A DNA stretch of 64,000 bases, taken from IMG/VR virus record IMGVR_UViG_3300013233_000856, positions 62,001 through 126,000 of that record. One strand, written 5' to 3'. The DNA is from a virus. This document shows positions 1-64,000 of this stretch, piece by piece. The notes under the pieces are model-generated. The model ran no database searches. It saw nothing but the letters and a program-made list of their open reading frames with translations, and was not told where the DNA came from. The translations under genes were made by a program, and so were the position numbers. Positions within the stretch are counted from its first letter, which is position 1; every line of letters begins with the position of its first letter.

Positions 1-372
1 CTCCTCGTAGAACAGCAACGAAAACCTGGCCTGCCTATCTCCGAACGACTCCACAAGCGGCATAAGCGTGAGCCTGGTCGGAAGGTTAATGCCTGCCCGG
101 ACCGCAGCAGACCGCACACAGGACCTTATAGCTTCGTCCGTGAACCCGATGTGGTGTCTGTTCGCGACGGCATTCATCCTGTCCAGGACCTTCGCGAACC
201 ACATGGGTGTGGCCAGGAAGGATCCTGCCTCGCATCCCGCCTTGTCATAGCACTCGTCGCAGAACGGCCCCTCGCCGTCCACGAACAATGAATCGTCCCT
301 GCGTCCGATCCTTCCGGTCGGGCTTCCACAGCGACAGCAGACCTCGACGTTGGCGCGTCCAATCCTCTTCAT
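1..372 (-). CDS. Zinc-knuckle hypothetical protein, partial (runs off left edge)
   Basis: Reading the minus strand from an ATG at 372, the frame stays open to base 1 (124 codons), so only the N-terminal part is visible. A GGAGG ribosome binding site sits 8 bases before the ATG. Two cysteine pairs, C12/C15 and C38/C41 (CRCG and CDEC contexts), look like a small treble-clef or zinc-ribbon fold at the N-terminus. The rest is basic and shows no family I recognise. It follows the HTH gene at 387-1178 on the same strand with a 14-base gap, so the two are probably co-transcribed. Function unknown. Confidence 0.6.
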   Translation of the reverse strand, partial: MKRIGRANVEVCCRCGSPTGRIGRRDDSLFVDGEGPFCDECYDKAGCEAGSFLATPMWFAKVLDRMNAVANRHHIGFTDEAIRSCVRSAAVRAGINLPTRLTLMPLVESFGDRQARFSLLFYEE

Positions 373-386
373 CCCATGATCCTCCA

Positions 387-1178
387 TCAGAAGGCCCTCA
401 CCACCTGCGGGCGCGGAACGTTCCTGGACCACACCAGCTTGGTCGCGCGCCTGATCTCGGTGGCACCTCCCTTCCTGGACCACAGGACGACGTAGGAGCC
501 ATTGTCCAGGGCGTTCCTTACGGCCCCGTCCGACACGCCCAGCCTGCCCGCTATCTGATACTGGGACAAACCATCCTTCACTAGCGGCAGAACCTGCTCG
601 GCAGTCACCCTAGGTCTTCGCTTCCGCGTCCTTACTCCCTTCTTCTCCAGGACGGTCCTCCTGATCCGGCCATGCAGCAGCTGCCGGTCCCTCACGACGT
701 GTCCATCCGGCGGCCTGACCTTCTCGTCGACCGTCCAGACGACCTGTCTGAAGGCCTTTGGGTCGATGGACCATATCGAGCAGACCCTAGTAACGTCGAG
801 GTTTCTGATACAGTCCTCTGCGCAGGTTATCTCGTCGGCGCGGATGAATCTCCAGTTCGGAACGACGTTCCTTGCATAGAGGTACTTGTCCTCATGGGTC
901 TGCAGGTGGAGCGGCTGGACCTCGACGTGCTCCACGGCTCCGACCGCGTACTCGCGCTCGCCGTCGAACTCGATGCTGTCGTCAAGTATCACCCGGAACT
1001 CGCATAGATATCTGCGTGTCCTCCCCGTGAACCCGTCCTGGTAGTTCGTCCACATGGCGCGGTGTTCCCACCGCTTTACGGAGGGCTTGCTGTCCAGGTA
1101 GAGGGCATATCCTAGCTTCAATAAGGACCGGAACCTGACCAGCCTTGGGTGCTTCACGGGCCTGTAGGTCAGAATCAT
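387..1178 (-). CDS. Hypothetical protein with C-terminal helix-turn-helix
   Basis: A 263-residue protein of unknown role. Residues about 190-227 read as a resolvase/sigma-type helix-turn-helix (VTAEQVLPLVKDGLSQYQIA then GRLGVSDGAVRNAL), preceded by a very basic stretch (RTRKRRPR). HTH tails of this kind are common in phage homing endonucleases and DNA-binding proteins. The N-terminal 180 residues contain aromatic and acidic patches but no nuclease motif I can name. It begins 17 bases after the stop of the neck/Hint gene in the same direction. It could be a degenerate mobile endonuclease or a sequence-specific DNA-binding protein. Confidence 0.6.
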   Translation of the reverse strand: MILTYRPVKHPRLVRFRSLLKLGYALYLDSKPSVKRWEHRAMWTNYQDGFTGRTRRYLCEFRVILDDSIEFDGEREYAVGAVEHVEVQPLHLQTHEDKYLYARNVVPNWRFIRADEITCAEDCIRNLDVTRVCSIWSIDPKAFRQVVWTVDEKVRPPDGHVVRDRQLLHGRIRRTVLEKKGVRTRKRRPRVTAEQVLPLVKDGLSQYQIAGRLGVSDGAVRNALDNGSYVVLWSRKGGATEIRRATKLVWSRNVPRPQVVRAF

Positions 1179-1194
1179 GGTCTGGTCCGCCGGT

Positions 1195-1899
1195 CTAGTG
1201 AGAGAGGTAGAACTCCTTGCCCTTTGCGCCTATGTACATGCTGCCTGTGCGGTTCTGGATCGACCATGTGCCAGACGTCTGCACCTGTTCCTTGCCGATG
1301 ATCTCGCGCAGCTTGTCCCTGGAGCTCAACAGCTTACCGCCCAGCTGGCACTCGGACGCGGGCACGAACTCGCCGTCGCAGCTGACCGGATGGTTCGGGG
1401 AACAGGGCAGGAAGTCATACTCAGTCTGCAGGACAGTTACAGGCTGACTGCGGTCGTTCCACCTCATTCTTGGCCTGGTGGGACGGAAGGGCGTGACTAT
1501 CTTCTTGCTGGACCCATAGAGGTCCTCTGCAGTGACTGGCCCGTCCACGGACAGTATCTGCGTCCCACCGGGATAGCAGAACAGGAACGACTCGGCGCCG
1601 AAGATGTCACCGATCCTCGTCGTGGCCGGATCCCACTTTACGTCCTTGACCCAATAGGCGTCCGCCGGAAGGGGATAGGTGCTGACCAGTGGTTGCGTGT
1701 TGAAGAAGGCGTAGCGCTCCTCGAGCGGGAAATATTGCGCCACGAAGTCGCCAGTGGTCCTAATCGCCTGCTCAAGCTGGGCTTCGGTCAACTCGACTCT
1801 GACAACCGGGTGGCCAAGCATAGATAGGACTTCAAACTTCATTGGGTCGCTTCGCAGCTTGAGGACCACCGGCAGTTGTTCTGGCCCAATGATAGCCAT
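1195..1899 (-). CDS. Neck-like structural protein fused to a terminal Hint (intein-like) domain
   Basis: Residues 1-107 resemble the N-terminus of myovirus neck/head-completion proteins (LGHPVVRVELTEAQLEQAI). From C108 an intein-like Hint domain starts: C-x-x-GGTQILSVDG (block A), SPNH at 167-170 inside a 'G..hxxTxxH' type block B, and a block F/G-like end (EFYLSH). The reading frame stops with TAG directly after the penultimate-type His, exactly where an intein would have its Asn and C-extein. The N-extein is far shorter than usual neck proteins, so the second half of the structural protein is missing here. SD GGAGG precedes the ATG, and a CAAAGATA motif lies just upstream. The Hint assignment is from motif reading only. 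Confidence 0.6.
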   Translation of the reverse strand: MAIIGPEQLPVVLKLRSDPMKFEVLSMLGHPVVRVELTEAQLEQAIRTTGDFVAQYFPLEERYAFFNTQPLVSTYPLPADAYWVKDVKWDPATTRIGDIFGAESFLFCYPGGTQILSVDGPVTAEDLYGSSKKIVTPFRPTRPRMRWNDRSQPVTVLQTEYDFLPCSPNHPVSCDGEFVPASECQLGGKLLSSRDKLREIIGKEQVQTSGTWSIQNRTGSMYIGAKGKEFYLSH

Positions 1900-1915
1900 A
1901 GCTATCCTCCAGACC

Positions 1916-1923
1916 TATCTTTG
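1916..1923 (-). promoter_or_regulatory. CAAAGATA late-promoter-like motif
   Basis: CAAAGATA on the minus strand, 16 bases upstream of the ATG at 1899 and just before its GGAGG. The same octamer, or one-base variants, stands before other structural genes on both strands. Promoter function is inferred from recurrence only. Confidence 0.45.
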
Positions 1924-1949
1924 CAGACGAAACCTGCGGGGAAGAAGAG

Positions 1950-3494
1950 ATGACGAAGCTCGACGATCCAGAATGGTTGCACGACGCCTACGTCGCCAAG
2001 GGTATGAGCACCACTGAGATAGCCAAGCTAGTAAACAGGTCGGCTAGACTGGTCAGCATGAAGCTGAAGAAGCACGGCATACCGGCAAGGACAGCCTCCC
2101 AGGCCGCGCTCAAGAAGTCCAAGGAGATCTCAGAGCGCACCAGGAATAGATGGCGCGAAGAAGAATACAGGAAGAAGGTCACCGAATCGGTGCGCGACGC
2201 CTACCGAAACGACGAACTAAGGACCAGGTGCAGGACGGCCTCCACGGAACACTGGCAAAGCGAGGACTCCAGAATCAAGGCTTCTACCGCCTCCAGGAAG
2301 GCCTGGAAGGAATCAGGGAAGGACAGGCGCGAGACGGCATCGAGGAACGCCAGAAAGAACGCCCCCTCCGCAGAGGAGACCAGGGCAAGATGGCAGGATG
2401 GCGCGTATAGGAGAAAGGTCAGCGAGGGTGTCCGGAAGGTATGCGAGGACTCCGCGTGGAGAGAAGAAGCGTCCGCAAGAAGCACCAGGCTGTGGGCCGA
2501 TGAAGCATACCGCAGCAAGGTCTCGAAGTCTCTCGAGAAGGCAAGAAGGAAGCCTGAATATGCCCATAGACTGGCCCTCGGCAGATTGAGGCAGGAGCGT
2601 ACTTCCTATGAGGAGAGAGTCCTGTCCGCCATCCTGAAGGAGGCCGGAATAGGATCTAGAAAGGTCGTCATTGGACCGCATGAGTTCGACCTACAGGTGG
2701 ACGTCGATCCCCCGTTGCTGATCGAGGTGCAGGGAGAGTACTGGCACCCTCCTGGCAGGCCGCACGATGCTGCAAAGAGGACCTACTTTCAGAGATACCT
2801 CTCTGACAGATATCGCCTGATGTACGTGCACGACTACGAGTTCATGGCCGAGGGGCTCATTGTGCAGAGACTCAGGGAGGCCGGGATCGACCTGACCGTG
2901 CGCAGGATCTCCGCCAGACAGCTCTCCTTCAGGACCGTCGAAGCGGAACTGTACCGTGACTTCTATGCCAGATATCACTACATCGGCAACAGGGGCCGAT
3001 GGGGATTTTCGGTCGGAGGCTTCATGGACGATAGGCTCGTCTGCTGCGTGACCTATGCCGGCTGCACAAGGAAGGAGGCCGCTACCAGGCTGGGTGCCAG
3101 GCCCTCGGAGGTGCGTGAACTCGTCCGGCTGTGCCGTCATCCCTTATATCGCTGCCGGAACATGCTGAGCAGGCTCATTGCGGAGTCGATCAGGATGGTC
3201 CGTGCCGAACGTCCTGGCCTGAAGTGGCTCATATCGTACGCGGACGGCGATAGGGGCCATTCTGGGACAGTCTATCGCGCCTCCGGCTGGCAGAAGGACG
3301 GTACGGTCAGAAGCAGCTACTGCTACATGAAGGATGGCTGTTCCGTACACAAGAAGACGATGTGGGACCGCGCAAGGCGCATGGGGACGTCAGAGAGCGA
3401 ATATTCCGTGGCGCATGGCTTCAGGAAGGTCCTATGTGGGTCGAAGACGAGATATGTGCTGGACCTTTCTACTAGGAGGCAGCCTGCTTCTTGA
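1950..3494 (+). CDS. Vsr-like homing endonuclease fused to a Mom-like acyltransferase domain
   Basis: A free-standing plus-strand gene inside a minus-strand block, typical of a homing endonuclease. Residues 18-46 form a helix-turn-helix (MSTTEIAKLVNRSARLVS). Residues 60-210 hold repeated basic NUMOD-like modules (RWREEEYRKKVTESV; RWQDGAYRRKVSEGV). Residues 240-300 match a Vsr/EDxHD nuclease (EVQGEYWH at 259-266, VHDYEF at 293-298). Residues about 340-500 match phage Mu Mom, a GNAT-like DNA-modification enzyme (GRWGFSVGG; VRELVRLCRHP; SYADGDRGHSGTVYRASGW). The gene at 42739 has the same layout. It ends in a 23-base convergent overlap with the methyltransferase gene. The fused Mom-like half may modify DNA, perhaps protecting the host copy, but that is inference. 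Confidence 0.7.
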   Translation: MTKLDDPEWLHDAYVAKGMSTTEIAKLVNRSARLVSMKLKKHGIPARTASQAALKKSKEISERTRNRWREEEYRKKVTESVRDAYRNDELRTRCRTASTEHWQSEDSRIKASTASRKAWKESGKDRRETASRNARKNAPSAEETRARWQDGAYRRKVSEGVRKVCEDSAWREEASARSTRLWADEAYRSKVSKSLEKARRKPEYAHRLALGRLRQERTSYEERVLSAILKEAGIGSRKVVIGPHEFDLQVDVDPPLLIEVQGEYWHPPGRPHDAAKRTYFQRYLSDRYRLMYVHDYEFMAEGLIVQRLREAGIDLTVRRISARQLSFRTVEAELYRDFYARYHYIGNRGRWGFSVGGFMDDRLVCCVTYAGCTRKEAATRLGARPSEVRELVRLCRHPLYRCRNMLSRLIAESIRMVRAERPGLKWLISYADGDRGHSGTVYRASGWQKDGTVRSSYCYMKDGCSVHKKTMWDRARRMGTSESEYSVAHGFRKVLCGSKTRYVLDLSTRRQPAS

Positions 3495-4059
3495 TGACTG
3501 CTATGCCGAGGTTCTGCCTATTCACGTAGATGAGTTCTGCGTCCTGTCTACTGTCCGAGAAGTCGTGGACGCACTGTTCGAGATATGGATGTACGTGGTG
3601 TGCAACGTCGTGAATGAGCATAAGGCCTCCTATCTTCAGTAGCCTTATGCTGTCGACCATGTCCATCATGCAGCCGTCATAGCTATGGTCTCCGTCAATG
3701 TGCACCATGTCCAGGTTGAGCCCGTCTGGAAGTTTCTTGATCAGGTCGTGCGATGATCCGTCCAGGTAATATACTTCATGCTTTACTCCGTATTGCTCCT
3801 CTTTTTCATGTATGAGCTTCAGGATGTGTTCGTGGCTTCCCCTACCTGTTCCGCCGTATTCTTTTCCCCAGGTATCACAGAGATATAGTTGCAGTGGCCT
3901 GCTCTTGAGGGCATGTCGCAGGGACTTCCCTTCCTGTACTCCTATCTCGAGGAAGGAGGTCACTTCATTGTTGTCGGTAAGCCATGCTATCATGGCGTGG
4001 CACGATACTTTCGGACCTGTCTTCCAGAACTCTTCAAATGATTTGTCGTCAAAGTGCAT
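3472..4059 (-). CDS. Class I SAM-dependent methyltransferase
   Basis: A 195-residue protein of the Methyltransf_24-like class. FLEIGVQEGKS (residues 36-46) is the SAM-binding loop (motif I), and MVHIDGDHSYDG (118-129) followed by LLKIGGLMLIHDV is the usual post-core signature of sugar or small-molecule O-methyltransferases. The ATG at 4059 is preferred over an upstream TTG because GGAG lies 8 bases before it. The stop of the sulfotransferase overlaps this start region, so the two are translationally coupled. A joint role in decorating a glycan or virion component is plausible; the substrate is unknown. Confidence 0.75.
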   Translation of the reverse strand: MHFDDKSFEEFWKTGPKVSCHAMIAWLTDNNEVTSFLEIGVQEGKSLRHALKSRPLQLYLCDTWGKEYGGTGRGSHEHILKLIHEKEEQYGVKHEVYYLDGSSHDLIKKLPDGLNLDMVHIDGDHSYDGCMMDMVDSIRLLKIGGLMLIHDVAHHVHPYLEQCVHDFSDSRQDAELIYVNRQNLGIAVIKKQAAS

Positions 4060-4061
4060 CG

Positions 4062-4643
4062 TCAATCTCCGAATCCGTACCTTAGCCTGTCAAGGTCTTC
4101 ACCATAGATACGCTGGACAAGCACTTTCTCGTCCGGTCCATACATTTCCGCATAATGGCAGGTCCTCTTCACGTTCAGACGCGGCAGCTCCCTTGGCGCA
4201 AGTCCGAGCTTTCTTCGAAGCCTCCCATAGTCCTGTTCTATGGTCTCGTAATGTAGAACGTCGTTTACGACTAGCTCGTCGGACTCATCGACTATCTGTG
4301 ACCATTGTGGGATGCAGTGCCATGCTTGAAAGGCGTCATCGAACTTCCTGTCCGCGACCATCCTTAGGAACTCGTGAAAGCCAAGTCCGCGCCCAACCTC
4401 GTGCCAGCTCGAGACTGCCCGGTCGTATGGGTTCCGGACTATGGTGAACGAGTGACGACGGCTCCATGCTTCGGTCCCGAAGCACTCGCGCATGTATGCT
4501 CCACGGCCCTTATCTTGGTAGGCCGGAAGCAGGTTCTCTATGTCTCCATCTGGACCCATATATAGCGTGATTTCTTCTTCAAGGGAGCGTCTAACGCTGG
4601 TATGCGCAGTCTTTGGTAGTGCCACAAATATTGCCTGTGTCAT
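4062..4643 (-). CDS. Sulfotransferase family protein (1 of 3)
   Basis: A 193-residue PAPS-type sulfotransferase candidate. ALPKTAHTSVRRSL (residues 8-21) corresponds to the 5'-phosphosulfate-binding loop, and IVRNPYDRAVSSW (68-80) to the 3'-phosphate-binding motif of the Sulfotransfer_2 family. Such enzymes move sulfate from PAPS to a hydroxyl group, mostly on carbohydrates. The protein is short for the family but has both cofactor sites. It is directly upstream of the methyltransferase gene and downstream of a probable tail gene, so a role in modifying a virion or envelope glycan is the simplest guess. The acceptor is unknown. Confidence 0.75.
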   Translation of the reverse strand: MTQAIFVALPKTAHTSVRRSLEEEITLYMGPDGDIENLLPAYQDKGRGAYMRECFGTEAWSRRHSFTIVRNPYDRAVSSWHEVGRGLGFHEFLRMVADRKFDDAFQAWHCIPQWSQIVDESDELVVNDVLHYETIEQDYGRLRRKLGLAPRELPRLNVKRTCHYAEMYGPDEKVLVQRIYGEDLDRLRYGFGD

Positions 4644-4651
4644 TGCCGTAC

Positions 4652-5152
4652 CTATATCGGGAAGTGGTATCCGTTTCGGCCATAGATGACGTTAGCCAGC
4701 TGTATCCTGTCGACAGTAACTCCAGTGGCCGTCTCTATGTCGTCCTTCATGCTCTTGACCAGGGTGTCAAGTTCCGGATCAAGGACGGTGTTGGAAGCGT
4801 TTGCCGCTCCAACCCCGGTCTTGAACTCTCCAGCGTTCACTACGGTCCTGGTTCCGACCGGCGATCCGGTGAAGGACATCTGGACACAGGCGTTTCCGTG
4901 GAAGGAGAACCTGGCACCCTTGTTCCCGAACTGTCTGGTATAGGCGACTGGATCGGTCACGTCGAAATCAACTCCAGTCCCACATAGAGACTGGAGCGCG
5001 CTAGATATGCGGTCGGCTTCCTTTTCGAGGTCGCGTATGGTCTCAAACCGCCGTCCACGGATGGGCCTGGCACGTAATTGTGCGCTGTACGGCACGAAGC
5101 GGTCTAGCGAGGTATGAGGCGGGGACCCCGGAGCCTCTGATAGTCTCTGCAT
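4652..5152 (-). CDS. Hypothetical protein, possibly tail-associated
   Basis: A 166-residue protein with an ATG start. Its second half (VSPxGT-like beta segments, then a helix TLVKSMKDDIETATGVT) resembles small phage tail or baseplate proteins in composition, but I recognise no family. It lies between the sulfotransferase and the hairpin that follows the 5232-5621 gene, on the same strand as the tail block. Structural function is inferred from position only. Confidence 0.55.
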   Translation of the reverse strand: MQRLSEAPGSPPHTSLDRFVPYSAQLRARPIRGRRFETIRDLEKEADRISSALQSLCGTGVDFDVTDPVAYTRQFGNKGARFSFHGNACVQMSFTGSPVGTRTVVNAGEFKTGVGAANASNTVLDPELDTLVKSMKDDIETATGVTVDRIQLANVIYGRNGYHFPI

Positions 5153-5184
5153 GTCCGGCCCCTAGTTGCGTTGGCCATGGATGT

Positions 5185-5218
5185 CCGGCCTGCGGGCAAG
5201 CATTTGCCCGCAGGCCGG
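5185..5218 (-). terminator. Perfect 15-bp hairpin after the 5232-5621 gene
   Basis: Bases 5185-5199 (CCGGCCTGCGGGCAA) pair perfectly with 5204-5218 around a 4-base loop. It lies 14 bases beyond the stop of the minus-strand gene at 5232. There is no run of T after it on the minus strand, so it could be a terminator or an mRNA-end stabiliser rather than a classic intrinsic terminator. It is the strongest intergenic hairpin in the tail block. Confidence 0.55.
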
Positions 5219-5231
5219 CATTAGGCAGCTT

Positions 5232-5621
5232 CTAGGCGACGAACGCGTCGGACGGGCAGGCAGCCTGCAGCTCGCCGTAGAGGTCGTCGGCCTTGCTCGC
5301 CAGCGTCTTCTGGATCTGCACTTCGCGCGGATTGCCGGGCAGGCGAACCGGGAAGTCCAGGCCGGAAACGCTGCCGTAGACCGTTCCGACGTCGCAGACG
5401 GCGCGCTTGGTCACGACCACGGGATGTCCGAACCTGAAGGCGTCCGTGACGAAGGACGTGTCACGAACCTCCACCACCAGGACTTCCTCACCAGGCACGG
5501 CGACGATCTCTTCGTCGAAGGGAGTCGTCAGGTGCTTGATGGAGGTATGTCGGCGGTTGTCCCGCACGACACGCACCCTGCGCAGAACGGAAATGTCGGT
5601 ATTGGCCGGTTGAGCAGCCAT
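5232..5621 (-). CDS. Hypothetical virion-type protein
   Basis: A 129-residue protein starting MAAQPANTDISVLRR. An upstream extension is possible, but AGGAG lies directly before the ATG at 5621 (aaaggagaaagac), so that start is chosen. The protein is rich in beta-forming and acidic residues and has no recognised domain. Upstream is an A/T-rich stretch with a CAAAAATAAT element similar to the CAAAGATA motif, and downstream is a strong hairpin. An isolated transcript with a strong leader and terminator suggests an abundant structural protein. Confidence 0.6.
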   Translation of the reverse strand: MAAQPANTDISVLRRVRVVRDNRRHTSIKHLTTPFDEEIVAVPGEEVLVVEVRDTSFVTDAFRFGHPVVVTKRAVCDVGTVYGSVSGLDFPVRLPGNPREVQIQKTLASKADDLYGELQAACPSDAFVA

Positions 5622-5696
5622 GTCTTTCTCCTTTTCTCGGACCAATCAGGCAATCTCGCCTGCCGACATTATTTTTGACAGGAATGGGCCGCGTTG

Positions 5697-6035
5697 TCAA
5701 TAGTGGACGTTGGCATGCGACCTGAACACGGCAAGCGCCCATGGTGCAAGCCTGGACATGTTAGACAGACATTCCTCGTCTGCACCACACTCCAGGAGCA
5801 TGTAGCTATAATCGCCCCGCTCGAACAGGGAACACCGTCTACAGGACATGAAGGACGGCACCGTCTCGTCGCGTATCTCGACGTCGTGCCCGGGGGCAGA
5901 GCCATGCTTGACGTCTATAGGCATGATGGCAACCGCCACGTTATCGTCGACGAACAGGTCACCACTCCCTCCGATGACGTCAAGGACCGCCATGGTGGTG
6001 CCGACCACGACGGTGAACTCCACGCTGCAGGACAT
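5697..6035 (-). CDS. Small cysteine-containing hypothetical protein
   Basis: A 112-residue protein with ATG at 6035 and an excellent AGGAGG site (ccaggaggatagag). The N-terminal half is a hydrophobic beta-rich stretch (VEFTVVVGTTMAVLDVIGG). The middle holds a CRRC pair and further cysteines (C-x3-C at GADEECL), so it may bind metal. It lies between the gp6-like gene and the 5232 gene in the tail block, with about 70 untranslated bases before it. No function is recognised. A long ORF on the opposite strand is a shadow of this and the gp6-like gene. Confidence 0.6.
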   Translation of the reverse strand: MSCSVEFTVVVGTTMAVLDVIGGSGDLFVDDNVAVAIMPIDVKHGSAPGHDVEIRDETVPSFMSCRRCSLFERGDYSYMLLECGADEECLSNMSRLAPWALAVFRSHANVHY

Positions 6036-6107
6036 CTCTATCCTCCTGGCCAGCTCTCCACACCGGCCCCGTATCGTCGCGGAGGCATGGACAAGTCAGG
6101 ACGCTGT

Positions 6108-7814
6108 CTACTTGCCTATCGGCGGAATCTTAAAGTTACCTGGTTCAAAGAAAAACTTAAGGTCCGTAGAGCCAAGCACTATTATCTCGTTGATACCGAT
6201 CCCTGCACTGCCGGGCTCCGCGAGCCTATTCGTCTGTATTATGTCGTCCGCCGGCTCAAAGACGTCCACATACCTTACGCCCGGCAGCTCCTGCAGGGCT
6301 CCATAGACGTGCGACACGAACAGGCCCGTGCCCATGTCGAAGTTGCGTATGTCGAACAGGCTGTGTATCGCATTCTCGACTGCGACGCGGACTGCCCCCG
6401 CGTCAGCGTTCCTGGACATGACTATCGTAGCCTTCACGTTCACGGGCTTGACCGCACCGTCAAACACGCGTACCTCGTCCGTCAGCACGTTCAGGGATTC
6501 AAAGAAGGTAACGAGGGCCTTCTTGAGTCCTACGCTCGGAGCGACCGGCACGTTGTCGGGACCGTTCGACAGCGCGAACAGCTCGACTATGTTGCGGTTT
6601 ATGAACTCGTTCCTGATGATCTGCGCTGCTTCCTCGTCGGAGTCAGCAGCCCTGCACCGGCTGGCCACGCCGTCAACGTCCTGGTCAACGCCCGTCCGCA
6701 CGACTCCCACGGCCTTGGCCACCGACCCGAACACCGGATGGTTGAACTCCTGAGCCAGCAGGGCATAGTCCTCGCCCGTGACGGCACTGCCCTGCGTGGC
6801 GAACTCCCTCGGCGCACGCCGCTTAGCCTGTTCAATTGTCTCCTCGTCCAGGCCTCCGGTCGACGGCTCCGGGTTTGTGAACGTGACCTGCACAGCCGCA
6901 GTGGACGGCGGTTCGGGGTTCATCGACCTCGACTCGTTAATGGTCCCGGTGCCTATCCTACCGCGCACACCCCCTCCGGTCCTATATGTGACCGTGATCC
7001 TCTGCCCCGCGAGCGGTGCCCTGCCAGCCCTGTCGTCTCCAAACACTATCCTGGTCTCGACGTCCAGATGCCGAACCTCGAACACCGGATCGTCCGCAGA
7101 GGCCTTCCCGATCACGTCCGCCCTCCTCCATTGCTCGGACGAGGATCCGGAGGACACGACCACGTCTATAGGCTCGTCCAGGACGTTCGGCAGCCCTATC
7201 GTCAAAAACTGATCGGGGCCTCCCTGGGAGACCACCTCGAGGGGAGTCTCGGTGCGCCCCTCTATGGCGAACGCCACGGTGCCGCGCTTGCCAGTGGGGA
7301 TCACCACCGGAGAAACGAAGTCACCGGGTGCGCGGAAGATCTCGAACGTCAATGGCTGAAGGTCTGGGCCGGCGAGCGTGAACGACGTTCCCGCAGGTAT
7401 CCTGAGTTCCGTCTGTAGGGGAAGCTCCACAGTGGCTGTCACGTTCACTGTGGCCGGAGTCGCCCGCTGCACCTTCTGCCCGATCAGCTGCAGGTGCTGT
7501 ATGACGGCCTGCTTGGTCTGGGCGGTCGGAAGGAAGGCCTCGTCTATAAGGACGTCGCCGCGCTGCGACAGGAGGCCAGCCAAGTAGGAGACCAGCTCCA
7601 GCGTCATGATGACGCCGTTGCTTGCGAAGAAGTCGTTGAAGTCGTCCGGGAAGTAGGTTCTGATGTACTCTATCCCGGCCCGGCGCATCGAGTCGAAGTC
7701 GAGCGCGGAGAAGTCCAGACGGCGCAGCTGCGACGGCGCGAGGGCTACCCCGAGCTCCTCAGGACTGTTCGGCAGGTTGAATATGAACTTACTGGTGTTC
7801 TCGGCCACGTCCAC
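6108..7814 (-). CDS. Baseplate wedge protein, gp6/J-like
   Basis: A 568-residue protein of the T4 gp6 / phage Mu gp47-P2 J baseplate family. It has the family opening (SxxFDF-like LDFSALDFDSMRRAGIEYI, then a long helix), a beta-rich middle (IPAGTSFTLAG) and the C-terminal region with a tandem repeat-like fold (ITVTYRTGGGVRG; TVTATIVMSRNADAG-type strand). These proteins join baseplate wedges into a ring. It begins with GTG at 7814 (a second GTG at 7808 is equally possible) immediately after the gp25-like stop. Order gp5-gp25-gp6 agrees with a myovirus baseplate operon. Confidence 0.8.
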   Translation of the reverse strand: MDVAENTSKFIFNLPNSPEELGVALAPSQLRRLDFSALDFDSMRRAGIEYIRTYFPDDFNDFFASNGVIMTLELVSYLAGLLSQRGDVLIDEAFLPTAQTKQAVIQHLQLIGQKVQRATPATVNVTATVELPLQTELRIPAGTSFTLAGPDLQPLTFEIFRAPGDFVSPVVIPTGKRGTVAFAIEGRTETPLEVVSQGGPDQFLTIGLPNVLDEPIDVVVSSGSSSEQWRRADVIGKASADDPVFEVRHLDVETRIVFGDDRAGRAPLAGQRITVTYRTGGGVRGRIGTGTINESRSMNPEPPSTAAVQVTFTNPEPSTGGLDEETIEQAKRRAPREFATQGSAVTGEDYALLAQEFNHPVFGSVAKAVGVVRTGVDQDVDGVASRCRAADSDEEAAQIIRNEFINRNIVELFALSNGPDNVPVAPSVGLKKALVTFFESLNVLTDEVRVFDGAVKPVNVKATIVMSRNADAGAVRVAVENAIHSLFDIRNFDMGTGLFVSHVYGALQELPGVRYVDVFEPADDIIQTNRLAEPGSAGIGINEIIVLGSTDLKFFFEPGNFKIPPIGK

Positions 7815-7815
7815 C

Positions 7816-8229
7816 TCACTGTCTATTGCCGGCGGATGCCGTCGGCAGGTTGAGCTCGAGAAGAAGGTCGGTGTTCTCGCCCGCGTTCGGAGCCGAGAAA
7901 CGGTCCAGCACGAACCTTCCGAAGAGCTTCACCGTAAGTAGCTCCTCATCCGCCGCGATGAACACGTCAGTGAGCTCCACCCGGCTCTCGAAGCTCTCCA
8001 CTGCCCGCATGATGTCCAGACGTAGTTCGCTCAAGGACGTGCTCGCTATCGACTCGAACAGGAACGAGCGAAGCGGAGTTCCGAAGTCCGGACGCATCAC
8101 TCTCTCGCCAGGAGCGGTCAACAGAAGCTGTATCATGTCGTTCTTGATCAGCTTCTCGTCCAGCTGTCTGGACATCACCTTCTCGTTACCGCCCGTGAAC
8201 GGAGCATTGTAGCCGAAGAACCTGGCCAT
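7816..8229 (-). CDS. Baseplate wedge protein, gp25-like
   Basis: A 137-residue member of the gp25/W family (GPW_gp25). It has the usual N-terminal 'RQLDEKLIKNDMIQLLLTAPGERVMRPDFGTPLRS' layout with the conserved R-P-x-F-G-T and a C-terminal beta strand pair. The family links the sheath initiator to the wedge. The start is taken as the ATG at 8229 (MARFFGYN), with GTGAGGA as SD; a GTG at 8244 overlapping the previous stop would add five residues. It follows the coiled-coil protein gene and precedes the gp6-like gene. Confidence 0.85.
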   Translation of the reverse strand: MARFFGYNAPFTGGNEKVMSRQLDEKLIKNDMIQLLLTAPGERVMRPDFGTPLRSFLFESIASTSLSELRLDIMRAVESFESRVELTDVFIAADEELLTVKLFGRFVLDRFSAPNAGENTDLLLELNLPTASAGNRQ

Positions 8230-8240
8230 GCCAATGGTCC

Positions 8241-8960
8241 TCACCGCACCAGCTCGCGGACATCCAGGAGGTCGGCGTATAGCCTACCAGACCTCCCTAT
8301 CTCCTCATTGAGCCCCGCTATCAGTTCGGAGCGCTCTGCCACCAGCTCACCCTCGCGTTCCTCCAGCAGGAAGACTATCTCGTCGCCGGACCCAGCCAGG
8401 GCAACCTTGGCCGCCTCGAGGGCCTTCCTCACCTCGTTCAGTCTGCGCTGGTTCCCTATGACCGCAGCCTTTGCGTCCGCCACCCTATTCTGCGAGGCCT
8501 TAAGGTCGGTGATCAGGCGCGCGAACGTCCTCTCTGACCCATCCACCAGTTTCGCGACCTGCTCGTCATCCAGACCAAGGTCAGACAGGTCCAGCTCGTT
8601 CGTGTCCTGCTGAAGGGACACCGTCTCCGGAACCTGGTCGTCGACGACCTGCTCGACCTGCTCCTCAGGACCGAACTCCAGGATCTGTCCCGACTCAAAC
8701 TGCTTGCGCCCGTCCATGGTCTCGGTACGACCACCGGCTGACACGTTGAAGACAAGCTTGCCCAACGAGTTCCTGCGCACCTTCGGCTCATGAATCCTAT
8801 CAGGTAGACTCCGCAGTTCCTCTCCACGAAACAGTTCAAGGATGACCAACGAAGACCTAGGAGGATCCTCGCTGGAGACAAGGAAGGTAATGCTCTGCCC
8901 GTCCTCCGGGGTCCTCGGCAGCTCAGGTAGGTACAATGCAGTCGGAAATCCGATGATCAC
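8241..8960 (-). CDS. Baseplate-region protein with coiled coil
   Basis: A 239-residue protein lying between the gp5-like and gp25-like genes. It starts at the GTG at 8960, which overlaps the previous TGA (GTGA), with CGGAG upstream. The N-terminal half is beta-rich (VIIGFPTALYLPELP; SITFLVSSEDPP). The second half (from about 130) is a long charged coiled coil (KASQNRVADAKAAVIGNQRR and LEEREGELVAERSELIAGLN). I do not recognise the family. An AAAAGATA sequence about 30 bases upstream resembles the late motif. Position argues for a baseplate or tail-assembly role. Confidence 0.6.
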   Translation of the reverse strand: MIIGFPTALYLPELPRTPEDGQSITFLVSSEDPPRSSLVILELFRGEELRSLPDRIHEPKVRRNSLGKLVFNVSAGGRTETMDGRKQFESGQILEFGPEEQVEQVVDDQVPETVSLQQDTNELDLSDLGLDDEQVAKLVDGSERTFARLITDLKASQNRVADAKAAVIGNQRRLNEVRKALEAAKVALAGSGDEIVFLLEEREGELVAERSELIAGLNEEIGRSGRLYADLLDVRELVR

Positions 8961-11116
8961 TGGTTGGCTCCGATGTCGCACGACGTCACTATCTTTTCCT
9001 CTATCTCCTTGATCTCCTCGAGTGACTCGGCCCGGTCCTCAGGCTCGCGCTTGCCCTGCTTGACCTCCTCGGGATCGATGACATCGCTACCACCTGGCAC
9101 CGTCGGAACGTTGAGGAAGAGGGCACCGCTGGTCAGCTTCATCCTACCACCGCCACCGCGCATGTCCACCGACGTCCCTGCATTCAGGCTGATCCTACTG
9201 CTGGCCTTGACGGCGACGTCCTCTCCGATCACCTCCACCCTCTTGCTGGAGAATATCTGGACAGGACCGCCCGCCACAGTCTTGATGACTATCGAGCCAT
9301 TGCCGTCATGGATACAGATGTACTGTTCCGACCCTTCCGCCCCGCGCCACACGCCCATCTTCTCGTTTCGCGAGAACCACATTCCACGGTGATCAATGTC
9401 AACCAGCTCGGTCCATGGGCCGTCCGATCCGAACCTGCCGTCCCGCATCTCCACGCCCTGATTAAGGCCTATCTCGGCAGCTTCGAAGGGCTTGGGCTCA
9501 GGTCTCCTGCCATTGTCGCCACCAGCTGCAGTCTTCAGGCGGATATAGCCGTTGAACTTGTCCAGCTTGAGGTGATAGGTGTCCTTCTCCGGATCCTCGA
9601 CCATGGCGGCCTTCAGGGCGAACTCGTTCTCGGCCAGCCCGCGCCAGTTTCTGCACAGGTCTCCCTTCAGGTCGGTGCACATCATGACGTAGTCGAACCG
9701 GTCGTTGAGCTCAATCACCTTGGACTTCGGCGAATACCACCTAGTGGTGTTCAGCTCGTCCTTGTCGTTCGCCTCTATGGCGAAGCCTCGCGAGGACTCC
9801 CTCTCGCTCGGCTCGCTCTCCCAGGAGCGGACGGACTTGAGCATCCAGCCGTTCCCGCGCGGTGCCTCCTCCGTGTCAGCGTTGCGCGGGTCCGTTCCCC
9901 TGTCGTCCAGGACGAACTTTGAGCCCCACCTAGTGACTATCCTGATCTGCCTTGCATCCCTTCCGGTCCAGTCCGAGTCTATCTCCCCGTCCGGCCCAGC
10001 ACCTAGCTCGTCAATGAGTAGCCTCTTATAGAACTTGTCCTCCTCTGGGTGGAAGCCCATGTCCATAGCCTGGATGAGGTGCCCGCCCTTGGTGCGCAGC
10101 TTAACCCATCGTTCGTCCGTATTGTCCCACTTCGACAGGACGCGCGGCTCTCCATATTCACCGTCGCGGGAACGTCCTCCGACGCTGTCGCAGCCGGACA
10201 TGGCCCCGCCCTTCTGTGCCCAACCAACGTCGCGCATCTCGAACTTGTGCCCGGCCCTGGTCCTGATCTCGTAGCGCCGCTGGTCCCCATCCTCAGAGAC
10301 CGGGACATCCTCGTTGAACAGCCTAGTGAGGTACTTGTACCTCTTGACCTCGAAGGGCCTATCCTTGTCGAAGTCTCCCTCGAACTCTCCAAGATCCCCG
10401 TCCCCACCAGATCCTCCTTCTCCTGCCTTCGACCACCAGTACCCGACGTCGGAGTGGATGGCGTAGGTTCCGTACTTGGACGTCCTGACCATGTACTTCC
10501 TGTCGGGATCGTTGACGAGCGGTGATTTCCCCTTCTGAAACTGCTTCATGGAGACGGCGTCGGTCCCGGTCGGGGCTGCCCGGTCGGCGTGTTCGACCGG
10601 GAAGAAGCCCACCGAGCTCACCATGTCGAACGACCCGTAGCGGTCACGGGTTCCGAGCGACATGGGCCTGCGGTCCTTGGGAAGGTACTCGACCAGCGCG
10701 TCGTCCGGCCTCTCGTCAGCAGTCTCGTCCTCCTTGAGCGCAAGCGGCGGCTCGACGTACAGTCCTTCGAGCGGATATCTCTTGCGGCGCGTGCCCATCG
10801 CAAATCCGAACCAGAGGATGTTGTACGGGTGATTCTTCTCGAACTGCACCCAGACGACGTCCCCTATGACTGGATGATACCAGGTTCCGGCGTTCTTTCC
10901 TCCGAACCATGGCGCACGCTCCGCCCATGGGCACTGCTCGGGCTTGAGGTCGAAGTCATGCAGCTCCGGGCACTTTACGCGCACCCTGTGCATCTGGAGC
11001 GGATCGTTGGTCTCCACGACGAGTGCGCGGTAGAATCCGTGGAACCGGTCTGAAAGTGCCCTTGTGCGCTCGGCGTTGAACTTCTGCCATATGCGTGATA
11101 TGTTGTCTTCGAACAT
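8957..11116 (-). CDS. Baseplate hub spike protein, gp5/VgrG-like (no lysozyme domain)
   Basis: A 719-residue central-spike protein. The N-terminal 110 residues form an OB-fold typical of gp5/VgrG (FYRALVVETNDPLQMHRVRV; HPVIGDVVWVQFEKNHP). The middle holds repeated beta modules (YMVRTSKYGTYAIHSDVGYW; RYEIRTRAGHKFEMRDVGW; WVKLRTKGGHLIQAMDMGF), and the C-terminus a beta-helix needle (SKRVEVIGEDVAVKASSRIS). No lysozyme motif is visible, so peptidoglycan cutting must come from another protein. ATG at 11116 lies three bases after the TAG of the gp53-like gene. The repeated [V/I]-R-T-x-x-G modules are unusually numerous for the family. Confidence 0.8.
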   Translation of the reverse strand: MFEDNISRIWQKFNAERTRALSDRFHGFYRALVVETNDPLQMHRVRVKCPELHDFDLKPEQCPWAERAPWFGGKNAGTWYHPVIGDVVWVQFEKNHPYNILWFGFAMGTRRKRYPLEGLYVEPPLALKEDETADERPDDALVEYLPKDRRPMSLGTRDRYGSFDMVSSVGFFPVEHADRAAPTGTDAVSMKQFQKGKSPLVNDPDRKYMVRTSKYGTYAIHSDVGYWWSKAGEGGSGGDGDLGEFEGDFDKDRPFEVKRYKYLTRLFNEDVPVSEDGDQRRYEIRTRAGHKFEMRDVGWAQKGGAMSGCDSVGGRSRDGEYGEPRVLSKWDNTDERWVKLRTKGGHLIQAMDMGFHPEEDKFYKRLLIDELGAGPDGEIDSDWTGRDARQIRIVTRWGSKFVLDDRGTDPRNADTEEAPRGNGWMLKSVRSWESEPSERESSRGFAIEANDKDELNTTRWYSPKSKVIELNDRFDYVMMCTDLKGDLCRNWRGLAENEFALKAAMVEDPEKDTYHLKLDKFNGYIRLKTAAGGDNGRRPEPKPFEAAEIGLNQGVEMRDGRFGSDGPWTELVDIDHRGMWFSRNEKMGVWRGAEGSEQYICIHDGNGSIVIKTVAGGPVQIFSSKRVEVIGEDVAVKASSRISLNAGTSVDMRGGGGRMKLTSGALFLNVPTVPGGSDVIDPEEVKQGKREPEDRAESLEEIKEIEEKIVTSCDIGANQ

Positions 11117-11120
11117 GTTA

Positions 11121-11429
11121 CTATCTTACCAGGGAGGCGGCTGGAAGGCGTATCGTAGTGCCGGTAAGGGGCCATCCGAGAGGATTCTGTGGGCGGTTGA
11201 ACATCACGACGACCCATGCCAGCAACGGCGTTCCGTACTGCTGCTGGGCAATTAGGTCCGGACGACCGGCCAGGTCCTGGTCTATGGCGATCTCGAGGAC
11301 GTCGTCGTCGTCAAGCAGGGATTCGTCGACGAAGGACGGACGCGTCCACAGACCGAAGGTGACGTGGCCGTCCTTGGTGACGATCTGGGTCCCGCTGAAC
11401 CTGGAGAAAGGCCTGATCTCTATCGCCAT
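11121..11429 (-). CDS. Baseplate wedge protein, gp53-like
   Basis: A 102-residue protein. The order of segments, a beta-rich N-terminus, an acidic turn (ESLLDDDDVLEIAID), then GTPLLAWVVVMFNRPQNPLG and a hydrophobic end (LTGTTIRLPA), matches short gp53-type baseplate wedge proteins, where the 'W-x-I-x-x-x-N-x-x-x-N-P' segment is characteristic. It sits between the tail-tube-cap-like gene and the spike gene, as expected for a baseplate operon. ATG at 11429. Family assignment is by pattern, not by alignment. Confidence 0.65.
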   Translation of the reverse strand: MAIEIRPFSRFSGTQIVTKDGHVTFGLWTRPSFVDESLLDDDDVLEIAIDQDLAGRPDLIAQQQYGTPLLAWVVVMFNRPQNPLGWPLTGTTIRLPAASLVR

Positions 11430-11430
11430 G

Positions 11431-12006
11431 TTATGCCCACTTCGGCTTGAAGGTCTGCAGCTGTCCGCCCTGCTTCACCTTGTTCTTGTCGCCCTTTTTC
11501 TTCTTTTTATCGGTTATGGTGAGATTCGTGGCTATCTTCATGGTCAGAGTGCACTTGGAGTACAGCGGATAGGGTTTCGACTGGTGTATCACGAGTTCTG
11601 GGCCATACTGTATATTGACGTCCATTAGCCTAAACGGTATTAGCTCGGGCAGTATCTCGCCGTACCTGACCATAACCGTCGGAAACTTCTCCGCGTTGGT
11701 CACGAAGTACAGCTTTACCCTGCGCAGCTCCTCCGCTATCTTGGCACCGGTGAAGACGTCGCTGGTCGCTATGTACTCCCATTCCATCTGCACCTGTCTG
11801 GCCGTCGCTCCGCGCGCTATCGCCACCGGCTCGCTGGAGAAGACGGCAATCTCGCTCCAGTTGATGCTGTTGCTCTCAGAGATGATCTTGGGTGGGAACT
11901 GGAACTTGACCTTGCCTCCACCGGCCCCGAGACCACTCTTCGGCATAATCAGCTCGATGTCACACAGCAGAGCCTTCTCGAATGGAATGAGGTTTTCGTC
12001 AGGCAT
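11431..12006 (-). CDS. Tail tube cap / baseplate tube-initiator-like protein
   Basis: A 191-residue protein between the tape measure and gp53-like genes. The beta-rich core (KVKFQFPPKIISESNSINW; MEWEYIATSDVFTGAKIAEE; FPTVMVRYGEILPEL; MDVNIQYGPELVI; CTLTMKIATNLTI) looks like a tail-tube-fold protein of the kind that starts the tube on the hub (gp48/gp54 type or LysM-linked hub proteins). The C-terminus is lysine-rich (TDKKKKKGDKNKVKQ). ATG at 12006. The fold is inferred from strand pattern and gene order. Confidence 0.55.
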   Translation of the reverse strand: MPDENLIPFEKALLCDIELIMPKSGLGAGGGKVKFQFPPKIISESNSINWSEIAVFSSEPVAIARGATARQVQMEWEYIATSDVFTGAKIAEELRRVKLYFVTNAEKFPTVMVRYGEILPELIPFRLMDVNIQYGPELVIHQSKPYPLYSKCTLTMKIATNLTITDKKKKKGDKNKVKQGGQLQTFKPKWA

Positions 12007-12009
12007 GGT

Positions 12010-15000
12010 CTAGGTCCACTGGTTCGCGCTGGGAGCGAGGCCCTTGTTGCCCTTCTCCTTGATCTCAGAGAGATGCTCGGCCGAGGCTCCGAGCCACTTC
12101 ATCAGCTCCCTGCCGTCCGGCATCCTCTCTCCTATGCGGGCTAACATCTCGTTCTGCTCCGTCAGCAGACGCAACTGCGTCTCACCAGGCTTTCCGCCAG
12201 GCTTCTCCATCTCCTCGTTGCCGACGAGAGCTGTCTTCATCGGCACGGCCCTGCTACGTGGCCCGCCGCCAAACAGCGAAGCAACTCTACTGAGACTGCC
12301 CTTTATGGGCTCCAACGGGATCCTTTTCGCCTGTTCAACCTGATATGCCCTTTTCAGGGCAGCTCTTCGCGCAGCGGCAACGTCCTCAGTCGCTCCCTTC
12401 TGGCCCGTAAAGCCCTTAACGAGACCACTAGCTGCGCGCATGATTCCCATTGCCTTCGACAATCCTACACGGGGTCCACGCGCAACCGTGGGCTTACGCC
12501 TGGTAACACGCCTAGCAGACCTGCCGGGAGCCATCGCAGTACGAACAGCCTTGCCGATCCGGGCCCCAACCGCTGGGTGGACAGCATGTCCTACAATGCT
12601 GCTCTCGATCCTTGCAAGCCTGCCGTCTATGCTCGCTAATCCCTTGTTTATCTCTCCCAACCCGGCCAGGACCTTTCCGTCACTGTTTGCCACCATGCCT
12701 GTACCGGTCCTCCCGGCGTGCTTAGCAAGGAATTTACTGAGCACTGAGCTAGCAGTCCCCTTCTTTTTCTTCTCGACGTTAGCGGCAGACGCTACCTTGG
12801 CCCGCTTCTGCTCGGCCTTAGCGGCGTCTACGGTCTTTTTGTGGACGTCCGCCACGGCCTTGGCCCGCTTCTGCTCGGCCTTGGCCGACCCGACCGTGGC
12901 CACGTGCGACTTCTTGACCTCCTTGCCGATCCTCGCCTCCGCTGACGCCCCCTTTGCCCTTTCCTTGTTGGCCGCAGCGACCGCCTTGTGCTGCTTTGCC
13001 TCCCTCGCGGACATTTCGGCAGTCAGCTTATCAATCTGTGCTGCAACCTTTCTGCGTTCCTTGATATCCTTTCCGGCCAGGCTCTTCTTGAGCTGCGCGA
13101 TCTTCTTCTCGGTCGCGTTCTTTTCTACTGCAGCGAACTTCTTCCGCATCTTGATTGCGTGCCTATCCTGCTCTCCCTCGGCACTGAAGAGATTCTTCAC
13201 CCATCGATAGGCCTTGACCGCCTTGGATCCGAGCCAGGTGAAGGCCTTGCCAATGCCGGTAATCTTGTCTATCCACTTCCCGATCTTCCATCCAATGAAG
13301 GCAGCTCCTATAAGGGCTATTGCCTCACCTGCCACAACCAACACGCCAGTCAAGCCTGCAGCACCAACAGCTCCGACAACACCCATGACGGCCTCTGCGA
13401 CCACAGGCAGGACGGTTTCAGCAAAGATGCCGAACAGGCTAAAGACGGTAGAGGCGATGCCAAACAGCGAGCTAAGGCCGCCAATGATGGCACCTGCCGC
13501 AGCGACGGCAATGATGCGCCAGTCGCCGAATATATCCATGAAGCCTGACTTCCTTAGCATCTCCACTAGCTTTCCGACCTCGTCCTGAACGCCCTGGAGG
13601 CTGATCTGGACCTTGGCCACGGCCTGGCCGACGGTCAGTGCGAGTTTACGGTAGGTATTCTCCGTATCCTTGGCCCCCTCCTTAAGCTTATCTGTAGCTG
13701 CCTTTGTATGGTCAGGAGCCTTCGATATGCCATTGACCGCGTCCTGAATGCCCTTCTCTGTCATCGTGGACAGAAGCCGGAGCTGCTTTATTCCACCTGC
13801 AACACTGCTGCCCGTAGCGGCCTTTATGCGCGCCTCCAGGTCTATGGTGGACTGACCGGCGGCCTTACGCGCCTTGAACTCCTTGAGCATCGCCTTGGCG
13901 GCGTTCTGCATGACCGTCATCCGTTCCTGGATGGTCATGTTCATCATCTTGCTCTGGCTTACCTGGCTTCCGAGAATCTTGGAGAACTTTATCGCCTCTT
14001 CGGTGTCGAACGCCCGGTCCGTGACCTGCTGGACCTCGCCAGTGTTTATGCCGAGCTTCTTTGCGGCAGCGACTCCGGCCATGACCGTCTTGTTCCAGCG
14101 TGCCATCTGGACGACTCCCGAAGATCCCATGAAGATGGAGTCCTGAGCCAGCTTGACCATTAGCTGATCGATCTCTGCCGAGGTCAGTTGTAGGTCCTTG
14201 GCGGCGGTCTGCATCTCGACCATGCTCTTCGTCGCAAGGTCTAGCTTGTCCACCGATCCGCCTGCCGTGACGACCATTGCGTCCATGGTCTTCACCATGC
14301 GCGCGATGGCGTCAGTGCTTGCGCCGGTCGTCCTGTTCAGGCTGGCTACCCCCATCCGTAGCTTCATTACTCTGTCTCTGCTGTTTCCGAACATGGTCAG
14401 CGAAGTCGTGGCCGCCGTAACCTCCTTGGAAAGGAGGGGCATTCCCTTGGCGGTCATCACACGTATCTCGCTGGCCAGCCCCCGCATCGTTCCTATGCCA
14501 CGGAACTGTATCAGGTGAAAGGCCTCCTCCTGCTGCATGGCCTCCATTATCCCGACCTTGTACAGTCCAGTCAGGGACAGTAGTTCACCGAGCTTGCCCA
14601 TGCCGACCACGTCAAGACCCTTCCTGAGACCAGACTTGACATGGTCCACCAGACCGCCCATCTTCTTGAAGACGGCACTCATGCCGCCCGCCACTACGGA
14701 TCCAACTCGCATTGTCTTGACGAACTTGCCGCCCTGCAGAACCTGCTCCTCTATGTCCTTGACTCGTTCGTCATCCTGCTTAAGACCCTTCTTTCCGATC
14801 TTAAGCCTCCCTTTGTTCTGCTTCTCCATGAACCCATAGAACTTGCGCCACATAACCTGGAACTTGGTCTGCTTCTTCTCGTTCTTGTTCTGGTCCTTCT
14901 GAAAACCAGTGTTGGTCTTGCCGAACTTCTTAAGATTCTTCTCCGCAGTCTCCGCTCCTCCTCCACCGCTGCGCTGCGCGGCCACCATCGTCTCCTGAGC

Positions 15001-15309
15001 CTGCTGCACCGCGTCCACCTGTGCCTGCCCAGCCCTAGCCGCCTGCCCGGCCATGTCGCGGTATGACCTGGAGGCCCTATCGACTGCGGCTGGCTGACCG
15101 CCCAGGACGTCAAGTGCTCTCTGGAACTGCTGCGCTATGCGTGAGCCCGCAGACTCGCCGGTTGCGCCAAAGGCATCGAGCTTCCTCTGGACGGAGGCAA
15201 CCTTGGTCTCGAGCTCGTTGAGGACGTTTACGGCACCGCGCAGTACCTCCGTGGCGTTGTCCTGGAGGTTCAGGGAGAGGCTGAGGGCATAGGTGTTGAT
15301 GTCGGACAC
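12010..15309 (-). CDS. Tail tape measure protein
   Basis: A 1099-residue protein, the longest in the tail block. It has a helical N-terminus with a long coiled-coil (NVLNELETKVASVQRKLDAF), a central alanine/glycine-rich stretch with several membrane-type segments around residues 590-690 (IIAVAAAGAIIGGLSSLFGI; VGAAGLTGVLVVAGEAIALI), and lysine/alanine-rich helices after it. This is the normal picture of a tape measure that fixes tail length and enters the membrane at ejection. The start is GTG at 15309 with AGGGG upstream. It follows the gp27-like hub gene by two bases. Confidence 0.85.
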   Translation of the reverse strand: MSDINTYALSLSLNLQDNATEVLRGAVNVLNELETKVASVQRKLDAFGATGESAGSRIAQQFQRALDVLGGQPAAVDRASRSYRDMAGQAARAGQAQVDAVQQAQETMVAAQRSGGGGAETAEKNLKKFGKTNTGFQKDQNKNEKKQTKFQVMWRKFYGFMEKQNKGRLKIGKKGLKQDDERVKDIEEQVLQGGKFVKTMRVGSVVAGGMSAVFKKMGGLVDHVKSGLRKGLDVVGMGKLGELLSLTGLYKVGIMEAMQQEEAFHLIQFRGIGTMRGLASEIRVMTAKGMPLLSKEVTAATTSLTMFGNSRDRVMKLRMGVASLNRTTGASTDAIARMVKTMDAMVVTAGGSVDKLDLATKSMVEMQTAAKDLQLTSAEIDQLMVKLAQDSIFMGSSGVVQMARWNKTVMAGVAAAKKLGINTGEVQQVTDRAFDTEEAIKFSKILGSQVSQSKMMNMTIQERMTVMQNAAKAMLKEFKARKAAGQSTIDLEARIKAATGSSVAGGIKQLRLLSTMTEKGIQDAVNGISKAPDHTKAATDKLKEGAKDTENTYRKLALTVGQAVAKVQISLQGVQDEVGKLVEMLRKSGFMDIFGDWRIIAVAAAGAIIGGLSSLFGIASTVFSLFGIFAETVLPVVAEAVMGVVGAVGAAGLTGVLVVAGEAIALIGAAFIGWKIGKWIDKITGIGKAFTWLGSKAVKAYRWVKNLFSAEGEQDRHAIKMRKKFAAVEKNATEKKIAQLKKSLAGKDIKERRKVAAQIDKLTAEMSAREAKQHKAVAAANKERAKGASAEARIGKEVKKSHVATVGSAKAEQKRAKAVADVHKKTVDAAKAEQKRAKVASAANVEKKKKGTASSVLSKFLAKHAGRTGTGMVANSDGKVLAGLGEINKGLASIDGRLARIESSIVGHAVHPAVGARIGKAVRTAMAPGRSARRVTRRKPTVARGPRVGLSKAMGIMRAASGLVKGFTGQKGATEDVAAARRAALKRAYQVEQAKRIPLEPIKGSLSRVASLFGGGPRSRAVPMKTALVGNEEMEKPGGKPGETQLRLLTEQNEMLARIGERMPDGRELMKWLGASAEHLSEIKEKGNKGLAPSANQWT

Positions 15310-15311
15310 GC

Positions 15312-16643
15312 CTATTTCCCCTTCGGTTCAGGAATCTTCTTCGCTTCCGCGTTCCAGTCTAGCCTGTTGCAGTATAGGTCCGTCAACCACCGGTGCGTGC
15401 TCACGCGATGGTGGAACCCATAGACCATCCAGTTACCGCTCAGGAACATGTCCTTACTGCCAGTCTCCGTCCAAGTGAGCTTCAAGTACGAGACCCCAAG
15501 GTTATGGGTGTCAGCAAGCTTCTTGCTCGGATCTCCAAGGATCGTCAGCTTCAGCCGCATGACGTGCTTCAGCATGTCCAGGAACCTGGTACGGGCACGC
15601 CCGTCGATATATTTGTCGTATCCGATTCCGACGTCCCCGGCATTATGCTGCGGAATGCTGGCGATCGACGTCGACCACTCGTGAGGCTTCTCGACTGGAT
15701 TCGTCCTGGTCGGTCCGACCACTCCGCTCGGCGCAGACGGCTTAGTAAACCCGCGCTCCTGGTCCAGCTCGACGTTCCACTTTGCCGAAGTGCGCTCGTC
15801 ATAGACGTGGACGACCTTCCTCGGCCTGTCCTGGACCCTGTCAAAATACCTCTCGGACACGGACGACAGGCCGTGCGTTATCAGCTGCTTCTGGAACGCA
15901 GAGATGTAGGGATCGGCGAGGAACTGAAAGGTGGTCCCATCGTTTGCGGACGGAGCCGCAGAGTTGAACACGTACGACCTATAGAACTCCGGCTTCCTGG
16001 CGGCCTGCTCCATCACATGGATGGCACCCCTAGTATCGAGGTCGCCGTCACTGGATACGATGTACTGCGTCCTCTGCCTGGTGACCGAGCTAGACCAGTC
16101 GATCAGAGAGCCCAGGAACGTCTTGGGATCCTGGCGCATCTGCCACCACTGGTTCTGGTCCGAGTCGTCCGTCTCGCTTACCCGAACCTCCCCGCCGCCG
16201 TTAGGATCCTGAAAGTACTTCTGCAGGACCTGCTTCATGACACCGCTGACCTTGCCCTGGTATACGTCTCCGGAGCAGTCGCCGGCATTAAGCCACCAGG
16301 TAGGTGGGTCGACCACCACGACCGTGAAGGATCCAGAGATGTTCACTCCGGACGCATCGACGTCCGAGAGATATCCGAAGTGGACGCCCGTGGTCTCCTT
16401 CTCTCCGCGCCACTTAAGCTCGAATTGAACGGGGGTAGGAGCCCTTCGCCCGTTGCGGAGATAACCCCTCGTGATCAGGTCGCGGAGAAGCTCCCAGTAG
16501 CTGTCGCGGAACTCGACCCGCAGGACGAACCCACCGTTCACGAAGGCCATCCAGTCGACCTTGGTGAAGAGATGTCCCGCCTCGGGACCGTCCGCCACCC
16601 GTATGGAGAGCTCCGGCTGATGTGACGTGGTCCTCTTTGACAT
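15312..16643 (-). CDS. Baseplate hub protein, gp27-like
   Basis: A 443-residue protein of the gp27/hub class (also seen as 'late control gene D'-like). Start ATG at 16643 (MSKRTTSHQPELSIRV) is selected by GGAGGAG just before it; upstream codons are not needed. The order of domains, a beta barrel, a helical insert (FLGSLIDWSSSVTRQRT), a second barrel and a C-terminal 'SGNWMVYGFHHRVSTHRWLT', fits the hub proteins that carry the spike. A GAAAGATA motif is 23 bases upstream. It stands between the tape measure and primase genes, so it is the promoter-proximal gene of the tail operon. Confidence 0.7.
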   Translation of the reverse strand: MSKRTTSHQPELSIRVADGPEAGHLFTKVDWMAFVNGGFVLRVEFRDSYWELLRDLITRGYLRNGRRAPTPVQFELKWRGEKETTGVHFGYLSDVDASGVNISGSFTVVVVDPPTWWLNAGDCSGDVYQGKVSGVMKQVLQKYFQDPNGGGEVRVSETDDSDQNQWWQMRQDPKTFLGSLIDWSSSVTRQRTQYIVSSDGDLDTRGAIHVMEQAARKPEFYRSYVFNSAAPSANDGTTFQFLADPYISAFQKQLITHGLSSVSERYFDRVQDRPRKVVHVYDERTSAKWNVELDQERGFTKPSAPSGVVGPTRTNPVEKPHEWSTSIASIPQHNAGDVGIGYDKYIDGRARTRFLDMLKHVMRLKLTILGDPSKKLADTHNLGVSYLKLTWTETGSKDMFLSGNWMVYGFHHRVSTHRWLTDLYCNRLDWNAEAKKIPEPKGK

Positions 16644-16666
16644 GCGCTCCTCCGGCCACCAATATC

Positions 16667-16674
16667 TATCTTTC
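16667..16674 (-). promoter_or_regulatory. GAAAGATA late-promoter-like motif
   Basis: GAAAGATA on the minus strand, a one-base variant of CAAAGATA, 23 bases upstream of the gp27-like start at 16643 and within the end of the primase gene. It is well placed to start the tail/baseplate operon separately from the replication genes. Confidence 0.4.
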
Positions 16675-16698
16675 AGCGACCGGCAGCGAAGCTGGAAT

Positions 16699-17715
16699 TC
16701 AGACCATGGCGGCCAGAACGGACATGTCAAGGACCGATCTGTGCCCAAGAAGATACCGCAGGGCCGTCCCGCACCCTCCCTTCCTGTCCATGTCGTTCCA
16801 ATCTATTCCAGAAGGAGGAAGGCAATATTCAAGCCGGCACTTTCTGCGGAACATGAAGAAGTGGTCCCGCAGGGACTTCGCGCCGGCCTCGTCCGCATCC
16901 GGCGCGAACAGCAGGACCTCGGGGGCCAGTGCAAGAACCTTCCTGGCCTGCCTGCCACCCTCGGTCATTGCCGCCCCGCCCGTAGCGACGCAATCATCCC
17001 CTATACTAAGACAGTTAAAGATGGACTCCACGACGACCAGGCAGGGACACGGTTGCTCGACGTTATCGAAATTGTACAGCCAGTCCGTCTTGCGCAGGCC
17101 AGTCCTGCCCTCGTCCGGGAAGTTGAACGACTTCGCCAGGAAGCTACGCTCCTGCCAGTAGACCATCTCGCCGTACTCGTGATATGGGAAGACTATCGTC
17201 GATGGAGTATATCCCAGACCGGCCGTCTCGACGGTCTGTTCGTCCATGCTCCTACTCAGGAGATAGTTCAGCGCATACTTCCTAATAACGTGGTCCCTGC
17301 GCTCAGAGAACATGACCGTACCATCAGGAAGGTCCACCAGGTCGACCGGTGCCTGTGCCCTCCTCTCGTCGTCCTGCACCTGGCCGGACGCGACCGCTCC
17401 AGTGCAGGACGACAATATCTCCCTCACGGCAGCCCTGTAAGTCAGCCCCCTGTACTTGCGGACGAATCCGATGAACGAGCCGTTGTACTGCCTGTGGTTT
17501 GGGCGGTAGTCATTTACCCAAAAGTCACAGAGAGGCTTGCCGTTCCTGCCGCGCCTGCTATGTAGCTCCTTGCGCACGGTGCTGACGTTGAGCCTAAAGG
17601 CCCTGTCACCGTCCGGATTGCATATGTGCAGCTCCTGTCCGCCCTTCCTGGAGCGGAACTCGAAGTTCTTGGCGATCCATGCCTTGACGTGTTCTGGCGT
17701 TATCCTTGCGCGCAC
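16699..17715 (-). CDS. DNA primase (TOPRIM)
   Basis: A 338-residue primase-like protein. An N-terminal zinc-finger-like part (ELHICNPDGD ... CDFWVNDYRPNH) is followed by a TOPRIM domain: CLVVVESIFNCLSIGDDCV (the catalytic Glu strand) and LLFAPDADEAGAKS (the DxD strand). The layout is that of DnaG/T4 gp61-type primases that make RNA primers for the helicase. It starts with GTG at 17715 (GGAG upstream) and follows the ribonucleotide reductase gene by ten bases. No helicase domain is fused; the DnaB-like helicase is separate at 35215. Confidence 0.8.
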   Translation of the reverse strand: MRARITPEHVKAWIAKNFEFRSRKGGQELHICNPDGDRAFRLNVSTVRKELHSRRGRNGKPLCDFWVNDYRPNHRQYNGSFIGFVRKYRGLTYRAAVREILSSCTGAVASGQVQDDERRAQAPVDLVDLPDGTVMFSERRDHVIRKYALNYLLSRSMDEQTVETAGLGYTPSTIVFPYHEYGEMVYWQERSFLAKSFNFPDEGRTGLRKTDWLYNFDNVEQPCPCLVVVESIFNCLSIGDDCVATGGAAMTEGGRQARKVLALAPEVLLFAPDADEAGAKSLRDHFFMFRRKCRLEYCLPPSGIDWNDMDRKGGCGTALRYLLGHRSVLDMSVLAAMV

Positions 17716-17725
17716 GGCCTCTCCG

Positions 17726-20700
17726 TCATCCGCACTTGGACCATCCGCAGTCCATGCAGGTCATGCAGAGCCCCTCTACCTTGACGTTGCGCTGGCTGCA
17801 CGATGGACACTTGAACTTGCCGATGGTCTCCTCTGCCCTGACGTATTCGGACAGTACCCGTGCGCAGGCCCTGGCAAAGTTGGTGATCGGAACCTTGGAC
17901 TTCAATATCTGGTCGACCACGAACTCAAGAGGAGTACCATGACGCAGTGCCGTGCTCATCAGGCGGGTCACCAGCGATGCGTCCGTCTCCTCGTACCTGT
18001 TGAGCTGCCTTATCAGCATGGCTCCGCTCTCGAAGCTATAGGTGTTGCCCTTGTCGGTGCTCTCCTTGAAGATGGTCCCCTCCATCCCGCCTGATACGCA
18101 TGCCTTCTCGTGCTCCAGGGCGAACACCTCGTAGACCCTGTCGTCAAGGAGTCCCACGAAGACGGCATACTTCTGTCCGTTCGGCTTGATTACATGCACC
18201 CTAGCGTCCAGCCGTACCGGGCGCCTCGGCGCACTGCGGACCTCTATGGTGTCCTTTGTAGTCCGCTTGCTGACCAGGACTCCCTCGCGGGACCCGTCGC
18301 GGTAGACCGTGATACCCTTGCACCCGGCCCGCCAGGCCTCCACATAATACCGGCCCACTTCCTCCTCGGTCGCAGTCGACGGAAGGTTGACAGTATTCGA
18401 TATCGACTGGTCGATGTACCGCTGTATCGCTCCCTGCATCCTGATGCGGAACTCAGGACTGACTTCATGCGCCGACACGAAGTAATGTGGAAGGTCCTGG
18501 CCGTGTTCCTCGAGGTATTCCTTAGCGACGGGATGGAACACGTCATGCTCCACGACCTCCTTCGCGGTCCCCAGGTTGGTCTTCCGGACGTACTTCATCA
18601 TGAACACCGGCTCGGTTGACGACGAGCATCCGGCCAGGCATGATATGGATCCCGTCGGTGCTATCGCGTGCAGGGCTATGTTCCTGATGCCGGTCCGCCG
18701 GATGTCACACTGAATCTCGAACGGGAGCCTCTTGACGAACTCGGACCTGCAGTGCCTGTCGGCGTCGAACGCCGGGAAGGGACCCTTCTCGACCGCCAGC
18801 CGGCACGACTCGTCGTACGACGCGGTCATGAACGTCTCGAACACCTTCTCGGAGATCCGGACGGCATCGTCCGTGTCATATCCGGTGCGCATCTTCAGGA
18901 GCATGTCAGCAAAGCCCATCGCTCCAAGGCCAAGCCTGCGCCCGTTGTCATTGGCCCATTGCTGGAACTCCATCGGGGCCTTCTCGAGGGTAATGACGCC
19001 GTCCAGAAACCGCACAGCCGACCTGACGTCCTTCTCGAACGCCCCGTGGTCGAACGAGCAATCCTCTCGGAACGGACTGCGGACGTACTTCCCGAGGTTC
19101 ATGGACCCGAGATTGCACGAGTCCCCGTGGGACAGTGCTACCTCGCCGCAGTTGCCGACCCGCAGTCCAGAGACCGTCATCTCGTGATGCTCAGGCTCAG
19201 TAAGGCAGAAGGTCTCTTCCTCTCCGGCGTACTCGATCGAGACGACCTTCTTGTGCGTCCTCCTGGCAGAGTTTCCGGAACCGCAATGTGCGTCGAGCCA
19301 GGCGGCCAGAATCACGTTCCTCCATTCCTGCATGAACCCGATGGTCTCATGAAACCTCACTAGGTTCTCCCTGCGCGAAACGATCAACTCATATTGGGCT
19401 CTGAACGGATATGTCTTCCTGCCACCGTCCCCGTCGTTCATTTCCTTCATGCCAGGCTTCCTGCGCATGGTCACGGTCGAGTCAATACCGAGCTGGGACA
19501 GCATAAGCTGACAGTCGCTCAGTAGCCCGAGCCTAGACTGCGCAAGCCTTATTGATGCTGAACACCTTGACTCATTGATCTGAACGCTACCGTCCGCGCT
19601 GAACAGGCCACGCATGAACATGGCTATGGTCCGTTCGTTGCCGGTCCACATCGACGCAGGAATCAGGTGCTTCGAGCCCGGTACCAGGCCGTCCTCCGCC
19701 ATCAGCCGCCCAAGGACAATTGAGCAGATCTCTGCCTTTGCACAGTCGAAGCCCTTGTCCCGGACGATCCTCGGTTCATATTCCGGACACTGATCGGTCG
19801 AGGAGTTCGACCTTTCATAGACCTTTTTCATGGCATTCTTCAACGCCGGCATGGCCGCCTCTATGTCCCTGCCCCATGCACGCACATGGGCCCTATGGCC
19901 ACGTTCGAAACGCGAGACGGAACCATCTCCTATGGTCCATCCGGCCAACAGGGCATATTCCTCGTAGTCGAAGTCTCCAAACGACGTGTTGCGCTGGACA
20001 GGAACCATGTCGCCAGGAACGACGTCCCTGAGCGAAATCCTTCCCTTTCCCTTCACCGGGAACCTGTGCCCTGCAGTCGCGACGATGAAGGATCCGTCGT
20101 CATAGGTGACCCGGTAGACCGGTGCGGCCTCGGACGTGCGGTACACGCAGCTGGAACCAGTCAGGCCCGTCCTGCTCACTATTCGCTGAGCCTGTTCCCG
20201 GACGGACTCCTCGCAGTGTTCCTTGAAGCCCTGCTCGGCCCAGAGCTCGCGGGCTCTGCGATATCCACGCTCCGTCAGGATCCGCATATCCCCGGCCAGG
20301 CACGGGTTGGTAGTTAGGCACTTGAACCTGTCGTACTGCTGGGCCGGAACCTCCCTGCAGGTGGCGTCCCAGAACAGCAGTCCTGGCTCTGCGCGCTTCC
20401 ATGCGAAGTGGACTATCTTGTTCCACAGGTCCCGCGCCGAGACCGTGCTGTACGTCCTGCCGCCCCACCGGAGGTCGAACGGCGCATCGTCCAGGACAGC
20501 GCGCATGAACTCGTCGGTTACCTTGACGCTGACGTTGGCGTACCTGATCCTGTCGAGACCGTCGCCCTTGATCTCGACGAACTTCTCCACGTCCGGGTGA
20601 GCGACGTCCAGGCTCAGGAGCAACGCTCCGATCCTGGCGGACTGCCCTATCGTGCAGGTGACGGTGCTGAATAGGTCCATGAAGGCCACCGGCCCGCCTG

Positions 20701-21178
20701 ACGTCCTTGCTGCGTTGTGTACGGGATCTCCGCTCGGCCTGAGGACCGACAGGTCCACCCCGCAGCCGCCACCGGCCTTGTACGTCTGGGCCATCCTGTT
20801 TAGGCAGGTGAAGATCGCCTCGACGGAGTCGTCCTCTATCTCTATCACGTAGCAGTTCTTGAGAGTCACCGCAGCCGGATTGTCGAGCCCGTACATGATA
20901 CGCCCTGCGGGCACGAACTTGAAGTCCTCGAGCAGCTCTCGATATCTGCGATACGCCTTCCTGCCGCCGTCCGTCCTGGCCACCGCCTTAGCCATGCGGT
21001 CCCACATCGTGGCCGGACCGTCCTCCAGAAGCTCGCCATCCTCGTCGTGTAAGAGGTACTTGTCCACCAGCACGGTGGCGGCCAGGCTGTCTCCCAGCAG
21101 CTCCGTGCACTCCTCGATCACCCTCCTGCGGTCAAGCTTCCTGGTTGCGTCCCTGCGTCGTTCAAGCGTGGCCGTCAT
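17726..21178 (-). CDS. nrdJ: Class II (B12-dependent) ribonucleotide reductase with intein
   Basis: An 1150-residue precursor; the enzyme alone would be 766 residues. Residues 90-290 carry the reductase core (AGRIMYGLDNPAAVTLKNCY; GGGCGVDLSVLRPSGDPV; HPDVEKFVEIKGD). The C-terminus has four cysteines in a zinc ribbon (CPSCSQRN ... CMTCMDCGW), a hallmark of NrdJ-type adenosylcobalamin enzymes. The conserved NPCGE site is interrupted between P292 and C293 by a 384-residue intein (N676/C677 junction). The enzyme makes deoxynucleotides without a partner subunit or oxygen. ATG at 21178 with GAGG upstream. It sits just before the primase gene in a nucleotide/replication operon. Confidence 0.9.
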   Translation of the reverse strand: MTATLERRRDATRKLDRRRVIEECTELLGDSLAATVLVDKYLLHDEDGELLEDGPATMWDRMAKAVARTDGGRKAYRRYRELLEDFKFVPAGRIMYGLDNPAAVTLKNCYVIEIEDDSVEAIFTCLNRMAQTYKAGGGCGVDLSVLRPSGDPVHNAARTSGGPVAFMDLFSTVTCTIGQSARIGALLLSLDVAHPDVEKFVEIKGDGLDRIRYANVSVKVTDEFMRAVLDDAPFDLRWGGRTYSTVSARDLWNKIVHFAWKRAEPGLLFWDATCREVPAQQYDRFKCLTTNPCLAGDMRILTERGYRRARELWAEQGFKEHCEESVREQAQRIVSRTGLTGSSCVYRTSEAAPVYRVTYDDGSFIVATAGHRFPVKGKGRISLRDVVPGDMVPVQRNTSFGDFDYEEYALLAGWTIGDGSVSRFERGHRAHVRAWGRDIEAAMPALKNAMKKVYERSNSSTDQCPEYEPRIVRDKGFDCAKAEICSIVLGRLMAEDGLVPGSKHLIPASMWTGNERTIAMFMRGLFSADGSVQINESRCSASIRLAQSRLGLLSDCQLMLSQLGIDSTVTMRRKPGMKEMNDGDGGRKTYPFRAQYELIVSRRENLVRFHETIGFMQEWRNVILAAWLDAHCGSGNSARRTHKKVVSIEYAGEEETFCLTEPEHHEMTVSGLRVGNCGEVALSHGDSCNLGSMNLGKYVRSPFREDCSFDHGAFEKDVRSAVRFLDGVITLEKAPMEFQQWANDNGRRLGLGAMGFADMLLKMRTGYDTDDAVRISEKVFETFMTASYDESCRLAVEKGPFPAFDADRHCRSEFVKRLPFEIQCDIRRTGIRNIALHAIAPTGSISCLAGCSSSTEPVFMMKYVRKTNLGTAKEVVEHDVFHPVAKEYLEEHGQDLPHYFVSAHEVSPEFRIRMQGAIQRYIDQSISNTVNLPSTATEEEVGRYYVEAWRAGCKGITVYRDGSREGVLVSKRTTKDTIEVRSAPRRPVRLDARVHVIKPNGQKYAVFVGLLDDRVYEVFALEHEKACVSGGMEGTIFKESTDKGNTYSFESGAMLIRQLNRYEETDASLVTRLMSTALRHGTPLEFVVDQILKSKVPITNFARACARVLSEYVRAEETIGKFKCPSCSQRNVKVEGLCMTCMDCGWSKCG
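19151..20302 (-). mobile_element. LAGLIDADG intein in the ribonucleotide reductase
   Basis: Residues 293-676 of the reductase precursor (384 codons). It starts CLAGDMRILTERGYRRA (block A with nucleophile Cys), has TAGH in block B, and two LAGLIDADG endonuclease motifs, LLAGWTIGDGSV (about 410-421) and FMRGLFSADGSV (about 521-532). The end is VGN followed by Cys, with Gly instead of the usual His before Asn. The exteins rejoin to NP-CGE, a universally conserved active-site region, a known favourite insertion place of RNR inteins. Both endonuclease motifs look intact, so homing may be active. Confidence 0.85.
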
Positions 21179-21187
21179 GGTGCGTCC

Positions 21188-21835
21188 TCATTCCTTGACA
21201 AAGTCCGTCCCCAACATCCGTTCCGCATGCGCCACTATCCTTTGACTGCAGCATAGCCTCGTCCTCGTGCGCAGCAGCTCGCGCATGCCCGGCATCGTTC
21301 CCTTCTCGTGTTCCCTGAGGCACGCCATCGCGCGCAGACATGGACTGAAGACCGCAAGCAGACAGGACGCAACGTATCCGGCATGATGCCACCTGACCAT
21401 GTCCGGATAGGCGTCCGGAACAGCCCTATGCAGCAGCACACTGGACCACGGTTCTCCATTCCTCCTTCGGGAACTTATGAAGCAGTATGACCTGGACATA
21501 GTACTGATTGTGCCTTCTTCGGCTTGACGGTCGCGCTCAAGCTTGGCGCAGCACAGCTCGACCAGGTCCTTGCACGCCAGGACACCGAGACCCCTTCGTG
21601 CCAGCTCCCTCCTACCGGCACTCTCCACCACGGCCCCAACGACGTACGGCAACATGTCATCCTCTATTCCGACCGCATCGGTGCGCTTCAGGAAGGCCTC
21701 CAGATGACGCCAGCTATACGTCTTGCGCGGATCCGTGCCGGAGCCGAACGACACGTTCTTGCCATAGCGGCGCGCCGCGTCCCTGAACACCAGGAACACC
21801 TTGGCTATTCTGGCATCGTCGACCACTCGTCCCAT
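21188..21835 (-). CDS. Hypothetical protein upstream of nrdJ
   Basis: A 215-residue helical protein. The ATG at 21835 (MGRVVDDARIAKVFLVF) is chosen; an upstream extension has no ribosome binding site and a poor composition. It has several Cys residues (LCCAKLERD; RLCCSQR), but no clear zinc pattern. A GTATTTGA motif lies 34 bases upstream, and the next gene downstream is nrdJ after nine bases, so it may be the first gene of a nucleotide-metabolism/primase operon. I do not recognise the family. Confidence 0.55.
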   Translation of the reverse strand: MGRVVDDARIAKVFLVFRDAARRYGKNVSFGSGTDPRKTYSWRHLEAFLKRTDAVGIEDDMLPYVVGAVVESAGRRELARRGLGVLACKDLVELCCAKLERDRQAEEGTISTMSRSYCFISSRRRNGEPWSSVLLHRAVPDAYPDMVRWHHAGYVASCLLAVFSPCLRAMACLREHEKGTMPGMRELLRTRTRLCCSQRIVAHAERMLGTDFVKE

Positions 21836-21869
21836 CCTAGTTGGCTCCGTAGATAACCGATGCAAGCAC

Positions 21870-21877
21870 TCAAATAC
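21870..21877 (-). promoter_or_regulatory. GTATTTGA early/middle-promoter-like motif
   Basis: GTATTTGA on the minus strand in the 53-base divergent gap between the genes starting at 21835 (minus) and 21889 (plus). It is one of five such motifs before minus-strand replication or metabolism genes. Confidence 0.4.
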
Positions 21878-21888
21878 TGGAGAAGCAA

Positions 21889-22242
21889 ATGAGCAAGAAG
21901 GTCCGCAGGAAGCCCGGAGAACAGGGCAGAAAAGCCACGGAGACCACCAAGGGAGCTTTGTCGGACACCCATCCAGTCGAAGTTGATCCATCCAAGGCCA
22001 GGGACGAAGAAGAGGCCAAGGAGATGCTCGGCGCAGTCGAGAAGTGGATTGATGGCATAGCCGAAGACGTAGGTGAGCTAGCCAAGAAGCACCGCATCAA
22101 GGCCTACGCGCTGCTGTTCGTGCATCCTGCGACCGGCAAGGTGATGTACCTGTCGAACCTCGACCGCTATAACGCCACTCGAATGTCTGCAGTGGCGGTC
22201 AGAAGAATGAAGCAAGAAATAGCCGAAGAACTAGCGGTCTAG
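21889..22242 (+). CDS. Small charged hypothetical protein
   Basis: A 117-residue plus-strand protein with ATG at 21889 and GGAG 6 bases before it. The N-terminal 40 residues are lysine/arginine-rich and probably disordered. The remainder is an acidic helix (ARDEEEAKEMLGAVEKWIDG) followed by a basic beta-alpha part (YALLFVHPATGKVMYLSNLD). It is transcribed against its neighbours and ends in a 4-base overlap with the convergent glycosyltransferase gene. No function recognised. Confidence 0.55.
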   Translation: MSKKVRRKPGEQGRKATETTKGALSDTHPVEVDPSKARDEEEAKEMLGAVEKWIDGIAEDVGELAKKHRIKAYALLFVHPATGKVMYLSNLDRYNATRMSAVAVRRMKQEIAEELAV

Positions 22243-24203
22243 AGACCATAGATGTTGCGCAGGTTCTCGCACAGCGAAGCAACCCTGTCCTTCATTGGAA
22301 CCTCCCGCATGCGCTTCAGGATCTCCTCATTTCGCCTACCGTGCACGGTCTGCCATCCCGGCATGCGCACATGGAAGAGGTGAAACAGGACGGTATCTCC
22401 GTCCCTACACATCTCCGTGCATTGCTCCAGCCTATCTTGGAACTCCTTATCCTCGGAACCGTATCCGATGAACTCCTCGCACAGTCCACCTATCCTAATG
22501 TACGCTTCCTTCCTTATGCCTATGCTTCCCCCCGCAAATTCACTGCTCGTCCTAGTGATCTCGGAGTGCCCAATCGACAGGTTGTCCAGGCAGACCTCGT
22601 TGGAGGACTCCTCGGTCAGGTAGACGACCTTGCCACAGACGTGCGCGGACTCATGGTCGTTCAACGTCCTTACCACCGTGGACAGATAATTTCCGTGGAC
22701 CAGGACGTCCGCGTCATGCAGCACCAGATGCCCGTGCGAGCTGATGGACGCACCCAGGTTTAGGGCCGTCGACTTCGAAAACTCGGACGGGCCGCCGACG
22801 AGTACGTGCCGAGCCCCAGTGGTCTCCGACCATTCAACGCGCCGCTCTCCATCCTGTTCAACCACTATAACCTCGACGAGCGGATGGCGCTGGGCCCGCA
22901 GGTTGTTCATGACAGCCAGGACATGGGGAATATTATCCTGGTCCCTGGACCGAAAAGGGACGATGCAGCTTACCCCTTTCACGTCCGACTGCGTGGTCCT
23001 GCCGACGTAAATCCGGTTCCGGTCGCTGCGTAGCTTCTTGAACAGGACGCGGGACCTGGATAGTTCGGACGACTTCTCCGAGCCAACTGCAGACGCGTCT
23101 GGACAGATCTTCAGAAACATGTCGGAGCCGACGACGTCGTGATAACCGGGAGGCTGTATTCCGCTCATAGATATGCGGTGTGACCAGTCGACGTGCTCCA
23201 TGCCATACAATCCGAACCTCTCGTCGAAGAAGCCAGCGGTCCTTCCTGCCTCGTCGTCGTACACGAGCACCGCCCCGTGCGGCTTCTCTGTTATAGTCCA
23301 TATCGTATGCTTGCCTAACTTCCGCCTGGTCCCATCAGTGGCCCTAGCACCCTGGACTCCGGACTGGCGCATGCAGAAGTGGTGATAGCCGTGCTCCTTC
23401 ATGGCGGAGACGTAGTGATGCTCCCATCCCGGCCTGAGCACTTCTACGTCGTCGTTCATGATGATCCTGTACCGGAACCTCTCGAGGCACTGCATGAGCC
23501 TGTTCGTGTTTCCAGCGACTCCGATGCGCCTGTCACTGTGCAGTATGGCGAATTCCTGTCCGGACAGTCCTTCGGTATATCTCCTGGTGCGCGCGTCCGT
23601 GGATTCGTCGCTTATGACCACGGTTGTCTTCGTCAGGTCGGTGTGTCTACGCAGGGACTCAACCAGCCGCCTCAGGCTGCCAATGCGGTTGTAGCTCAAT
23701 ATTCCGACTCCGACCTCGTTCGAGACTGGAACCACTGGTATCCTGTCGAGCTCGGTCCCGATGGGCCTGGAAAGGACCGCCGCCTGCTTCTTCCTTGCTA
23801 CCTTCTTCGGCCTGGCCTGCATGCGCCGAAGCTTGGTCTGTCTAGCCACCTGCATGCGCTGCAGCTTGGTCTGCCTGACCGCCTGCATCTTGGTCCTCAA
23901 TCTCTCTGCGTGCTGTCTGGCCCGGTTCGACGTGGCAGCGTTCCTGGCACGCTCGGCCTCCGACCGCAGGACCTGCGCACGCATCGCCCTCGACTTTGCC
24001 TCGGCCATGCGACGCACCGGTACGGCGGTTGGCCCAGACACGTTGCTCCTGGTCACCTTGAGATACCTGGGCACGTACCTGTCAAAGTACTGATCGAGGG
24101 CCTTGCGCTGAGACCTTGCGAACTGCACCTTCTCGAGCCTAGGTGGAGGGCCGGTCAATATCACTATCCTGCCCGTTATGTTCAGATATTCGTTTCTCGG
24201 CAT
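22239..24203 (-). CDS. Two-module family 2 glycosyltransferase with basic coiled-coil N-terminus
   Basis: A 654-residue protein with two GT-A modules. Residues 1-150 are basic and helical, with repeated 'RQTKLQRMQVARQTKLRRMQ' units. Module 1 (about 160-370) opens GVGILSYNRIGSLRRL and has NDDVEVL in the DxD position. Module 2 (about 395-640) opens VSCIVPFRSRDQDN, has HDADVLVHG, and a GYGSEDKEF segment like the ED-x-F motif of beta-1,4-galactosyl/GalNAc transferases. The enzyme probably adds two sugars, or one module is for binding. It overlaps the P-loop kinase gene by 65 bases. A role in glycosylating DNA or virion protein is possible; the substrate is unknown. Confidence 0.8.
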   Translation of the reverse strand: MPRNEYLNITGRIVILTGPPPRLEKVQFARSQRKALDQYFDRYVPRYLKVTRSNVSGPTAVPVRRMAEAKSRAMRAQVLRSEAERARNAATSNRARQHAERLRTKMQAVRQTKLQRMQVARQTKLRRMQARPKKVARKKQAAVLSRPIGTELDRIPVVPVSNEVGVGILSYNRIGSLRRLVESLRRHTDLTKTTVVISDESTDARTRRYTEGLSGQEFAILHSDRRIGVAGNTNRLMQCLERFRYRIIMNDDVEVLRPGWEHHYVSAMKEHGYHHFCMRQSGVQGARATDGTRRKLGKHTIWTITEKPHGAVLVYDDEAGRTAGFFDERFGLYGMEHVDWSHRISMSGIQPPGYHDVVGSDMFLKICPDASAVGSEKSSELSRSRVLFKKLRSDRNRIYVGRTTQSDVKGVSCIVPFRSRDQDNIPHVLAVMNNLRAQRHPLVEVIVVEQDGERRVEWSETTGARHVLVGGPSEFSKSTALNLGASISSHGHLVLHDADVLVHGNYLSTVVRTLNDHESAHVCGKVVYLTEESSNEVCLDNLSIGHSEITRTSSEFAGGSIGIRKEAYIRIGGLCEEFIGYGSEDKEFQDRLEQCTEMCRDGDTVLFHLFHVRMPGWQTVHGRRNEEILKRMREVPMKDRVASLCENLRNIYGL

Positions 24204-24732
24204 TTCCCTTCCTCACGGCCATGATCGCCGAAACCAGACTATCTACGTCTGGCTCTGTAGTACCGTCGAGAAATACCTTCACGTCGGCCATTCTGGACAG
24301 CTCTGGGATACTCTCAAGCATCTTCTCGCGGTACCTGTCCATCGTCTCCGCCGTAAGGAAGTCCTTGCCGCGCTCCACGCACTCCTCTACGGGGCACTTA
24401 ACGTAGGCATATAGCACGGCATGCCGAAACCTTCTAGCTAGGCGAAAGTATCTGGACATGATCCGCAGCGAGGCGCAGGCCGTGTCGTATATCAGGACGT
24501 CGCCCGACCCGCAGCACTCCATCTGTTCCATTAGGACGTCCAGCGAGACCGCCCAGGCGTCCAGGTCGCACTGCCTCTTCTCGAACTCTGGAAGGTCGTC
24601 ATAATCCTCGGGACGCATTGACTTCGGCTCGATCACAGCATGATCAACGTCCATCTCGCGCAGCCTGTCAACAAGCACGGCGGTACACGTAGTCTTGCCC
24701 GCCTGCGGTAGACCTGCCATGAAGACGACCAT
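24139..24732 (-). CDS. P-loop kinase
   Basis: A 197-residue P-loop NTPase. GLPQAGKTT is the Walker A loop close to the N-terminus, followed by a helix and 'HAVIEPKSMRPEDYDD'. The downstream pattern (DVLIYDTACASL; AVLYAYVKCPVEECVERGKD) is that of small-molecule kinases of the AAA_33/APS-kinase/Zeta-like group. ATG at 24732 replaces an upstream TTG; a GTATTTGA motif lies only 5 bases before it. With three PAPS-type sulfotransferases in the window, an adenylylsulfate-kinase-like role that makes PAPS is attractive but unproven; a sugar or nucleoside kinase is equally possible. Confidence 0.65.
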   Translation of the reverse strand: MVVFMAGLPQAGKTTCTAVLVDRLREMDVDHAVIEPKSMRPEDYDDLPEFEKRQCDLDAWAVSLDVLMEQMECCGSGDVLIYDTACASLRIMSRYFRLARRFRHAVLYAYVKCPVEECVERGKDFLTAETMDRYREKMLESIPELSRMADVKVFLDGTTEPDVDSLVSAIMAVRKGNAEKRISEHNGQDSDIDRPST

Positions 24733-24737
24733 GCTGG

Positions 24738-24745
24738 TCAAATAC
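24738..24745 (-). promoter_or_regulatory. GTATTTGA early/middle-promoter-like motif
   Basis: GTATTTGA on the minus strand, 5 bases before the ATG at 24732. If it is a -10 type element the mRNA would be almost leaderless. No SD is visible between it and the ATG. Confidence 0.35.
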
Positions 24746-24751
24746 GCCGGA

Positions 24752-25069
24752 TCATATGCCCAGCTTACCGTACGGATATTTCAAGCTGGTGGTGGCCGCA
24801 TACGTGCTGGACCCAGGAGACCATATGCTGCCTCCGCCCCCGCCTGTCTTCTCCGGCTGCCAGACCCTCTCCATGCTCCTGCGCGACTTCCTTCCATACT
24901 TGTCCTTCTTCCTGCCCTTCCTGCTGAGGGACTCTACGGATACCTTCTGCCCGAACCATTTCCGCTTCCGTTTCCTCCTCTTAAGACCGCTCGCTGGAAA
25001 ATAGTTTCCAGGGCCGACGTCTATTGCTGCCGTTGCCGTAACGGACTCAAGCATTGCGCTCAGCTTCAT
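24752..25069 (-). CDS. Small basic hypothetical protein
   Basis: A 105-residue protein with ATG at 25069 and a GGAGGAAGG site. It has a lysine/arginine-rich centre (KRRKRKRKW; SRKGRKKDKYGRKSRRS) and a Gly-rich stretch after it (KTGGGGGS). Such composition fits a nucleic-acid binding or basic virion-associated protein. The ORF on the opposite strand at 24756 is a shadow. It overlaps the end of the gene at 25047 by 23 bases. Confidence 0.55.
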   Translation of the reverse strand: MKLSAMLESVTATAAIDVGPGNYFPASGLKRRKRKRKWFGQKVSVESLSRKGRKKDKYGRKSRRSMERVWQPEKTGGGGGSIWSPGSSTYAATTSLKYPYGKLGI

Positions 25070-25679
25070 GTCCTTCCTCCGCGCTTAACTTTGACGGAGG
25101 ACTTGTCCTACCATAGACGGGAACTATGGCCCCGTCACGTTCCATGTGCTTGAACACGGACGGCTTGATGATGAACGATGACCTCCCATACATCTCCTCG
25201 CCCGAGATCATCTTGCCATACAGTGAATCGTCCAGGACCATCGGACCAGCGGCTACCTTCTGGATCGGAACCTCCTGCCTGCCGATGAAGTCACGGAGAT
25301 AACCTGGACTGCAGAACTTGTTGAGCGACACGCGCACGTCAACCAGTAGCGGTCCCTCCGCTCCGAAGGCCCAGTAGAAGATCGCGTTCGGTATGCCGAC
25401 ATACTTCATGGTGGCCACTATACGGTGGCTATACTTCTTCATCACCTCCTCGACGACCGGAACGATGTCTCCGGGATCTTCTGCGTCGAGCACCCTTCCG
25501 TCGAAGGCGGCCAGCCTGACGAACACGTCCCCATCCTGCCTGGAGACCAGCATGGCCAGGCCTTCCGTACCGTATTCCTCGATGACGTAGATTATCCTGT
25601 TGCGCAGCTGCTGCACGTGCTTCAGGCCCACTATCTCTGGATATGGAAGGATCTCCGGAAGCTCTACAATCCTACTCAT
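25047..25679 (-). CDS. Hypothetical protein
   Basis: A 210-residue protein; ATG at 25679 (MSRIVELPEILPYPEI) is chosen over one 18 bases upstream, with GGAG in the preceding gene end. The sequence alternates beta strands and helices (RNRIIYVIEEYGTEGLAML; VFVRLAAFDGRVLDAED; VEEVMKKYSHRIVATMKYVG) without a motif I can name. The ATG overlaps the stop region of the 25672 gene, so the two are coupled. Confidence 0.55.
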   Translation of the reverse strand: MSRIVELPEILPYPEIVGLKHVQQLRNRIIYVIEEYGTEGLAMLVSRQDGDVFVRLAAFDGRVLDAEDPGDIVPVVEEVMKKYSHRIVATMKYVGIPNAIFYWAFGAEGPLLVDVRVSLNKFCSPGYLRDFIGRQEVPIQKVAAGPMVLDDSLYGKMISGEEMYGRSSFIIKPSVFKHMERDGAIVPVYGRTSPPSKLSAEEGHEAERNA

Positions 25680-25992
25680 CGATGTACCAGACTCCATCCT
25701 GGAGAACGTGATATTCTCCTCCCATGGACGACCTCATTGCGGAGAGGGAGACCTTCCTTGTGTTCTTCGCGTATTCAGCCTCCAGCATGGTGAACAACAG
25801 CTTAGGCAGGCCCTCGATAATTACGTGCAGAACGTCTCCGTCAATCGCCCCTATGACCCCGTACCATCTAGTGAAGAAGCCATGCCAGATGACGAAGTCG
25901 CCGATATTAGGAGTCCACTTACGCAGAGAGGCAAACTGCGCGAGGGCTACGGACGAGGAACCAAGACGCGTGCCCGCAGTGCTATTCTGCAT
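25672..25992 (-). CDS. Hypothetical protein
   Basis: A 106-residue protein with ATG at 25992. Its core (WTPNIGDFVIWHGFFTRWYG and VIGAIDGDVLHVIIEGLP) reads like a small SH3-type beta barrel seen in phage proteins, followed by KVSLSAMRSSMGGEYHVLQD. No catalytic residues visible. It overlaps the neighbouring genes at both ends, indicating an operon with 25047 and 25982. Confidence 0.55.
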   Translation of the reverse strand: MQNSTAGTRLGSSSVALAQFASLRKWTPNIGDFVIWHGFFTRWYGVIGAIDGDVLHVIIEGLPKLLFTMLEAEYAKNTRKVSLSAMRSSMGGEYHVLQDGVWYIDE

Positions 25993-26428
25993 CGTCCACC
26001 TCGTAGAACTTCAACGATGTCGGATCAAACTCGTACGTAGTCCCTCCGAGGTGCCACTGCACACGGTAACCGTTCCTGCGGCCCATCAGCCTACGCTCAA
26101 TAACGAGGTCCACTGCAAAGCTGGTCATGCGCAGTCCACCGGCCTCCTTCGCCTCTTCGTCATATTTCCTGACTACTTCCATGCCATCCCTAAGGGCCTT
26201 CAGAAGGGAGGGCCTTGAGCTGCGTGCCTTGATCGTCCCCTTCCTGTCTCCACCGTCCTCCTGCCACCCGACGTCCACCTCGAACCCAACCGGAGCGGTG
26301 TTGTCCTGCTCGATCATGGACCTTATCATCGCGAACAGGTCCTCGGGGCTGCGCAGAGGCCTGATGGCCACTCCGATCTCATGTGGTTCGTCCACAATGA
26401 GGTCAGGAACTACACCATCCTCAGACAT
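25982..26428 (-). CDS. Hypothetical protein
   Basis: A 148-residue protein; ATG at 26428 (MSEDGVVPDLIVDEPHEIGV) with GGAGG 5 bases upstream. A central helix (LLKALRDGMEVVRKYDEEAK) separates two beta-rich parts, the last (YRVQWHLGGTTYEFDPTSLKF) with strongly aromatic strands. Function unknown. It overlaps the membrane protein gene at its 5' end and the 25672 gene at its 3' end. Confidence 0.55.
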   Translation of the reverse strand: MSEDGVVPDLIVDEPHEIGVAIRPLRSPEDLFAMIRSMIEQDNTAPVGFEVDVGWQEDGGDRKGTIKARSSRPSLLKALRDGMEVVRKYDEEAKEAGGLRMTSFAVDLVIERRLMGRRNGYRVQWHLGGTTYEFDPTSLKFYEVDDAE

Positions 26429-26852
26429 CGGTTCCTCCGTCCGGCATGAGTAGTCCGTCATCCTGTCCGGAGTTCTCAAGAACGACATGCCATGGATGTC
26501 TCTGGAACCACCTAGATAGCAGCTCGTGAAGGACGTTGGAGAGTCTATGCAGCACGAAGATCCTAACGACTACCGACATTGCCGGAGGACCAACGTCAAG
26601 AGATGGCAGGTAGAGTGCCAGGGGAACCGCGACCCACACGGACATGCAATAGCCGCAGCTGACCAGCTTGCTGAGCAGCTGACCCCTCCTCGAGACCCAT
26701 GCGCGGACTCCAAGAAGAATGTCCGACGACACCAATATCTCGACGACAGCCTCTACTGCCAGCGTTGCGGCGAACCATGTAGCCAGGACCATCATGACGC
26801 TATATACGCAGACTACCCTGTTATCCGATATCCGCACGACCTGTTTGTGCAT
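26421..26852 (-). CDS. Membrane protein, DUF1360-like
   Basis: A 143-residue protein with at least three membrane-type segments (YSVMMVLATWFAATLAVEAV; LVSCGYCMSVWVAVPLALYL; SVVVRIFVLHRLSNVLHELL). The C-G-Y-C-x-S-x-W motif before the second segment is typical of DUF1360/YjcA-like small membrane proteins found in many phages, whose role is unknown. ATG at 26852. It would be placed in the inner membrane. Confidence 0.65.
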   Translation of the reverse strand: MHKQVVRISDNRVVCVYSVMMVLATWFAATLAVEAVVEILVSSDILLGVRAWVSRRGQLLSKLVSCGYCMSVWVAVPLALYLPSLDVGPPAMSVVVRIFVLHRLSNVLHELLSRWFQRHPWHVVLENSGQDDGLLMPDGGTDV

Positions 26853-27127
26853 ACGAATGAATATCTGCGGCGCCTCTCCTTGACGTCATATCTAGGCAAT
26901 CCTGCCATTGGCCAGGTACAGCGCGGGCACTTCTTGTGCTTGGCTATCTGCTGTCCGGTCACTCCCCTCGTCACCGCCTTTACAGGGGCCTTGCTCAGCG
27001 GCACCTTCCTTGTCGGCTTCGGCCGCACAGCACTACGCGCCGTGCCCTTTAGTGGTTGGGCGGTCGGCCTGCTCCTCGCAGACCTAGTGTAGAGAACGTT
27101 CCGTTTGCCACCTCCGCAGCAGCCCAT
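26813..27127 (-). CDS. Basic zinc-ribbon protein
   Basis: A 104-residue protein; ATG at 27127 (MGCCGGGKRNVLYTRS) with GGAGG 7 bases before it. After a long basic, Pro/Thr-rich segment there is a C-terminal zinc ribbon: CPRC then CTNRSC. It probably binds nucleic acid. A CAAAAATA element resembling the late motif lies at 27148-27155. It overlaps the 3' part of the nuclease gene upstream. Confidence 0.6.
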   Translation of the reverse strand: MGCCGGGKRNVLYTRSARSRPTAQPLKGTARSAVRPKPTRKVPLSKAPVKAVTRGVTGQQIAKHKKCPRCTWPMAGLPRYDVKERRRRYSFVCTNRSCGYRITG

Positions 27128-27141
27128 GTCAGGCCCTCCTG

Positions 27142-27732
27142 TCAAGATATTTTTGTCAGGGGCTGAAAGAACTTCTCGGGGTTGCACGACCTGGACAGTG
27201 ATCTCCATCCGACTATGCAAGGAGTAGGAAGGCTCACCTCCTGCTTCTTTACGCCCTTGCGGCTGACCACATTGACGGTCACTACGCTGCGGTAGGAGTC
27301 CACGACGATCCTTGGACCTCCATATTCGAGGTGCTCAAGGGACCATGCCGTCATGGCCACGAAATCGTTTCCCACGTCCTTGTTCGCAGACCTACCGATC
27401 TTGAACCCAAGGAACGGCTGCAGGCCGACCTCGTCTGCGTCCGAGCACGTCTCGTTCCACCAGGTGGTGAAACAGGCAGGTCCGGCATTGCTGGCTAGTA
27501 GGCCTGGTTGAAAGTCGTTCGGCCTGTTCTTGGACTCTACGCAGAAGGCGAAGAGAGGATCATCGCATATGACGTCGCCGCAGAACCTGTGCTGGGCTAT
27601 CTTGACTCCGCCGAACTTGTTGAATCCGCCACTGCTTGGAGTCTTGCGGAAGCTACGCCCGGTAAGCTCCATTAGCAGCTTCGCCCAGCGTCTCTCTCCA
27701 TAGTCTCCCTTGCGTTTCGACTTATTGCCCAT
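27142..27732 (-). CDS. PD-(D/E)XK nuclease, Holliday-junction-resolvase-like
   Basis: A 196-residue protein with the N-terminal layout of Hjc/VRR-type nucleases: KRKGDYGERRWAKLL (first Glu), a TPSSGG loop with basic residues, GDVICDDPLF (catalytic Asp) and FCVESKNRP (ExK). Such enzymes cut branched recombination intermediates or resolve packaging substrates. ATG at 27732 with GGAG upstream. Together with RecA, UvsY-like and exonuclease genes it would complete a phage recombination set. The exact substrate cannot be told from sequence. Confidence 0.7.
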   Translation of the reverse strand: MGNKSKRKGDYGERRWAKLLMELTGRSFRKTPSSGGFNKFGGVKIAQHRFCGDVICDDPLFAFCVESKNRPNDFQPGLLASNAGPACFTTWWNETCSDADEVGLQPFLGFKIGRSANKDVGNDFVAMTAWSLEHLEYGGPRIVVDSYRSVVTVNVVSRKGVKKQEVSLPTPCIVGWRSLSRSCNPEKFFQPLTKIS

Positions 27733-27759
27733 TGGCGGTGCTCCAGGTTCTGGAGCTAT

Positions 27760-28290
27760 CTACCCGGTGATCCACTTGTTCCTGGGAGCAGTAAAGGCAT
27801 CAGCGCCGGACTTATCAGGCACGCCACGCAGGACGCCGTTCAGGAAAGCCTTGACGTAGTCGACCTGCTCCGGCTTCAAGAAGGTATCGCTGCCTGGGGC
27901 AGGAAGATATACGTCCAGGACGGTCGCAGCGGCGACCACTACGTTCTTCACCTCGTCGGGAAGGTCCTTGAACAATGAGGAGTTGATGAACTCGCGCACC
28001 TCCGCCGAAGCAGGCAGCTTGCCTTCCCCGCTGAAGTACGGCAGTAGGACCTCGGTGACGTTCTTCTGAAGCTTGGCTCCAGCCTCCTTTGCTGCGGCGG
28101 CATCCTTCTCGCTCCACTTAGCGAACCCGATCCTGACTCCCTGTCCGACTGCGAGCTCAATCCCGGCCACGATCTGGTCATGGTTCTTCTTGACCACCTC
28201 CTGCAGCTTCTGCTTCTGGGCATCCGTGCATCCCATGTTAGGTACCGACAGGGCACACAACATCGCTACGAGAATGATCTTCCTCATCAT
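27760..28290 (-). CDS. Lipoprotein
   Basis: A 176-residue protein with a lipoprotein signal peptide: a charged N-terminus (MMRK), a hydrophobic core (IILVAMLCALSV) and a cysteine after NMG at about residue 21. The mature part is helical and charged. Two ATG codons stand side by side at 28290 and 28287, with AGGAGG upstream. It belongs to a run of three small envelope-type genes (27760, 28299, 28711), which may be a lysis or superinfection-exclusion module. No family recognised. Confidence 0.6.
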   Translation of the reverse strand: MMRKIILVAMLCALSVPNMGCTDAQKQKLQEVVKKNHDQIVAGIELAVGQGVRIGFAKWSEKDAAAAKEAGAKLQKNVTEVLLPYFSGEGKLPASAEVREFINSSLFKDLPDEVKNVVVAAATVLDVYLPAPGSDTFLKPEQVDYVKAFLNGVLRGVPDKSGADAFTAPRNKWITG

Positions 28291-28298
28291 CGATCCTC

Positions 28299-28703
28299 CT
28301 AGATTATCAACAGGCCAAGAAGGCCTATTGCAAGCCTCGTTCCTAGCTTTCTGCCAAGCTCCAGCCAGAAACGCCTAGCCGCCTGGATCTCCAGTGCCGT
28401 CTCCATCATCTCCTGAGCACTGGCCCCGACCCTGTCGACGATCTCGACGTTGTCCAGTGCCGAGTACATCTCCACCAGGGCGTCGAACGACTTCCCCTCG
28501 GACATTAGCTCCAGATATCTCACGACGGCATCCTTGCCGACCTGGAGCAGTCTCTGCCGGTTGTTCCGCAGAAGGTCAACGACCTCATCTGAGACTTCGG
28601 CCAGTACCTCCTTGCCAGTAGGAGAGGTGAAGGAGATCTTGCCGTCGTCCTTCAGGGCCTCCTCTAGGACGCTGATTAATTGGCTGAGCCATTCGTTCGA
28701 CAT
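28299..28703 (-). CDS. Helical protein with C-terminal membrane anchor
   Basis: A 134-residue protein. Most is helical and acidic (ISVLEEALKDDGKIS; EEVVDLLRNNRQRLLQVGKD), and the last 16 residues (RLAIGLLGLLII) form a short membrane anchor. A tail-anchored protein between two lipoprotein genes suggests that the three products work together at the envelope. ATG at 28703. Confidence 0.55.
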   Translation of the reverse strand: MSNEWLSQLISVLEEALKDDGKISFTSPTGKEVLAEVSDEVVDLLRNNRQRLLQVGKDAVVRYLELMSEGKSFDALVEMYSALDNVEIVDRVGASAQEMMETALEIQAARRFWLELGRKLGTRLAIGLLGLLII

Positions 28704-28710
28704 GTGGTCG

Positions 28711-28962
28711 CTACTTCCGGCCCCATCCGTTCACTTCACGGTCGAGGGCCTCTAGGGCCTTTAGCGTCGCTCGCACCATCTTGTCGTCCTGCGCGGGAGT
28801 CGGATCGTTCTTCTTGTCGCCATCATCCTTCCTGTCGATGTACACCTTAAACAGCGCGTGCTGGTCGCGTATCCGGGACGCAGTCGCACGACTTACCGAC
28901 CTGCACCCAGACAACACGGCAGTGAAGGACAACAGGACGAGAATGGCGAATGCTCTGCGCAT
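28711..28962 (-). CDS. Small lipoprotein
   Basis: An 83-residue protein with a textbook signal peptide: MRRAFAILVLLSFTAVLSGC gives a lipobox L-S-G-C with Cys20. The short mature part is basic, then charged (DRKDDGDKKNDP). Its size and lipobox recall o-spanins, but no partner with an N-terminal membrane anchor is adjacent. ATG at 28962 immediately after the stop of the 28962-29225 gene. Confidence 0.6.
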   Translation of the reverse strand: MRRAFAILVLLSFTAVLSGCRSVSRATASRIRDQHALFKVYIDRKDDGDKKNDPTPAQDDKMVRATLKALEALDREVNGWGRK

Positions 28963-29225
28963 CAGACAACTTTCTTCGTGATTATCATGCTCTGGTCTAC
29001 CTGCACAGGCTCGAAACCGGCGGCAGCCTCAAGCTCCAGAAACCCCCTGATCGTCGGGTTGCCGGAAGTAGTGGGGATCGTCGGATCGTCGACCAGCCGG
29101 TGCTCCTCGACGAACGACAGAGCCTCCTTGATGGTGACCGAGTCCTTTCCTACCTGATATATCCTGCCTGTGCTCTGGTTGATCCTGAATAAGCCCATGG
29201 CTGCAACATGAACCGAGACCGCCAT
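28962..29225 (-). CDS. Small hypothetical protein
   Basis: An 87-residue protein with ATG at 29225 and AAGGAG upstream. The sequence (GRIYQVGKDSVTIKEALSFV; PTTSGNPTIRGFLELEAAAG) shows alternating strand and helix with no recognised motif. A CAAAGATA motif lies 41 bases upstream, inside the end of the exonuclease gene, so it may head its own late transcript with the three envelope genes. Confidence 0.5.
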   Translation of the reverse strand: MAVSVHVAAMGLFRINQSTGRIYQVGKDSVTIKEALSFVEEHRLVDDPTIPTTSGNPTIRGFLELEAAAGFEPVQVDQSMIITKKVV

Positions 29226-29265
29226 CTGGATGCTCCTTGTCCTGGGGGCGACGCATCAAGCTCTT

Positions 29266-30120
29266 CTATCTTTGCGCCGCAGCCGCTCCTATTGTCTTGA
29301 ACGTCTGAAAGGTCCTGCCGTATTCCGCCAACAGGCCCCTTATCCTGTACCTCGTTGCGAAGGCTCTGATGGCATCGCCGTCGAAGACCGGTCTACGGGC
29401 ACGGACGCGGGAGACGTAGGAGACGTTCTCTAGGACGTATGGACACATGGACAGGTCTATCAGGGCCCTATTGCGCCTGTACGTCCCGTCGCCGCGCAGG
29501 TCGAAGAACTCCAGCCTGTGGGCATAGTCGGCGATGATCTTTGCTGCCCTCTTTGGCCCAATCCCGTCGTAGCCAGGAATGTTGTCGGCCTTCTCCCCAA
29601 CGAACGACTTCACCTCTACTGGATCGAGATCAACGCAGGCGAGTCGGCCTTTCTGCATCGGATTGTATACCTGCACGCCGCGCAAGTTGAATTCTAGCTG
29701 CCTAAAGTCACTATCGGAGCTAACGATCACGGCCTCGTCTCGTCCTCGTTGTCTACAGAAGGCATATACGAGGTCGTCCGCCTCCTGCCCGGCCCGGACG
29801 TAGTTCAGGCAGTTCATGTGTTGAGCTAGGGATAGACAGGCCTCCGAACACCTCTGCAGCAGTTCAGTGACTTGTTCACGGTCATATCGGCTGTGCGCAT
29901 TGCGCCCGCACTTGTAGGTCGGCAATATCTTGCGCCGCCACAGTCCATCCTTTGGCGTGTCCCAGAACAGATGAACGTGTCTAGGCCTGAAGCGTCTTAC
30001 CCAGGAGTTGAGGAACCGGAAGAAGATCAGGACATGGTCCTCGCCGGCCGGATCGGAGAGGCCGGCGAAGACCGCCCTGTACATGCTGTTCCTGGCATCG
30101 ACCAGAAGATGTTCCGTCAT
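29266..30120 (-). CDS. 5'-3' exonuclease / flap endonuclease (T4 RNase H-like)
   Basis: A 284-residue FEN-family protein. Acidic metal-binding motifs are in order: LLVDARNSMYRAVF near the N-terminus, HLFWDTPKDGLWRRKILPTYK (the arch entrance region), EADDLVYAFC, VIVSSDSDFRQL, and the helix-hairpin-helix ADNIPGYDGIGPKRAAKII. It removes RNA primers and 5' flaps in phage replication. ATG at 30120. It follows the gp32-like gene, the same neighbourhood found in T4-related phages (rnh next to gene 32 region). Confidence 0.85.
   Translation of the reverse strand: MTEHLLVDARNSMYRAVFAGLSDPAGEDHVLIFFRFLNSWVRRFRPRHVHLFWDTPKDGLWRRKILPTYKCGRNAHSRYDREQVTELLQRCSEACLSLAQHMNCLNYVRAGQEADDLVYAFCRQRGRDEAVIVSSDSDFRQLEFNLRGVQVYNPMQKGRLACVDLDPVEVKSFVGEKADNIPGYDGIGPKRAAKIIADYAHRLEFFDLRGDGTYRRNRALIDLSMCPYVLENVSYVSRVRARRPVFDGDAIRAFATRYRIRGLLAEYGRTFQTFKTIGAAAAQR
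29267..29274 (-). promoter_or_regulatory. CAAAGATA late-promoter-like motif
   Basis: CAAAGATA on the minus strand, 41 bases upstream of the start at 29225 and overlapping the last codons of the exonuclease gene. Confidence 0.4.
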
Positions 30121-30135
30121 GCAAGCTCCGCCCGC

Positions 30136-31209
30136 TCATGCTCCCTTGATCTGTTGAAGAAGCGACGCCAGTTCATCGTCCTCTTCGCCGATGGCTGGCT
30201 TCTTTGCTGCCTTAGCCTTTGGCTTCTCTGCCGTAGGTTCGGTAACCTCGGCAATCACCTCGTTCTCGGTCTCTTCGGACGAGGCCCCGGAGACCTCCGA
30301 GACTACCTCCTGGCCCACGACCGCAGCAACCTCGGTAACCTCGGCAGTCGTCTCCACGACGACTTCTGACTCCTTTCTATCCTTTCCTGCGACGTCGATC
30401 ACCTGATCTGCTCCGTCATGCTTTCCGCCGTTGATCTTGTCGTCTACGATCTTCTGGAGCTTCTCCGGCTTACGCGCAGGGAACTTATTCACGAGCACAT
30501 GCCGCTTGTCCAGGATCGCCTGAATCGCCTTCTCGTCCGGCTTGCCATCCTTGGTCGCGACGAGCGGCCCAAAGGTCTTGGGTAGAAAGCTTGACTCCTC
30601 GTAGGTGTTCCAATCGCCCTTGTTGCCCACTACGAGCTTGAACGTGTAGCCCTCGTATGGATGATAGAAGATCCCGGCGGCCTTTGGATCGAGCTCATCG
30701 CCCTCGTCATCGTTCAGGATGCACTCGTCCATCTTCTTGAAGACGGTCATCGGCATGCTGAACCACATCACCTTGCCGCGCACCGACTCTGGATTGTTCT
30801 TGATGTTGAGGAAGTAGACGTTAACCGAGAAGTATGTCCTCGGGATATACTCCTTGAAGATCTTCTTGCGGACATCATCGTCGGTCTCCCCATCGAGCAT
30901 GTCCCATCCAAGGCTGCACAGGGGACAGTCCTCGCTGTCATGGACCCTTGGACACTCCAGCTTGTCGTTCCCGACCCAATGAGCCCCGTTCTCGTAATAC
31001 CACATGTCACTAGAGACCTCACAGGTCCCGGTTGCGCACTTATCCTCCTTCTCGAGCTCCGGCAGTACGCGGAAGTATGCCGTCCACTTATCCTTCCCCT
31101 TCATCTTAGGCGCACGGAACTCGTCCGGATCCTTCGCCCTAGAAGACCGTTCGCTCCTCTTCTGGAGCATGCGCTTGCGCAGCTCCTCCCTGCTCGGCCA
31201 CTTCTTCAT
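30136..31209 (-). CDS. Single-stranded DNA-binding protein, gp32-like
   Basis: A 357-residue gp32-type protein. The N-terminus is basic (MKKWPSREELRKRMLQKRSE), the core OB-fold carries a zinc-binding cluster ECPRVHDSEDCPLC, and KFPARKPEKLQKI follows. The C-terminal 90 residues are acidic and Ala/Lys-rich, ending DELASLLQQIKGA, like the protein-interaction tail of gp32. ATG at 31209 with AAAGGAG. It coats ssDNA at the fork and couples replication with recombination. The linker is longer and more repetitive in Val/Glu/Thr than in T4. Confidence 0.8.
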   Translation of the reverse strand: MKKWPSREELRKRMLQKRSERSSRAKDPDEFRAPKMKGKDKWTAYFRVLPELEKEDKCATGTCEVSSDMWYYENGAHWVGNDKLECPRVHDSEDCPLCSLGWDMLDGETDDDVRKKIFKEYIPRTYFSVNVYFLNIKNNPESVRGKVMWFSMPMTVFKKMDECILNDDEGDELDPKAAGIFYHPYEGYTFKLVVGNKGDWNTYEESSFLPKTFGPLVATKDGKPDEKAIQAILDKRHVLVNKFPARKPEKLQKIVDDKINGGKHDGADQVIDVAGKDRKESEVVVETTAEVTEVAAVVGQEVVSEVSGASSEETENEVIAEVTEPTAEKPKAKAAKKPAIGEEDDELASLLQQIKGA

Positions 31210-31230
31210 TGCACTTCTCCTTTAATGCGC

Positions 31231-31256
31231 GCTCTAGCTCTAGCTCTAGCTCTAGT
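31231..31256 (-). repeat. Hexamer array giving in-frame TAG stops
   Basis: Four copies of AGCTCT with one variant end (plus strand) fill most of the gap between the UvsY-like and gp32-like genes. On the minus strand, in the reading frame of the gene ending at 31258, it places a TAG at every second codon: the stop itself and four more. The array lies in the leader of the gp32-like gene. Confidence 0.8.
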
Positions 31257-31257
31257 C

Positions 31258-31734
31258 CTAGCTACGGCGCTGTTCCTCACGCTTGAACCCCGCAAGGCTG
31301 CGGAGATGTTCAGACTTCCTGCAGAGAGCATAGACCAGGGCACGGATCTTATGCTCCTTCCTTGACTCATTCACGATCTCGGCCTCCACCCGGATCATTC
31401 TCTCATCGGCCAGTGCCAAGTCCTTAATCACCTGCACGCTCAGCTTGACGCCATCGAGCCTAGCCTTTTCCTGAATCGTAGAGACTATCTGCCCACGGAC
31501 AGCCTCCTTCCTGGCCTCCAGGACCGCAACGACCGCACGCTGCTCTGCGAGCAGCATGTCGAAGAACACTAGCTGCTCCGGCAGGACCGCCAATTCCTCC
31601 TCGAGATCGTCGAAGTCAATCCGAAGGTCAGGACGCACATCCTTCTGGAAGACAGTCCGACCCGGAAGCTCAACCCGCAGGTTGAACAGATAATCCGCCA
31701 CGTCCGGGTCCACGTTCTTGGCTATCCAGCTCAT
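31258..31734 (-). CDS. UvsY-like recombination mediator (candidate)
   Basis: A 158-residue, almost wholly helical protein; ATG at 31734 (MSWIAKNVDPDVADYL) with GGAGG upstream, while codons further upstream overlap the polymerase gene and look random. Its pattern of helices (PEQLVFFDMLLAEQRAVVAV; VIKDLALADERMIRVEAE; RALVYALCRKSEHLRSLAGF) is like T4 UvsY, which helps load recombinase onto gp32-coated DNA. Position directly upstream of the gp32-like gene supports this. Sequence identity to T4 UvsY is low, so it remains a candidate. Confidence 0.5.
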   Translation of the reverse strand: MSWIAKNVDPDVADYLFNLRVELPGRTVFQKDVRPDLRIDFDDLEEELAVLPEQLVFFDMLLAEQRAVVAVLEARKEAVRGQIVSTIQEKARLDGVKLSVQVIKDLALADERMIRVEAEIVNESRKEHKIRALVYALCRKSEHLRSLAGFKREEQRRS

Positions 31735-31748
31735 GCGTCCTCCAGCCG

Positions 31749-31756
31749 TCAAATAC
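31749..31756 (-). promoter_or_regulatory. GTATTTGA early/middle-promoter-like motif
   Basis: GTATTTGA on the minus strand, 14 bases before the ATG at 31734 and inside the last part of the PolA gene frame overlap. Confidence 0.35.
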
Positions 31757-31757
31757 G

Positions 31758-32909
31758 TCACGGCACAGAACGAAGCAGCTTCCAGCCGCGCCACCGCCGA
31801 CCGACGCTCACCCTCAAGGGCATCATTAAGCCCCCGACACCCTCCAACGGCCTGGCCACTATCTCCTGAAGCGACGGAAGTAGTTCTCCAATCGAGTTCT
31901 CTGGCGCGCAGAGGACGACCGAATCGTGAACCTCCGTCAACACGTTCTGTGGACACCTCCGCAGCAACCTGGCCATCACGGAATGCATGGCGTGCGCCAC
32001 GGAGCCTTGAAACTGCGCATTGAACACGCTAAGCTCATTGCGGCCATTCTCTCCCCCGACGCCATACCTACGCCCCAGGATCGTCTCCACGAAGCCCTCC
32101 GACCGCATCCTGGCAACCCTGTCCGCCATCCACTTCCTAAACTCCGGAAAAGGCTGAAAGACCGGATCGTCGGTCCTGAGCGAATAAAAGGAACGGAAGA
32201 AATCACGCTTGCACTGCTCCCTAGAGGGCTCGCCGAGGCACTCCGCTATCACGCTGTACGGATCACCCCTGGAGAACGCAGCGGCCATCGGCCCGTCCCC
32301 GGACATGAACGCAGCCATGCGCACGTCCGCAGCCGTCCAGTCGAGACAAACGAACCAGTCATAATCATCCCGAACATGCCTGACGGCAGTCTCCCCGGTC
32401 ATTCCCTGAACGTTGAAGCCAGTCGTCCTCGAACGGCCAGTATAGGTCCCAAGATCATAGTGGATGCCATCGACGCGCCTATATCCGTGCATGACCCCAC
32501 GCTGCTGCAGAATCGCATACATGACTGAAGCCCTGCCCATCAACACGCGCCACGGATCTTCACGGACGCTCCGGACAGACTCTACGGCGGCCCTCAACAA
32601 CGACTTCCGGACCGACGCTGCGTCCCTGGCCCGCCCAGCCGCGACCGGCACGCACGACTCAACCAGCCCATGTCCGCCATGAAGCTCAAGACCAAACCCC
32701 AGCAAGTGCGTGACGCAGTCGTTACATAACGCCCCATCCTCGAGCAGCTCACGCACCCTCTGTACGCCATTCCTGACCTGCTTCAGCCTGAGACCAGTAC
32801 CGGGAAGATACGCGTCTATGAACTCCACCCTGCCGTCCTCCACCACGACGGACGACAATGGCCTAGGGTGATTCCTGCTCTTATCGAACAGCGTTACGAC
32901 ATGGCGCAT
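31758..32909 (-). CDS. Short family A DNA polymerase (polymerase domain only)
   Basis: A 383-residue protein containing the PolA palm and fingers: motif A DWFVCLDWTAADVRM with Asp190, motif B REQCKRDFFRSFYSL (about 229-243), and motif C VLTEVHDSVVL (about 323-333) where the usual VHDE is VHDS. ETILGRRYGVGGENGRNE also fits the O-helix-following segment. No 3'-5' exonuclease domain is present and the thumb is shortened. The usual motif C glutamate is replaced by Ser, which may weaken or change activity. It coexists with a split polymerase III alpha. Confidence 0.7.
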   Translation of the reverse strand: MRHVVTLFDKSRNHPRPLSSVVVEDGRVEFIDAYLPGTGLRLKQVRNGVQRVRELLEDGALCNDCVTHLLGFGLELHGGHGLVESCVPVAAGRARDAASVRKSLLRAAVESVRSVREDPWRVLMGRASVMYAILQQRGVMHGYRRVDGIHYDLGTYTGRSRTTGFNVQGMTGETAVRHVRDDYDWFVCLDWTAADVRMAAFMSGDGPMAAAFSRGDPYSVIAECLGEPSREQCKRDFFRSFYSLRTDDPVFQPFPEFRKWMADRVARMRSEGFVETILGRRYGVGGENGRNELSVFNAQFQGSVAHAMHSVMARLLRRCPQNVLTEVHDSVVLCAPENSIGELLPSLQEIVARPLEGVGGLMMPLRVSVGRRWRGWKLLRSVP

Positions 32910-32918
32910 TACGCGCGA

Positions 32919-32926
32919 TCAAATAC
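32919..32926 (-). promoter_or_regulatory. GTATTTGA early/middle-promoter-like motif
   Basis: GTATTTGA on the minus strand, 9 bases before the ATG of the PolA gene at 32909. It overlaps the TGA stop of the sulfotransferase gene, so part of its conservation is forced by coding. Confidence 0.35.
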
Positions 32927-33635
32927 TCAGCAGACCACCAAGCCCTACTTCGCCGACCCTACGGACTATCTCGTCGCTGCACTCTTTGGTCATGTGGTTC
33001 GCCCAATCTCCGACTATACCCTTCCTGGGCAAAACGGGATTGCCTTCCCATAGGCCAGGAACCCTCACTCCAGTAAGCTGCCTGTCCAAGAACGACGATA
33101 CTCTCTTCATGACGTCGACGAATCGACGCTTCAGGTCCGTGTAACGCACCATGAGCACTCTTCCATCGGACGACCACGGCCTGACGTGCGCGATCCACCT
33201 GTCCACAAAGTCCTCCGACCTGATCCACGAATACGCTCCGTCGAACGGCCACTCATATGGCCTGGTCCTAAGGGCAAACTCCTCGACCGACGAAGGTCTT
33301 GGAAATGCCTGGACCCCTACGGAACGGAAATAGAAGAACATACTGACGATCACGTCCCTTGGATCGCGCACCACGTATATCGTGCGGAAGCGACCCAGCT
33401 CCTCTGAGAGATATTCGTACGCATGGTGCGACTTATATATCGTGCCCGGACTGCTCTTCCTGCAGAACAAAGCCGTCCTGTCGCGGTAACCCTCCTTCCA
33501 TTCCAAGCCAGGATCAACGTAATCAACTATAGGAACGTCCACGTGCGCGGCAGGAAGCCCCAGATTGGCTGACAACGAGTTGATCATGAAGTGAGTTCCA
33601 GAACGCTCATGCGACGCGACCAGGACGCTGCCCAT
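32919..33635 (-). CDS. Sulfotransferase with RKGxxGDW motif (2 of 3)
   Basis: A 238-residue enzyme close in signature to cytosolic (Sulfotransfer_1) sulfotransferases. SHERSGTHFM (residues 8-17) is the 5'-PSB loop, VVRDPRDVIVSM (88-99) the 3'-PB helix, and RKGIVGDWANHMT (204-216) the diagnostic RKGxxGDW-x-N-x-x-T segment. It uses PAPS to sulfate a hydroxyl or amine. ATG at 33635. The adjacent upstream gene is a glycosyltransferase, which points to sulfation of a glycan. This subclass is unusual in phages. Confidence 0.8.
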   Translation of the reverse strand: MGSVLVASHERSGTHFMINSLSANLGLPAAHVDVPIVDYVDPGLEWKEGYRDRTALFCRKSSPGTIYKSHHAYEYLSEELGRFRTIYVVRDPRDVIVSMFFYFRSVGVQAFPRPSSVEEFALRTRPYEWPFDGAYSWIRSEDFVDRWIAHVRPWSSDGRVLMVRYTDLKRRFVDVMKRVSSFLDRQLTGVRVPGLWEGNPVLPRKGIVGDWANHMTKECSDEIVRRVGEVGLGGLLSI

Positions 33636-33638
33636 GTC

Positions 33639-34451
33639 CTATGCCTCCCTTATCCTTCCGGACAGAACGTCCACGCTCCTGTTCCCGTCGTACTCGTCCA
33701 GGTCCAGGAGATGCTTGAGCACGGCAGGCAAGGTAGAGGGGTCCACCTTGCCGAACCTGTAGTCCGCATCAACCTCGCGGCAGAGACGGTCCGCGTCATA
33801 CCGTCCCTCCTTGAGCATGCGCATGCACAGGTTCCTGGCCCTGACGTAGTTCGCCGATCCGGGATAGAGGACACAGTGGTTGATGTGCTTGTTGCACACC
33901 TGCCTTGGAAAGCACCAACCGACGTGATACACGGTCGCCGCAGAGGGCACTGCTCCCCTCACATCGAAGCTATATCCGTCCTGAATGCTCCTGGCACCAT
34001 GGTCGATTATGCGCACAGCCCTGTCATAGGTCGGATTGAGGATCCTTCGATCAAAACCGTTCCGAAAGTGGAGGAATCTGACGGAGGCAGGTCTGCCTGC
34101 GTCCAATAGCATCTCCAGGGTGGTCATGTCGCTCTCGTGATAGACCTCGTCGGCCTGCACGTAGAACAACGGACCAGCGTCCGGCCACGTCGCCGATATC
34201 ATCCTCATGGCGGCGTTGGTGGCGACGGCTATGGAGCTGCCGCCTGGGGATGGCGGAGGCCAGACGGCGGTCCTGATGTGCACCTTGCCGTTCAGTCCGG
34301 AGATCCTCTCCAGGACGTCTCCCGTTCCGTCGTCGCTTCCACAGTCGACCACCATGAACGAGTCGACCGTCGGAAGTGCCGAAAGAATAGCCTCTACGAA
34401 CGGGTATCCAAGCCTGACGCCATTGCGCAGGACCATGAACGCAGTCTTCAT
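33639..34451 (-). CDS. Family 2-like glycosyltransferase
   Basis: A 270-residue GT-A type protein. It begins MKTAFMVLRNGVRLGYPFVE, then FMVVDCGSDDGTGDVLERI (nucleotide-sugar binding), and QADEVYHESD in the DxD position, followed by a helical C-terminal half with FDRRILNPTYDRAVRIIDHG. The similarity to 'glycosyltransferase involved in cell wall' proteins is by pattern. ATG at 34451 with GGAGGGAC. It lies immediately before the sulfotransferase gene, three bases apart, strongly suggesting that the two act on one product. Confidence 0.75.
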   Translation of the reverse strand: MKTAFMVLRNGVRLGYPFVEAILSALPTVDSFMVVDCGSDDGTGDVLERISGLNGKVHIRTAVWPPPSPGGSSIAVATNAAMRMISATWPDAGPLFYVQADEVYHESDMTTLEMLLDAGRPASVRFLHFRNGFDRRILNPTYDRAVRIIDHGARSIQDGYSFDVRGAVPSAATVYHVGWCFPRQVCNKHINHCVLYPGSANYVRARNLCMRMLKEGRYDADRLCREVDADYRFGKVDPSTLPAVLKHLLDLDEYDGNRSVDVLSGRIREA

Positions 34452-34463
34452 TGTCCCTCCAGT

Positions 34464-34832
34464 TCACTTGACACTGCCCTTGCGGGCCTTGTGCGACCTT
34501 CCATTGACCGCGAAGTGCCTCGGGTTCTTCTTCCTGCGCCCACCCTTGCGGAGACGGTCCGCAATGTCCGCCTTCTCGCCAGGCATCCGCATGCCAGCAT
34601 AGGGATCGTCGTTGACCAGCTTGTGCAGGTGCATGTCCCGCCGTCTGCCCTTCTTGTCCAGCCACCCGTTTCCGCGCACGTAGCTGATCGGAATCGTCAG
34701 GAACGCAGTTTCTGCCCTGCCGCCGCACCTGGGGCACTTAACCTTGGGCTTCCTGTCCATCGGATGCTCTATCTCGAACGTGAAGAGGTCCTCGCCGTCG
34801 CTGCAGCTCCTACAGAAGTAGTCGTATTTCAT
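34464..34832 (-). CDS. FmdB-type zinc-ribbon protein
   Basis: A 122-residue protein; ATG at 34832 (MKYDYFCRSC) with GGAGGAAG. The N-terminus has the FmdB-like zinc ribbon Y-x-Y-x-C-x-x-C ... CPRCGG, followed by a basic C-terminal half (LRKGGRRKKNPRHF; GRSHKARKGSVK). Small FmdB-like proteins are common in large phages, with unknown role, probably nucleic-acid binding. It overlaps the 34844 gene slightly. Confidence 0.7.
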   Translation of the reverse strand: MKYDYFCRSCSDGEDLFTFEIEHPMDRKPKVKCPRCGGRAETAFLTIPISYVRGNGWLDKKGRRRDMHLHKLVNDDPYAGMRMPGEKADIADRLRKGGRRKKNPRHFAVNGRSHKARKGSVK

Positions 34833-34843
34833 TCTTCCTCCAA

Positions 34844-35218
34844 TTATTTTCTCTTGCACGCCCATTTTATGGCTAGGTGGACGTGTAGGACCTGCAGGGA
34901 GGAGAACATTGATCTCCGCCGCTCCTTGGATGCCACCTCAGCCCCCTGTAGGTACCATTGCTCCAGCAGCACGTCGTCCACTCCATAATTCTCGATCAAC
35001 AAGTCCCTCTCGTCTCCTGACTCGAACCACTTCCTGGTAGAGGCCACCTCCTTTAGCGGCATCTCAAGATGGACCTTCTCCCACGTCGCCCGCCTAGTCG
35101 CGACGAGGACGCCCTTCTCCTCCTTGAACGGAAACCTATACCTCGGCCTGTCGACGGCGTACAGGACCTGTCCGCCCTCCAGTCCAGATATCCTCATCGA
35201 CCAGTTACCGCGTATCAT
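34844..35218 (-). CDS. Hypothetical protein
   Basis: A 124-residue protein starting at ATG 35218, which overlaps the TGA of the helicase gene (ATGA), so translation is coupled. Sequence is a basic beta part (MRISGLEGGQVLYAVDRPRY) and a helical end (VASTRKWFESGDERDLLIEN; LLEQWYLQGAEVASKERRRS). No family recognised. Confidence 0.55.
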   Translation of the reverse strand: MIRGNWSMRISGLEGGQVLYAVDRPRYRFPFKEEKGVLVATRRATWEKVHLEMPLKEVASTRKWFESGDERDLLIENYGVDDVLLEQWYLQGAEVASKERRRSMFSSLQVLHVHLAIKWACKRK

Positions 35219-36546
35219 CTAAGGTCAGCCTCCCGCATCACCATCGTCTCGTAGTTGATCGTGGACGACACGGTCACGAACTTCTGCCCGTTCCTGTTCT
35301 TCGCCACGTAGAATCGGCACTTGGCGTCGGTCACCGGTCCGCCATCGCCCTGCCTGCCGGACTCGTACTCGTCCCTCGTCTGGTTTATCGTGACCACGTA
35401 GCTCAGAGGCATGTTCTTGCCATAGCTCTCGGCCGTCTTGTTGAGGTCAATCACCTTGTCGCCACCCTTGCCGTCCTGTGGCTCCAGGCCGGCCCTGTTA
35501 GCCTGGCTGGCCGTGACCACGAACACGTTCTCCTTCTTAGCTAGGCGGCAGATCTCGGTGCTTACCTTCTTCTGGGAATGATATGGGCCGTCGTCGCGCT
35601 GCATCGTCCGCGGAACGAGCAGCTCCAGATAGTCGATGATCACCACGTCGATGGTCAGCCTGTGCATCCTGCGGAGACTGTCTATCAGGGCATGTATGAC
35701 GTCCACGGAGACGTCGTCCGGAGGATACTCCACGATAACCAGCTGGGCCTTGTTCGTGCTCTTGATCGCGTTCAGGTTCTTGGCCATATAGTCCCTATAG
35801 TCGAGCCTCCTGCGTATGGGCTTGTGCGTGAAGGTGCCGAGGTACCTGTGTCCGACCTGCTGCCTGGTCATCTCCAAGGAGACGTGCAGCACGTTCCTTC
35901 CCCTGCGCACGTTGGACGCGGCCACGTTGCCGAGTGCTATAGACTTCCCGACCCCCGTCGGAGCCATGAAGCACAGCACGTCCTTGCGCACGGGGCCACC
36001 GTCGTTCAGACACCTGTCCAGCATCGGGAATCCAGTCGTGAACCTGTCCTGCTGCTCCTCCGAGAAGAGCTGATCATAGTCGTCGAAGAAGAACATCAGG
36101 TCCGTGCCGAACCTGGTTATCCTCCTGGCCTCCTCGATGATTCCGTCCTGGACCGCATAGTCGCCGCGCTCGTGTGCCTCCAAGGCCTCCCTGCTATATA
36201 GCTGAGCATACTGCTTGTGGCGCGCCCACTCCATGAGACGCTCGACCACGACCGGCTCATCCCTGGGATCCAGCTCCTCCTTGATCAGGTCGATCACGTC
36301 GTCATGGGGATCGTCCACCGTGAGCTGCTGCTCGGCCACGTCCAGGGCCATTCGCCTACTGAGGACCACGTCGTGCTTCTCGTGATAGAACTGCACGATG
36401 CTGAACACGAACCTAGTCTCGTACTGCTCGAAGTATTCAGGCTTGAGGAACTTCAGGACCGACGAGAAGAACTCGGGCTGATCGAACGCCAATGATATGA
36501 TCGCCCGCTCCTCGGCGGGACCGAACGTCCTGTCGTCTGCATCCAT
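35215..36546 (-). CDS. Replicative DNA helicase, DnaB/gp41-like
   Basis: A 443-residue RecA-fold helicase. The N-terminal helical part ends near residue 160; the motor has Walker A APTGVGKS (195-202), HVSLEMTRQQVGHRYLG, Walker B VVIIDYLELL, and TASQANRAG (motif H4-like). It unwinds the fork and works with the TOPRIM primase. ATG at 36546. It overlaps the downstream gene by ATGA, and 14 bases separate it from the gene at 36561. The N-terminal domain resembles T4 gp41 rather than bacterial DnaB in length. Confidence 0.85.
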   Translation of the reverse strand: MDADDRTFGPAEERAIISLAFDQPEFFSSVLKFLKPEYFEQYETRFVFSIVQFYHEKHDVVLSRRMALDVAEQQLTVDDPHDDVIDLIKEELDPRDEPVVVERLMEWARHKQYAQLYSREALEAHERGDYAVQDGIIEEARRITRFGTDLMFFFDDYDQLFSEEQQDRFTTGFPMLDRCLNDGGPVRKDVLCFMAPTGVGKSIALGNVAASNVRRGRNVLHVSLEMTRQQVGHRYLGTFTHKPIRRRLDYRDYMAKNLNAIKSTNKAQLVIVEYPPDDVSVDVIHALIDSLRRMHRLTIDVVIIDYLELLVPRTMQRDDGPYHSQKKVSTEICRLAKKENVFVVTASQANRAGLEPQDGKGGDKVIDLNKTAESYGKNMPLSYVVTINQTRDEYESGRQGDGGPVTDAKCRFYVAKNRNGQKFVTVSSTINYETMVMREADLR

Positions 36547-36560
36547 GTGCGCTTCCGTGG

Positions 36561-37289
36561 CTATGCAGTCGCCTCAGGGCACAGGCTGGTGAGCCTCGCC
36601 TCGTCGTTAGAGACCGACCTCTCCATGAAGGACACGGCCAGGCCGAGAGCCTCGCATATTGAGCACAGCTCACTCTCCCTATAGGCTACTACCTTATCGT
36701 GCTGCATCGTGCCCCTGTCTCCGACCGGCAACGGCCTCTCCGGACGCGGCTTGAAGACGACCTGGTATGACCACTGCCCGGCCCCGACGTCCCACGACGA
36801 CTGGTCGAGTCGAAGCCCCTCCAGGCGGCCCGTCGTCTCCGCAGTCTCCCTCAAATACGCCACCTCGTTGAACCCGAACCTCGGAGCAGGAAGGAAGTCA
36901 GACGATCCAGACCTCGTCGCCCGGCCTGGCTCCACTGGATGACCAGCGTCCGTCCCACCGCACAGCGAATCGAACCTGCTCCGCAGGTCCGCAAGCTCCC
37001 TCGCAGAGACGGCCAGCCGAATAGGAAGGGCCTCGCACAGGGTAGCCAAGTTCTCCTCCCGGACCTCGACTGGGCCAATCGCCGCGTCCTTGCGAGCGAC
37101 GAACCTGCCGAACGACTTCCGGAACTGCCTCTCCGCCGAATAGACGTATGCACTCAGGGATGGCTCGAACCTAACACCAGCAACGAGGACCGCCTCAATG
37201 AAGCCCTTCCTGGCGGACGGAAGCAGGTACACCACCTCGCCCACCCCGAACGATGGCTTCCCCGGCCTAAGGACGCTCCTATCAGGCAT
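36561..37289 (-). CDS. Hypothetical protein made of two related halves
   Basis: A 242-residue protein with ATG at 37289 and GGAG upstream. Residues about 14-112 (FGVGEVVYLLPSARKGFIEA; NLATLCEALPIRLAVSAREL) and 136-238 (FGFNEVAYLRETAETTGRLE; ELCSICEALGLAVSFMERSV) follow the same order: F-G-x-x-E-V-x-Y-L, a G-R-[F/L] strand, Y-V-Y/Y-Q-V strand, then C-E-A-L. This indicates an internal duplication. It lies between recA and the helicase gene, so a replication or recombination accessory role is possible, but nothing is known. Confidence 0.6.
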   Translation of the reverse strand: MPDRSVLRPGKPSFGVGEVVYLLPSARKGFIEAVLVAGVRFEPSLSAYVYSAERQFRKSFGRFVARKDAAIGPVEVREENLATLCEALPIRLAVSARELADLRSRFDSLCGGTDAGHPVEPGRATRSGSSDFLPAPRFGFNEVAYLRETAETTGRLEGLRLDQSSWDVGAGQWSYQVVFKPRPERPLPVGDRGTMQHDKVVAYRESELCSICEALGLAVSFMERSVSNDEARLTSLCPEATA

Positions 37290-37293
37290 TCCA

Positions 37294-38352
37294 TCACTCC
37301 CCAGGCTCTAGCTCCATGCCGACCAGGACGTCCTCACCACCAGCCTCGTCAATAGTTTTGGGCAGAACCTTGGCCTCAAGGAGCTTCCTGAGGCCGTCAC
37401 GGACCTCCTGAGCACCACTGAGGAACTTCACAGCGTTCATCCACCCCATGCCTAGCTTCTGCTCGCCAATCGAGAAGCTGGTGCCCCTCCGCTGGATGAC
37501 CTTATGCTTCAAGCCAAGGTCCAGCAGATCCCCCTCGGACGAGATACCATGATTGAACAGGATGACGAACTCCGCAGTCCGGAACGGGGGAGCCACCTTG
37601 TTCTTCACGACCTTGACCTTAGTCTTGTTCCCGGAGAAGCCGGACTCCGAGCCAGAATCCTTCATACTACCTATCCTACGGATGTCCAGACGAACCGAAG
37701 CATAAAACTTCAAGGCACGGCCGCCAGGAGTTACCGTCGGATCTCCGTGCCCAAAACTTCTGATCTTCTCCCTTATCTGATTGATGAACAGTAGACACGT
37801 GTTGGACCGGCGCACGGACCCCTTGAGCATCCGCAGGGCCTTCGACATCATCCTCGCCTGCGCCCCGACCTGCACGTCGTCCATTGCGCCCTCCAGCTCC
37901 TCCTTCGGCACGAGGGCGGCCACCGAGTCCACCACGACGACTCCGACTATTCCGGAATCAACGCACTTCTCCACGATCTGGAGAGCCTGCTGGCCGCTAT
38001 CCGGCTGCGAGAACAGGAGCTTCCGCATGTCCACCCCTATGTTGATCGCATATTCCGGATCTACAGCGTGCTCGGCGTCGATATATGCGGCATGCAGCCC
38101 AGAAGCCTGCGCCTCGGCCACGACGGTCATCGCTAGGGTTGTCTTTCCGCTCGACTCCGGACCATAGATCTCGGCTATCCGCCCCCTTGGAAGGCCACCA
38201 ACGCCAAGCGCGGCGTCCAGGCTAAGGCACCGAGTGGATATAGCATCGCACCGCTTGATGACGCCGCCCTCTCCGAACCTGACCGCATCGTCGCCAAAGT
38301 CGGTCCTTATCTGGTCAACGAGGTGTTCAATGTCGTTCTCTTCCTTAGCCAT
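37294..38352 (-). CDS. recA: RecA recombinase (bacterial type)
   Basis: A 352-residue RecA; ATG at 38352 (MAKEENDIEHLVDQI) with GGAGGAG, so upstream codons are dropped. Walker A GPESSGKTT (64-72), IDAEHAVDPEYAINIGVD, VVVVDSVAALVPKEELEG and LLFINQIREKIRSFGHGDPT (L1/motif region) are all present, and the C-terminus is acidic. It is closer in motif spelling to bacterial RecA than to T4 UvsX. It promotes strand exchange with the gp32-like and UvsY-like proteins. Its start overlaps the stop of the gene at 38345. Confidence 0.9.
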   Translation of the reverse strand: MAKEENDIEHLVDQIRTDFGDDAVRFGEGGVIKRCDAISTRCLSLDAALGVGGLPRGRIAEIYGPESSGKTTLAMTVVAEAQASGLHAAYIDAEHAVDPEYAINIGVDMRKLLFSQPDSGQQALQIVEKCVDSGIVGVVVVDSVAALVPKEELEGAMDDVQVGAQARMMSKALRMLKGSVRRSNTCLLFINQIREKIRSFGHGDPTVTPGGRALKFYASVRLDIRRIGSMKDSGSESGFSGNKTKVKVVKNKVAPPFRTAEFVILFNHGISSEGDLLDLGLKHKVIQRRGTSFSIGEQKLGMGWMNAVKFLSGAQEVRDGLRKLLEAKVLPKTIDEAGGEDVLVGMELEPGE

Positions 38353-38644
38353 CGTTCTCCTCCACACTGTGCACGTCAAGGACACGTTCAAGGTCCTTCC
38401 TTGTTCGAATACTCCGCGCGAGCTTCGCGGCGGACTGCGGATCATATGAGCCAACCTTGACCACGTCCTCCTGTGGAACCTGTATAAGGGTATGATTCCT
38501 GGCGAGCAGCAGCATATCACTGCCCTCCACCCCGGCCACGACCGTCCAGGTACCCATGGGAGAGGCCGACGCCCCCGCAGGCCCGGAGACCCACGCCACG
38601 CGCCGCACGGACAGCAGCCTTACGAAATCGAACCTTCCAATCAT
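38345..38644 (-). CDS. Small hypothetical protein upstream of recA
   Basis: A 99-residue protein from ATG 38644 (MIGRFDFVRLL); a TTG two codons upstream is less likely. Two beta strands (TWTVVAGVEGSDMLLLARNH) precede a helical, charged end (AAKLARSIRTRKDLERVLDV). It overlaps recA by 8 bases, indicating coupling. SD is weak, and the divergent plus-strand gene starts at 38688 with its own CAAAGATA between them. Function unknown. Confidence 0.5.
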   Translation of the reverse strand: MIGRFDFVRLLSVRRVAWVSGPAGASASPMGTWTVVAGVEGSDMLLLARNHTLIQVPQEDVVKVGSYDPQSAAKLARSIRTRKDLERVLDVHSVEENDG

Positions 38645-38647
38645 GGT

Positions 38648-38655
38648 CAAAGATA
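38648..38655 (+). promoter_or_regulatory. CAAAGATA late-promoter-like motif
   Basis: CAAAGATA on the plus strand, 32 bases before the ATG at 38688. It would lie inside the coding region if the gene started at the ATG at 38643, and it supports the later start. Confidence 0.45.
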
Positions 38656-38687
38656 TCTACGGAAAACCGGAACGGCGGAGAATCTCC

Positions 38688-39164
38688 ATGCGCAAACAAG
38701 AGAAGACCGTACTCGAGGCGATAAAGAGCATACTCGGAACCGGCAAGACCAAGCACGGAATAGTGGACGTAGACCGTGACGAGACCTCGCACCGGTTCGA
38801 GCACGAATGGAACTCCATAGAAGCAGAGTTCGCCCTCAAGTGCGCAGGTTCCCCACACCTGGACGGCCTCACGGCCGCCTTCCACGACATCCACAGCTAC
38901 AAGTACCTCGACGACCCAACCTTCAACGTCTCCCTCGAAAAGAGAATGACCGCGACCGGCATCCCAGCAGAGGACCGCACCAAGGCCCAGAAGGCCCTCG
39001 GCGACATGCTCAACGAACGCAAGGACATGGCCGAGAAGGACACAGGCTGGCATCCACAGCTAGACGAAATAGCCGACATGACCCGGAACGCCGACAACCG
39101 CGACGCCAAGATCACCACCCCCTACACTGGAGGCGGACCCGCCCCGTCCGAAGACGGCCAATGA
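38688..39164 (+). CDS. Hypothetical protein
   Basis: A 158-residue, helical, charged protein. The ATG at 38688 (MRKQEKTVLEAIKSILGTGK) is chosen over 38643 because GGAG lies 9 bases before it and CAAAGATA sits further upstream. Segments such as IEAEFALKCAGSPHLDGLTA and LGDMLNERKDMAEKDTG show no known motif. It is the first of three plus-strand genes with overlapping ends (38688, 39161, 39399), perhaps late proteins inserted in the replication block. Confidence 0.55.
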   Translation: MRKQEKTVLEAIKSILGTGKTKHGIVDVDRDETSHRFEHEWNSIEAEFALKCAGSPHLDGLTAAFHDIHSYKYLDDPTFNVSLEKRMTATGIPAEDRTKAQKALGDMLNERKDMAEKDTGWHPQLDEIADMTRNADNRDAKITTPYTGGGPAPSEDGQ

Positions 39165-39397
39165 AGCTGGACTCCCTCAGCGGAATGAGTCCACTGGAGG
39201 CCGCGCTGGCCACCAACCCACTTATGAAGGACATCTCCAAGCGGACCTACATGCACCAATGGCAGGACTCGGACAAGATAGAACGACAAAAGCAACCAAC
39301 CCTACGCACACAGGTCGGGAACGGCGGAGACTCCTACCTCGAGGCCAGACCACGGCTAAAGAAGTACTTCGGAGGATCGTTCGCAAGGGCCCTCTAA
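39161..39397 (+). CDS. Small hypothetical protein
   Basis: A 78-residue protein beginning MKLDSLSGMSPLEAALATNP. Its ATG at 39161 overlaps the TGA of the previous gene (ATGA), so no separate SD is needed. The sequence is polar and basic with a helix (PLMKDISKRTYMHQW) and a Gly-rich end. It precedes the 39399 gene by one base. Function unknown. Confidence 0.55.
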   Translation: MKLDSLSGMSPLEAALATNPLMKDISKRTYMHQWQDSDKIERQKQPTLRTQVGNGGDSYLEARPRLKKYFGGSFARAL

Positions 39398-39398
39398 C

Positions 39399-39839
39399 AT
39401 GAAGAGCATAGGCATACTGAACAACGTCCTGCTGGCCAAGATCAACTCCCAGGCAGGGCCCGGAAACCAGTTCCAGGTGCTCGGTCTCGACAACAGACCC
39501 AGGATAGACGCAGGATCGCTCGGAGCCCAGAGTGGACTCGGCGTCGAAGACTTCACCATCTACGACACCAAGGTAGTCCCGGACGACAACACAGTCAACA
39601 TAAGGCAGGTGTCCGTCAACTTCCTGGCGTCGTTCGGAACCGTCCTGTCCTACGTGGCCCCGGGTCTCTCCGGACTGAGCCAGGACCAGCTCCGCAGCAC
39701 CATATTCAACGCGCTAAACCAGAGCGCCGGAAAGGTCCAGGAAGGACCGGGAGACGAGAACGGCAACGAAAGGTTCATGTTCGTGATGGGCAGCACCAAC
39801 GCCACCTTCCGCAAGCGTCCCCCGGTATGCCTGCGCTAG
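39399..39839 (+). CDS. Hypothetical virion-type protein
   Basis: A 146-residue protein with ATG at 39399 and GGAGG about 24 bases upstream. The sequence is beta-rich and Gly/Asn-rich (GIEDFTIYDTKVVPDDN-like strands; VNFLASFGTVLSYVAPGLSG), as in small structural phage proteins. Its TAG stop overlaps the TAG of the convergent gene at 39836. No family recognised. Confidence 0.5.
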   Translation: MKSIGILNNVLLAKINSQAGPGNQFQVLGLDNRPRIDAGSLGAQSGLGVEDFTIYDTKVVPDDNTVNIRQVSVNFLASFGTVLSYVAPGLSGLSQDQLRSTIFNALNQSAGKVQEGPGDENGNERFMFVMGSTNATFRKRPPVCLR

Positions 39840-40684
39840 ACATTGAGAAGGCCCATTCCACCACACTTCTTGCACTGAACCTGCTTTCCCCTATCCTTGA
39901 CCGCGCCAAGGCCCTTGCACAGGGTGCAGTCGCGCACATCCGGGCCACTCTTGGCAAACGAGTGAAACGAGTCGCCGTCCAGTGACTCCCTTGCGAGCCT
40001 CTTGAATCGCTCCTGGATCACCCTGTCGTCCACGCTCACTATATTGGTCATGGACTTGCCGCTTATGTTGCTCACGGTCTCCCTGGGGATCTCCACGGTC
40101 CGCGGGCCAGCCTTGATCCTCTGTACGTCCAGGACCCTAGTCACCGGCTTCACCTTCTTGGCGTCGGACGGCAGCTCCCCCGCATCGACCCCAGCACTGA
40201 TCTCCTGCTGCACCGCCTCCGTCGGATCGACCTCCTGATGCTGCTCGATCTGGACTCCACCGACCTTCCCGCCTATCGACCGTGCCCTCCGCACCTTCCG
40301 GGCCCTCCTCCCGCTGACGTCCACCTCCGCACCAAGCTCCTCACCCGGACTAGGCTTTCCTGGCTCCGCTACGGCCTGGACCGACCCAGTCTCCTCGGAG
40401 ACTACCTCCACAGCATCGCTGCGGGCCGTGCTCGACGCCAACACGAGGCCTGTACTGCTCTCCTCTCCGGTCATTCCGAACTCGCTAAGGACCTCTAGGG
40501 CCTCCTTTACCTTGCGGAGCTTCTCGACAAGGAGCTTCTTGACGGTCCGCGGAGTCATGTCGTCGGAATGCTCCTCACAGACACCGACGACGTACTCGCT
40601 CCCATCGATCCTGACGCCCATCGTCACGGAAACATCGGCGGAACCGCACGATATGCACGACTTCCTCAGTCTAGAAAGGTTCAT
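39836..40684 (-). CDS. Zinc-finger protein with DnaJ-like CxxCxGxG motifs
   Basis: A 282-residue protein. The N-terminus has CISCGS and a second pair through CEEH, the middle is acidic, Pro/Glu/Val-rich and likely disordered, and the C-terminus holds CTLCKGLGAV ... CKKCGGMGLLNV, two DnaJ-type CxxCxGxG repeats that would bind one zinc. No J-domain is present. Such proteins may act as chaperone-like or nucleic-acid binding factors. SD GGAGG precedes ATG 40684. The divergent plus-strand gene starts only three bases away. Confidence 0.6.
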   Translation of the reverse strand: MNLSRLRKSCISCGSADVSVTMGVRIDGSEYVVGVCEEHSDDMTPRTVKKLLVEKLRKVKEALEVLSEFGMTGEESSTGLVLASSTARSDAVEVVSEETGSVQAVAEPGKPSPGEELGAEVDVSGRRARKVRRARSIGGKVGGVQIEQHQEVDPTEAVQQEISAGVDAGELPSDAKKVKPVTRVLDVQRIKAGPRTVEIPRETVSNISGKSMTNIVSVDDRVIQERFKRLARESLDGDSFHSFAKSGPDVRDCTLCKGLGAVKDRGKQVQCKKCGGMGLLNV

Positions 40685-40687
40685 GGC

Positions 40688-41095
40688 ATGGCCTCCGGCT
40701 CCGACAAGATCGACCTCGACATTAAGTACTTCCTGACGACCTCACCAGGCCCCATACCGAAAGCGACCATCAAGGCCATCGACCACGCGGTCAGCCTGGA
40801 AGGAGCGGTCGAAGCGCGCATAAGGAAGGTCGCCCCAAGGCACGGACCGACCGAACAGGACCTCCACAGGACCCTACACGGCCTGCTAAAGGCCGCCCAG
40901 CACGGGCAGGGACTGGCCAAGACGCAGCTGCTGGAACTGGCCAGCGTCAAGAAAGACAGGCTACCCATCCTCGTCAAGAGACTGCGGAAGATGCTCGGAA
41001 CGGAAGGGCAGTACGTCCTCGAAAGGAAGGGAACCGGAAAGGCTACATCCTACCTTCTGAAGGTCGACCACCGGCGAACCTCAGGATCCGCCTGA
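40688..41095 (+). CDS. Winged-helix-like hypothetical protein
   Basis: A 135-residue protein starting MASGSDKIDLDIKYF at 40688; upstream in-frame codons lie in the opposite gene and are dropped. The second half (PTEQDLHRTLHGLLKAAQHG; TQLLELASVKKDRLPILVKR; LERKGTGKATSYLLKV) resembles a winged-helix DNA-binding fold. Its transcript would overlap the leader of the minus-strand gene at 40684. It ends in a 53-base convergent overlap with the FAD-enzyme gene. Possible local regulator. Confidence 0.55.
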   Translation: MASGSDKIDLDIKYFLTTSPGPIPKATIKAIDHAVSLEGAVEARIRKVAPRHGPTEQDLHRTLHGLLKAAQHGQGLAKTQLLELASVKKDRLPILVKRLRKMLGTEGQYVLERKGTGKATSYLLKVDHRRTSGSA

Positions 41096-41972
41096 CGCAT
41101 CCCGTCACGTCCATCATGTCATCCCACTGTGCATTGCTGCCGACGCACAGCACCCCGAGCTCCTCCAGCCAGCCAAGGTCGGGAGGAGACCCGACCGGAA
41201 CTGCGCCCGGAATCCTCCTTGCGTCGACTATGTCAAGGTCGTATCCCAGACAGCTTCCGAAGTGCAGGTACGGATTGTCCACCGGCTCGAACGTGAAAAA
41301 GACATGCTCAGACACGCCCGTCCTAACCACCTTGTAGAACCCAATGTCAAGGTCACTGACAAGACACTGCCCGGCTCCCTCCAGATCGACCCTTGATGAC
41401 ACTATCCGGTACGCGCACGAATCCCTCGCGCGAAGACCAGAAGCATCCCTCCCGCAGAGTCCCAGGAAGGCATCCAGCGGAACAGTGCTCACCAGCCTGT
41501 CGTACTCGAGCTCGCCGCTGGAGCACCTGACCCTCCTTGCCGACAGGTCAATGGACAGGACCTTGCCTATCTCGGCCGCTCCCTGGATCTCGTCCCAGAA
41601 CTTCCTCTGAAGCCCAGCATAGAGCTGCATTACCGTGCCGGCGAAGGTCATGAAGGCCGTCTCCAGGGCCTTGGCGGCATGCACTGGCACGCTCTCCCCA
41701 TATACCTTCCTGAGGTATGGGTCGACCACCATCGGATGCGCATTGTAGAACAGCTGACCTTGATAGGAGAAAGGACGCTTGTACATCAGCTTCGGGCCGC
41801 AGTCCCCAAGGACGTCGCCCAGACCATCGACGTCGGCGTACCGTATGAAGTCGTCCGCCAAGGGACGGTCGAACGAATAGTATCTGGACTTCCTAAACGG
41901 CACCATCCTTGCACCGTCCAGGATTAGACGGGCCAGGCATCCAATGACCCCGGAACCGAGGATGACAGTCAT
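41043..41972 (-). CDS. FAD-dependent oxidoreductase, UDP-galactopyranose-mutase-like
   Basis: A 309-residue protein. The N-terminus MTVILGSGVIGCLARLIL is a Rossmann GxGxxG loop. ELEYDRLVSTVPLDAFLGL matches the 'x-x-YDx-L-I-S-T-x-P-L' segment of the amine-oxidase/UDP-galactopyranose-mutase fold. The end (LGWLEELGVLCVGSNAQWDD) looks like the final FAD loop, where G-R-x-x-x-W is usual. ATG at 41972 overlaps the previous stop (ATGA). With glycosyl- and sulfotransferases nearby, sugar-nucleotide modification is a fair guess. The enzyme is short for the family. Confidence 0.65.
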   Translation of the reverse strand: MTVILGSGVIGCLARLILDGARMVPFRKSRYYSFDRPLADDFIRYADVDGLGDVLGDCGPKLMYKRPFSYQGQLFYNAHPMVVDPYLRKVYGESVPVHAAKALETAFMTFAGTVMQLYAGLQRKFWDEIQGAAEIGKVLSIDLSARRVRCSSGELEYDRLVSTVPLDAFLGLCGRDASGLRARDSCAYRIVSSRVDLEGAGQCLVSDLDIGFYKVVRTGVSEHVFFTFEPVDNPYLHFGSCLGYDLDIVDARRIPGAVPVGSPPDLGWLEELGVLCVGSNAQWDDMMDVTGCVRRILRFAGGRPSEGRM

Positions 41973-42490
41973 CGCCAACAGCCCAAGTCCCACGAAGCCA
42001 CGATGTCCTCGACGTCGCTCAAACCGGAAGGAGGCTCCGGCATTCCGTCGAGGACACGAGGAAGTGCTACCGTATCCATCGACACCGTGCCCTCATAGGC
42101 CTCGAAGCCATCGGTGTACGGAGCATGCCCGAGATGCATCTCGGAGGCGTAGAACGATCCCTCAGCCACCGGGTCTACGAACACGTCCTGCTCAGCTGCC
42201 CCCTCCTCCTCCGGATCGATGATCTTCTGTCCGACGTTCTGCACCACCGTGCCAGAGGCGGACACGGAAGCGTCCGGACCACACGCAGCGCAGGTCACCG
42301 GAACCACCTCAAGGCCGACAGTGATCCCAGCATCGAACGTGACCATACCACCACAGGACGGACATGTGGTCTCGTACGTCAAGGCCCGCACGACGTTCCC
42401 CTCGCCGTCCATCTCGAACTCGACCGGACGCCCAGTCAGGCGCTCCCCATAGACGTCGACCATCACCCTATCGAACGGATTATCTCCCAT
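41969..42490 (-). CDS. Zinc-ribbon hypothetical protein
   Basis: A 173-residue acidic protein with ATG at 42490. A zinc ribbon is visible: CPSCGG near residue 43 and CAACG near 71. The C-terminal half is acidic and low in complexity. It overlaps the small zinc-finger gene at 42480 by 11 bases and is coupled to the FAD enzyme. Function unknown. Confidence 0.6.
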   Translation of the reverse strand: MGDNPFDRVMVDVYGERLTGRPVEFEMDGEGNVVRALTYETTCPSCGGMVTFDAGITVGLEVVPVTCAACGPDASVSASGTVVQNVGQKIIDPEEEGAAEQDVFVDPVAEGSFYASEMHLGHAPYTDGFEAYEGTVSMDTVALPRVLDGMPEPPSGLSDVEDIVASWDLGCWR

Positions 42491-42728
42491 CGCCCGACTC
42501 CCCGATTACGCGCCTGACCCGCTCCATTATCCCATCCCAGCACGACCTGCACAAGTCCAGATCCATGAACCTCCGGTCGATCTCCTTAGGACCAACCTTC
42601 TGGGCGACGCTGTCCACGGAGACCAGGTCGACCTTCGCGCTATAGTACTCGAACACATTCTGATGCACGGAACCGCACAGATCGCACCGGATACCTGTAC
42701 ACTTGCCGTTGGCGTAGTGACCGGCCAC
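42480..42728 (-). CDS. Small zinc-finger protein
   Basis: An 82-residue protein with GTG at 42728 and AGGAG seven bases upstream. Two cysteine pairs, CDLCGS and CRSCW, flank a helix (FEYYSAKVDLVSVDS). The layout resembles small zinc-ribbon regulators found in phages. It directly follows the nuclease-Mom gene. Function unknown. Confidence 0.55.
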   Translation of the reverse strand: MAGHYANGKCTGIRCDLCGSVHQNVFEYYSAKVDLVSVDSVAQKVGPKEIDRRFMDLDLCRSCWDGIMERVRRVIGESGDGR

Positions 42729-42738
42729 CAAAAGGCTC

Positions 42739-44112
42739 CTAGTACTCGAAGACGAACCTCGCCCTGCGCAAGCCCCACTTCCTCACGTATCCGCGCTCGG
42801 CTGCAAGCTCCGCCTCCCTCATCCCCATCTTCCGGGCATGGTTGTACATCGTCTTCTTGTGCATCACGAACCCGTCCCGGTCTACGTACCAGTATGAGCG
42901 ACCAGACCACCCATCGAACTTCCAGTTGCACGCCCGGTACACCGACCCAGAATGCCCGAACGTACCGTCCGCAAACGACAACAGCAGCCTAGTGGACGAC
43001 CTGACGCCGCGCAGCATCCGCATCGACCTGGACAAGAACCAGCTCAGCAGATTTCTGTTCTCATATCCAGCCCTCCTGCACAGCCTGGTAAGCTCCCTCA
43101 CCTCCCCAGGGCTCCGCCCGAGCCTGATCAGGCTCTCATTCCTCGTCACCCCGGCAAACGTGCACACCGCGACCAGTTCGCCATCCATCACGGCTCCGAA
43201 CCTTATCTGGCTACGGCCATGGCCCAGCGAATAGGTATAGTGATACTTCTGGATAAACTCCACGGCCTCACGGTTTCCTATCGGGACTACCGAAAGGTCC
43301 GACAGGTCCACGTGGACCATGCCCACGTCCGCACCCGTCCATGAGCGCACGAGCTCCACCACCTTGCCCCTACACAGGAACTCATGTTCCCATATCGTCC
43401 TGACCTTAAGCTCCGGAAAGTACCGCTCCACATAGGTCGTCTTCGCCTTGTCGTTCCTTACGTGCACCGGAGTGTTGTGGAAATAATCACCATTGCACTC
43501 TATCAGGACTCCATGATCGGGCAGAAAGCAGTCGAACGCATAATGCCCGATCCTGTGCTCCGGCACGTGCTCGACACCGAGCTCATCAAGGATCGCATAG
43601 AGCGTCCTCTGGATGCCTGAGATCCTCGGCATCGGAGCAAAGATGCCGGTCCCAGCCTCCCTCTGGGAGTCCAGGATCCTCCTTCTCTTGGCGCGGTATC
43701 CGTCGTCCAGCCAATACCTGCAACGAGCGGCGCAGACCCTCTGACGGTACCCCTCATCCTCTGCGAACTTCCTGCTAACCGTCTCTCCTATCCTCCTACG
43801 GACTTCCCCTGACATGGCCTCCCTACTGCGCCTGCTCCTCTCCTCGCCGGACAGTCCATCCCAGAACGCCCTGGATGCCCTAGACGCCCTCTCCCTGGCC
43901 TCCCTGGAGGACCAAGCCCTAGCCTGCGAGGACTTGCGCGCAGCGACGACGACCGGATGCCTGCGGTAGCACTTAGGGCATAGGTAGGATCCCACGTTAC
44001 ACGCCTGTCTCCTGCACTTACGGCGGTGCTCCTTCGGGACCACGCGGTCCTCCCTGCCACACTCCGAGCAGCGCGCAGTGTTCCCGGACAGGCACTGGTC
44101 GAAGTCTACCAC
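42739..44112 (-). CDS. Second Vsr-like nuclease fused to a Mom-like domain
   Basis: A 457-residue protein, paralogous in layout to the 1950 gene. Residues 1-60 hold a zinc ribbon (CSECGRED; CPKCYRR) in place of the HTH. Residues 65-150 are basic repeats. Residues about 165-250 form the nuclease (FDCFLPDHGVLIECNGDYFH, ECNGD at 205-209, EHEF at 242-245). Residues about 290-450 are Mom-like (LGHGRSQIRFGAVMDGELVA; VRELTRLCRRAGY; LSFADGTFGHSGSVYRACNW at 378-397). It overlaps the end of the polymerase III alpha C-part by 7 bases and starts with GTG. It may be a mobile element next to the split polymerase. Confidence 0.7.
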   Translation of the reverse strand: MVDFDQCLSGNTARCSECGREDRVVPKEHRRKCRRQACNVGSYLCPKCYRRHPVVVAARKSSQARAWSSREARERASRASRAFWDGLSGEERSRRSREAMSGEVRRRIGETVSRKFAEDEGYRQRVCAARCRYWLDDGYRAKRRRILDSQREAGTGIFAPMPRISGIQRTLYAILDELGVEHVPEHRIGHYAFDCFLPDHGVLIECNGDYFHNTPVHVRNDKAKTTYVERYFPELKVRTIWEHEFLCRGKVVELVRSWTGADVGMVHVDLSDLSVVPIGNREAVEFIQKYHYTYSLGHGRSQIRFGAVMDGELVAVCTFAGVTRNESLIRLGRSPGEVRELTRLCRRAGYENRNLLSWFLSRSMRMLRGVRSSTRLLLSFADGTFGHSGSVYRACNWKFDGWSGRSYWYVDRDGFVMHKKTMYNHARKMGMREAELAAERGYVRKWGLRRARFVFEY

Positions 44113-46580
44113 AGCACCTGTCCCTCCGAGTACACGTCAAGTTCCTCCTCCGGAGAGGACGCCTCTCCGCGCCGGCTCAGGGGGACTATCACGGACCGAG
44201 GCCCTATCTTGAAGCTGTCCCTCTCCCTATCGTACACGACGTTCATCCTGATCCCGGCTCCCTCCTGCAGGGCCCTCTTGTCGGACGAACCATAGGCGTC
44301 CGCCCACACGAAAACCCTAGCCGTCCGTATCCCGTCATTGACGTGCAGCACATAGAACTGATTGCCCGCCTTGGACGACCTACTCTCTATCTTCTCCACC
44401 ACGCCCTCAAGCGTACCGCCGACCTTCGCCCTCTCGACCGTATGGCCATGTGACCGGAAGGCCTCCATCGGAGAGCTCCAATAGTGTCCGAGAAACTCCT
44501 TCTCCATCTCCAGACGCTCAGCCAGGGACCAGTCCGTCCCGACCGTGGACATGACCTGCCCCCTGGTAACCGTTATCTTAGGTCTCCACTTCGCGATCTT
44601 GGACGGCAGCTTCTTCCTCCTGGGATATAGCTTGAAGTACTCGCTCGCCTGCCTCGCGCGCTCCTTCTCTACCTTCTCCTGCGGCCACTCGAACTTGGCT
44701 TCTATCTCCCGGCGGAGAGCCGTTATCTCCTTTCCAGAGCAGTACTTGTAGAGATACCAGGTCCAGAGAGCCTTCCTGTTCGGATGGATGGAGTCGAACC
44801 CACCCAGCTTTATGAGCCTCTCGAAGATCCTCTTGTCCTTCCCGCACCGCTCGACCATCTCGTCCACGTCACGGAAGGGACCACATACCGACGCAAGCTT
44901 CTCCGCCGCCTTGTCTCCAATTCCCTTGACGGACGCGAGGCCGGGCAAGACCTGGTCCCCACTGACGGTAAAGTCCTTCTCAAGGGAGTTGACGTCCATG
45001 GGGGCAAACTCCACGCCGTCCGACCTTGCCGAGCCCATGTAGCTGCTCATCTTATAGGCAGGACAGGCTGACAGGACTGCAGCCCACCATTCGGCCGGAT
45101 AGTGCGCCTTGAGATACAGGCACCTGTAGGTCATGATGCTGTAGGCCACGGCATGGGACTTATTGAATGCGTATCTCCCAAAGGTAACCATCTGGTCCCA
45201 CCATTTCCGCGCCTCCTCCTCGCCGAGCTCCTTGCCGGCCCCGGACATCCACCTCTCCTCGACCCCAGGAAGCTTGTCCAGCCACTTCTTGGAGACTATC
45301 TTGCGGGCCTTCTCCGCCTCAGGAACAGTGAACCTACCAATCTGGATCCACACCGCAGTGAGCTGCTCCTGAAAGCAAATTATCCCATGCGTCTCCTCAA
45401 GGATGCGCACGATCCTAGGATCCATCCCTTTCCTCCAGGACCCCGAATGATCATCGCGCCGCCTGATGTACTCCGGAATCATGTCCATCGGACCCGGACG
45501 ACCGAGAGCATTATACACGATCAGGTCCCAGAAGTCCCTAACGCCACCGTCCGAAATGATCCCCTTCTGGATGTCAGTCTCGATCTGGAATACAGAGTCC
45601 GTCCGCAGATCATTGCACATCCGGAGAGCCTCGACGTCGTTGAACGAGATCGGCTCCCTCCTCCCGTCCCTCTCAAGATATCCTGCGACCGGAAGATCGG
45701 ACCTCGGATCCATCCCGTCCCAGACGACCAGGACGCCCCTATTGCGCAAGACAAGGTTCCCCGCCTGCCAGACATAGAACATCGTCTTCAAGCCGAGGAC
45801 GTCGAACTTGATGAGCCCGAACTTCGAGAGCTGCATGCTCCGGCCCTCGGTCCACTGGCTCGTCCATGTCCCCTTCATCCTAGACAGGGGCACCACCCCA
45901 CGCAGGTCCCTATCCGCAATCACGATCCCACCCGCATGCGTAGACTGCGCGCGTATCTTGCCCACGAGCCGAAAGGCCAGATCGACTATCTCCGGATGCT
46001 CACTCCTGTACCGCATAAACTCCTCAAGACGAGAAGCGTCCACATGAGCCTGCCTGCGCACCTCCGGATCCGGATCCTCTGCGCGCTCAACAAGGCCATC
46101 TATGTCCCCCAGCGACATGTCGTCGAACTCGTCCGGAAGACCCTTGGTCATCCTGGACACTGCACGCCAGTCCGCCCCGAGCGCACGCGCCACGTCCGTC
46201 AGAGCACTCCTTGGCTTATACGTCACCCAGTTTCCTATACTGCAGACATGCACATACCTCTCCCTGGCATATTGCTTGATCGTCTCCCGCGCATGCGGCA
46301 AGAAGTCAAGGTCTATGTCAGGGAAGTCCGTGAGCCGCACCCATTCATGCGAAACTGCCTCGGCCACGGGATCGACGGGAGTCATCCCAAGGAGAAACGG
46401 TATGACAAGGCCGTTCTGATTGTGTTCCCACCTACGCCCCTCAGACACGCACTCGGTCCAGTATGTCTCCGCGCCCTGCTTCGAAATCTCGGCGACCTCA
46501 GTCTGAAGACGCTCGACATACTCCCCACCCCTCACGGCAGCAGCCGCTGACGCTCTAGAGCACACCTCGTCCCAGTCCAT
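44106..46580 (-). CDS. dnaE: DNA polymerase III alpha subunit, C-terminal part (catalytic aspartates)
   Basis: An 824-residue protein that starts inside the palm. PDIDLDF (residues 87-93) and FDVLGL (Asp260) are the catalytic aspartates. GKIRAQSTHAGGIVIADRD, FQIETDIQKG, VYNALGRPGPM, GIICFQEQL and FGRYAFNKSHAVAYS follow in family order, then a helix-hairpin-helix (LASVKGIGDKAAEKLAS) and a C-terminal OB-fold (LEGVVEKIESRSSKAGNQFY). The 86 residues before PDIDLDF have no DnaE equivalent. The N-terminal half of the enzyme is the separate gene at 47458. ATG at 46580 is directly after the preceding stop. Confidence 0.85.
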   Translation of the reverse strand: MDWDEVCSRASAAAAVRGGEYVERLQTEVAEISKQGAETYWTECVSEGRRWEHNQNGLVIPFLLGMTPVDPVAEAVSHEWVRLTDFPDIDLDFLPHARETIKQYARERYVHVCSIGNWVTYKPRSALTDVARALGADWRAVSRMTKGLPDEFDDMSLGDIDGLVERAEDPDPEVRRQAHVDASRLEEFMRYRSEHPEIVDLAFRLVGKIRAQSTHAGGIVIADRDLRGVVPLSRMKGTWTSQWTEGRSMQLSKFGLIKFDVLGLKTMFYVWQAGNLVLRNRGVLVVWDGMDPRSDLPVAGYLERDGRREPISFNDVEALRMCNDLRTDSVFQIETDIQKGIISDGGVRDFWDLIVYNALGRPGPMDMIPEYIRRRDDHSGSWRKGMDPRIVRILEETHGIICFQEQLTAVWIQIGRFTVPEAEKARKIVSKKWLDKLPGVEERWMSGAGKELGEEEARKWWDQMVTFGRYAFNKSHAVAYSIMTYRCLYLKAHYPAEWWAAVLSACPAYKMSSYMGSARSDGVEFAPMDVNSLEKDFTVSGDQVLPGLASVKGIGDKAAEKLASVCGPFRDVDEMVERCGKDKRIFERLIKLGGFDSIHPNRKALWTWYLYKYCSGKEITALRREIEAKFEWPQEKVEKERARQASEYFKLYPRRKKLPSKIAKWRPKITVTRGQVMSTVGTDWSLAERLEMEKEFLGHYWSSPMEAFRSHGHTVERAKVGGTLEGVVEKIESRSSKAGNQFYVLHVNDGIRTARVFVWADAYGSSDKRALQEGAGIRMNVVYDRERDSFKIGPRSVIVPLSRRGEASSPEEELDVYSEGQVLW

Positions 46581-47051
46581 CTAGAACACCCCACTGAAGG
46601 ACTCATTGCCCGCCCTGGCCGAGGTCACCAGCTCCTCACGCATCGACTCCAGCTCATCCGGAGAAGGGATGACCGAACACCTCCCATATTCAAGGGACAG
46701 GTCGCGGACTGTCCAGACCAGACCCGGATCCTTCACCGCCTCGACCCGCCACGTGTCCACGAGCGTGCGCTCCAGGACCAGAGCGGCATAACTGCACGTT
46801 GTGCGCACCACCATAGTCGTCCCCGCCCGCGCGTCCTCCCCGACGCTCCTGAGGATATACTCCATGGCCTTCAGCTCAAGCTGTCTAGCCTTGATGACCA
46901 TCCCGCCTGCATGGACGATGCGCCTGAACCCATGCTTACCGCATGCAGCCGACGCGCTGAACCACGCGCCGTATGGAGACTGCCTAAAGACCACTGCCCT
47001 TGCCTCAACCAGAGCTCCCGTTCCCGGCTTCACCACCTCCATCAGGTCCAT
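46581..47051 (-). CDS. RNase H-fold-like protein (candidate) inside the split polymerase locus
   Basis: A 156-residue protein; ATG at 47051 (MDLMEVVKPG) with GGAGGAG. The order beta-beta-beta (AVVFRQSPYGAWFSASAACG), helix with Glu (ARQLELKAMEYILRSV), strand (TTMVVRTTCSYAALVLERTL) and VKDPGLVWTVRDLSLEYGRC resembles RNase HI, but the catalytic Asp positions are replaced, so it may be inactive. It lies between the two polymerase III alpha parts and abuts the C-part gene. Confidence 0.45.
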   Translation of the reverse strand: MDLMEVVKPGTGALVEARAVVFRQSPYGAWFSASAACGKHGFRRIVHAGGMVIKARQLELKAMEYILRSVGEDARAGTTMVVRTTCSYAALVLERTLVDTWRVEAVKDPGLVWTVRDLSLEYGRCSVIPSPDELESMREELVTSARAGNESFSGVF

Positions 47052-47454
47052 TTCGCTCCTCCAGAATTGATTGTATGCCTCCGACCGCCACCCCGGCGGA
47101 CGACAGTACTCTTGCGGACCTACGGCACGCCGAGACAAGCCCACTCTTGCCCACCAGGAGTGCATCCAGTGAATCCACCGCGACCCGCCCGGCCACGGCC
47201 CCTATCGGACCACACCCCTGCGCAACCATCCTCTCCGCCAGGCCCCTCGCCACGGCACCGACCGGCCCGCACGTCACGTACTCCGCGTCAGCCCAGAACC
47301 TAGACTCGTCCCCGTCAAGATACGAGCGTACCAGGTCCGGCCACTTCGCGAGATATCCGGACGCCGCAGCCAGGCTCCCACAGGACGCCACAAGCAGTCC
47401 AATAGAATGCTCCGCCTCGGACAGCACCCTCCTGAACGAAACCTCATCCACCAT
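47005..47454 (-). CDS. Hypothetical helical protein inside the split polymerase locus
   Basis: A 149-residue protein with ATG at 47454 immediately after the TGA of the polymerase N-part (GGAGTGAGGA as SD). Small, Ala/Gly/Val-rich helices (EAEHSIGLLVASCGSLAAAS; AVARGLAERMVAQGCGPIGA). No motif recognised. It overlaps the 46581 gene by 47 bases. Being between the two polymerase parts, it may be an inserted gene or a bridging subunit. Confidence 0.5.
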   Translation of the reverse strand: MVDEVSFRRVLSEAEHSIGLLVASCGSLAAASGYLAKWPDLVRSYLDGDESRFWADAEYVTCGPVGAVARGLAERMVAQGCGPIGAVAGRVAVDSLDALLVGKSGLVSACRRSARVLSSAGVAVGGIQSILEERNGPDGGGEAGNGSSG

Positions 47455-47457
47455 TCC

Positions 47458-48804
47458 TCACTCCATCTTCACCTGCAGCATCCTGCCGCCCCTGTTCGGG
47501 CTCAGGAACCTGTTGAACGAAAGTCCCCACGCTATGGGATCCAGGGACGTTATCCCCAGAAGCCAGCACACCAAGGACCCGCCCGCACTCCCCCTCGCCG
47601 GACCGATCGGCCAGCCCCTCCTATGGGAGCAGTCCACCAGGTCCTTAGTAATCAGGAAGTACGAGGCAAAGCCCTTCTCGACGAACCTCCTAAGCTCCAG
47701 GATCATCTGCTCCCGATAGGTCACCTCCAGGCCGTCCATCGTCGAATACTTCGTATCATCCAGGTGAAGACCACGCCTCTTGAAGCCCTCCCACGCGGCC
47801 TGCACCAGGACCGGCACGTCGTTCTCAAGCCTAGGTAGCTTCGGCGAGACGTCCGGATCGAACGCCTCGCACATCTCCGCGACCAGCAGCGTCCCGTCAC
47901 AGGCCTTCTCAAACTCCGCCAGCCCTACCCCGTCCGAATAGCCCTTCGTAAGGAAGGTCTTCCGAAGCTCCTCCCTCGTCTTGAAGAACTGCTCGTCCGA
48001 ATTCACGTGGAAAAGCTCCGGATCGTCTACCGTGGTCCCCTGGTCTATCGCCATCATCGTCTTCTGGACCTCGAAGTCACGCCGTTCGAGATAGTGGCAG
48101 TCGTTCGTCAGGACGGTCCGTATTCCGAACCGGCCGGCCAGCTCAACAAGGGTCCTGAAGGCCTTCACGTCCCCAACCTCCTCGTCGAGGCACGGCATCT
48201 GCAGCTCGATGAAGTAGTTCTCACCGAACGCCTCCTTGAACATCTTGACGTACTCGACCGCGCCGCGGAACTCGCCGCCTGAGAGGTTATCCTGCCTGAT
48301 CTCGTGAGCGACTGGACCGTTAAGGCATCCGGAGAGGACGATGAGTCCCTCGGAGTGCGCGGCCAGGTTCTCGAACCACACCCTGGGCTTGTAGAAGAAT
48401 CCGTGCTTTATCGCATAGTTGTTTATCTTCAGGAGGTTGCCGTATCCGGTCATGTTCCTGCACAGGACGGTAATGTGCCTGTTCCTGCGCATCCTGGCGT
48501 TCAGTCCGCGCTGCGTCTCGAGCAGGTCCTTGACCTTTCCTCCGGACTCGACCAGCTTCCTCCTGCGCTGCTCGTAGTCGTTGTAGTACAGCTCGCACCC
48601 CGCTATGAACTTCACGGAGTGCTCAGTTGCCGAGATGTGCGCGTCCGGGATGCTGCTCATCGTCCCGTGCTCGGTTATGGCGAAGGCCGGCCACCCCCGT
48701 TCTGCGCAGGCACCGAAGTAGGCCTCTGGTTCGGCGACCCCGTCCAGCATGCTGAAGATGGTATGGTTGTGCAGGTGCACGAACTGTTCAGGAGCAGCGT
48801 CCAT
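47458..48804 (-). CDS. dnaE: DNA polymerase III alpha subunit, N-terminal part (PHP and first palm half)
   Basis: A 448-residue protein. The PHP domain is at the start: HLHNHTIFSMLDG (10-22) and FAITEHGTMSS (42-52), with HYLERRDFEVQ later. The polymerase part reaches PARGSAGGSLVCWLLGIT and FNRFLSPNR, then stops after ten more residues. In ordinary DnaE the catalytic 'PDFDVDF' follows that FLNPER segment within a few residues; here it opens the separate gene at 44106. ATG at 48804 is preceded by GTATTTTA. Confidence 0.85.
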   Translation of the reverse strand: MDAAPEQFVHLHNHTIFSMLDGVAEPEAYFGACAERGWPAFAITEHGTMSSIPDAHISATEHSVKFIAGCELYYNDYEQRRRKLVESGGKVKDLLETQRGLNARMRRNRHITVLCRNMTGYGNLLKINNYAIKHGFFYKPRVWFENLAAHSEGLIVLSGCLNGPVAHEIRQDNLSGGEFRGAVEYVKMFKEAFGENYFIELQMPCLDEEVGDVKAFRTLVELAGRFGIRTVLTNDCHYLERRDFEVQKTMMAIDQGTTVDDPELFHVNSDEQFFKTREELRKTFLTKGYSDGVGLAEFEKACDGTLLVAEMCEAFDPDVSPKLPRLENDVPVLVQAAWEGFKRRGLHLDDTKYSTMDGLEVTYREQMILELRRFVEKGFASYFLITKDLVDCSHRRGWPIGPARGSAGGSLVCWLLGITSLDPIAWGLSFNRFLSPNRGGRMLQVKME

Positions 48805-48810
48805 GACGGG

Positions 48811-48818
48811 TAAAATAC
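48811..48818 (-). promoter_or_regulatory. GTATTTTA early/middle-promoter-like motif
   Basis: GTATTTTA on the minus strand, 6 bases before the polymerase III alpha N-part ATG at 48804, a one-base variant of GTATTTGA. The plus-strand CAAAGATA motif is 11 bases away in the same divergent gap. Confidence 0.4.
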
Positions 48819-48829
48819 TCCGCCAGTGA

Positions 48830-48837
48830 CAAAGATA
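48830..48837 (+). promoter_or_regulatory. CAAAGATA late-promoter-like motif
   Basis: CAAAGATA on the plus strand, 48 bases before the ATG at 48886 of a fibre-tip protein gene. The site shares the divergent gap with the GTATTTTA motif that faces the polymerase gene. Confidence 0.5.
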
Positions 48838-48885
48838 GTATGGAGCACGGGAAAGTCCACTGAACCGGCACGTGGAGACACCTAG

Positions 48886-49230
48886 ATGAGTAGCGTCGAT
48901 GGAATGGGAGCCAGGGGCGTCGTCCGTGCATGGGCAAGGTACGACGTGAAGAATAACGTTATTGGAAATTCATATCGGCTTCTCTCCATAACGGACGGCG
49001 ACACCGGACAGGTTTCGTTCAACTGGGACGTGAGCTTTTCGGCCACGGACTATGTCACCGTGATAGGAACATCGTACCAGAACGGAGTCATCTTCAATGC
49101 GTTCGGAACTCTTCCTGGAAATCCATCACAGACTGTTACTGCGACGACCGTTCAGGTCAGAAGGGCTTCCGATGGAGCACTGGTGGAGACTGACAACATG
49201 AACGTCGCCGTTCTCGGGGATTTGGTATAA
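48886..49230 (+). CDS. Fibre-tip-like virion protein A
   Basis: A 114-residue beta-rich protein. VVRAWARYDVKNNVIGNSYR, LLSITDGDTGQVSFNWDVSF and DYVTVIGTSY follow the order 'KAW-x-N-F ... SYNVSSITD-x-G-x-G-x-Y-x-V-x-F ... NYAVV' seen at the ends of many phage tail fibres. Here it is a stand-alone protein, with a second copy (49264) after it. It is probably a receptor-binding or decoration tip. ATG at 48886 with GTGGAGA upstream and a CAAAGATA motif further back. Confidence 0.65.
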   Translation: MSSVDGMGARGVVRAWARYDVKNNVIGNSYRLLSITDGDTGQVSFNWDVSFSATDYVTVIGTSYQNGVIFNAFGTLPGNPSQTVTATTVQVRRASDGALVETDNMNVAVLGDLV

Positions 49231-49263
49231 CACCAGTCAAGACCGACAAAGCGAGGATCAAGA

Positions 49264-49599
49264 ATGTCATCGGCGGCACATGGAGCTGGTTCTATAGGAA
49301 TAACTAAGGCGTGGTGTTCGTGGAACGGCGACACCACCGCCATCTATTCCAGTCTAAACGTGTCCAGCGTCACGGACTCTGACGTAGGAATCTACTCAAT
49401 CAGCTTTACAATACCATTCAAGGACACCAACTACGCAGCAGTCGTGTCCGCAGGATATGACGAAGGAGTAGTCTTCGATGCAGGATTCAGTCTTTCCCAG
49501 CACGGCAATAACCTAGTCACACAAGTTGAATGTAGAGCCAGAAGGGGCTCCACGAAATATGATCCTGACAACAACACCGTCGTGGTCTACTCGACCTGA
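49264..49599 (+). CDS. Fibre-tip-like virion protein B (paralogue of A)
   Basis: A 111-residue protein with the same pattern as the 48886 gene: ITKAWCSWNGDTTAIYSSLN, VSSVTDSDVGIYSISFTIPF, NYAAVVSAGYDEGVVFDAG. The repeat suggests duplication and divergence of receptor-binding tips. It is separated from A by 33 bases and followed by a tail-fibre-chaperone-like gene. Residues differ most in the loop after Y-x-x-G-V-x-F, where binding specificity might lie. Confidence 0.65.
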   Translation: MSSAAHGAGSIGITKAWCSWNGDTTAIYSSLNVSSVTDSDVGIYSISFTIPFKDTNYAAVVSAGYDEGVVFDAGFSLSQHGNNLVTQVECRARRGSTKYDPDNNTVVVYST

Positions 49600-49616
49600 A
49601 GACTAGGAGACAAAAC

Positions 49617-50078
49617 ATGAACCCCACTACCAAGAGGATAATCCTCAAGGACCAGACAGGACACCTCCACGTCGTCATTCCGGCCAGACCAATCAAGCCC
49701 GGAGAGACCGAGAAGGAATATCTAGACGACATAGCCTCCAAGGCAGCCATCCCAGGAACCGCCGAGATAGCCAGGATCGACGCCTCCGAACTCCCAGCCA
49801 GCCGCTCCTTCCGCAGTCAATGGCGGCACGACGGAACGGCCGTCAAGGTCGACATGGCGTTGGCAAGAGTCGAAAAGATGAAAAGAATACGCGAAAAGCG
49901 CAACCAGCTCCTAGCCGCAACGGACGGCGAATACCTGAAACAGAGCGAGAGAGGGACCGCAAGCCAGGCCCTGAAGACCAAGCGCCAAAGCCTCAGGGAC
50001 ATCCCACAGAACACCAACCTGTCCACCATCTCCACGCCAGAGGAGCTCGAGGCCTTCGAGCCGACATGGCCGGCATGA
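49617..50078 (+). CDS. Tail fibre assembly chaperone-like protein
   Basis: A 153-residue protein with ATG at 49617. The N-terminus is a beta fold (LHVVIPARPIKPGETEKEYL), the middle LPASRSFRSQWRHDGTAVKV, then a helix VDMALARVEKMKRIREKRNQ and 'LRDIPQNTNLSTISTPEELE' + 'FEPTWP'. The end matches the C-terminus of small phage tail-fibre assembly proteins, which help trimerise fibres. It lies between fibre-tip genes and the C1q-like gene. Confidence 0.6.
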   Translation: MNPTTKRIILKDQTGHLHVVIPARPIKPGETEKEYLDDIASKAAIPGTAEIARIDASELPASRSFRSQWRHDGTAVKVDMALARVEKMKRIREKRNQLLAATDGEYLKQSERGTASQALKTKRQSLRDIPQNTNLSTISTPEELEAFEPTWPA

Positions 50079-50112
50079 CGGCCTGATCCCCAGCCCTCAA
50101 ACATAGCACGAC

Positions 50113-50550
50113 ATGGCGACAATACTAGGACAGGGATCCACCGTCCCCAGCTTCAGCGCATACGAGGGGACCAGCGCCGGTTCAAAGACCGGTGCCCAGG
50201 TCATCACCTACGACACCAAGGTCTTCGACACCCACGGCTGGCTCGACGTCACCGTCAACAAGGGAAGATACACCCCCAAGATAGCCGGAAAGTACCTCTT
50301 CACCGCCTGCTGGCAATACGGCCTCTCCGACGCCAACAACATAACCATAGGCATCGCGCTGAACGGCACCGTCATCAAGTGGGGAAACGAAATAGAGTTC
50401 TCGGGCGGCTTCCCATGGGTCCAGTCCAGCTGGATCCTCGAGCTGAACGGAAGCACCGACTACGCCGAGATAATGTCCAGCGCAACGTCCACCTACGCCA
50501 GGCAGCCAGAAGCCCAGGACACCTGGGTAATGGGCACCCTCCTGGCCTAG
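50113..50550 (+). CDS. C1q-like receptor-binding or decoration protein
   Basis: A 145-residue protein. Motifs VPSFSAYEG, ITYDTKVFDTHGWLDVT, GRYTPKIAGKYLFTACWQYG and NITIGIALNGTVI follow the C1q/TNF-like jelly-roll order (F-x-A-Y, F-D-x-x-x-x-Y, F-T-x-P-x-x-G-x-Y-x-F). Such trimers tip phage fibres or decorate capsids. ATG at 50113. It ends in a small convergent overlap with the tail fibre gene (4 bases). No collagen stalk is present. Confidence 0.7.
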   Translation: MATILGQGSTVPSFSAYEGTSAGSKTGAQVITYDTKVFDTHGWLDVTVNKGRYTPKIAGKYLFTACWQYGLSDANNITIGIALNGTVIKWGNEIEFSGGFPWVQSSWILELNGSTDYAEIMSSATSTYARQPEAQDTWVMGTLLA

Positions 50551-53096
50551 GTCCCACCACAGTCCGGCGGCAAAGCCAGCCGGTACGTCACCGACACCAC
50601 CCCGGACAGCCGACCGGGCCTCCGCACCGAATCCCACAGCCCAGCCAGGAGCACCGCGTCCGTAGCCTCCCCGTCCAGACCCTCAAGGTCCACGTACAGG
50701 TCAAGGTCCAGGTGCCTAGCGTCCGGATCAAGCATCTGCGACCCCGGAGAGTCCGCACCGCCCGGATTGTTCGCCGACAGGCCATTCTTGACCGACGTCA
50801 CGAAGTCCTGGACGTCCCTCGTAAGGAACTGCCCATTCCGCACCACCTGACTCCTAGTAAGCAGGTTCCCCTCATCGTCCTCCGCATACTCCGGGAACAA
50901 CGGAGGCGGATCCGCAGACCTGTCCCCCGTCGGATCCACGTGCGCCCCATCCGGCCACACGTTCCCCTTCGTGGAGATCCTCGCGATTATCTTCCTCTGC
51001 TGCGAATCCAGTATCTCGTACAGGTCCCCCGGAGAAGGAGTACGCACCTTAGTCCCACCGGACAGCGTAACCGCCCTCCACGGCCTCCTCAGGATCAGCG
51101 TGTCCGAAGTATTGTCCCTGATCGTCCTGGACTGCCCGGCCAGGTCACCGGTCAACAGCGTCACCCGAAAGCCGTTGTTGGCCGGGAACGACCCATTGTC
51201 GTCGTTCTGGCGCTCCTTCCACTGGCCGTTCGTCCACGTCTTCGTCGTGTCTATCAGAACCCGCCTCGACGAGGAAGCCGTCGACACCGACCCCGTCCCA
51301 TCCACGGGAGGGCCCGAAGGCGTAGTGGACGACAGCACCACCAGCTCGTCCCGCAGGGTCGGATGCAGCGTATGCCCGTCTCCGCGCAGGTTGTCCCTCT
51401 TCGACTCGAACGCCTCCCTGTCACCCGGCCACTCCTGCCTCGTCGCCCTGTTCGCGGACGGATCGCCCTGCCTCCGGCGCAGCGTCATCAGGTCGAACGT
51501 GTAATAGTTGTTCAGGGCAAAGTCAGGATTGTTCGAGTTCCTAGAGACGCGCAGCGCCGCCGTAAGGTCGACGATCAGCACGTTCGCCCCCTGCCTGGTA
51601 AAGTGCAGCGGCGTAATGTACTCATAGTCCTTGTCCAGGTTCCGCCTGAACTGCTGCGCATGGCTCCGCCCGCTCACCGGAACCGTCTGCTGGAACGTGT
51701 CCACCGACACCCACGATCCAGTGGTCGACGCATCAACCGCCCGCACCACATCCGGATCGAAGTAGAACAGCATCTTGCGCGCCGTATCGAACCACACCCG
51801 GCAGTCCGAAGCCGTAGCCGTCCCGGACGTCCCCGTCGCAACCACCGGACAGTCGGCCTGCGCACAGAACGTAAAGTCCCCACCCACGGCTACCGGCAAC
51901 CACCCCGTCTTCTCCCCATCGTTGAAGACCTTGATCCACAGCGTAGTGTTCTCGTCCGGCGGATCCGAACCCGAAGGATCGCCGCTAGAACGGCCATAGA
52001 CCGCACCGATCCGGCCCCGCACCACCCCCTCCGGACTGCCCGGACCGAACTTGACGTTGTCCCCCGTCACGAACCCATCGTCGTCCAGCAGGCCATTCCC
52101 CTCGCCGCCCACCGCGTTCTTAAGGCCACCCGCCACGACGGACCGGGATACCAAAGCCTCCCCAAGGACGTCCAGACCCGACGACGAGAAGAACCCACGC
52201 ACTGACGGACACACCCCGACCGCGCCCGTCAGGAACCTGACGAAGCCACCGGAGCCAGTCGCCGACGCGTCCGACACCACGTCCACCACCGCCGAACCGC
52301 GCGAAGTCGAAGAGTCCAGCGAACAGTCCGAAGTACCACCAGTGCCGAGCCCAAAGGAAACCCCCGCGCTCAACAGGGTATGTTCGGAGTCCGGTCCGAA
52401 CAGGCCCTTTGCCGCCTGCACACGGCCCAGAACGTCGCCGAGCTCCAGCTTGTAGGACAGCAGGCCACCGGCCATATCCAGGAGGACGTCGCCGCCAGAG
52501 ACCTGCAGCCTGTTTCCGAGGCCCTTCACGGGCACCGCCGTCCCGATCCCGACGGTGCCCTCAGAGTCGATGCGCATGTGCTCGACTATCGCGAAGTCAG
52601 AGCCAGTGCCCCCGACCGTGCCACCGGTCGCCGGAAGATCCATCGTCGTCGCGAACTGCAGATACCCAGCCCTGCTCCCATCCTCCCCCTTCTCCTTGCG
52701 CCCAGCCACCGTCCCGAACGCAAAGACCTCATCAGAGAGCGACGAGCTCTTCCCGCTGAACCTAAGCTGCGGGCCGACATCAGCACCCGGAACATCACAG
52801 CTTATCAGCCTGACGTTGCCCGCCAGCTCACCAGAGTCCACCACGTCCGACGGAATCTGGAAGCCAACGGAGCTCCTGAAGATCTTCAGGCCGTCTATCT
52901 CGAACTGGTCGCTGAACGTGTCGACGAACTTCTTCGTGGACTCCCCCGTCCCACCGCTCGATATGGGCAGGACGAACCCCGTCGTGCCGTCCAGGGAGCC
53001 GGATATGGCCACCGACAGGGCCTTCTCGGCGGTGGCCCGGATCTCGTCTATGAGGGCCTCCACCCGCCTCAGCCCATCAAGGTTCTCGTTAGCCAT
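50547..53096 (-). CDS. Long tail fibre protein
   Basis: An 849-residue protein with a helical start (LRRVEALIDEIRATAEKALS), 'LPISSGGTGESTKKFVD', and fibre repeats with alternating strands ('LRFSGKSSSLSDEVFAFGTV'; 'MRIDSEGTVGIGTAVPVK'), the latter a usual phage-fibre signature. The middle has many G-x-x-x-R turns, and the C-terminus is a large beta region. It likely binds the receptor or attaches the distal tip. ATG at 53096, with a CAAAGATA motif 37 bases upstream. It faces the plus-strand fibre-tip genes. Confidence 0.75.
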   Translation of the reverse strand: MANENLDGLRRVEALIDEIRATAEKALSVAISGSLDGTTGFVLPISSGGTGESTKKFVDTFSDQFEIDGLKIFRSSVGFQIPSDVVDSGELAGNVRLISCDVPGADVGPQLRFSGKSSSLSDEVFAFGTVAGRKEKGEDGSRAGYLQFATTMDLPATGGTVGGTGSDFAIVEHMRIDSEGTVGIGTAVPVKGLGNRLQVSGGDVLLDMAGGLLSYKLELGDVLGRVQAAKGLFGPDSEHTLLSAGVSFGLGTGGTSDCSLDSSTSRGSAVVDVVSDASATGSGGFVRFLTGAVGVCPSVRGFFSSSGLDVLGEALVSRSVVAGGLKNAVGGEGNGLLDDDGFVTGDNVKFGPGSPEGVVRGRIGAVYGRSSGDPSGSDPPDENTTLWIKVFNDGEKTGWLPVAVGGDFTFCAQADCPVVATGTSGTATASDCRVWFDTARKMLFYFDPDVVRAVDASTTGSWVSVDTFQQTVPVSGRSHAQQFRRNLDKDYEYITPLHFTRQGANVLIVDLTAALRVSRNSNNPDFALNNYYTFDLMTLRRRQGDPSANRATRQEWPGDREAFESKRDNLRGDGHTLHPTLRDELVVLSSTTPSGPPVDGTGSVSTASSSRRVLIDTTKTWTNGQWKERQNDDNGSFPANNGFRVTLLTGDLAGQSRTIRDNTSDTLILRRPWRAVTLSGGTKVRTPSPGDLYEILDSQQRKIIARISTKGNVWPDGAHVDPTGDRSADPPPLFPEYAEDDEGNLLTRSQVVRNGQFLTRDVQDFVTSVKNGLSANNPGGADSPGSQMLDPDARHLDLDLYVDLEGLDGEATDAVLLAGLWDSVRRPGRLSGVVSVTYRLALPPDCGGT

Positions 53097-53133
53097 TCAA
53101 GGACTCTCCGGGGATGCGCCTGGTCCGACCCGA

Positions 53134-53141
53134 TATCTTTG
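53134..53141 (-). promoter_or_regulatory. CAAAGATA late-promoter-like motif
   Basis: CAAAGATA on the minus strand, 37 bases before the tail fibre ATG at 53096, in a 52-base gap. Confidence 0.45.
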
Positions 53142-53148
53142 TCCAGCG

Positions 53149-53478
53149 TCACGCATAGAACCCGTCCGAGTCCACGCACACCAGGTCGTCGAACGACACT
53201 ATACAGTACACAGGCCGCTCCGGATCCTCCACCGTGGGACATATCTCATAATAGAACCTGGCCTCGCGGTCTATCACCACCCTGTCCCCGACCGCCACCT
53301 CACGGCACCCGAACCTCCCGTCCTCCTTCCCGCAGAGCGGACAGTCCCTCCCGAAAGAGACCACCCTCCCCACCTGCGCAGGACCGTCCGCGTCCTCCAG
53401 CTCCAGAAGGACATGCCTCCCGACAGGCACCGGCAGAGCCTTCCCGCCCGGTCGTCCGCTCTCCGTGCCCTCACTCAT
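53149..53478 (-). CDS. GroES-like co-chaperonin (T4 gp31-like candidate)
   Basis: A 109-residue protein of co-chaperonin length. PVPVGRHVLLELEDADGPAQ + VGRVVSFG, then EVAVGDRVVIDREARFYYEI and VYCIVSFDDLVCVDSDG follow the Cpn10 order (P-x-x-x-x-[R/H]-x-L-x-x; G-x-x-V; V-x-x-G-D-x-V; [Y/C]-I-V-x-x-x-D-[I/L]-x-x-[I/V]). It has an extra CPLCGKEDGRFGC insert where the mobile loop would lie. T4 gp31 folds the capsid protein with host GroEL. Here it starts at an ATGAG overlapping the actin-like gene. Confidence 0.55.
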   Translation of the reverse strand: MSEGTESGRPGGKALPVPVGRHVLLELEDADGPAQVGRVVSFGRDCPLCGKEDGRFGCREVAVGDRVVIDREARFYYEICPTVEDPERPVYCIVSFDDLVCVDSDGFYA

Positions 53479-54523
53479 CGGAGTGCATCTCCGCAGCCGT
53501 CAAGCAGCCCCTCGACACCGCAAGCAGCGGCTCAGGAGCCTGCCTCACCTCCCCAACGGGAACGCCCAACTCCCCAGAGTGCTCCGACAGCTTCGCCGAG
53601 AGCAGAACCATAAAGCCCTTCGGCATCGACGTCCCCCCAGCGTTCACCACCGTCACCGGCTCCGGAAACCTACACTTGTCCCTGTTGTCGCCAAAGCCCC
53701 TCGCTATCGAATGCACGATATTCTCAACCTGTATCTCGTACATGATCCTCAGGGCCTGCCCCACCGAACCCGCCGGATGGTCAACCCCAAGGTCGAACTC
53801 GGGAGACGTCTTCACCGCCGCCACCGACGTAGGAGTCTCCCTATAGTCCCCCTCCGGACGCGCCGGATCGTACCCGAACCTCCTCGCCGCCTCCAGGTCG
53901 ATCAGGTCACCCGCCCCCACCACGCAGAACTCGAAGATCGGGATCCCCATGTACGCCGCATGCACCGTGATGGTCCCCGCGCCCCACGAGATGCCAATGG
54001 CAGGCCCCTGCACGTCCATGATCAGGCACCGCGCCTCGTTTACATGGAAGGCACTGATCCGCTCCTGCCCCACGAACTTCTCGATCATCAACTGGACGAT
54101 CCTACGGTGAAAGTCCACGTTCAGGGACTCGGAGTTCACCGCCTTGGCCGTCGTGCAGTAGTACAGCACCGTCCCCTTCTCCGGAGACTTCCCCACCACC
54201 GACTCTATTATCGACTTGACGATGATCGCCATGATCTCCTGCGCGGCCGGATCGTCCCGCGAAACCCCACCCTCCGCCATCGGACGGCGCAGCGTCTTGT
54301 TGAACATGAACGCAAGCTTCTCCGCCTTCCCCCCGATCGCTATCAGCGACCCACCATGCTCCACGTGCGGCACCCCCTGCTTCACCAGAAGCTGCCTGGT
54401 GAACTGGTCGTCCCGCCTCAGCTCAATGTAGCCGTTCACCTCGTACCGGCTCCTGACGCGGCCATCCTCCCTCCACGACAGCACGATGTGCTTAGTGCCC
54501 AGGTCAAGTCCAAGCCTATCCAT
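53471..54523 (-). CDS. Actin/ParM-like ATPase
   Basis: A 350-residue protein; ATG at 54523 (MDRLGLDLGTKHIVLSW) with AGGAGG. Phosphate-1 is LGLDLGT (4-10), phosphate-2 is AIGISWGAGTITVHAAYMG (about 175-193), and the adenosine loop is VTVVNAGGTSMPKGF (about 290-304). This is the actin/Hsp70/ParM superfamily; no Hsp70 substrate-binding part is present. Phage actins can segregate or position DNA. The upstream Gly-rich gene (54516) may be its adaptor. The function is inferred from fold motifs. Confidence 0.7.
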   Translation of the reverse strand: MDRLGLDLGTKHIVLSWREDGRVRSRYEVNGYIELRRDDQFTRQLLVKQGVPHVEHGGSLIAIGGKAEKLAFMFNKTLRRPMAEGGVSRDDPAAQEIMAIIVKSIIESVVGKSPEKGTVLYYCTTAKAVNSESLNVDFHRRIVQLMIEKFVGQERISAFHVNEARCLIMDVQGPAIGISWGAGTITVHAAYMGIPIFEFCVVGAGDLIDLEAARRFGYDPARPEGDYRETPTSVAAVKTSPEFDLGVDHPAGSVGQALRIMYEIQVENIVHSIARGFGDNRDKCRFPEPVTVVNAGGTSMPKGFMVLLSAKLSEHSGELGVPVGEVRQAPEPLLAVSRGCLTAAEMHSDE

Positions 54524-54821
54524 GATGATCCTCCTGATCCGCCCCCTTGACGTCCTCGCCGAACCCGACGGGACTGCTCCCGAGCCCCCCAAGGCCCGAC
54601 GCGAACTGCTCGAGCCGCTCCTCGTCGGACACCGGAACGACAGGCCCACCACCTGGGCCGCCTCCTCCCGCCTCAACCCATGGTCCGGATCCACCGGAAG
54701 GCTTCCCCTCCGCAGGCCCGGCGGGTCCATCGACGACGACGCGAACCGGCGCGACCTCAACCCGCACCTCCAGTCTCCCAGGACAAGGACCGAACAGCCA
54801 CCTCAGGAACCTCCCGATCAC
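54516..54821 (-). CDS. Gly/Pro-rich protein, possible partner of the actin-like protein
   Basis: A 101-residue protein. The GTG at 54821 overlaps the TGA of the previous gene (GTGA), so this start is preferred over an ATG 111 bases upstream. The middle is Gly/Pro-rich (VEAGGGGPGGGPVVPVSDEE), the N-terminus hydrophobic/basic (IGRFLRWLFGPCPGRLE). It overlaps the actin-like start by 8 bases. In plasmid-type segregation operons a small adaptor gene lies next to ParM; whether this is one cannot be told. Confidence 0.4.
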   Translation of the reverse strand: MIGRFLRWLFGPCPGRLEVRVEVAPVRVVVDGPAGPAEGKPSGGSGPWVEAGGGGPGGGPVVPVSDEERLEQFASGLGGLGSSPVGFGEDVKGADQEDHHG

Positions 54822-55318
54822 CGACCACCCCCATCCCTCCCGGCCAGATGCAAGAACCTGGCCGCGTCCCCCTCCCGCACGAACATGACCGAACCCACCC
54901 CCACCTGCGAGACGGTCACCTCCCCATCCCATATCACCATGAGCTCACGGTCCCCACAACCGCACACCGTCCCCAGCCTCTCCCCACACGAAACCCTCAC
55001 TGGAGCAGGACCCTCCCCATGCCTCTCCTCACACCACAGCACGCACGCCCCCGCGTCCCCCGAGCAGGAGGAACCGGAACCAGGGCAGGCCCTATACCGC
55101 GCGAACCGATAGCGTGCCCCGGAACGCTCCTCCCGCCCGACCAGCCACCCGTCAACCTCCCGCCACAGGACCCACGCCCCGCTCCTGCCAGTCCCCGACG
55201 ACCGGAGAGTCCTAAAGCCCCCACCCCCGGCACGGTATCCTGCGGCCAGCCGGAGCCTCTCCCGCCTCGATGGAGGATCCTCTGGAACCATCGTCTTCAC
55301 GAACCTAGGCACGCCCAT
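54818..55318 (-). CDS. Hypothetical protein
   Basis: A 166-residue protein with ATG at 55318. It is Gly/Arg/Cys-rich (CSGDAGACVLWCEERHGEG; CGERLGTVCGCGDRELMVI), with a beta-rich C-terminal half (MVIWDGEVTVSQVGVGSVMF) that looks like a small barrel. Overlaps with both neighbours indicate an operon. No family recognised. Confidence 0.5.
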   Translation of the reverse strand: MGVPRFVKTMVPEDPPSRRERLRLAAGYRAGGGGFRTLRSSGTGRSGAWVLWREVDGWLVGREERSGARYRFARYRACPGSGSSCSGDAGACVLWCEERHGEGPAPVRVSCGERLGTVCGCGDRELMVIWDGEVTVSQVGVGSVMFVREGDAARFLHLAGRDGGGR

Positions 55319-55628
55319 GGCCGACCCCGCGCACCAGGTGCAGCTTCAGCAGGCTGCACACGAACCCCGGACACCCGGCCCAGCCAGGAGGAACCCTAGC
55401 GTCCAGCCCAGCGTCAAGCCTCACCGCAGCCTCCACCGCCTCCCTCAGCCTACCCATCCCAAGGAAGTGGAGCACCATGTTCCGGTGACCAACTGGAGGA
55501 AGCTGCTCCCAGCACGCCCTGGAGGCCTCGTGCACGTCCATGAACTGCCTCGAGCACGGCCACGCCGCAAGATACGCCCCGCGCCGCCGTTCCGGGCAGC
55601 CGTCCAGAAAGTCCTCGAGACCGCTCAC
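55305..55628 (-). CDS. Hypothetical protein
   Basis: A 107-residue protein from GTG at 55628, which overlaps the TGA of the gene at 55625 (GTGA). The upstream part of the open frame is a shadow of that gene. The sequence (LEDFLDGCPERRRGAYLAAW; GMGRLREAVEAAVRLDAGLD) is helical and repeat-like, with no motif recognised. It overlaps the 54818 gene by 14 bases. Confidence 0.5.
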   Translation of the reverse strand: MSGLEDFLDGCPERRRGAYLAAWPCSRQFMDVHEASRACWEQLPPVGHRNMVLHFLGMGRLREAVEAAVRLDAGLDARVPPGWAGCPGFVCSLLKLHLVRGVGHGRA

Positions 55629-55960
55629 TGCCCCAGGGCGTCCCCTACGGCATCCTCGAACGCCCTCATCACCCTCTTCCTCGGAGAGTCCAGCCGCTCC
55701 CCGTCCTGGAACGGTAGGAGCCCCTGCACCATCTCGACCTCCCCATCCGGAACGGATGGCTCCTCTGCCGGCTCGCTGCTGCACTTCCACCCCTCCTTCT
55801 TCAGCCTGGAGACCACTATCGGAATCCTGGCCGAAGGCGTCCCTATCGACCTGGCATAGCGCCACCAGGCGTTCGCGCACGCCTTCTTGGCAGACACAGC
55901 CTCCGTCATGCACGAAAACTTGACCATCCCCCGCAGAGAAATGGTGCACGAATATGTCAT
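55625..55960 (-). CDS. Hypothetical protein
   Basis: A 111-residue protein with ATG at 55960 and AGGAGGG upstream. N-terminal half is basic and Cys-containing (MVKFSCMTEAVSAKKACANA; WWRYARSIGTPSARIPIVVS). The C-terminal part is acidic. Coupled by GTGA to the next gene. Function unknown. Confidence 0.5.
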   Translation of the reverse strand: MTYSCTISLRGMVKFSCMTEAVSAKKACANAWWRYARSIGTPSARIPIVVSRLKKEGWKCSSEPAEEPSVPDGEVEMVQGLLPFQDGERLDSPRKRVMRAFEDAVGDALGQ

Positions 55961-55972
55961 GCAGTCACCCTC

Positions 55973-56539
55973 CTAGAACCCGTAGCCAAACAAGTCTATG
56001 TCCGGAGCAAAGGTTCGGCCGACCAGCTCCCTGGTCTCCTCGTCGTAGAAGTCACGATAGGACACCCTGTTGGAGACGTTCAGCCTCGGCAACACGGCCG
56101 ACACTCCAATCCTGGAACATATCGACCGAAAGTCATCCTCAAGACGTTCAAAGCGACCAACGAAGTCAACCAGCGCCTCCCCATCGTCTGAACAGACGAG
56201 GTCCTTCTGAAACCGGACGTCGTTATCGCACCGCCACTTGACGTACGCCCCAAAGCTCCCAAGGCCCTTGACGAGACCGTGCTGAAAGTGACGCTTCTCG
56301 AGCAGCATGTAGCAGTACTGCGAAACCTGCCAGTCCCACGGATTCCTAACGAAGGCAAAGGAGAAGAGTGACCTGAACCTCTCCCTCCCAAGCCTCTCGA
56401 CGACCTCGGCAGCGCTGACGTGGGCATGAAACGGCCCGGGATTCTTCTTCGCGAACGGACCAAGCGCCCTAGCAATGCTCATCCCGGCATTCTTGTAGAC
56501 GTGTATGAAGATGAACCCATGCCTGTAGGAGATAAGCAT
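55973..56539 (-). CDS. Sulfotransferase family protein (3 of 3)
   Basis: A 188-residue protein with FIFIHVYKNAGMSIARALG (residues 10-27) as the 5'-PSB loop and FAFVRNPWDWQVSQYCYMLL (61-80) as the 3'-PB motif, the spelling of the Sulfotransfer_2/heparan-type and phage sulfotransferase families (H-x-x-K-x-A-G). It differs from both other sulfotransferases in the window, so they are not recent duplicates. ATG at 56539 with TGGGGA upstream. Confidence 0.8.
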   Translation of the reverse strand: MLISYRHGFIFIHVYKNAGMSIARALGPFAKKNPGPFHAHVSAAEVVERLGRERFRSLFSFAFVRNPWDWQVSQYCYMLLEKRHFQHGLVKGLGSFGAYVKWRCDNDVRFQKDLVCSDDGEALVDFVGRFERLEDDFRSICSRIGVSAVLPRLNVSNRVSYRDFYDEETRELVGRTFAPDIDLFGYGF

Positions 56540-56646
56540 CCAGCATCCCCAGCGAAGAAACCATATTTACGTTTTGCCCGCACACTCTAGACGCCTGAGC
56601 GGCCCCGCCAAAGATCAAACAGGAGACCGGACCAAGGAGACGGAAC

Positions 56647-57495
56647 ATGGCAGATCGCGCACGCACGGCAGCCACGCTCATCCTCGTCGCCGCAACCGCC
56701 GGCTGCATATCCGGAAACCGCGCCAACCACACCGACACCGGACCACAGGTCCTGGCAGGCCCCGTCATCGCCGTCCGCGACCCCGCCGACGCCGCCGCAG
56801 GCAGGAAGCAGATAGTCTCCGACCTCAAGGACCAGATAGTCACCAGCTCCAACGCCACCAGGAACCAGCTCTCCGGAATGGTCACCACCAGCATATCCAA
56901 GCTCGGAGAGAAGGTGACAGGCATAGAGGCCTCCATCCAGAGCCTCCTCCACATGGACCTCACCGCAGACGTCAAGGCAAGCCTCAACAACCAGCTCAAG
57001 GCCACCGCCGAGATGCACAACAGCATAGAGTCCCTGCTCAAGGTGCAGAGCACCGTACAGGGAAACCTCGAAAGCCTAGTCCGCATCAACGGAGAGCTCC
57101 GCGCCCAGGTCAACGGCCTCGAAGCCAGCCTCAACGCCCTCGCCAACGGCCAAGCAGGCATAGGAAACAAGATAACCAGCAGCATGGACCGCATTGATTC
57201 GTCCATGCGCGCCAACGCAGGACGCGACGTCAACATGTTCCCAAAGCAGGCAGTCGACGCCCTCATAGCCTCCTGGCGCACCTTCACGGCAGTCATAGCC
57301 ATGATCCTCGCCCTCATCGCCGCCATCACCGCATACCTCTACCGCAGCAGAAGGGACGAACTCCACAGACGATACGAACTCGAACGCGCCCGCAACAAGG
57401 CGACGAACGACCTGCTCCACCACGCCCTCCTCCACGTCCCGCCCGAAAAGGCCAAGCAGATATTGCCAGACCAGCCACCGGCCCCGACCACATAG
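56647..57495 (+). CDS. u-spanin-like lipoprotein with membrane segment
   Basis: A 282-residue protein. The N-terminus has a lipoprotein signal (AATLILVAATAGC, Cys20). Residues 50-200 form a long helical/coiled region (ISKLGEKVTGIEASIQSLLH). A strong membrane segment lies at about 213-232 (FTAVIAMILALIAAITAYLY), and 50 charged residues follow. An outer-membrane lipid anchor plus an inner-membrane segment in one protein is the topology of unimolecular spanins such as T1 gp11, which disrupt the outer membrane in lysis. The long cytoplasmic tail is unusual. ATG at 56647 follows a GGAGACGGAAC leader. No holin or endolysin is adjacent. Confidence 0.6.
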   Translation: MADRARTAATLILVAATAGCISGNRANHTDTGPQVLAGPVIAVRDPADAAAGRKQIVSDLKDQIVTSSNATRNQLSGMVTTSISKLGEKVTGIEASIQSLLHMDLTADVKASLNNQLKATAEMHNSIESLLKVQSTVQGNLESLVRINGELRAQVNGLEASLNALANGQAGIGNKITSSMDRIDSSMRANAGRDVNMFPKQAVDALIASWRTFTAVIAMILALIAAITAYLYRSRRDELHRRYELERARNKATNDLLHHALLHVPPEKAKQILPDQPPAPTT

Positions 57496-57505
57496 GACCG
57501 AGCGG

Positions 57506-58249
57506 TCAAACCGGCCACGGAACGACAGGCCTCCGCCTCCTGGAAAGCCTCCCAGGAACACGGGGCACGCACTCGGAAGGGTTCAGGATACAATACAGGT
57601 CATCTATCTCCCACCCCTGACGAACCACCCCACGGCACAGCGACGACTCAAGCACCGCCGCCCACTTCCCCTCCCCACGATCATGCACCCACGCCCTACA
57701 CACCCGCCCGACCAGCCTAGAACCCCAAGCGTTCCAACCACGCTTCGGGGAGAACCTCTGCCTACGCACAAGCTCACCACAGCGGACCCACCCGGCACCG
57801 GGCAGCCTAATGAAACCATCTCCGAAGAGCACCCTCTCGTGTACCGGAGCCCCAGTGCCCCTATCCGCCCTAAAGCACCCATGGTCACCACCGCGCAGGA
57901 CCCTCGGAAGGTCCCCAACCGACCTCACGGACGGACGGACGAAGTCAAGGACCGCCACTACGTCCCTGGCGGCCTGCTCGAGCACCACGGGGTGCACCGG
58001 CCTCAGCTCCCTGTGCGACCATGTTAGCTCAACCAGGTCCCCTAGGACGTCCTTCATCTCGAACACTGGTAGGGAACGGCCCTCCACGATCGCCCTATAC
58101 CACCCGGACAGGATCCAGTTGTGGACGAACCTAGTCGCTAAACATGACCTGCTGAAGGACTCCTCCTGCTCCTCCCCAGGATACAGGTGTACGGCGTGCC
58201 TGTCGAACAGCCTGATCCCGGACCGTATGCGGACATCGAACTCGGCCAT
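57506..58249 (-). CDS. TnpB/IS605 OrfB-like protein lacking the RuvC nuclease
   Basis: A 247-residue protein; ATG at 58249 (MAEFDVRIRSGIRLF) with GGAGG, chosen over 58294. Residues 23-47 (YPGEEQEESFSRSC then LATRFVHNWIL) match the TnpB/OrfB N-terminal helix 'YP-x-x-EQ ... RFVYNW', PVVLEQAARDVVAVLDF (87-103) matches the 'P-x-x-x-LQQALRDL' segment, IRLPGAGWVR (147-156) the 'I-x-LP-x-x-GWVR' strand, and VCRAWVHDRGEGKWAAVLES (183-202) the last strand before RuvC-I. No D-x-G RuvC motif follows; the protein ends 45 residues later. TnpB proteins use an RNA guide; without RuvC this one could at most bind. A long structured non-coding region lies on its 5' side. Confidence 0.55.
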   Translation of the reverse strand: MAEFDVRIRSGIRLFDRHAVHLYPGEEQEESFSRSCLATRFVHNWILSGWYRAIVEGRSLPVFEMKDVLGDLVELTWSHRELRPVHPVVLEQAARDVVAVLDFVRPSVRSVGDLPRVLRGGDHGCFRADRGTGAPVHERVLFGDGFIRLPGAGWVRCGELVRRQRFSPKRGWNAWGSRLVGRVCRAWVHDRGEGKWAAVLESSLCRGVVRQGWEIDDLYCILNPSECVPRVPGRLSRRRRPVVPWPV

Positions 58250-58321
58250 CCGGTCAAGTCCTCCACTCAGTGCCTCTTTGCACATTGGAAACATATCCTC
58301 TGAACCAGGACTCTCAGGAGA

Positions 58322-59033
58322 GGGGCAAGCGGCCTGTCCTCTTAGTCGATCCAGAGCGTATATAGCGTCACTGGAGGGAAAGGACCCTCCCGAGGGGACA
58401 GGCCTGATCTTTAGAAGGGCCAGTCCAGGCGGTCGTTAGAAAGGCAGCCGGGTCACCGACCCTGCAGCGCGTCGTGATGACGCCCTGTGTGACCAGGCGG
58501 ACCCGTTCAAATGGGTACGGCTAGACCGCCAAGACAAAAACAGCAAAGCCTAGGGCGCAGTTAAAGCCAAGCAGGACAGAGGACCGCCGGTGAACTCTAA
58601 AGTCTCATAGCCGGCAACACAGAACGCCATCGTGAACCGGACCGGGCGTGGCACCCCGGAAACGACACGATGCCGGCACGGCGCTGCACATGCTGCTCGA
58701 TCACGGCACTAGAAAAAGCCGAACGGGGCACACACGACGCTGAGTGAGGATGGAAAGGGACGACAAGCCACCTTCTCCTGAGAGCACATGTGCAGGACAG
58801 ACCGACCGGAATAACCAGCGGGCCAAGAACAGGCGACTGTCCTTGGCGCCGGAGAGTAGCGGTAATCAGTCCGCCACGATGGAACTCCGGCAATGCGGAC
58901 CTCTGCTTGGTCGTGACCGCCCGGACGAGATCCGGATGGACGCGCGAAAGGAAGCATCCTGGCCACGCCATGGTCACCTGTCTAGAGGACCATGGCCCAC
59001 GTTTAACAAGGATGGTACCTTGGAGGTGATGAA
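58322..59033 (+). ncRNA. Large, densely folded structured RNA candidate (GOLLD/ROOL-like class?)
   Basis: About 710 bases without a credible ORF but with at least 13 helices read directly. Examples: 58331-58339/58396-58404 (9 bp) enclosing 58373-58378/58385-58390; 58428-58434/58524-58530 (7 bp) enclosing 58450-58454/58458-58462, 58469-58473/58479-58483 and 58501-58504/58513-58516 with a T-loop-like GTTCAAAT; 58586-58590/58611-58615; 58628-58634/58666-58672 with 58642-58646/58655-58659 inside; 58822-58827/58842-58847 with 58829-58832/58837-58840 and a GCGA tetraloop; 58968-58975/58988-58995; 59007-59011/59018-59022. The plus strand is preferred because of the GNRA loop. Size and ornate fold recall GOLLD, ROOL and similar phage RNAs; identity is not established. 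Confidence 0.6.
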
Positions 59034-59055
59034 CTAGGCTACTGACAACCAAATA

Positions 59056-59273
59056 ACTGGATCCATCTCATGGCCAGTGGGCTCATTCTCTCCTGCCACA
59101 TGCAGCGGCACACCAAGGAGAAGAGGAAGAGGAAGAGAAAGATAGACATAAAACCAGTGCCATTGACCTCATTGACCTCATTCTCTCCTGCCACATGCAG
59201 CACAACACCAAGGAGAGGAAGAGGAAGTAGAAGGCGGCAGTCGTTCCCTTCTGCCATATGGAGTGGATCCAGT
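59056..59273 (+). ncRNA. Second structured element with duplicated hairpin
   Basis: A 218-base unit closed by a perfect 10-bp inverted repeat, ACTGGATCCA 59056-59065 with 59264-59273, and by ATGGC 59070-59074 with GCCAT 59253-59257. Inside are two direct copies of a unit (59082-59136 and 59177-59228) sharing 25 identical bases at their start and CACCAAGGAG shortly after; each folds as CTCCT...AGGAG. A GAAAGATA sequence at 59137-59144 lies between the copies. It may be a 3' domain of the same RNA or a separate one. No convincing ORF covers it. Confidence 0.5.
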
Positions 59274-59560
59274 GCTGGGGGCCAGGAAGTTCCTCTCCCT
59301 TGTCCTAGTGGGCCATGGACAGCAGGATAGATCAGTGGTCACCGCAGGATCTGGAGGCCAACAGCTGAGGTTCCGGTTATCTTGTTGAAGTCCCGGTTAC
59401 CTCTACCCCTGATAGCGATGGGACAGCTGACTGTTACTGGTGGACTGCTAGTATAGAGTACCGCTGGTCCAGGGCCTTGCAGGCGGCGGATGCGGATGCA
59501 ACTGGAGACATCATATCCAGACAGAGAACGGACAACTAGAAGAAAATGAGCCAATGAGTG
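59274..59560. other. Non-coding stretch, nothing firm
   Basis: About 290 bases between the structured element and the paired palindromes. A CCGGTTA heptamer is repeated at about 59371 and 59393. A 97-codon frame on the minus strand (59339-59632) lacks a ribosome binding site and normal phage composition, so I do not call it. No promoter or hairpin of note was seen. Confidence 0.4.
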
Positions 59561-59565
59561 AGACA

Positions 59566-59608
59566 AAACAACCGGTTGTGATAGATAAGGAACATAAAAC
59601 AACCGGTT
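59566..59608 (+). promoter_or_regulatory. Twin palindromic operator-like sites
   Basis: ACAACCGGTTGT is a perfect 12-base palindrome found at 59566-59577 and again at 59597-59608, each inside AAAACAACCGGTTGTG. The copies are 31 bases apart, close to three helical turns, so a dimeric repressor or activator could bind both on one face. They lie about 75-120 bases upstream of the zinc-finger gene at 59679 and just after the non-coding region. No other copy was seen in the window. Confidence 0.6.
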
Positions 59609-59678
59609 GTGGTCTAAAGAAGTTACTTGCATTTAGTCTCTTATTTGATATCGTGACCCTGGTCTTGGAGAAGACAAA

Positions 59679-60188
59679 GTGGCCATGTTCTGGATATGTA
59701 AGGAATGTGGTGAAAGGATGACCGATAGGCAGTCATATCTCGAACACTCGTGCGCGCCAAATGGTTCAGTGCAGGCTTGCCTCTCCAAGCGCGACAAGGC
59801 CCTGGAAGAGATAAGGTTCTGGATAGGCAAGGTTCCCTATGAGTTGCGTTCAGTCCTCGTCATGACCGTCAACCTGCTTAAGATGATCGATCCTGACGAG
59901 AAGACCTTCGTCGTAGACGGCGAGCTGTATAGGAGAAAGATGGAGGATGCGGAGGAGCGCGCCAAGGATGCGGAGGGGCGCGCCAAGGAGGCGGAGGAGC
60001 GTGCCAAGGAGGCGGAGGAGCGTGCCAAGGAGGCGGAGGAGCGTGCCAAGAGAGCGACGGAGAGATTCATGGCCCTGATGGAGGACAACAACGCACTAAA
60101 GGCGAAGCTGTTCGACCTGCAGGAGGAGATGGACAGGCTCCGCGCAAGGATGATGTCGACTGAAAAGAGGATGCTGGACCTGGACTAA
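59679..60188 (+). CDS. C2H2/C2HC zinc-finger protein with coiled coil
   Basis: A 169-residue protein; the start is GTG 59679 (GGAG 8 bases before) or ATG 59685. Residues 6-25 (WICKECGERMTDRQSYLEHSC) look like a zinc finger with Cys-x2-Cys and His/Cys. Residues about 88-125 are five near-identical heptads (EAEERAK type) encoded by a 21-base DNA repeat, and the end is a second coil (LFDLQEEMDRLRARMMSTEK). It could be a DNA-binding regulator; the twin palindromes upstream may be its own or another protein's sites. Confidence 0.6.
   Translation: MAMFWICKECGERMTDRQSYLEHSCAPNGSVQACLSKRDKALEEIRFWIGKVPYELRSVLVMTVNLLKMIDPDEKTFVVDGELYRRKMEDAEERAKDAEGRAKEAEERAKEAEERAKEAEERAKRATERFMALMEDNNALKAKLFDLQEEMDRLRARMMSTEKRMLDLD
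59946..60050 (+). repeat. Five tandem 21-base repeats
   Basis: Five in-frame copies of a GA[T/G]GCGGAGG[A/G]GCG[C/T]GCCAAG unit. They code for a seven-residue coiled-coil heptad, so copy number changes keep the frame and alter coil length. Confidence 0.85.
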
Positions 60189-60221
60189 CCTCAAACATAT
60201 CTGGTCCGGAGTCCTTGCAGA

Positions 60222-62330
60222 ATGCCGAGCGCGACCAAGCTGCCAAAGAGAGCAAACGATGGTGACCAGGTGGCCGACCACCTCGGCAACGTCTACGAGT
60301 ACAGCTCCGAACAGAACTGCTGGCGCAACATAGGCATCCTGAAGCCTCCACAGGTGGTCGACTCCGAGAACAATGGTATCATCACCCCAGAAATATTCGA
60401 TAGGATACAGTCCATACGGAAATTCAAGAAGGACGGAGTCAAGTTCGACCTCAACAAGATATTCGTCGGCAGGACCGACCGGCACCCCTACTTCTACATG
60501 TTCCACTCGACGGACGACCTGATCAGGTTCGACCCCTACGTCGAACCGGACGGAACCGTCAAGCTGCCGATAGAGTTCGACCGCCAGAGGTTCTATCAAA
60601 AGCTCACGCGCACACCGTGCACAGGGCCACGTGGTCACCAGGGGCCGCCAGGACTTCCTGGAAAGGACGGCAAGCCGGCACCGAACGAAAGGCCAAGGTC
60701 ACCGGTCAAGCTCGACAAGGACTCATTCACGATCAATCCGGTCAGGATCCCCGCCCCGCTTCCCGACGAGCCAATCTCGGTTCGGGTCTTTGACAACGAC
60801 GAACAGGTTCTCGAGGTGCTCGTTCCGGTCGGCACCGGAGACCTGGAGGCCGTTGATGGACCGGTCTTTACCGTCGACCTCGAGAGGACAGACCTCTCGT
60901 TCAACGATGGCATGCTCGGCGGAACTGTCTTCGTCAGCAGCGGAGAGTTCGTCAACGAGCCGAACAGGTGGAGGTACAGGGCTAGGCAGCGGGGCAGGGC
61001 GGGGCCGCCAGGAAGGGACGGATCCGGTCTGCTTGAGGTCGTCGAGGACATGTTCGTTGACGATGCAGTGTCCTTCAACGGGTTCGTGGCGTCCGTTCAC
61101 GTTACCCCGACGGAGGATGTAGTCGTCCTTAATGGCTCCTTGTCGGACAAGCTGTGCAGCAGTTCCCTTAAGCTGACCTCCGAGGACCTGCCGGTCGCCG
61201 ACCTGCTCGAGAGGCGGGTGGTGGCCGTGGAGCAGGCCGCGAAGAGCTGCAAGGACGTGGCCTCGTACACGTTCAAGCCGGACGAGGTGGTGGTCCCGAA
61301 GCTCTCCCTGCCCGACTGGACTCCGACGATGGCGTGTAGGGATCAGAGGAGGTTCGAGTTCCAGAAGTTCAAGTGGTTCGACGAGATTGGGGAGATAGTG
61401 CCCGAGAACGCCGACTGCATGACGGCGGGCTTCGCGTTCACGATCCTTGGAGAACCGAAGCCTGGCGTGGAGTGCTGCAAGGAGGATTTCTTCCTATGCA
61501 ACAACCAGGGAGACTTCTGCGTGATCGACGGGTCTCCTGCAGTCGTTTCGCGCGGTGAGAACTCGCCGGAGCCGTCCGCCACGGTCGGGACGGTCAGTTC
61601 GAGCACGGCAGTCGTGGAGACGCCCGACTTCATCATTCCGGAGCCGGAGCCCGTCAAGGAGGGGAAGATAGTGCCGGCGAGGTGTCCGTTCGGATCCTCG
61701 TCGTCTTCCAGTTCGACAAGCTCCTCCAGTTCGTCCAGCTCGAGCTCATCTTCACTCGGGTCCAGTTCGTCCAGCTCGTCGTCCAGCTCTTCATCGTCTA
61801 GTTCAAGCTCGTCGAGTTCAAGCTCGTCCAGCTCTTCGTCGTCGAGTTCGTCCAGCTCCAGCTCGTCCAGCGCATTGACTGAGTGCTGTACGGACGGGCT
61901 GTCGGCGTCGTATAAGGTGATCTGCGGGGCGGTGTTCTGCGACTCGAACGATCCCTCAGGATTTGCCAAGAACTTTGCATTCCTGGAGTTCAACAAGGGA
62001 TGCTTTATCAAGTGCACGGAGGTCAATAGTGGTGCCTGCACGTCGTGCACGACGAATGAGTTCGTCGGGCGGTGTGAGCTGACGTGTCCAGCCGGTGGCG
62101 CCAATGGCTTTGGTCATCTGGACGAGAAGACAGTAACCCTGAAGTGGAAGGACAAGATCCTACAGAACGTACTCCACAATGAGTGTGGCGCAGATAGCGT
62201 CAACACCCCCTTCACTGGTACGATAAAGCTTGCGTGCGACGTTCTCTGTGAGAACGGAAATCCGAAGGTGAAGTACATAAAATTCATCTTCACCAACGGA
62301 TGCCTGAATGGTATTATTGGCTGTCAATAA
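60222..62330 (+). CDS. Virion-type protein with collagen-like and poly-serine linkers and cysteine-rich end
   Basis: A 702-residue protein. An N-terminal domain of about 130 residues (GDQVADHLGNVYEYSSEQN) is followed by collagen-like GPRGHQGPPGLPGKDG (135-150) and later AGPPGRDG (260-267), beta-rich modules, a Cys-bearing part (ECCKEDFFLCNNQGDFC), a serine run (about residues 492-550) and a C-terminal Cys-rich domain of about 150 residues. Collagen-like triplets suggest trimerisation; the serine run is a flexible linker. It looks like a fibre or surface appendage protein. ATG at 60222 with GGAG; a CAAACATA sequence at 60192-60199 resembles the late motif. Confidence 0.65.
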   Translation: MPSATKLPKRANDGDQVADHLGNVYEYSSEQNCWRNIGILKPPQVVDSENNGIITPEIFDRIQSIRKFKKDGVKFDLNKIFVGRTDRHPYFYMFHSTDDLIRFDPYVEPDGTVKLPIEFDRQRFYQKLTRTPCTGPRGHQGPPGLPGKDGKPAPNERPRSPVKLDKDSFTINPVRIPAPLPDEPISVRVFDNDEQVLEVLVPVGTGDLEAVDGPVFTVDLERTDLSFNDGMLGGTVFVSSGEFVNEPNRWRYRARQRGRAGPPGRDGSGLLEVVEDMFVDDAVSFNGFVASVHVTPTEDVVVLNGSLSDKLCSSSLKLTSEDLPVADLLERRVVAVEQAAKSCKDVASYTFKPDEVVVPKLSLPDWTPTMACRDQRRFEFQKFKWFDEIGEIVPENADCMTAGFAFTILGEPKPGVECCKEDFFLCNNQGDFCVIDGSPAVVSRGENSPEPSATVGTVSSSTAVVETPDFIIPEPEPVKEGKIVPARCPFGSSSSSSSTSSSSSSSSSSSSLGSSSSSSSSSSSSSSSSSSSSSSSSSSSSSSSSSSSSSALTECCTDGLSASYKVICGAVFCDSNDPSGFAKNFAFLEFNKGCFIKCTEVNSGACTSCTTNEFVGRCELTCPAGGANGFGHLDEKTVTLKWKDKILQNVLHNECGADSVNTPFTGTIKLACDVLCENGNPKVKYIKFIFTNGCLNGIIGCQ
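61695..61871 (+). repeat. Poly-serine codon tract
   Basis: 59 codons of which all but a Thr and one Leu-Gly pair are serine, using all TCN and AGC/AGT codons in a mixed order. Mixed codons argue for selection on the protein rather than simple slippage. The opposite strand reads as a false Asp/Glu/Leu-rich ORF. Confidence 0.9.
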
Positions 62331-62340
62331 GGAGGACGGG

Positions 62341-62904
62341 ATGCACACCCTCAAGAACAAGCACCGGCTGCCGGCAGCCAGGAAAAAGTTTCTATACCCA
62401 TGCAAGCACCGAGTGCCGGTGACCGAGGTCGAGAACCCACCGTTGGTGGCCAACAAGAACAGTAGCGTGTGTCTTGCCATCAGTGAACGGTGCGGGGCCA
62501 TGACCTCGACGAACGCCACAATGTGTGCGCAGTGCCAGCTAGACGGAGAGATGAATGAGGGCTACGTCCGAAACTGGGCGGACAAGATGATAAGCACAGC
62601 GATGCGGAACGCCTATCATGGCTTTCATGCCAAGGAGGAGATTCTGAACGTGGCCCGGGTGGCCCATCAGGGCATCTGCGACGTACGCGCTGGCCGGAAT
62701 AAGCTACGTAGCTTCCTGGAGCAGATGGTGATGTTGGACAGGCTATCCTTCGACGAGGTCGAGAAGCTGATCAGGGAAGAGATGCCGGAGATCAACGAGG
62801 ATGAGCTTTCTAGAGAATCTGAAGGAACTCAAACAGGGCAAGCCAAGGACGACGCCACAGCACCTCGCAACGACCGGAATGCCGAGTCCGGACGAGCTAC
62901 CTGA
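62341..62904 (+). CDS. Cysteine-containing hypothetical protein
   Basis: A 187-residue protein; ATG at 62341 (MHTLKNKHRLPAARKKFLYP) with AAGGAGG upstream, overlapping nothing of the previous gene. Cys residues cluster at 30-70 (YPCKH; VCLAISERCGAM; MCAQCQ), likely a metal-binding or disulfide domain. The C-terminal half is helical and acidic (LDRLSFDEVEKLIREEMPEI). It overlaps the next gene by 104 bases in another frame, long for phage genes. Function unknown. Confidence 0.55.
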   Translation: MHTLKNKHRLPAARKKFLYPCKHRVPVTEVENPPLVANKNSSVCLAISERCGAMTSTNATMCAQCQLDGEMNEGYVRNWADKMISTAMRNAYHGFHAKEEILNVARVAHQGICDVRAGRNKLRSFLEQMVMLDRLSFDEVEKLIREEMPEINEDELSRESEGTQTGQAKDDATAPRNDRNAESGRAT

Positions 62905-63253
62905 GAACCTGAGGACGCGCGGCGGCTGTGGATCGTGTGGAAAGAAGAGCCTTGGTGGAATCAGCTACGTCCGCGCCATGATGTCCGGCAAGGTTCCGGA
63001 GTCCGTGGCGAAGGAACGAATGACGGCATGCGAGGCCTGCAACGGCAAGGATTCCGCAGGTGAGCGTCTCTTCCGGATAGTGGAGGGCAAGCCATTCTGT
63101 GGTCTTCCGCGCCTAAAGAAGCCGTACAGGGACGAGTCTAAGGATGGCTGCGGGTGCCCGCTAAAGGAGAAGGTGCTATACAGGCAGTCGTCCTGTCCCA
63201 TAGGCAGGTGGGGCCCGTGGTCGGAGAAGAGGGAGACTGGAAAAGATGGCTGA
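62801..63253 (+). CDS. Cysteine-rich, zinc-binding-type hypothetical protein
   Basis: A 150-residue protein with ATG at 62801. CGSCGKK, CEACNGK, FCGLP, CGCP and SSCP give ten cysteines in pairs, as in zinc-ribbon proteins. The N-terminal 40 residues overlap the preceding gene. The end (RQSSCPIGRWGPW) resembles small phage proteins that are translated next to structural proteins. It overlaps the next gene by 8 bases. Confidence 0.6.
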   Translation: MSFLENLKELKQGKPRTTPQHLATTGMPSPDELPENLRTRGGCGSCGKKSLGGISYVRAMMSGKVPESVAKERMTACEACNGKDSAGERLFRIVEGKPFCGLPRLKKPYRDESKDGCGCPLKEKVLYRQSSCPIGRWGPWSEKRETGKDG

Positions 63254-64000
63254 ACCGACCCCTGCCCCTGAATGCCCATCGTGCGACGAGTGCTGCAAAC
63301 CATGCTGTCAGAACACGGACTGTAGCTGCGGGACGCTGGACTGCACCATCGACCTCGTCATAGAACCGTCCGACCTGCCTACGCTGGACTATTCCGCATC
63401 GGCGCATGATGACAAGTGCTGCACGCCGACGTCTGCCAAGATCACCATGGTGGACACTACCTGTTCGGCGATAACCATAGAGGCATGCTGCAACGACCTC
63501 AATGGCTGCGTAAACTCTTCCTGCAAGAAGATAGGATGGAACGTATGCAATAAGACCAACCGCTGCATAGAAGTACCGACCTTCTTCAAGATCAGTGGTC
63601 TCAAGAAGGACCCAACCGGTTCAGTCTGTCCGGACGAGGACACTGACTGTTGCTTCCTGCAGTTCAAGGGTTTCTTTGACACAAAGTGTGACTGGTCAGA
63701 TTTCGTTTCGTTCGAACCAAATGGCGTAGCAAATGGGCCGCGATTCTGCATCAAGCCATGCAGCTCCGCGACTTTCTGCGTCAACTACCGGGTAGGCATG
63801 CCGTCCAACGAATGTGGCTGCAAGAAATATTCGGACTCGCCGGCAGGAACGAAGGACTGCTGTGAAGCAACCGCAACGGTAGGCCCGACCTGTGCACAGG
63901 TCTGCTGCACTGATAACATCAACAGTCAGCCTCCAGGTTCACAACCTGACACGGCAGGATGTAACTCTTTATGCCGCAAGTCATTGGAACAAGACATAGC
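63246..64000 (+). CDS. Very cysteine-rich protein, partial (runs off right edge)
   Basis: Open from ATG 63246 (MAEPTPAPECPSCDECC) to the window end, 251 codons, no stop. The N-terminus has CPSCDECCKPCCQNTDCSCG, then many CC pairs (DKCCTPTS; EACCNDLNGC; TDCCFLQF; KDCCEATA). The spacing suggests repeated disulfide-bonded or metal-binding modules. It resembles the Cys-rich end of the 60222 protein in composition. A surface protein with disulfides is plausible, but folding in a reducing cytoplasm would argue for metal binding instead. Confidence 0.6.
   Translation, partial: MAEPTPAPECPSCDECCKPCCQNTDCSCGTLDCTIDLVIEPSDLPTLDYSASAHDDKCCTPTSAKITMVDTTCSAITIEACCNDLNGCVNSSCKKIGWNVCNKTNRCIEVPTFFKISGLKKDPTGSVCPDEDTDCCFLQFKGFFDTKCDWSDFVSFEPNGVANGPRFCIKPCSSATFCVNYRVGMPSNECGCKKYSDSPAGTKDCCEATATVGPTCAQVCCTDNINSQPPGSQPDTAGCNSLCRKSLEQDI

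What the first reader, a model, noticed from the sequence alone, without database searches (positions are those of the whole stretch)
44106..48804. DNA polymerase III alpha split inside its active site, with two genes in between
The N-part (PHP to FLSPNR) and the C-part (from PDIDLDF on) are separate genes. The break is between two palm elements normally a few residues apart. Two ORFs (47005, 46581) lie between them, and a nuclease gene lies next to the C-part. No intein fragment is visible at the ends, so the active polymerase would have to assemble from two chains.
Basis: partly seen in the sequence, partly recalled or inferred. Interest (0 to 1): 0.75.

Follow-up and report, generated by a model that had tools for sequence, protein, structure and literature searches.

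The report
Two-chain phage DNA polymerase III
In a lineage of huge bacterial viruses the main copying enzyme (DNA polymerase III alpha) is encoded as two proteins broken through the middle of its active site, one carrying the nucleotide-binding motif and the other the metal-binding acids, so a working enzyme would have to assemble from two parts without being glued together.

Summary
An N-part (47458-48804, minus strand, 448 aa: PHP plus the palm up to R438) and a C-part (44106-46580, minus, 824 aa: from the catalytic DxD on) are separate genes of one tight operon, with two ORFs between them.

It is neither an error nor a recent break. The same split occurs in at least 41 other uncultivated contigs, most of them large (up to 459 kb). 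Both chains evolve under strong purifying selection.

The C-part starts with a diverged second copy of about 70 residues of the N-part's palm segment. The dNTP-binding GS motif (RGS..GS) is missing from that copy in all 43 C-parts seen, and kept in the N-part of all 61 contigs.

No intein or intron explains the junction. Relatives do carry real split inteins, but at another site (FNK|SHAV), with obvious halves.

Best reading (inferred, not shown): an obligate two-chain polymerase, GS motif from chain N and three aspartates from chain C. One relative (L159), placed inside the split clade by its tree, is a single gene in which the N-copy joins the DxD strand directly.

A minimal split Pol III alpha with this break is published for other jumbo phages. 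This is a new, full-length, overlapping variant.

The parts
47458..48804 (-). N-part of DNA polymerase III alpha (448 aa): PHP nuclease domain plus the first half of the palm with the GS motif
   Evidence: Pfam PHP 5.5e-36; model pLDDT 88.4 aligns to T. aquaticus PolIII alpha 3e0d residues 5-458, Z 36.2
47491..47718 (-). N-copy of the duplicated palm segment (residues 363-438), canonical form
   Evidence: E. coli DnaE ~317-396 by phmmer; conserved in A1
47572..47595 (-). GS (dNTP triphosphate-binding) motif RGSAGGSL, residues 404-411
   Evidence: R404, G405, S406, L411 invariant in 39 sequences; found in all 61 N-part contigs, directly or with an intein inside the motif
47005..47454 (-). ORF X (149 aa), conserved gene between the two parts, function unknown
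   Evidence: family of 22 loci at the same place
46581..47051 (-). ORF Y (156 aa), weak member of an RNase H-like family at the same place
   Evidence: profile E 0.0065 and 0.022; family members match RNase_H 6.9e-5 and RVT_3 7.8e-4
44106..46580 (-). C-part of DNA polymerase III alpha (824 aa): rest of palm, thumb, fingers, HhH, OB
   Evidence: Pfam; model pLDDT 86.5 aligns to 4iqj residues 456-1121, Z 22.9
46323..46526 (-). C-copy of the duplicated palm segment (residues 19-86), GS motif missing
   Evidence: 0 of 43 C-parts have the GS motif; conserved Y..RL..E..EI.KQGA..YW...N.N.L..P.L; low dN/dS
46305..46322 (-). catalytic PDIDLD motif (residues 87-92; D88 and D90 are the metal ligands)
   Evidence: invariant in A2 and A3
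45801..45803 (-). third catalytic aspartate D260 (in KFDVLGL; E. coli D555)
   Evidence: invariant in A3, alignment to DnaE
42739..44112 (-). free-standing homing endonuclease (nuclease domain plus Mom-like domain), hitch-hiker next to the C-part
   Evidence: MTES_1575, Mom, PHROG homing endonuclease; Hef-like homologues in phages; a relative lies between N and C in L107

Best explanation
The two genes encode the two chains of one C-family DNA polymerase that assembles without covalent joining. Chain N brings the PHP domain (probable proofreading nuclease, metal ligands intact) and the palm segment with the GS motif that holds the dNTP triphosphate. Chain C brings the three catalytic aspartates, thumb, fingers, HhH and OB domains. 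Chain C also keeps a diverged, GS-less copy of the N-chain's palm segment, which cannot replace the GS motif and most likely supports or docks the N chain. The split probably arose once, before two large phage clades diverged, by partial duplication of the segment and separation of the copies, followed by loss of GS in the C-copy. It was later undone in one lineage (L159). Shown: the split, the overlap, GS in N only, conservation, selection, absence of an intein or intron at the junction. Inferred: physical assembly, polymerase activity, and the role of the second copy.
For: GS motif in the N-part of all 61 contigs and in 0 of 43 C-parts; 41 contigs hold both parts. All three catalytic aspartates and K258 are invariant in C, PHP ligands nearly invariant in N. 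Both copies are under purifying selection where dS is measurable, e.g. omega 0.046 (N-copy) and 0.032 (C-copy) for L155/L156. Split sequences plus L159 form one clade (SH-aLRT 98); keeping L159 outside is rejected (p 4.9e-5). L159 is one ORF of 1188 aa with a single segment copy and the canonical 38-residue GS-to-DxD spacing (bacterial spacing). The N model covers DnaE to the end of the segment; the C model aligns to C-family structures from residue 79 or later in 11 of 16 rows, so the C-copy is mostly not placed in the canonical slot. Tight operon.
Against: No complex was modelled and nothing was tested in vitro. Two segment copies cannot both occupy one palm site, and the C-copy's role is a guess. 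In 5 of 16 structural rows the C-copy aligns at least partly with the canonical region. A family A polymerase-like ORF is present in all seven records tested, so the split enzyme need not be the only polymerase. In clade II the two genes lie up to 7.3 kb apart.
Confidence: 0.77

Rival explanations
1. Chain C alone is the polymerase and uses its own degenerate segment copy; chain N has become a stand-alone PHP nuclease or regulator whose GS motif is kept for another reason.
For: The C-copy is conserved and under purifying selection and 5 of 16 structural rows align it at least partly with the canonical palm region. The PHP ligands of N are intact.
Against: The GS loop is absent from all 43 C-copies while N keeps the full canonical segment through RF..R. 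The fused relative L159 keeps the N-copy and has no C-copy.
Confidence: 0.13
2. The parts are joined covalently, by split-intein trans-splicing or by a (trans-)splicing intron.
For: Relatives carry split inteins at FNK|SHAV of the C-part and inteins inside the N-part GS motif. In phage KKP_3916 the gene is interrupted at the GS|DxD site by endonuclease-bearing insertions, and phage G has a 1.2 kb gap there.
Against: No intein halves at the window's junction and no non-coding room for intron halves; no Rfam match in the window; joining the ends would leave the palm segment duplicated.
Confidence: 0.03
3. A recent break by the neighbouring homing endonuclease left a damaged polymerase, with the family A polymerase replicating the phage.
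For: A homing endonuclease lies next to the C-part, and one of the same architecture lies between N and C in L107. A family A polymerase-like ORF exists in all seven records tested.
Against: The split is conserved across two divergent clades, with catalytic residues kept on both chains and low dN/dS.
Confidence: 0.05

Closest known systems
Minimal split Pol III alpha of group 2.2 jumbo phages (Iyer et al. 2021, PMC7824862)
   Same: C-family polymerase broken between the NTP-binding half and the Mg/template-binding half. The RaK2 N unit (175 aa, phrog_11127) keeps a GS-like motif and ends just before the DxD.
   Different: That version is minimal (no PHP or other domains), encoded by distant genes, and accompanies a family B polymerase. 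Here the enzyme is full length with PHP, the genes are neighbours in one operon, no family B polymerase was found, and the chains overlap. Whether the published C unit carries such a copy was not determined.
Cyanobacterial split DnaE with split intein; 'fractured genes' with split inteins
   Same: Pol III alpha encoded in two or more pieces; relatives L107, L125, L127, L134, L167 have split-intein halves in their C-parts.
   Different: The N|C junction here has no intein, lies in the palm instead of at FNKSH, and has overlapping chains.
Microbacterium cluster EF phages (PMC7302621, Poultress L023) and Mycobacterium phage Fowlmouth (L024)
   Same: Pol III alpha encoded by two adjacent phage genes.
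   Different: Break sites differ: PHP|palm in Poultress, after the palm in Fowlmouth; GS and DxD stay in one chain and there is no overlap.
Split archaeal family B polymerase of Methanothermobacter; phage genes split by homing endonucleases (Aeh1 nrdA, gene 43)
   Same: Enzymes made of two separately encoded chains without an intein (from general knowledge, not checked here).
   Different: Unrelated enzyme families.

Membership tests
C-family DNA polymerase (DnaE type) | PHP domain followed by pol beta-like palm with GS motif and three Asp, fingers, HhH, OB | tested here: met
   All present, spread over the two chains
Ordinary single-chain DnaE | GS motif and DxD in one polypeptide, 38 residues apart | tested here: not met
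   GS only in N, DxD only in C; 23 bacterial relatives checked all have both, 38 apart
Split-intein DnaE | Intein N-half after the N-extein and C-half before the C-extein | tested here: not met
   No room at either end; true halves seen at another site in relatives
Minimal split Pol III alpha of group 2.2 jumbo phages | Break between NTP-binding and Mg-binding halves | tested here: met
   Same break; RaK2 N unit ends just before the DxD
Minimal split Pol III alpha of group 2.2 jumbo phages | Minimal catalytic core without PHP, next to a family B polymerase | tested here: not met
   PHP present; no family B polymerase in seven records (records may be fragments)
Intron-interrupted polymerase gene (phage G type) | Non-coding intron sequence between the exons | tested here: not met
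   Junctions of 0-3 nt or overlapping ORFs; no Rfam match; C-part has its own start and extra N-terminal copy
Gene split by a homing endonuclease between the parts | Endonuclease gene between the two parts | tested here: not met
   In the window it lies after the C-part; it does lie between the parts in L107

The most novel reading that the evidence does not exclude
A replicative polymerase that has become an obligate heterodimer by reciprocal degeneration of an overlapping duplication: one chain supplies proofreading nuclease and nucleotide-binding loop, the other metals and DNA grip, and the dead copy of the loop segment serves as dedicated docking element. In phages such as L107, L125 and L127 the enzyme comes from three gene pieces, two joined by a split intein and one never joined.
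Probability: 0.5. Interest if true: 0.78.

Novelty: new variant of a known kind. Interest (0 to 1): 0.63.

Why it matters
If true, it shows that the most conserved part of a replicative polymerase, the nucleotidyltransferase core, can work as a two-protein assembly, stable over long evolution in very large phages. It would give a natural split polymerase with a defined break for biochemical control (chain N as a removable nucleotide-binding and proofreading module), and a documented route from one gene to an obligate heterodimer through overlapping duplication, possibly with a reversal in L159.

Tried and rejected
Intein or intron at the junction: searched by eye, by Rfam and by comparison with relatives; rejected. 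Sequencing error or frameshift: rejected by 41 contigs. Endonuclease as cause of the fixed split: not excluded as the origin, but it is sporadic. A close relative among cultured phages: none; best hits are 24-35% identical, mostly single-chain enzymes or other breaks. A C-unit of the RaK2 split enzyme: two searches found none, so its overlap could not be compared. Host-genome relatives: only unsplit bacterial dnaE. Pfam DNA_pol3_beta_2 clamp: none in nine records, which may be fragments. RNase H assignment of Y: only weak profile support.

Full report
Observation. Two minus-strand ORFs make up one DNA polymerase III alpha: N-part 47458-48804 (448 aa) and C-part 44106-46580 (824 aa), with ORFs X (47005-47454) and Y (46581-47051) between them. 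Pfam gives PHP and the first part of DNA_pol3_alpha in N, and the rest of that profile, fingers and HhH in C. The record is a 140,546-base uncultivated virus contig. The operon is tight: 3 nt between N and X, X/Y overlap, Y TAG followed directly by C ATG, C stop overlapping the start of the endonuclease gene.

The overlap. phmmer aligns N to E. coli DnaE through residue 396 and C from residue 317. C therefore begins with a diverged copy of the segment that ends N. The N-copy has the canonical GPARGSAGGSLVCWLLGITSLDP...RFLSPNR. The C-copy reads EYVERLQTEVAEISKQGAETYWTECVSEGRRWEHNQNGLVIPFLLGMTPVDP...TDFPDIDLDF, without the GS loop. The break lies in the stretch of about 40 residues that, in C-family polymerases only, separates the GS motif from the next palm strand (PMC11646218).

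Relatives. Four scans of viral contigs gave 61 contigs with an N-only part and 43 with a C-part, 41 with both; some are near-duplicates. The GS motif is present in the N-part of all 61: 55 match the strict pattern, five have an intein inserted between RG and S, one reads RGSGVASL. None of the 43 C-parts has it in its first 200 residues. The gap between the genes ranges from 334 to 7,308 nt. Both copies of the segment have low dN/dS where dS is not saturated (L155/L156: 0.046 and 0.032; L004/L006: 0.003 and 0.057; most other pairs are saturated). PHP ligands are nearly invariant in N; D88, D90 and D260 are invariant in C.

History. A concatenated tree puts all 32 split taxa and one unsplit sequence, L159, in one clade (SH-aLRT 98), with two subclades at 100. 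Forcing L159 outside is rejected (lnL 179 lower, p-AU 4.9e-5). L159 is a single 1188-aa ORF with one segment copy and a GS-to-DxD spacing of 38 residues, as in all 23 bacterial relatives. The simplest account is one split with overlap and one later re-fusion that kept the N-copy; several independent splits with the same GS-less copy seem less likely but are not excluded.

Structure. AlphaFold models of the separate chains are confident (pLDDT 88.4 and 86.5). The N model matches DnaE from the PHP domain through the segment (3e0d, Z 36.2). The C model matches C-family structures from residue 79 or later in 11 of 16 rows (4iqj, Z 22.9), which suggests that its own copy leaves the canonical slot free. 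Five rows align it at least partly, so this is suggestive only.

Joining excluded. Five relatives (L107, L125, L127, L134, L167) have the C-part divided again at FNK|SHAV with clear split-intein halves in separate genes, and L007 has an intein there in one frame. This shows what a trans-intein looks like in this family; the N|C junction has nothing of the kind. The GS|DxD site is interrupted by endonuclease-bearing insertions in phage KKP_3916 and by a 1.2 kb gap in phage G, so it is a recurrent insertion site and such an element may have started the split; the window has no non-coding sequence there.

Neighbours. X belongs to a family found at this place in 22 loci; a second conserved family there is RNase H-like, with Y as a weak member. 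The nuclease beside the C-part is a sporadic homing endonuclease with a Mom-like domain; one of the same architecture lies between N and C in L107.

Prior knowledge. Iyer et al. 2021 (PMC7824862) described a minimal split Pol III alpha with the same division of NTP- and Mg-binding halves in group 2.2 jumbo phages and proposed that the halves reconstitute an enzyme. Microbacterium cluster EF phages have two Pol III alpha genes (PMC7302621) with another break. No paper found describes a full-length, overlapping split.

Verdict. Real and conserved; most likely an obligate two-chain polymerase; a new variant of a known kind. Complex formation and activity remain untested.

Noticed in passing
window 31758-32909 (minus): A 383-aa family A DNA polymerase-like ORF (Pfam DNA_pol_A 7.8e-15) without an exonuclease domain; a homologue lies roughly 8-13 kb from the C-part in the related records whose positions were compared, and all seven records tested have one, so these phages carry both C- and A-family polymerase genes.
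   Followed up: partly
L010:5090-5345, L124:5235-5525, L164:11988-12278: In L010 and in the identical pair L124/L164 the C-part is broken a second time: the segment copy ends in a degenerate Hint (intein-like) remnant, and stop codons fall exactly between PD and IDID of the catalytic motif (inserted ATATGA or TAGTGAC). How the DxD strand is then translated is unclear.
   Followed up: partly
L122, L125, L131, L162, L163 N-parts: Inteins inserted inside the GS motif itself, between RG and SAGGS or SAVGS.
   Followed up: partly
L107, L125, L127, L134, L167 C-parts: Split inteins at FNK|SHAV, a few residues from the cyanobacterial DnaE intein site, so the polymerase comes from three gene pieces.
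   Followed up: partly
L159 (187 kb contig), 8944-12510: Unsplit polymerase placed inside the split clade by its tree: a possible re-fusion with canonical spacing.
   Followed up: yes
L025 (Alicyclobacillus phage KKP_3916): dnaE gene cut into four ORFs with endonuclease genes between, annotated as hypothetical proteins; probably an unrecognised intron-bearing polymerase gene.
   Followed up: partly

Follow-up and report, generated by a model that had tools for sequence, protein, structure and literature searches.

Between two divergent genes of an unclassified, uncultured phage lies a 1.4-kb interval without a credible gene, and the question that it raises is whether this DNA is the template of a large structured RNA. 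The window analysed here comprises 64,000 nucleotides (C1:62001-126000 of a 140,546-base IMG/VR virus record), and coordinates refer to this window unless the contig is named. The interval is bounded by a minus-strand gene (57506-58249), whose likely ATG start at 58249 is preceded by the Shine-Dalgarno sequence AGTGGAGG, and by a plus-strand gene (59679-60188).

58250 to 59678, no strand assigned: noncoding gap between divergent genes (codon log-odds, Pfam, GC skew)
58311 to 59044, plus strand: structured part, candidate noncoding RNA of about 730 nt with approximate ends (helix and MFE z-scores, purine content)

Codon log-odds trained on the genes of this phage are negative in all six frames across 58250-59678, the flanking genes score between +0.15 and +0.40 per codon, and none of the nine ORFs tested gave a credible Pfam match. 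The preliminary description, made from the letters alone, had thus placed the gene-free stretch correctly; its remark that genes nearly touch elsewhere was slightly overstated, as a crude ORF caller leaves further gaps, up to 548 nt long, without an ORF.

In the segment 58311-59044, perfect Watson-Crick helices of 7 bp or more number 29, a count in which mutually exclusive pairings are included, versus 12.7 +/- 3.3 in 150 dinucleotide-keeping shuffles (z 4.9). Among windows of this phage, the excess is the largest of 62, and the MFE z-score, second among 49, is about -3.9 on the plus strand and -3.4 on the minus strand (-5.0 and -4.6 when 766 nt are folded, with 20 shuffles); an equally strong MFE z-score is found in one coding window (14101-14834). 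Repeats account for some of the helix excess, because the word AGGACAG and its complement CTGTCCT recur in several copies (at 58573, 58794, 58334 and 58837). The domains and the best hairpins on the plus strand nevertheless each beat their own shuffles (z between -2.6 and -4.5). Downstream, 59045-59530 folds like its own shuffles (z -0.4) and 59531-59678 weakly better (z -1.9), and the other ORF-free gaps tested in the window have absolute z-scores of at most 1.25. The segment 58311-59044 is noncoding and has a helix-forming capacity beyond chance that is restricted to it. Hence, the folding formerly ascribed to the whole 1.4 kb holds for about 730 nt, and the remaining 634 nt are mostly unstructured. 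The accompanying proposal of a large structured RNA is upheld for this part by helix excess, energy and noncoding character, all of them evidence from a single sequence.

The predicted plus-strand fold consists of three domains, the third of which carries several strong hairpins.

58331 to 58404, plus strand: domain 1, a 13-bp stem (58331-58343/58392-58404) with two inner hairpins, pair probability 0.93
58423 to 58535, plus strand: domain 2, closing helix 58428-58434/58524-58530 (GGCGGTC/GACCGCC), pair probability 0.96
58498 to 58519, plus strand: T-loop-like hairpin in domain 2 with TTCAAAT at 58506-58512, pair probability 0.81
58547 to 59040, plus strand: domain 3, multibranch, closing helix AGCCTAG/CTAGGCT (58547-58553/59034-59040), pair probability 0.97
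58684 to 58795, plus strand: long stem CTGCACATGCTGCTC/GAGCACATGTGCAG, pair probability 0.97
58822 to 58847, plus strand: 11-bp hairpin with a GCGA (GNRA) loop at 58833-58836, pair probability 0.99
58848 to 58891, plus strand: hairpin arm GCCGGAG/CTCCGGC, pair probability 0.98
58967 to 58996, plus strand: perfect 9-bp hairpin GCCATGGTC/GACCATGGC, pair probability 0.99
58311 to 58784, plus strand: competing long-range helix 58311-58324/58771-58784, 13 Watson-Crick pairs and one GU pair

The elements previously picked out by eye are all present: the helices 58331-58339/58396-58404, 58428-58434/58524-58530 and 58628-58634/58666-58672, the GCGA tetraloop hairpin with its loop at 58833-58836, and the T-loop-like stem with TTCAAAT at 58506-58512. 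The long-range helix 58311-58324/58771-58784 (duplex energy -25.3 kcal/mol) competes with this arrangement, and a fold forced to contain it reaches -302.5 kcal/mol versus an MFE of -302.9 kcal/mol, so that two global folds are equally stable to within 0.4 kcal/mol. The helix might represent an alternative fold or form a pseudoknot with the closing helix of domain 3.

Which strand would be transcribed is not decided by folding energies, whose z-scores are similar on both strands; domain 1 folds better on the plus strand (z -4.05, versus -2.2 on the minus strand) and domain 3 on the minus strand (z -5.5, versus -4.3 on the plus strand). Isolated G.U versus A.C mismatches within helices do not clearly prefer either strand; the single mismatch of the hairpin at 58822-58847, for instance, is A.C on plus and G.U on minus. 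The T-loop-like and GNRA loops both lie on the plus strand, and the structured part has 57% purine on that strand, compared with about 50% or less in the 20 minus-strand genes listed and about 50-62% in plus-strand genes; this purine excess runs on to 59678. We regard the RNA as probably read from the plus strand, since its purine content matches that of the plus-transcribed genes of this phage. A promoter and terminator scan of the region recognised no plus-strand site.

Comparison with known RNA families was carried out at two levels of stringency. A cmscan of the window with all Rfam 15 families gave no match at the gathering score, and with lax filters (E<=10) the best E-value was at least 1.2, all hits being far under the gathering score. 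The families covered include introns, RNase P, tmRNA, HEARO, OLE and raiA; riboswitch and other cis-regulator families of Rfam were likewise unmatched, and in the rest of the contig a tRNA was the sole Rfam match. The comparison with GOLLD, ROOL, OLE, HEARO and raiA that the preliminary description proposed therefore produced no credible match at the gathering score or at E<=10, and its suggestion that the RNA might belong to GOLLD, ROOL or their relatives finds no backing in these searches, either in the window or on the whole contig. The GOLLD model (RF02032) has no match on the whole contig at E<=10, with controls that matched only below the cut-off, and the ROOL model (RF03087) has none there, with control genomes that gave none either. 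The group II intron domain model RF01998 does not match, and a retron or other reverse transcriptase-associated RNA was rejected on the grounds that the PF00078 reverse transcriptase, which the controls do match, is absent from the contig.

Searches for homologues gave a similar picture. With the region as query, blastn found only chance matches of 30-40 nt in phages and plasmids. Exact seeds from unpaired linkers, searched for in 2.9 million viral contigs as well as 85,000 genomes, had matches without flanking similarity, and the search through neighbouring proteins returned chance matches only. Relatives of the gene at 60222 were sought and none found, nor did a 147-kb contig that carries a distant DnaE yield a match.

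The gene on the other side of the interval encodes a protein that is related to TnpB.

57506 to 58249, minus strand: TnpB-derived protein of 247 aa, divergent from the candidate RNA (PF12323, hhalign, alignment)

It matches PF12323 (TnpB helix-turn-helix) with 23.1 bits at a cut-off of 21 and, weakly, TnpB chains in a PDB search. When it is compared with six phage TnpBs by hhalign, 123 columns align with P 7e-6, versus P-values of 0.19 and 0.41 for two controls, and an HMM built from these six proteins finds this single locus in the contig (E 3.5e-4). In the alignment, the REC (HTH) and WED regions are kept, similarity stops shortly past RuvC-I, whose GIDLG motif is degenerate (apparently GWEID, aligned by eye), and RuvC-II/III and the zinc ribbon CxxC are absent. 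A zinc-ribbon search of the contig gave nothing above the cut-off, the phage has no second TnpB, and homologues of the protein were found neither in viral contigs nor in phages or genomes. Its AlphaFold2 model from the single sequence has a mean pLDDT of 39.6. Because its codon usage is gene-like, the gene is probably expressed; there is also the possibility that it is a remnant. The parts of TnpB that are retained serve RNA and target recognition, and for this reason the protein is a natural candidate partner of the adjacent RNA, to which it is linked by adjacency only.

Taken together, 58311-59044 is a real noncoding and unusually foldable segment that most likely specifies a large structured RNA outside Rfam. 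We give about an even chance to the specific reading that it encodes a large multi-domain phage noncoding RNA of a separate class, most likely on the plus strand. The segment would then be the template of a multi-domain RNA that acts folded, as a structural scaffold or the core of an RNP, and not as a message; in this it would resemble the large ornate phage RNAs, yet as a separate class. We infer its transcription, its strand, its ends and its status as a free-standing RNA rather than a leader, and the RuvC-less TnpB-derived protein, with its divergent start about 60 nt away, would be its candidate partner. This reading is supported by the noncoding character in six frames, the helix and energy excess, the plus-strand purine content, the loops on the plus strand and a neighbour from an RNA-binding family. 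Counting against it are the failure to find a homologue, the strand-ambiguous energies, the two equal folds and the want of a recognised plus-strand promoter or terminator, as well as the coding window 14101-14834, which folds with a comparable MFE z-score.

GOLLD and ROOL are large, multi-domain, noncoding RNAs of phages and prophages whose function is unknown (PMC12286853); a ROOL example measures 659 nt, and GOLLD RNAs often exceed 800 nt (PMC12286853). The candidate RNA is likewise large, multi-domain, phage-borne and noncoding, but it lacks a sequence or structure match to RF02032 and RF03087, and a TnpB-derived gene adjoins it. While GOLLD is often found near tRNA islands, the window contains no tRNA, and a single tRNA-Arg lies at about 41 kb of the contig. 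GOLLD and ROOL are of the kind that forms homo-oligomeric nanocages. OLE, an ornate noncoding RNA of about 600 nt, works as an RNP (PMC12054373, PMC12286853). Unlike OLE, which occurs mostly in Bacillota and not in phages, the candidate is phage-borne and has no Rfam match. To our knowledge, few classes of large ornate RNA have been described. Two of the three recently solved ornate RNAs are RNA cages of unknown role. If the reading is true, this set would gain another class with no relation to the others, from a phage lineage remote from any sequenced isolate.

Alternatively, the interval could be the replication origin of the phage combined with a divergent promoter region, with the hairpins acting as DNA or as a primer RNA like ColE1 RNA II that starts replication. 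Over the whole 140.5-kb contig, the cumulative GC skew is lowest at 58500, where gene orientation flips from mostly minus to plus, and the gap itself holds two palindromes and a pair of repeats.

59075 to 59231, plus strand: 62-nt direct repeat, two copies, 82% identical
59568 to 59610, no strand assigned: two identical perfect 12-bp palindromes ACAACCGGTTGT, 31 nt apart

The ACAACCGGTTGT palindromes occur only twice in the contig, and their position upstream of the gene at 59679 suggests an operator-like site. Because of the skew minimum, the orientation flip, the palindromes and the repeat, an origin or a region of divergent regulation has to be counted as a real rival, and one that is compatible with an RNA too; a fold excess alike on both strands is also what would be expected of DNA hairpins. 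A strand switch by itself shifts the skew, however, an iteron array was sought in the structured half and none found, and 730 nt of dispersed multibranch helices exceed what origins usually contain. The candidate would resemble ColE1 RNA II-type primer RNAs in being a structured RNA at a possible origin, but it lacks an Rfam sequence match to them, and the origin is putative. We consider the origin reading unlikely. Equally unlikely, in our estimate, is that there is no RNA and that the segment is decayed or captured DNA whose wealth of complementary words is accidental. The AGGACAG/CTGTCCT copies that explain part of the helix excess, the searches that found no homologues and the one coding window of comparable MFE z-score would fit this view; the first rank among 62 windows by helix excess and the subdomains that each surpass their shuffles in folding energy (z -2.6 to -4.5 on the plus strand) argue against it.

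A more specific variant of the RNA reading, somewhat less probable still, joins the RNA to its neighbour: TnpB and its omega-RNA would have given rise to an RNP in which the nuclease was lost and the RNA grew into a large scaffold or guide-like molecule. The retention of REC and WED, the end of the protein shortly past the degenerate RuvC-I and its being the sole TnpB in the phage accord with this idea, and there is established precedent in the TldRs, nuclease-dead TnpBs that phages encode and that are accompanied by guide RNAs (PMC13418256). As in TnpB/omega-RNA and TldR/gRNA systems, a protein with TnpB REC and WED stands beside a candidate structured RNA; unlike in these systems, RuvC is mostly missing, and the RNA has about 730 nt and lies on the 5' side, probably on the opposite strand. 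Omega-RNAs are encoded on the same strand as tnpB, overlap its 3' end and are much smaller than 730 nt. TldRs carry RuvC-inactivating mutations, whereas most of RuvC is gone here. Furthermore, nothing but adjacency ties the two together, and the gene may be a remnant. Such an RNP of TnpB descent would perhaps be a repressor or an RNA chaperone complex. That a new large phage RNA class forms an RNP with a domesticated TnpB cut down to its RNA/DNA-recognition half, from a lineage that shed the nuclease and gained a giant RNA, is graded as improbable; if true, the RuvC-less TnpB would offer a concrete protein through which function could be approached, and a new evolutionary outcome for Cas12 ancestors. 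Relative to the preliminary description, two points are new: the TnpB descent of the neighbouring protein and the minimum of the GC skew.

The least probable reading is a long regulatory leader, either a 5' UTR of the plus-strand operon from 59679, for which the purine excess that persists to 59678 speaks and the 634 mostly unstructured nt and the operator-like site between fold and gene speak against, or a minus-strand leader of the TnpB-derived gene, whose transcript would enter 57506-58249 directly and in which domain 3 folds slightly better, but which would be pyrimidine-rich, contrary to the rule in this phage, with the riboswitch families of Rfam unmatched in either case.

The phage itself appears nearly alone in the collections searched, because its best DnaE matches are about 26% identical (among 50,697 phage records) and its closest relative is only a fragment outside the region. 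This relative, the 25.5-kb IMGVR_UViG_3300037264_005519, is colinear with 17.7-46.6 kb at 31-61% amino acid identity and stops short of the candidate RNA region; its GC content of 38%, versus about 58% here, amounts to a large shift in composition. The contig encodes a contractile-tail baseplate, a primase, DnaB and RecA/UvsX, as well as a DnaE-type polymerase in two parts, an intein-bearing ribonucleotide reductase and a Volactin-like actin. The two DnaE genes (44106-46580 and 47458-48804, minus strand) lie about 0.9 kb apart, and their ends both correspond to one and the same part of the family. For the Volactin-like actin (53471-54760, minus strand; PF25216, E 4e-44), a search of viral contigs found no relative. 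Positions 14051-14350 fold on the plus strand with a z-score of -4.1, within and antisense to a 1099-aa ORF (12010-15309, minus strand) whose family is unassigned. LAGLIDADG-containing inteins are present in the ribonucleotide reductase (17726-21178, minus strand) and the terminase (L003:5425-9162, minus strand), and the ORFs at 1950-3494 (plus strand) and 42739-44112 (minus strand) each match Mom-like DNA modification proteins and HNH/homing endonucleases.
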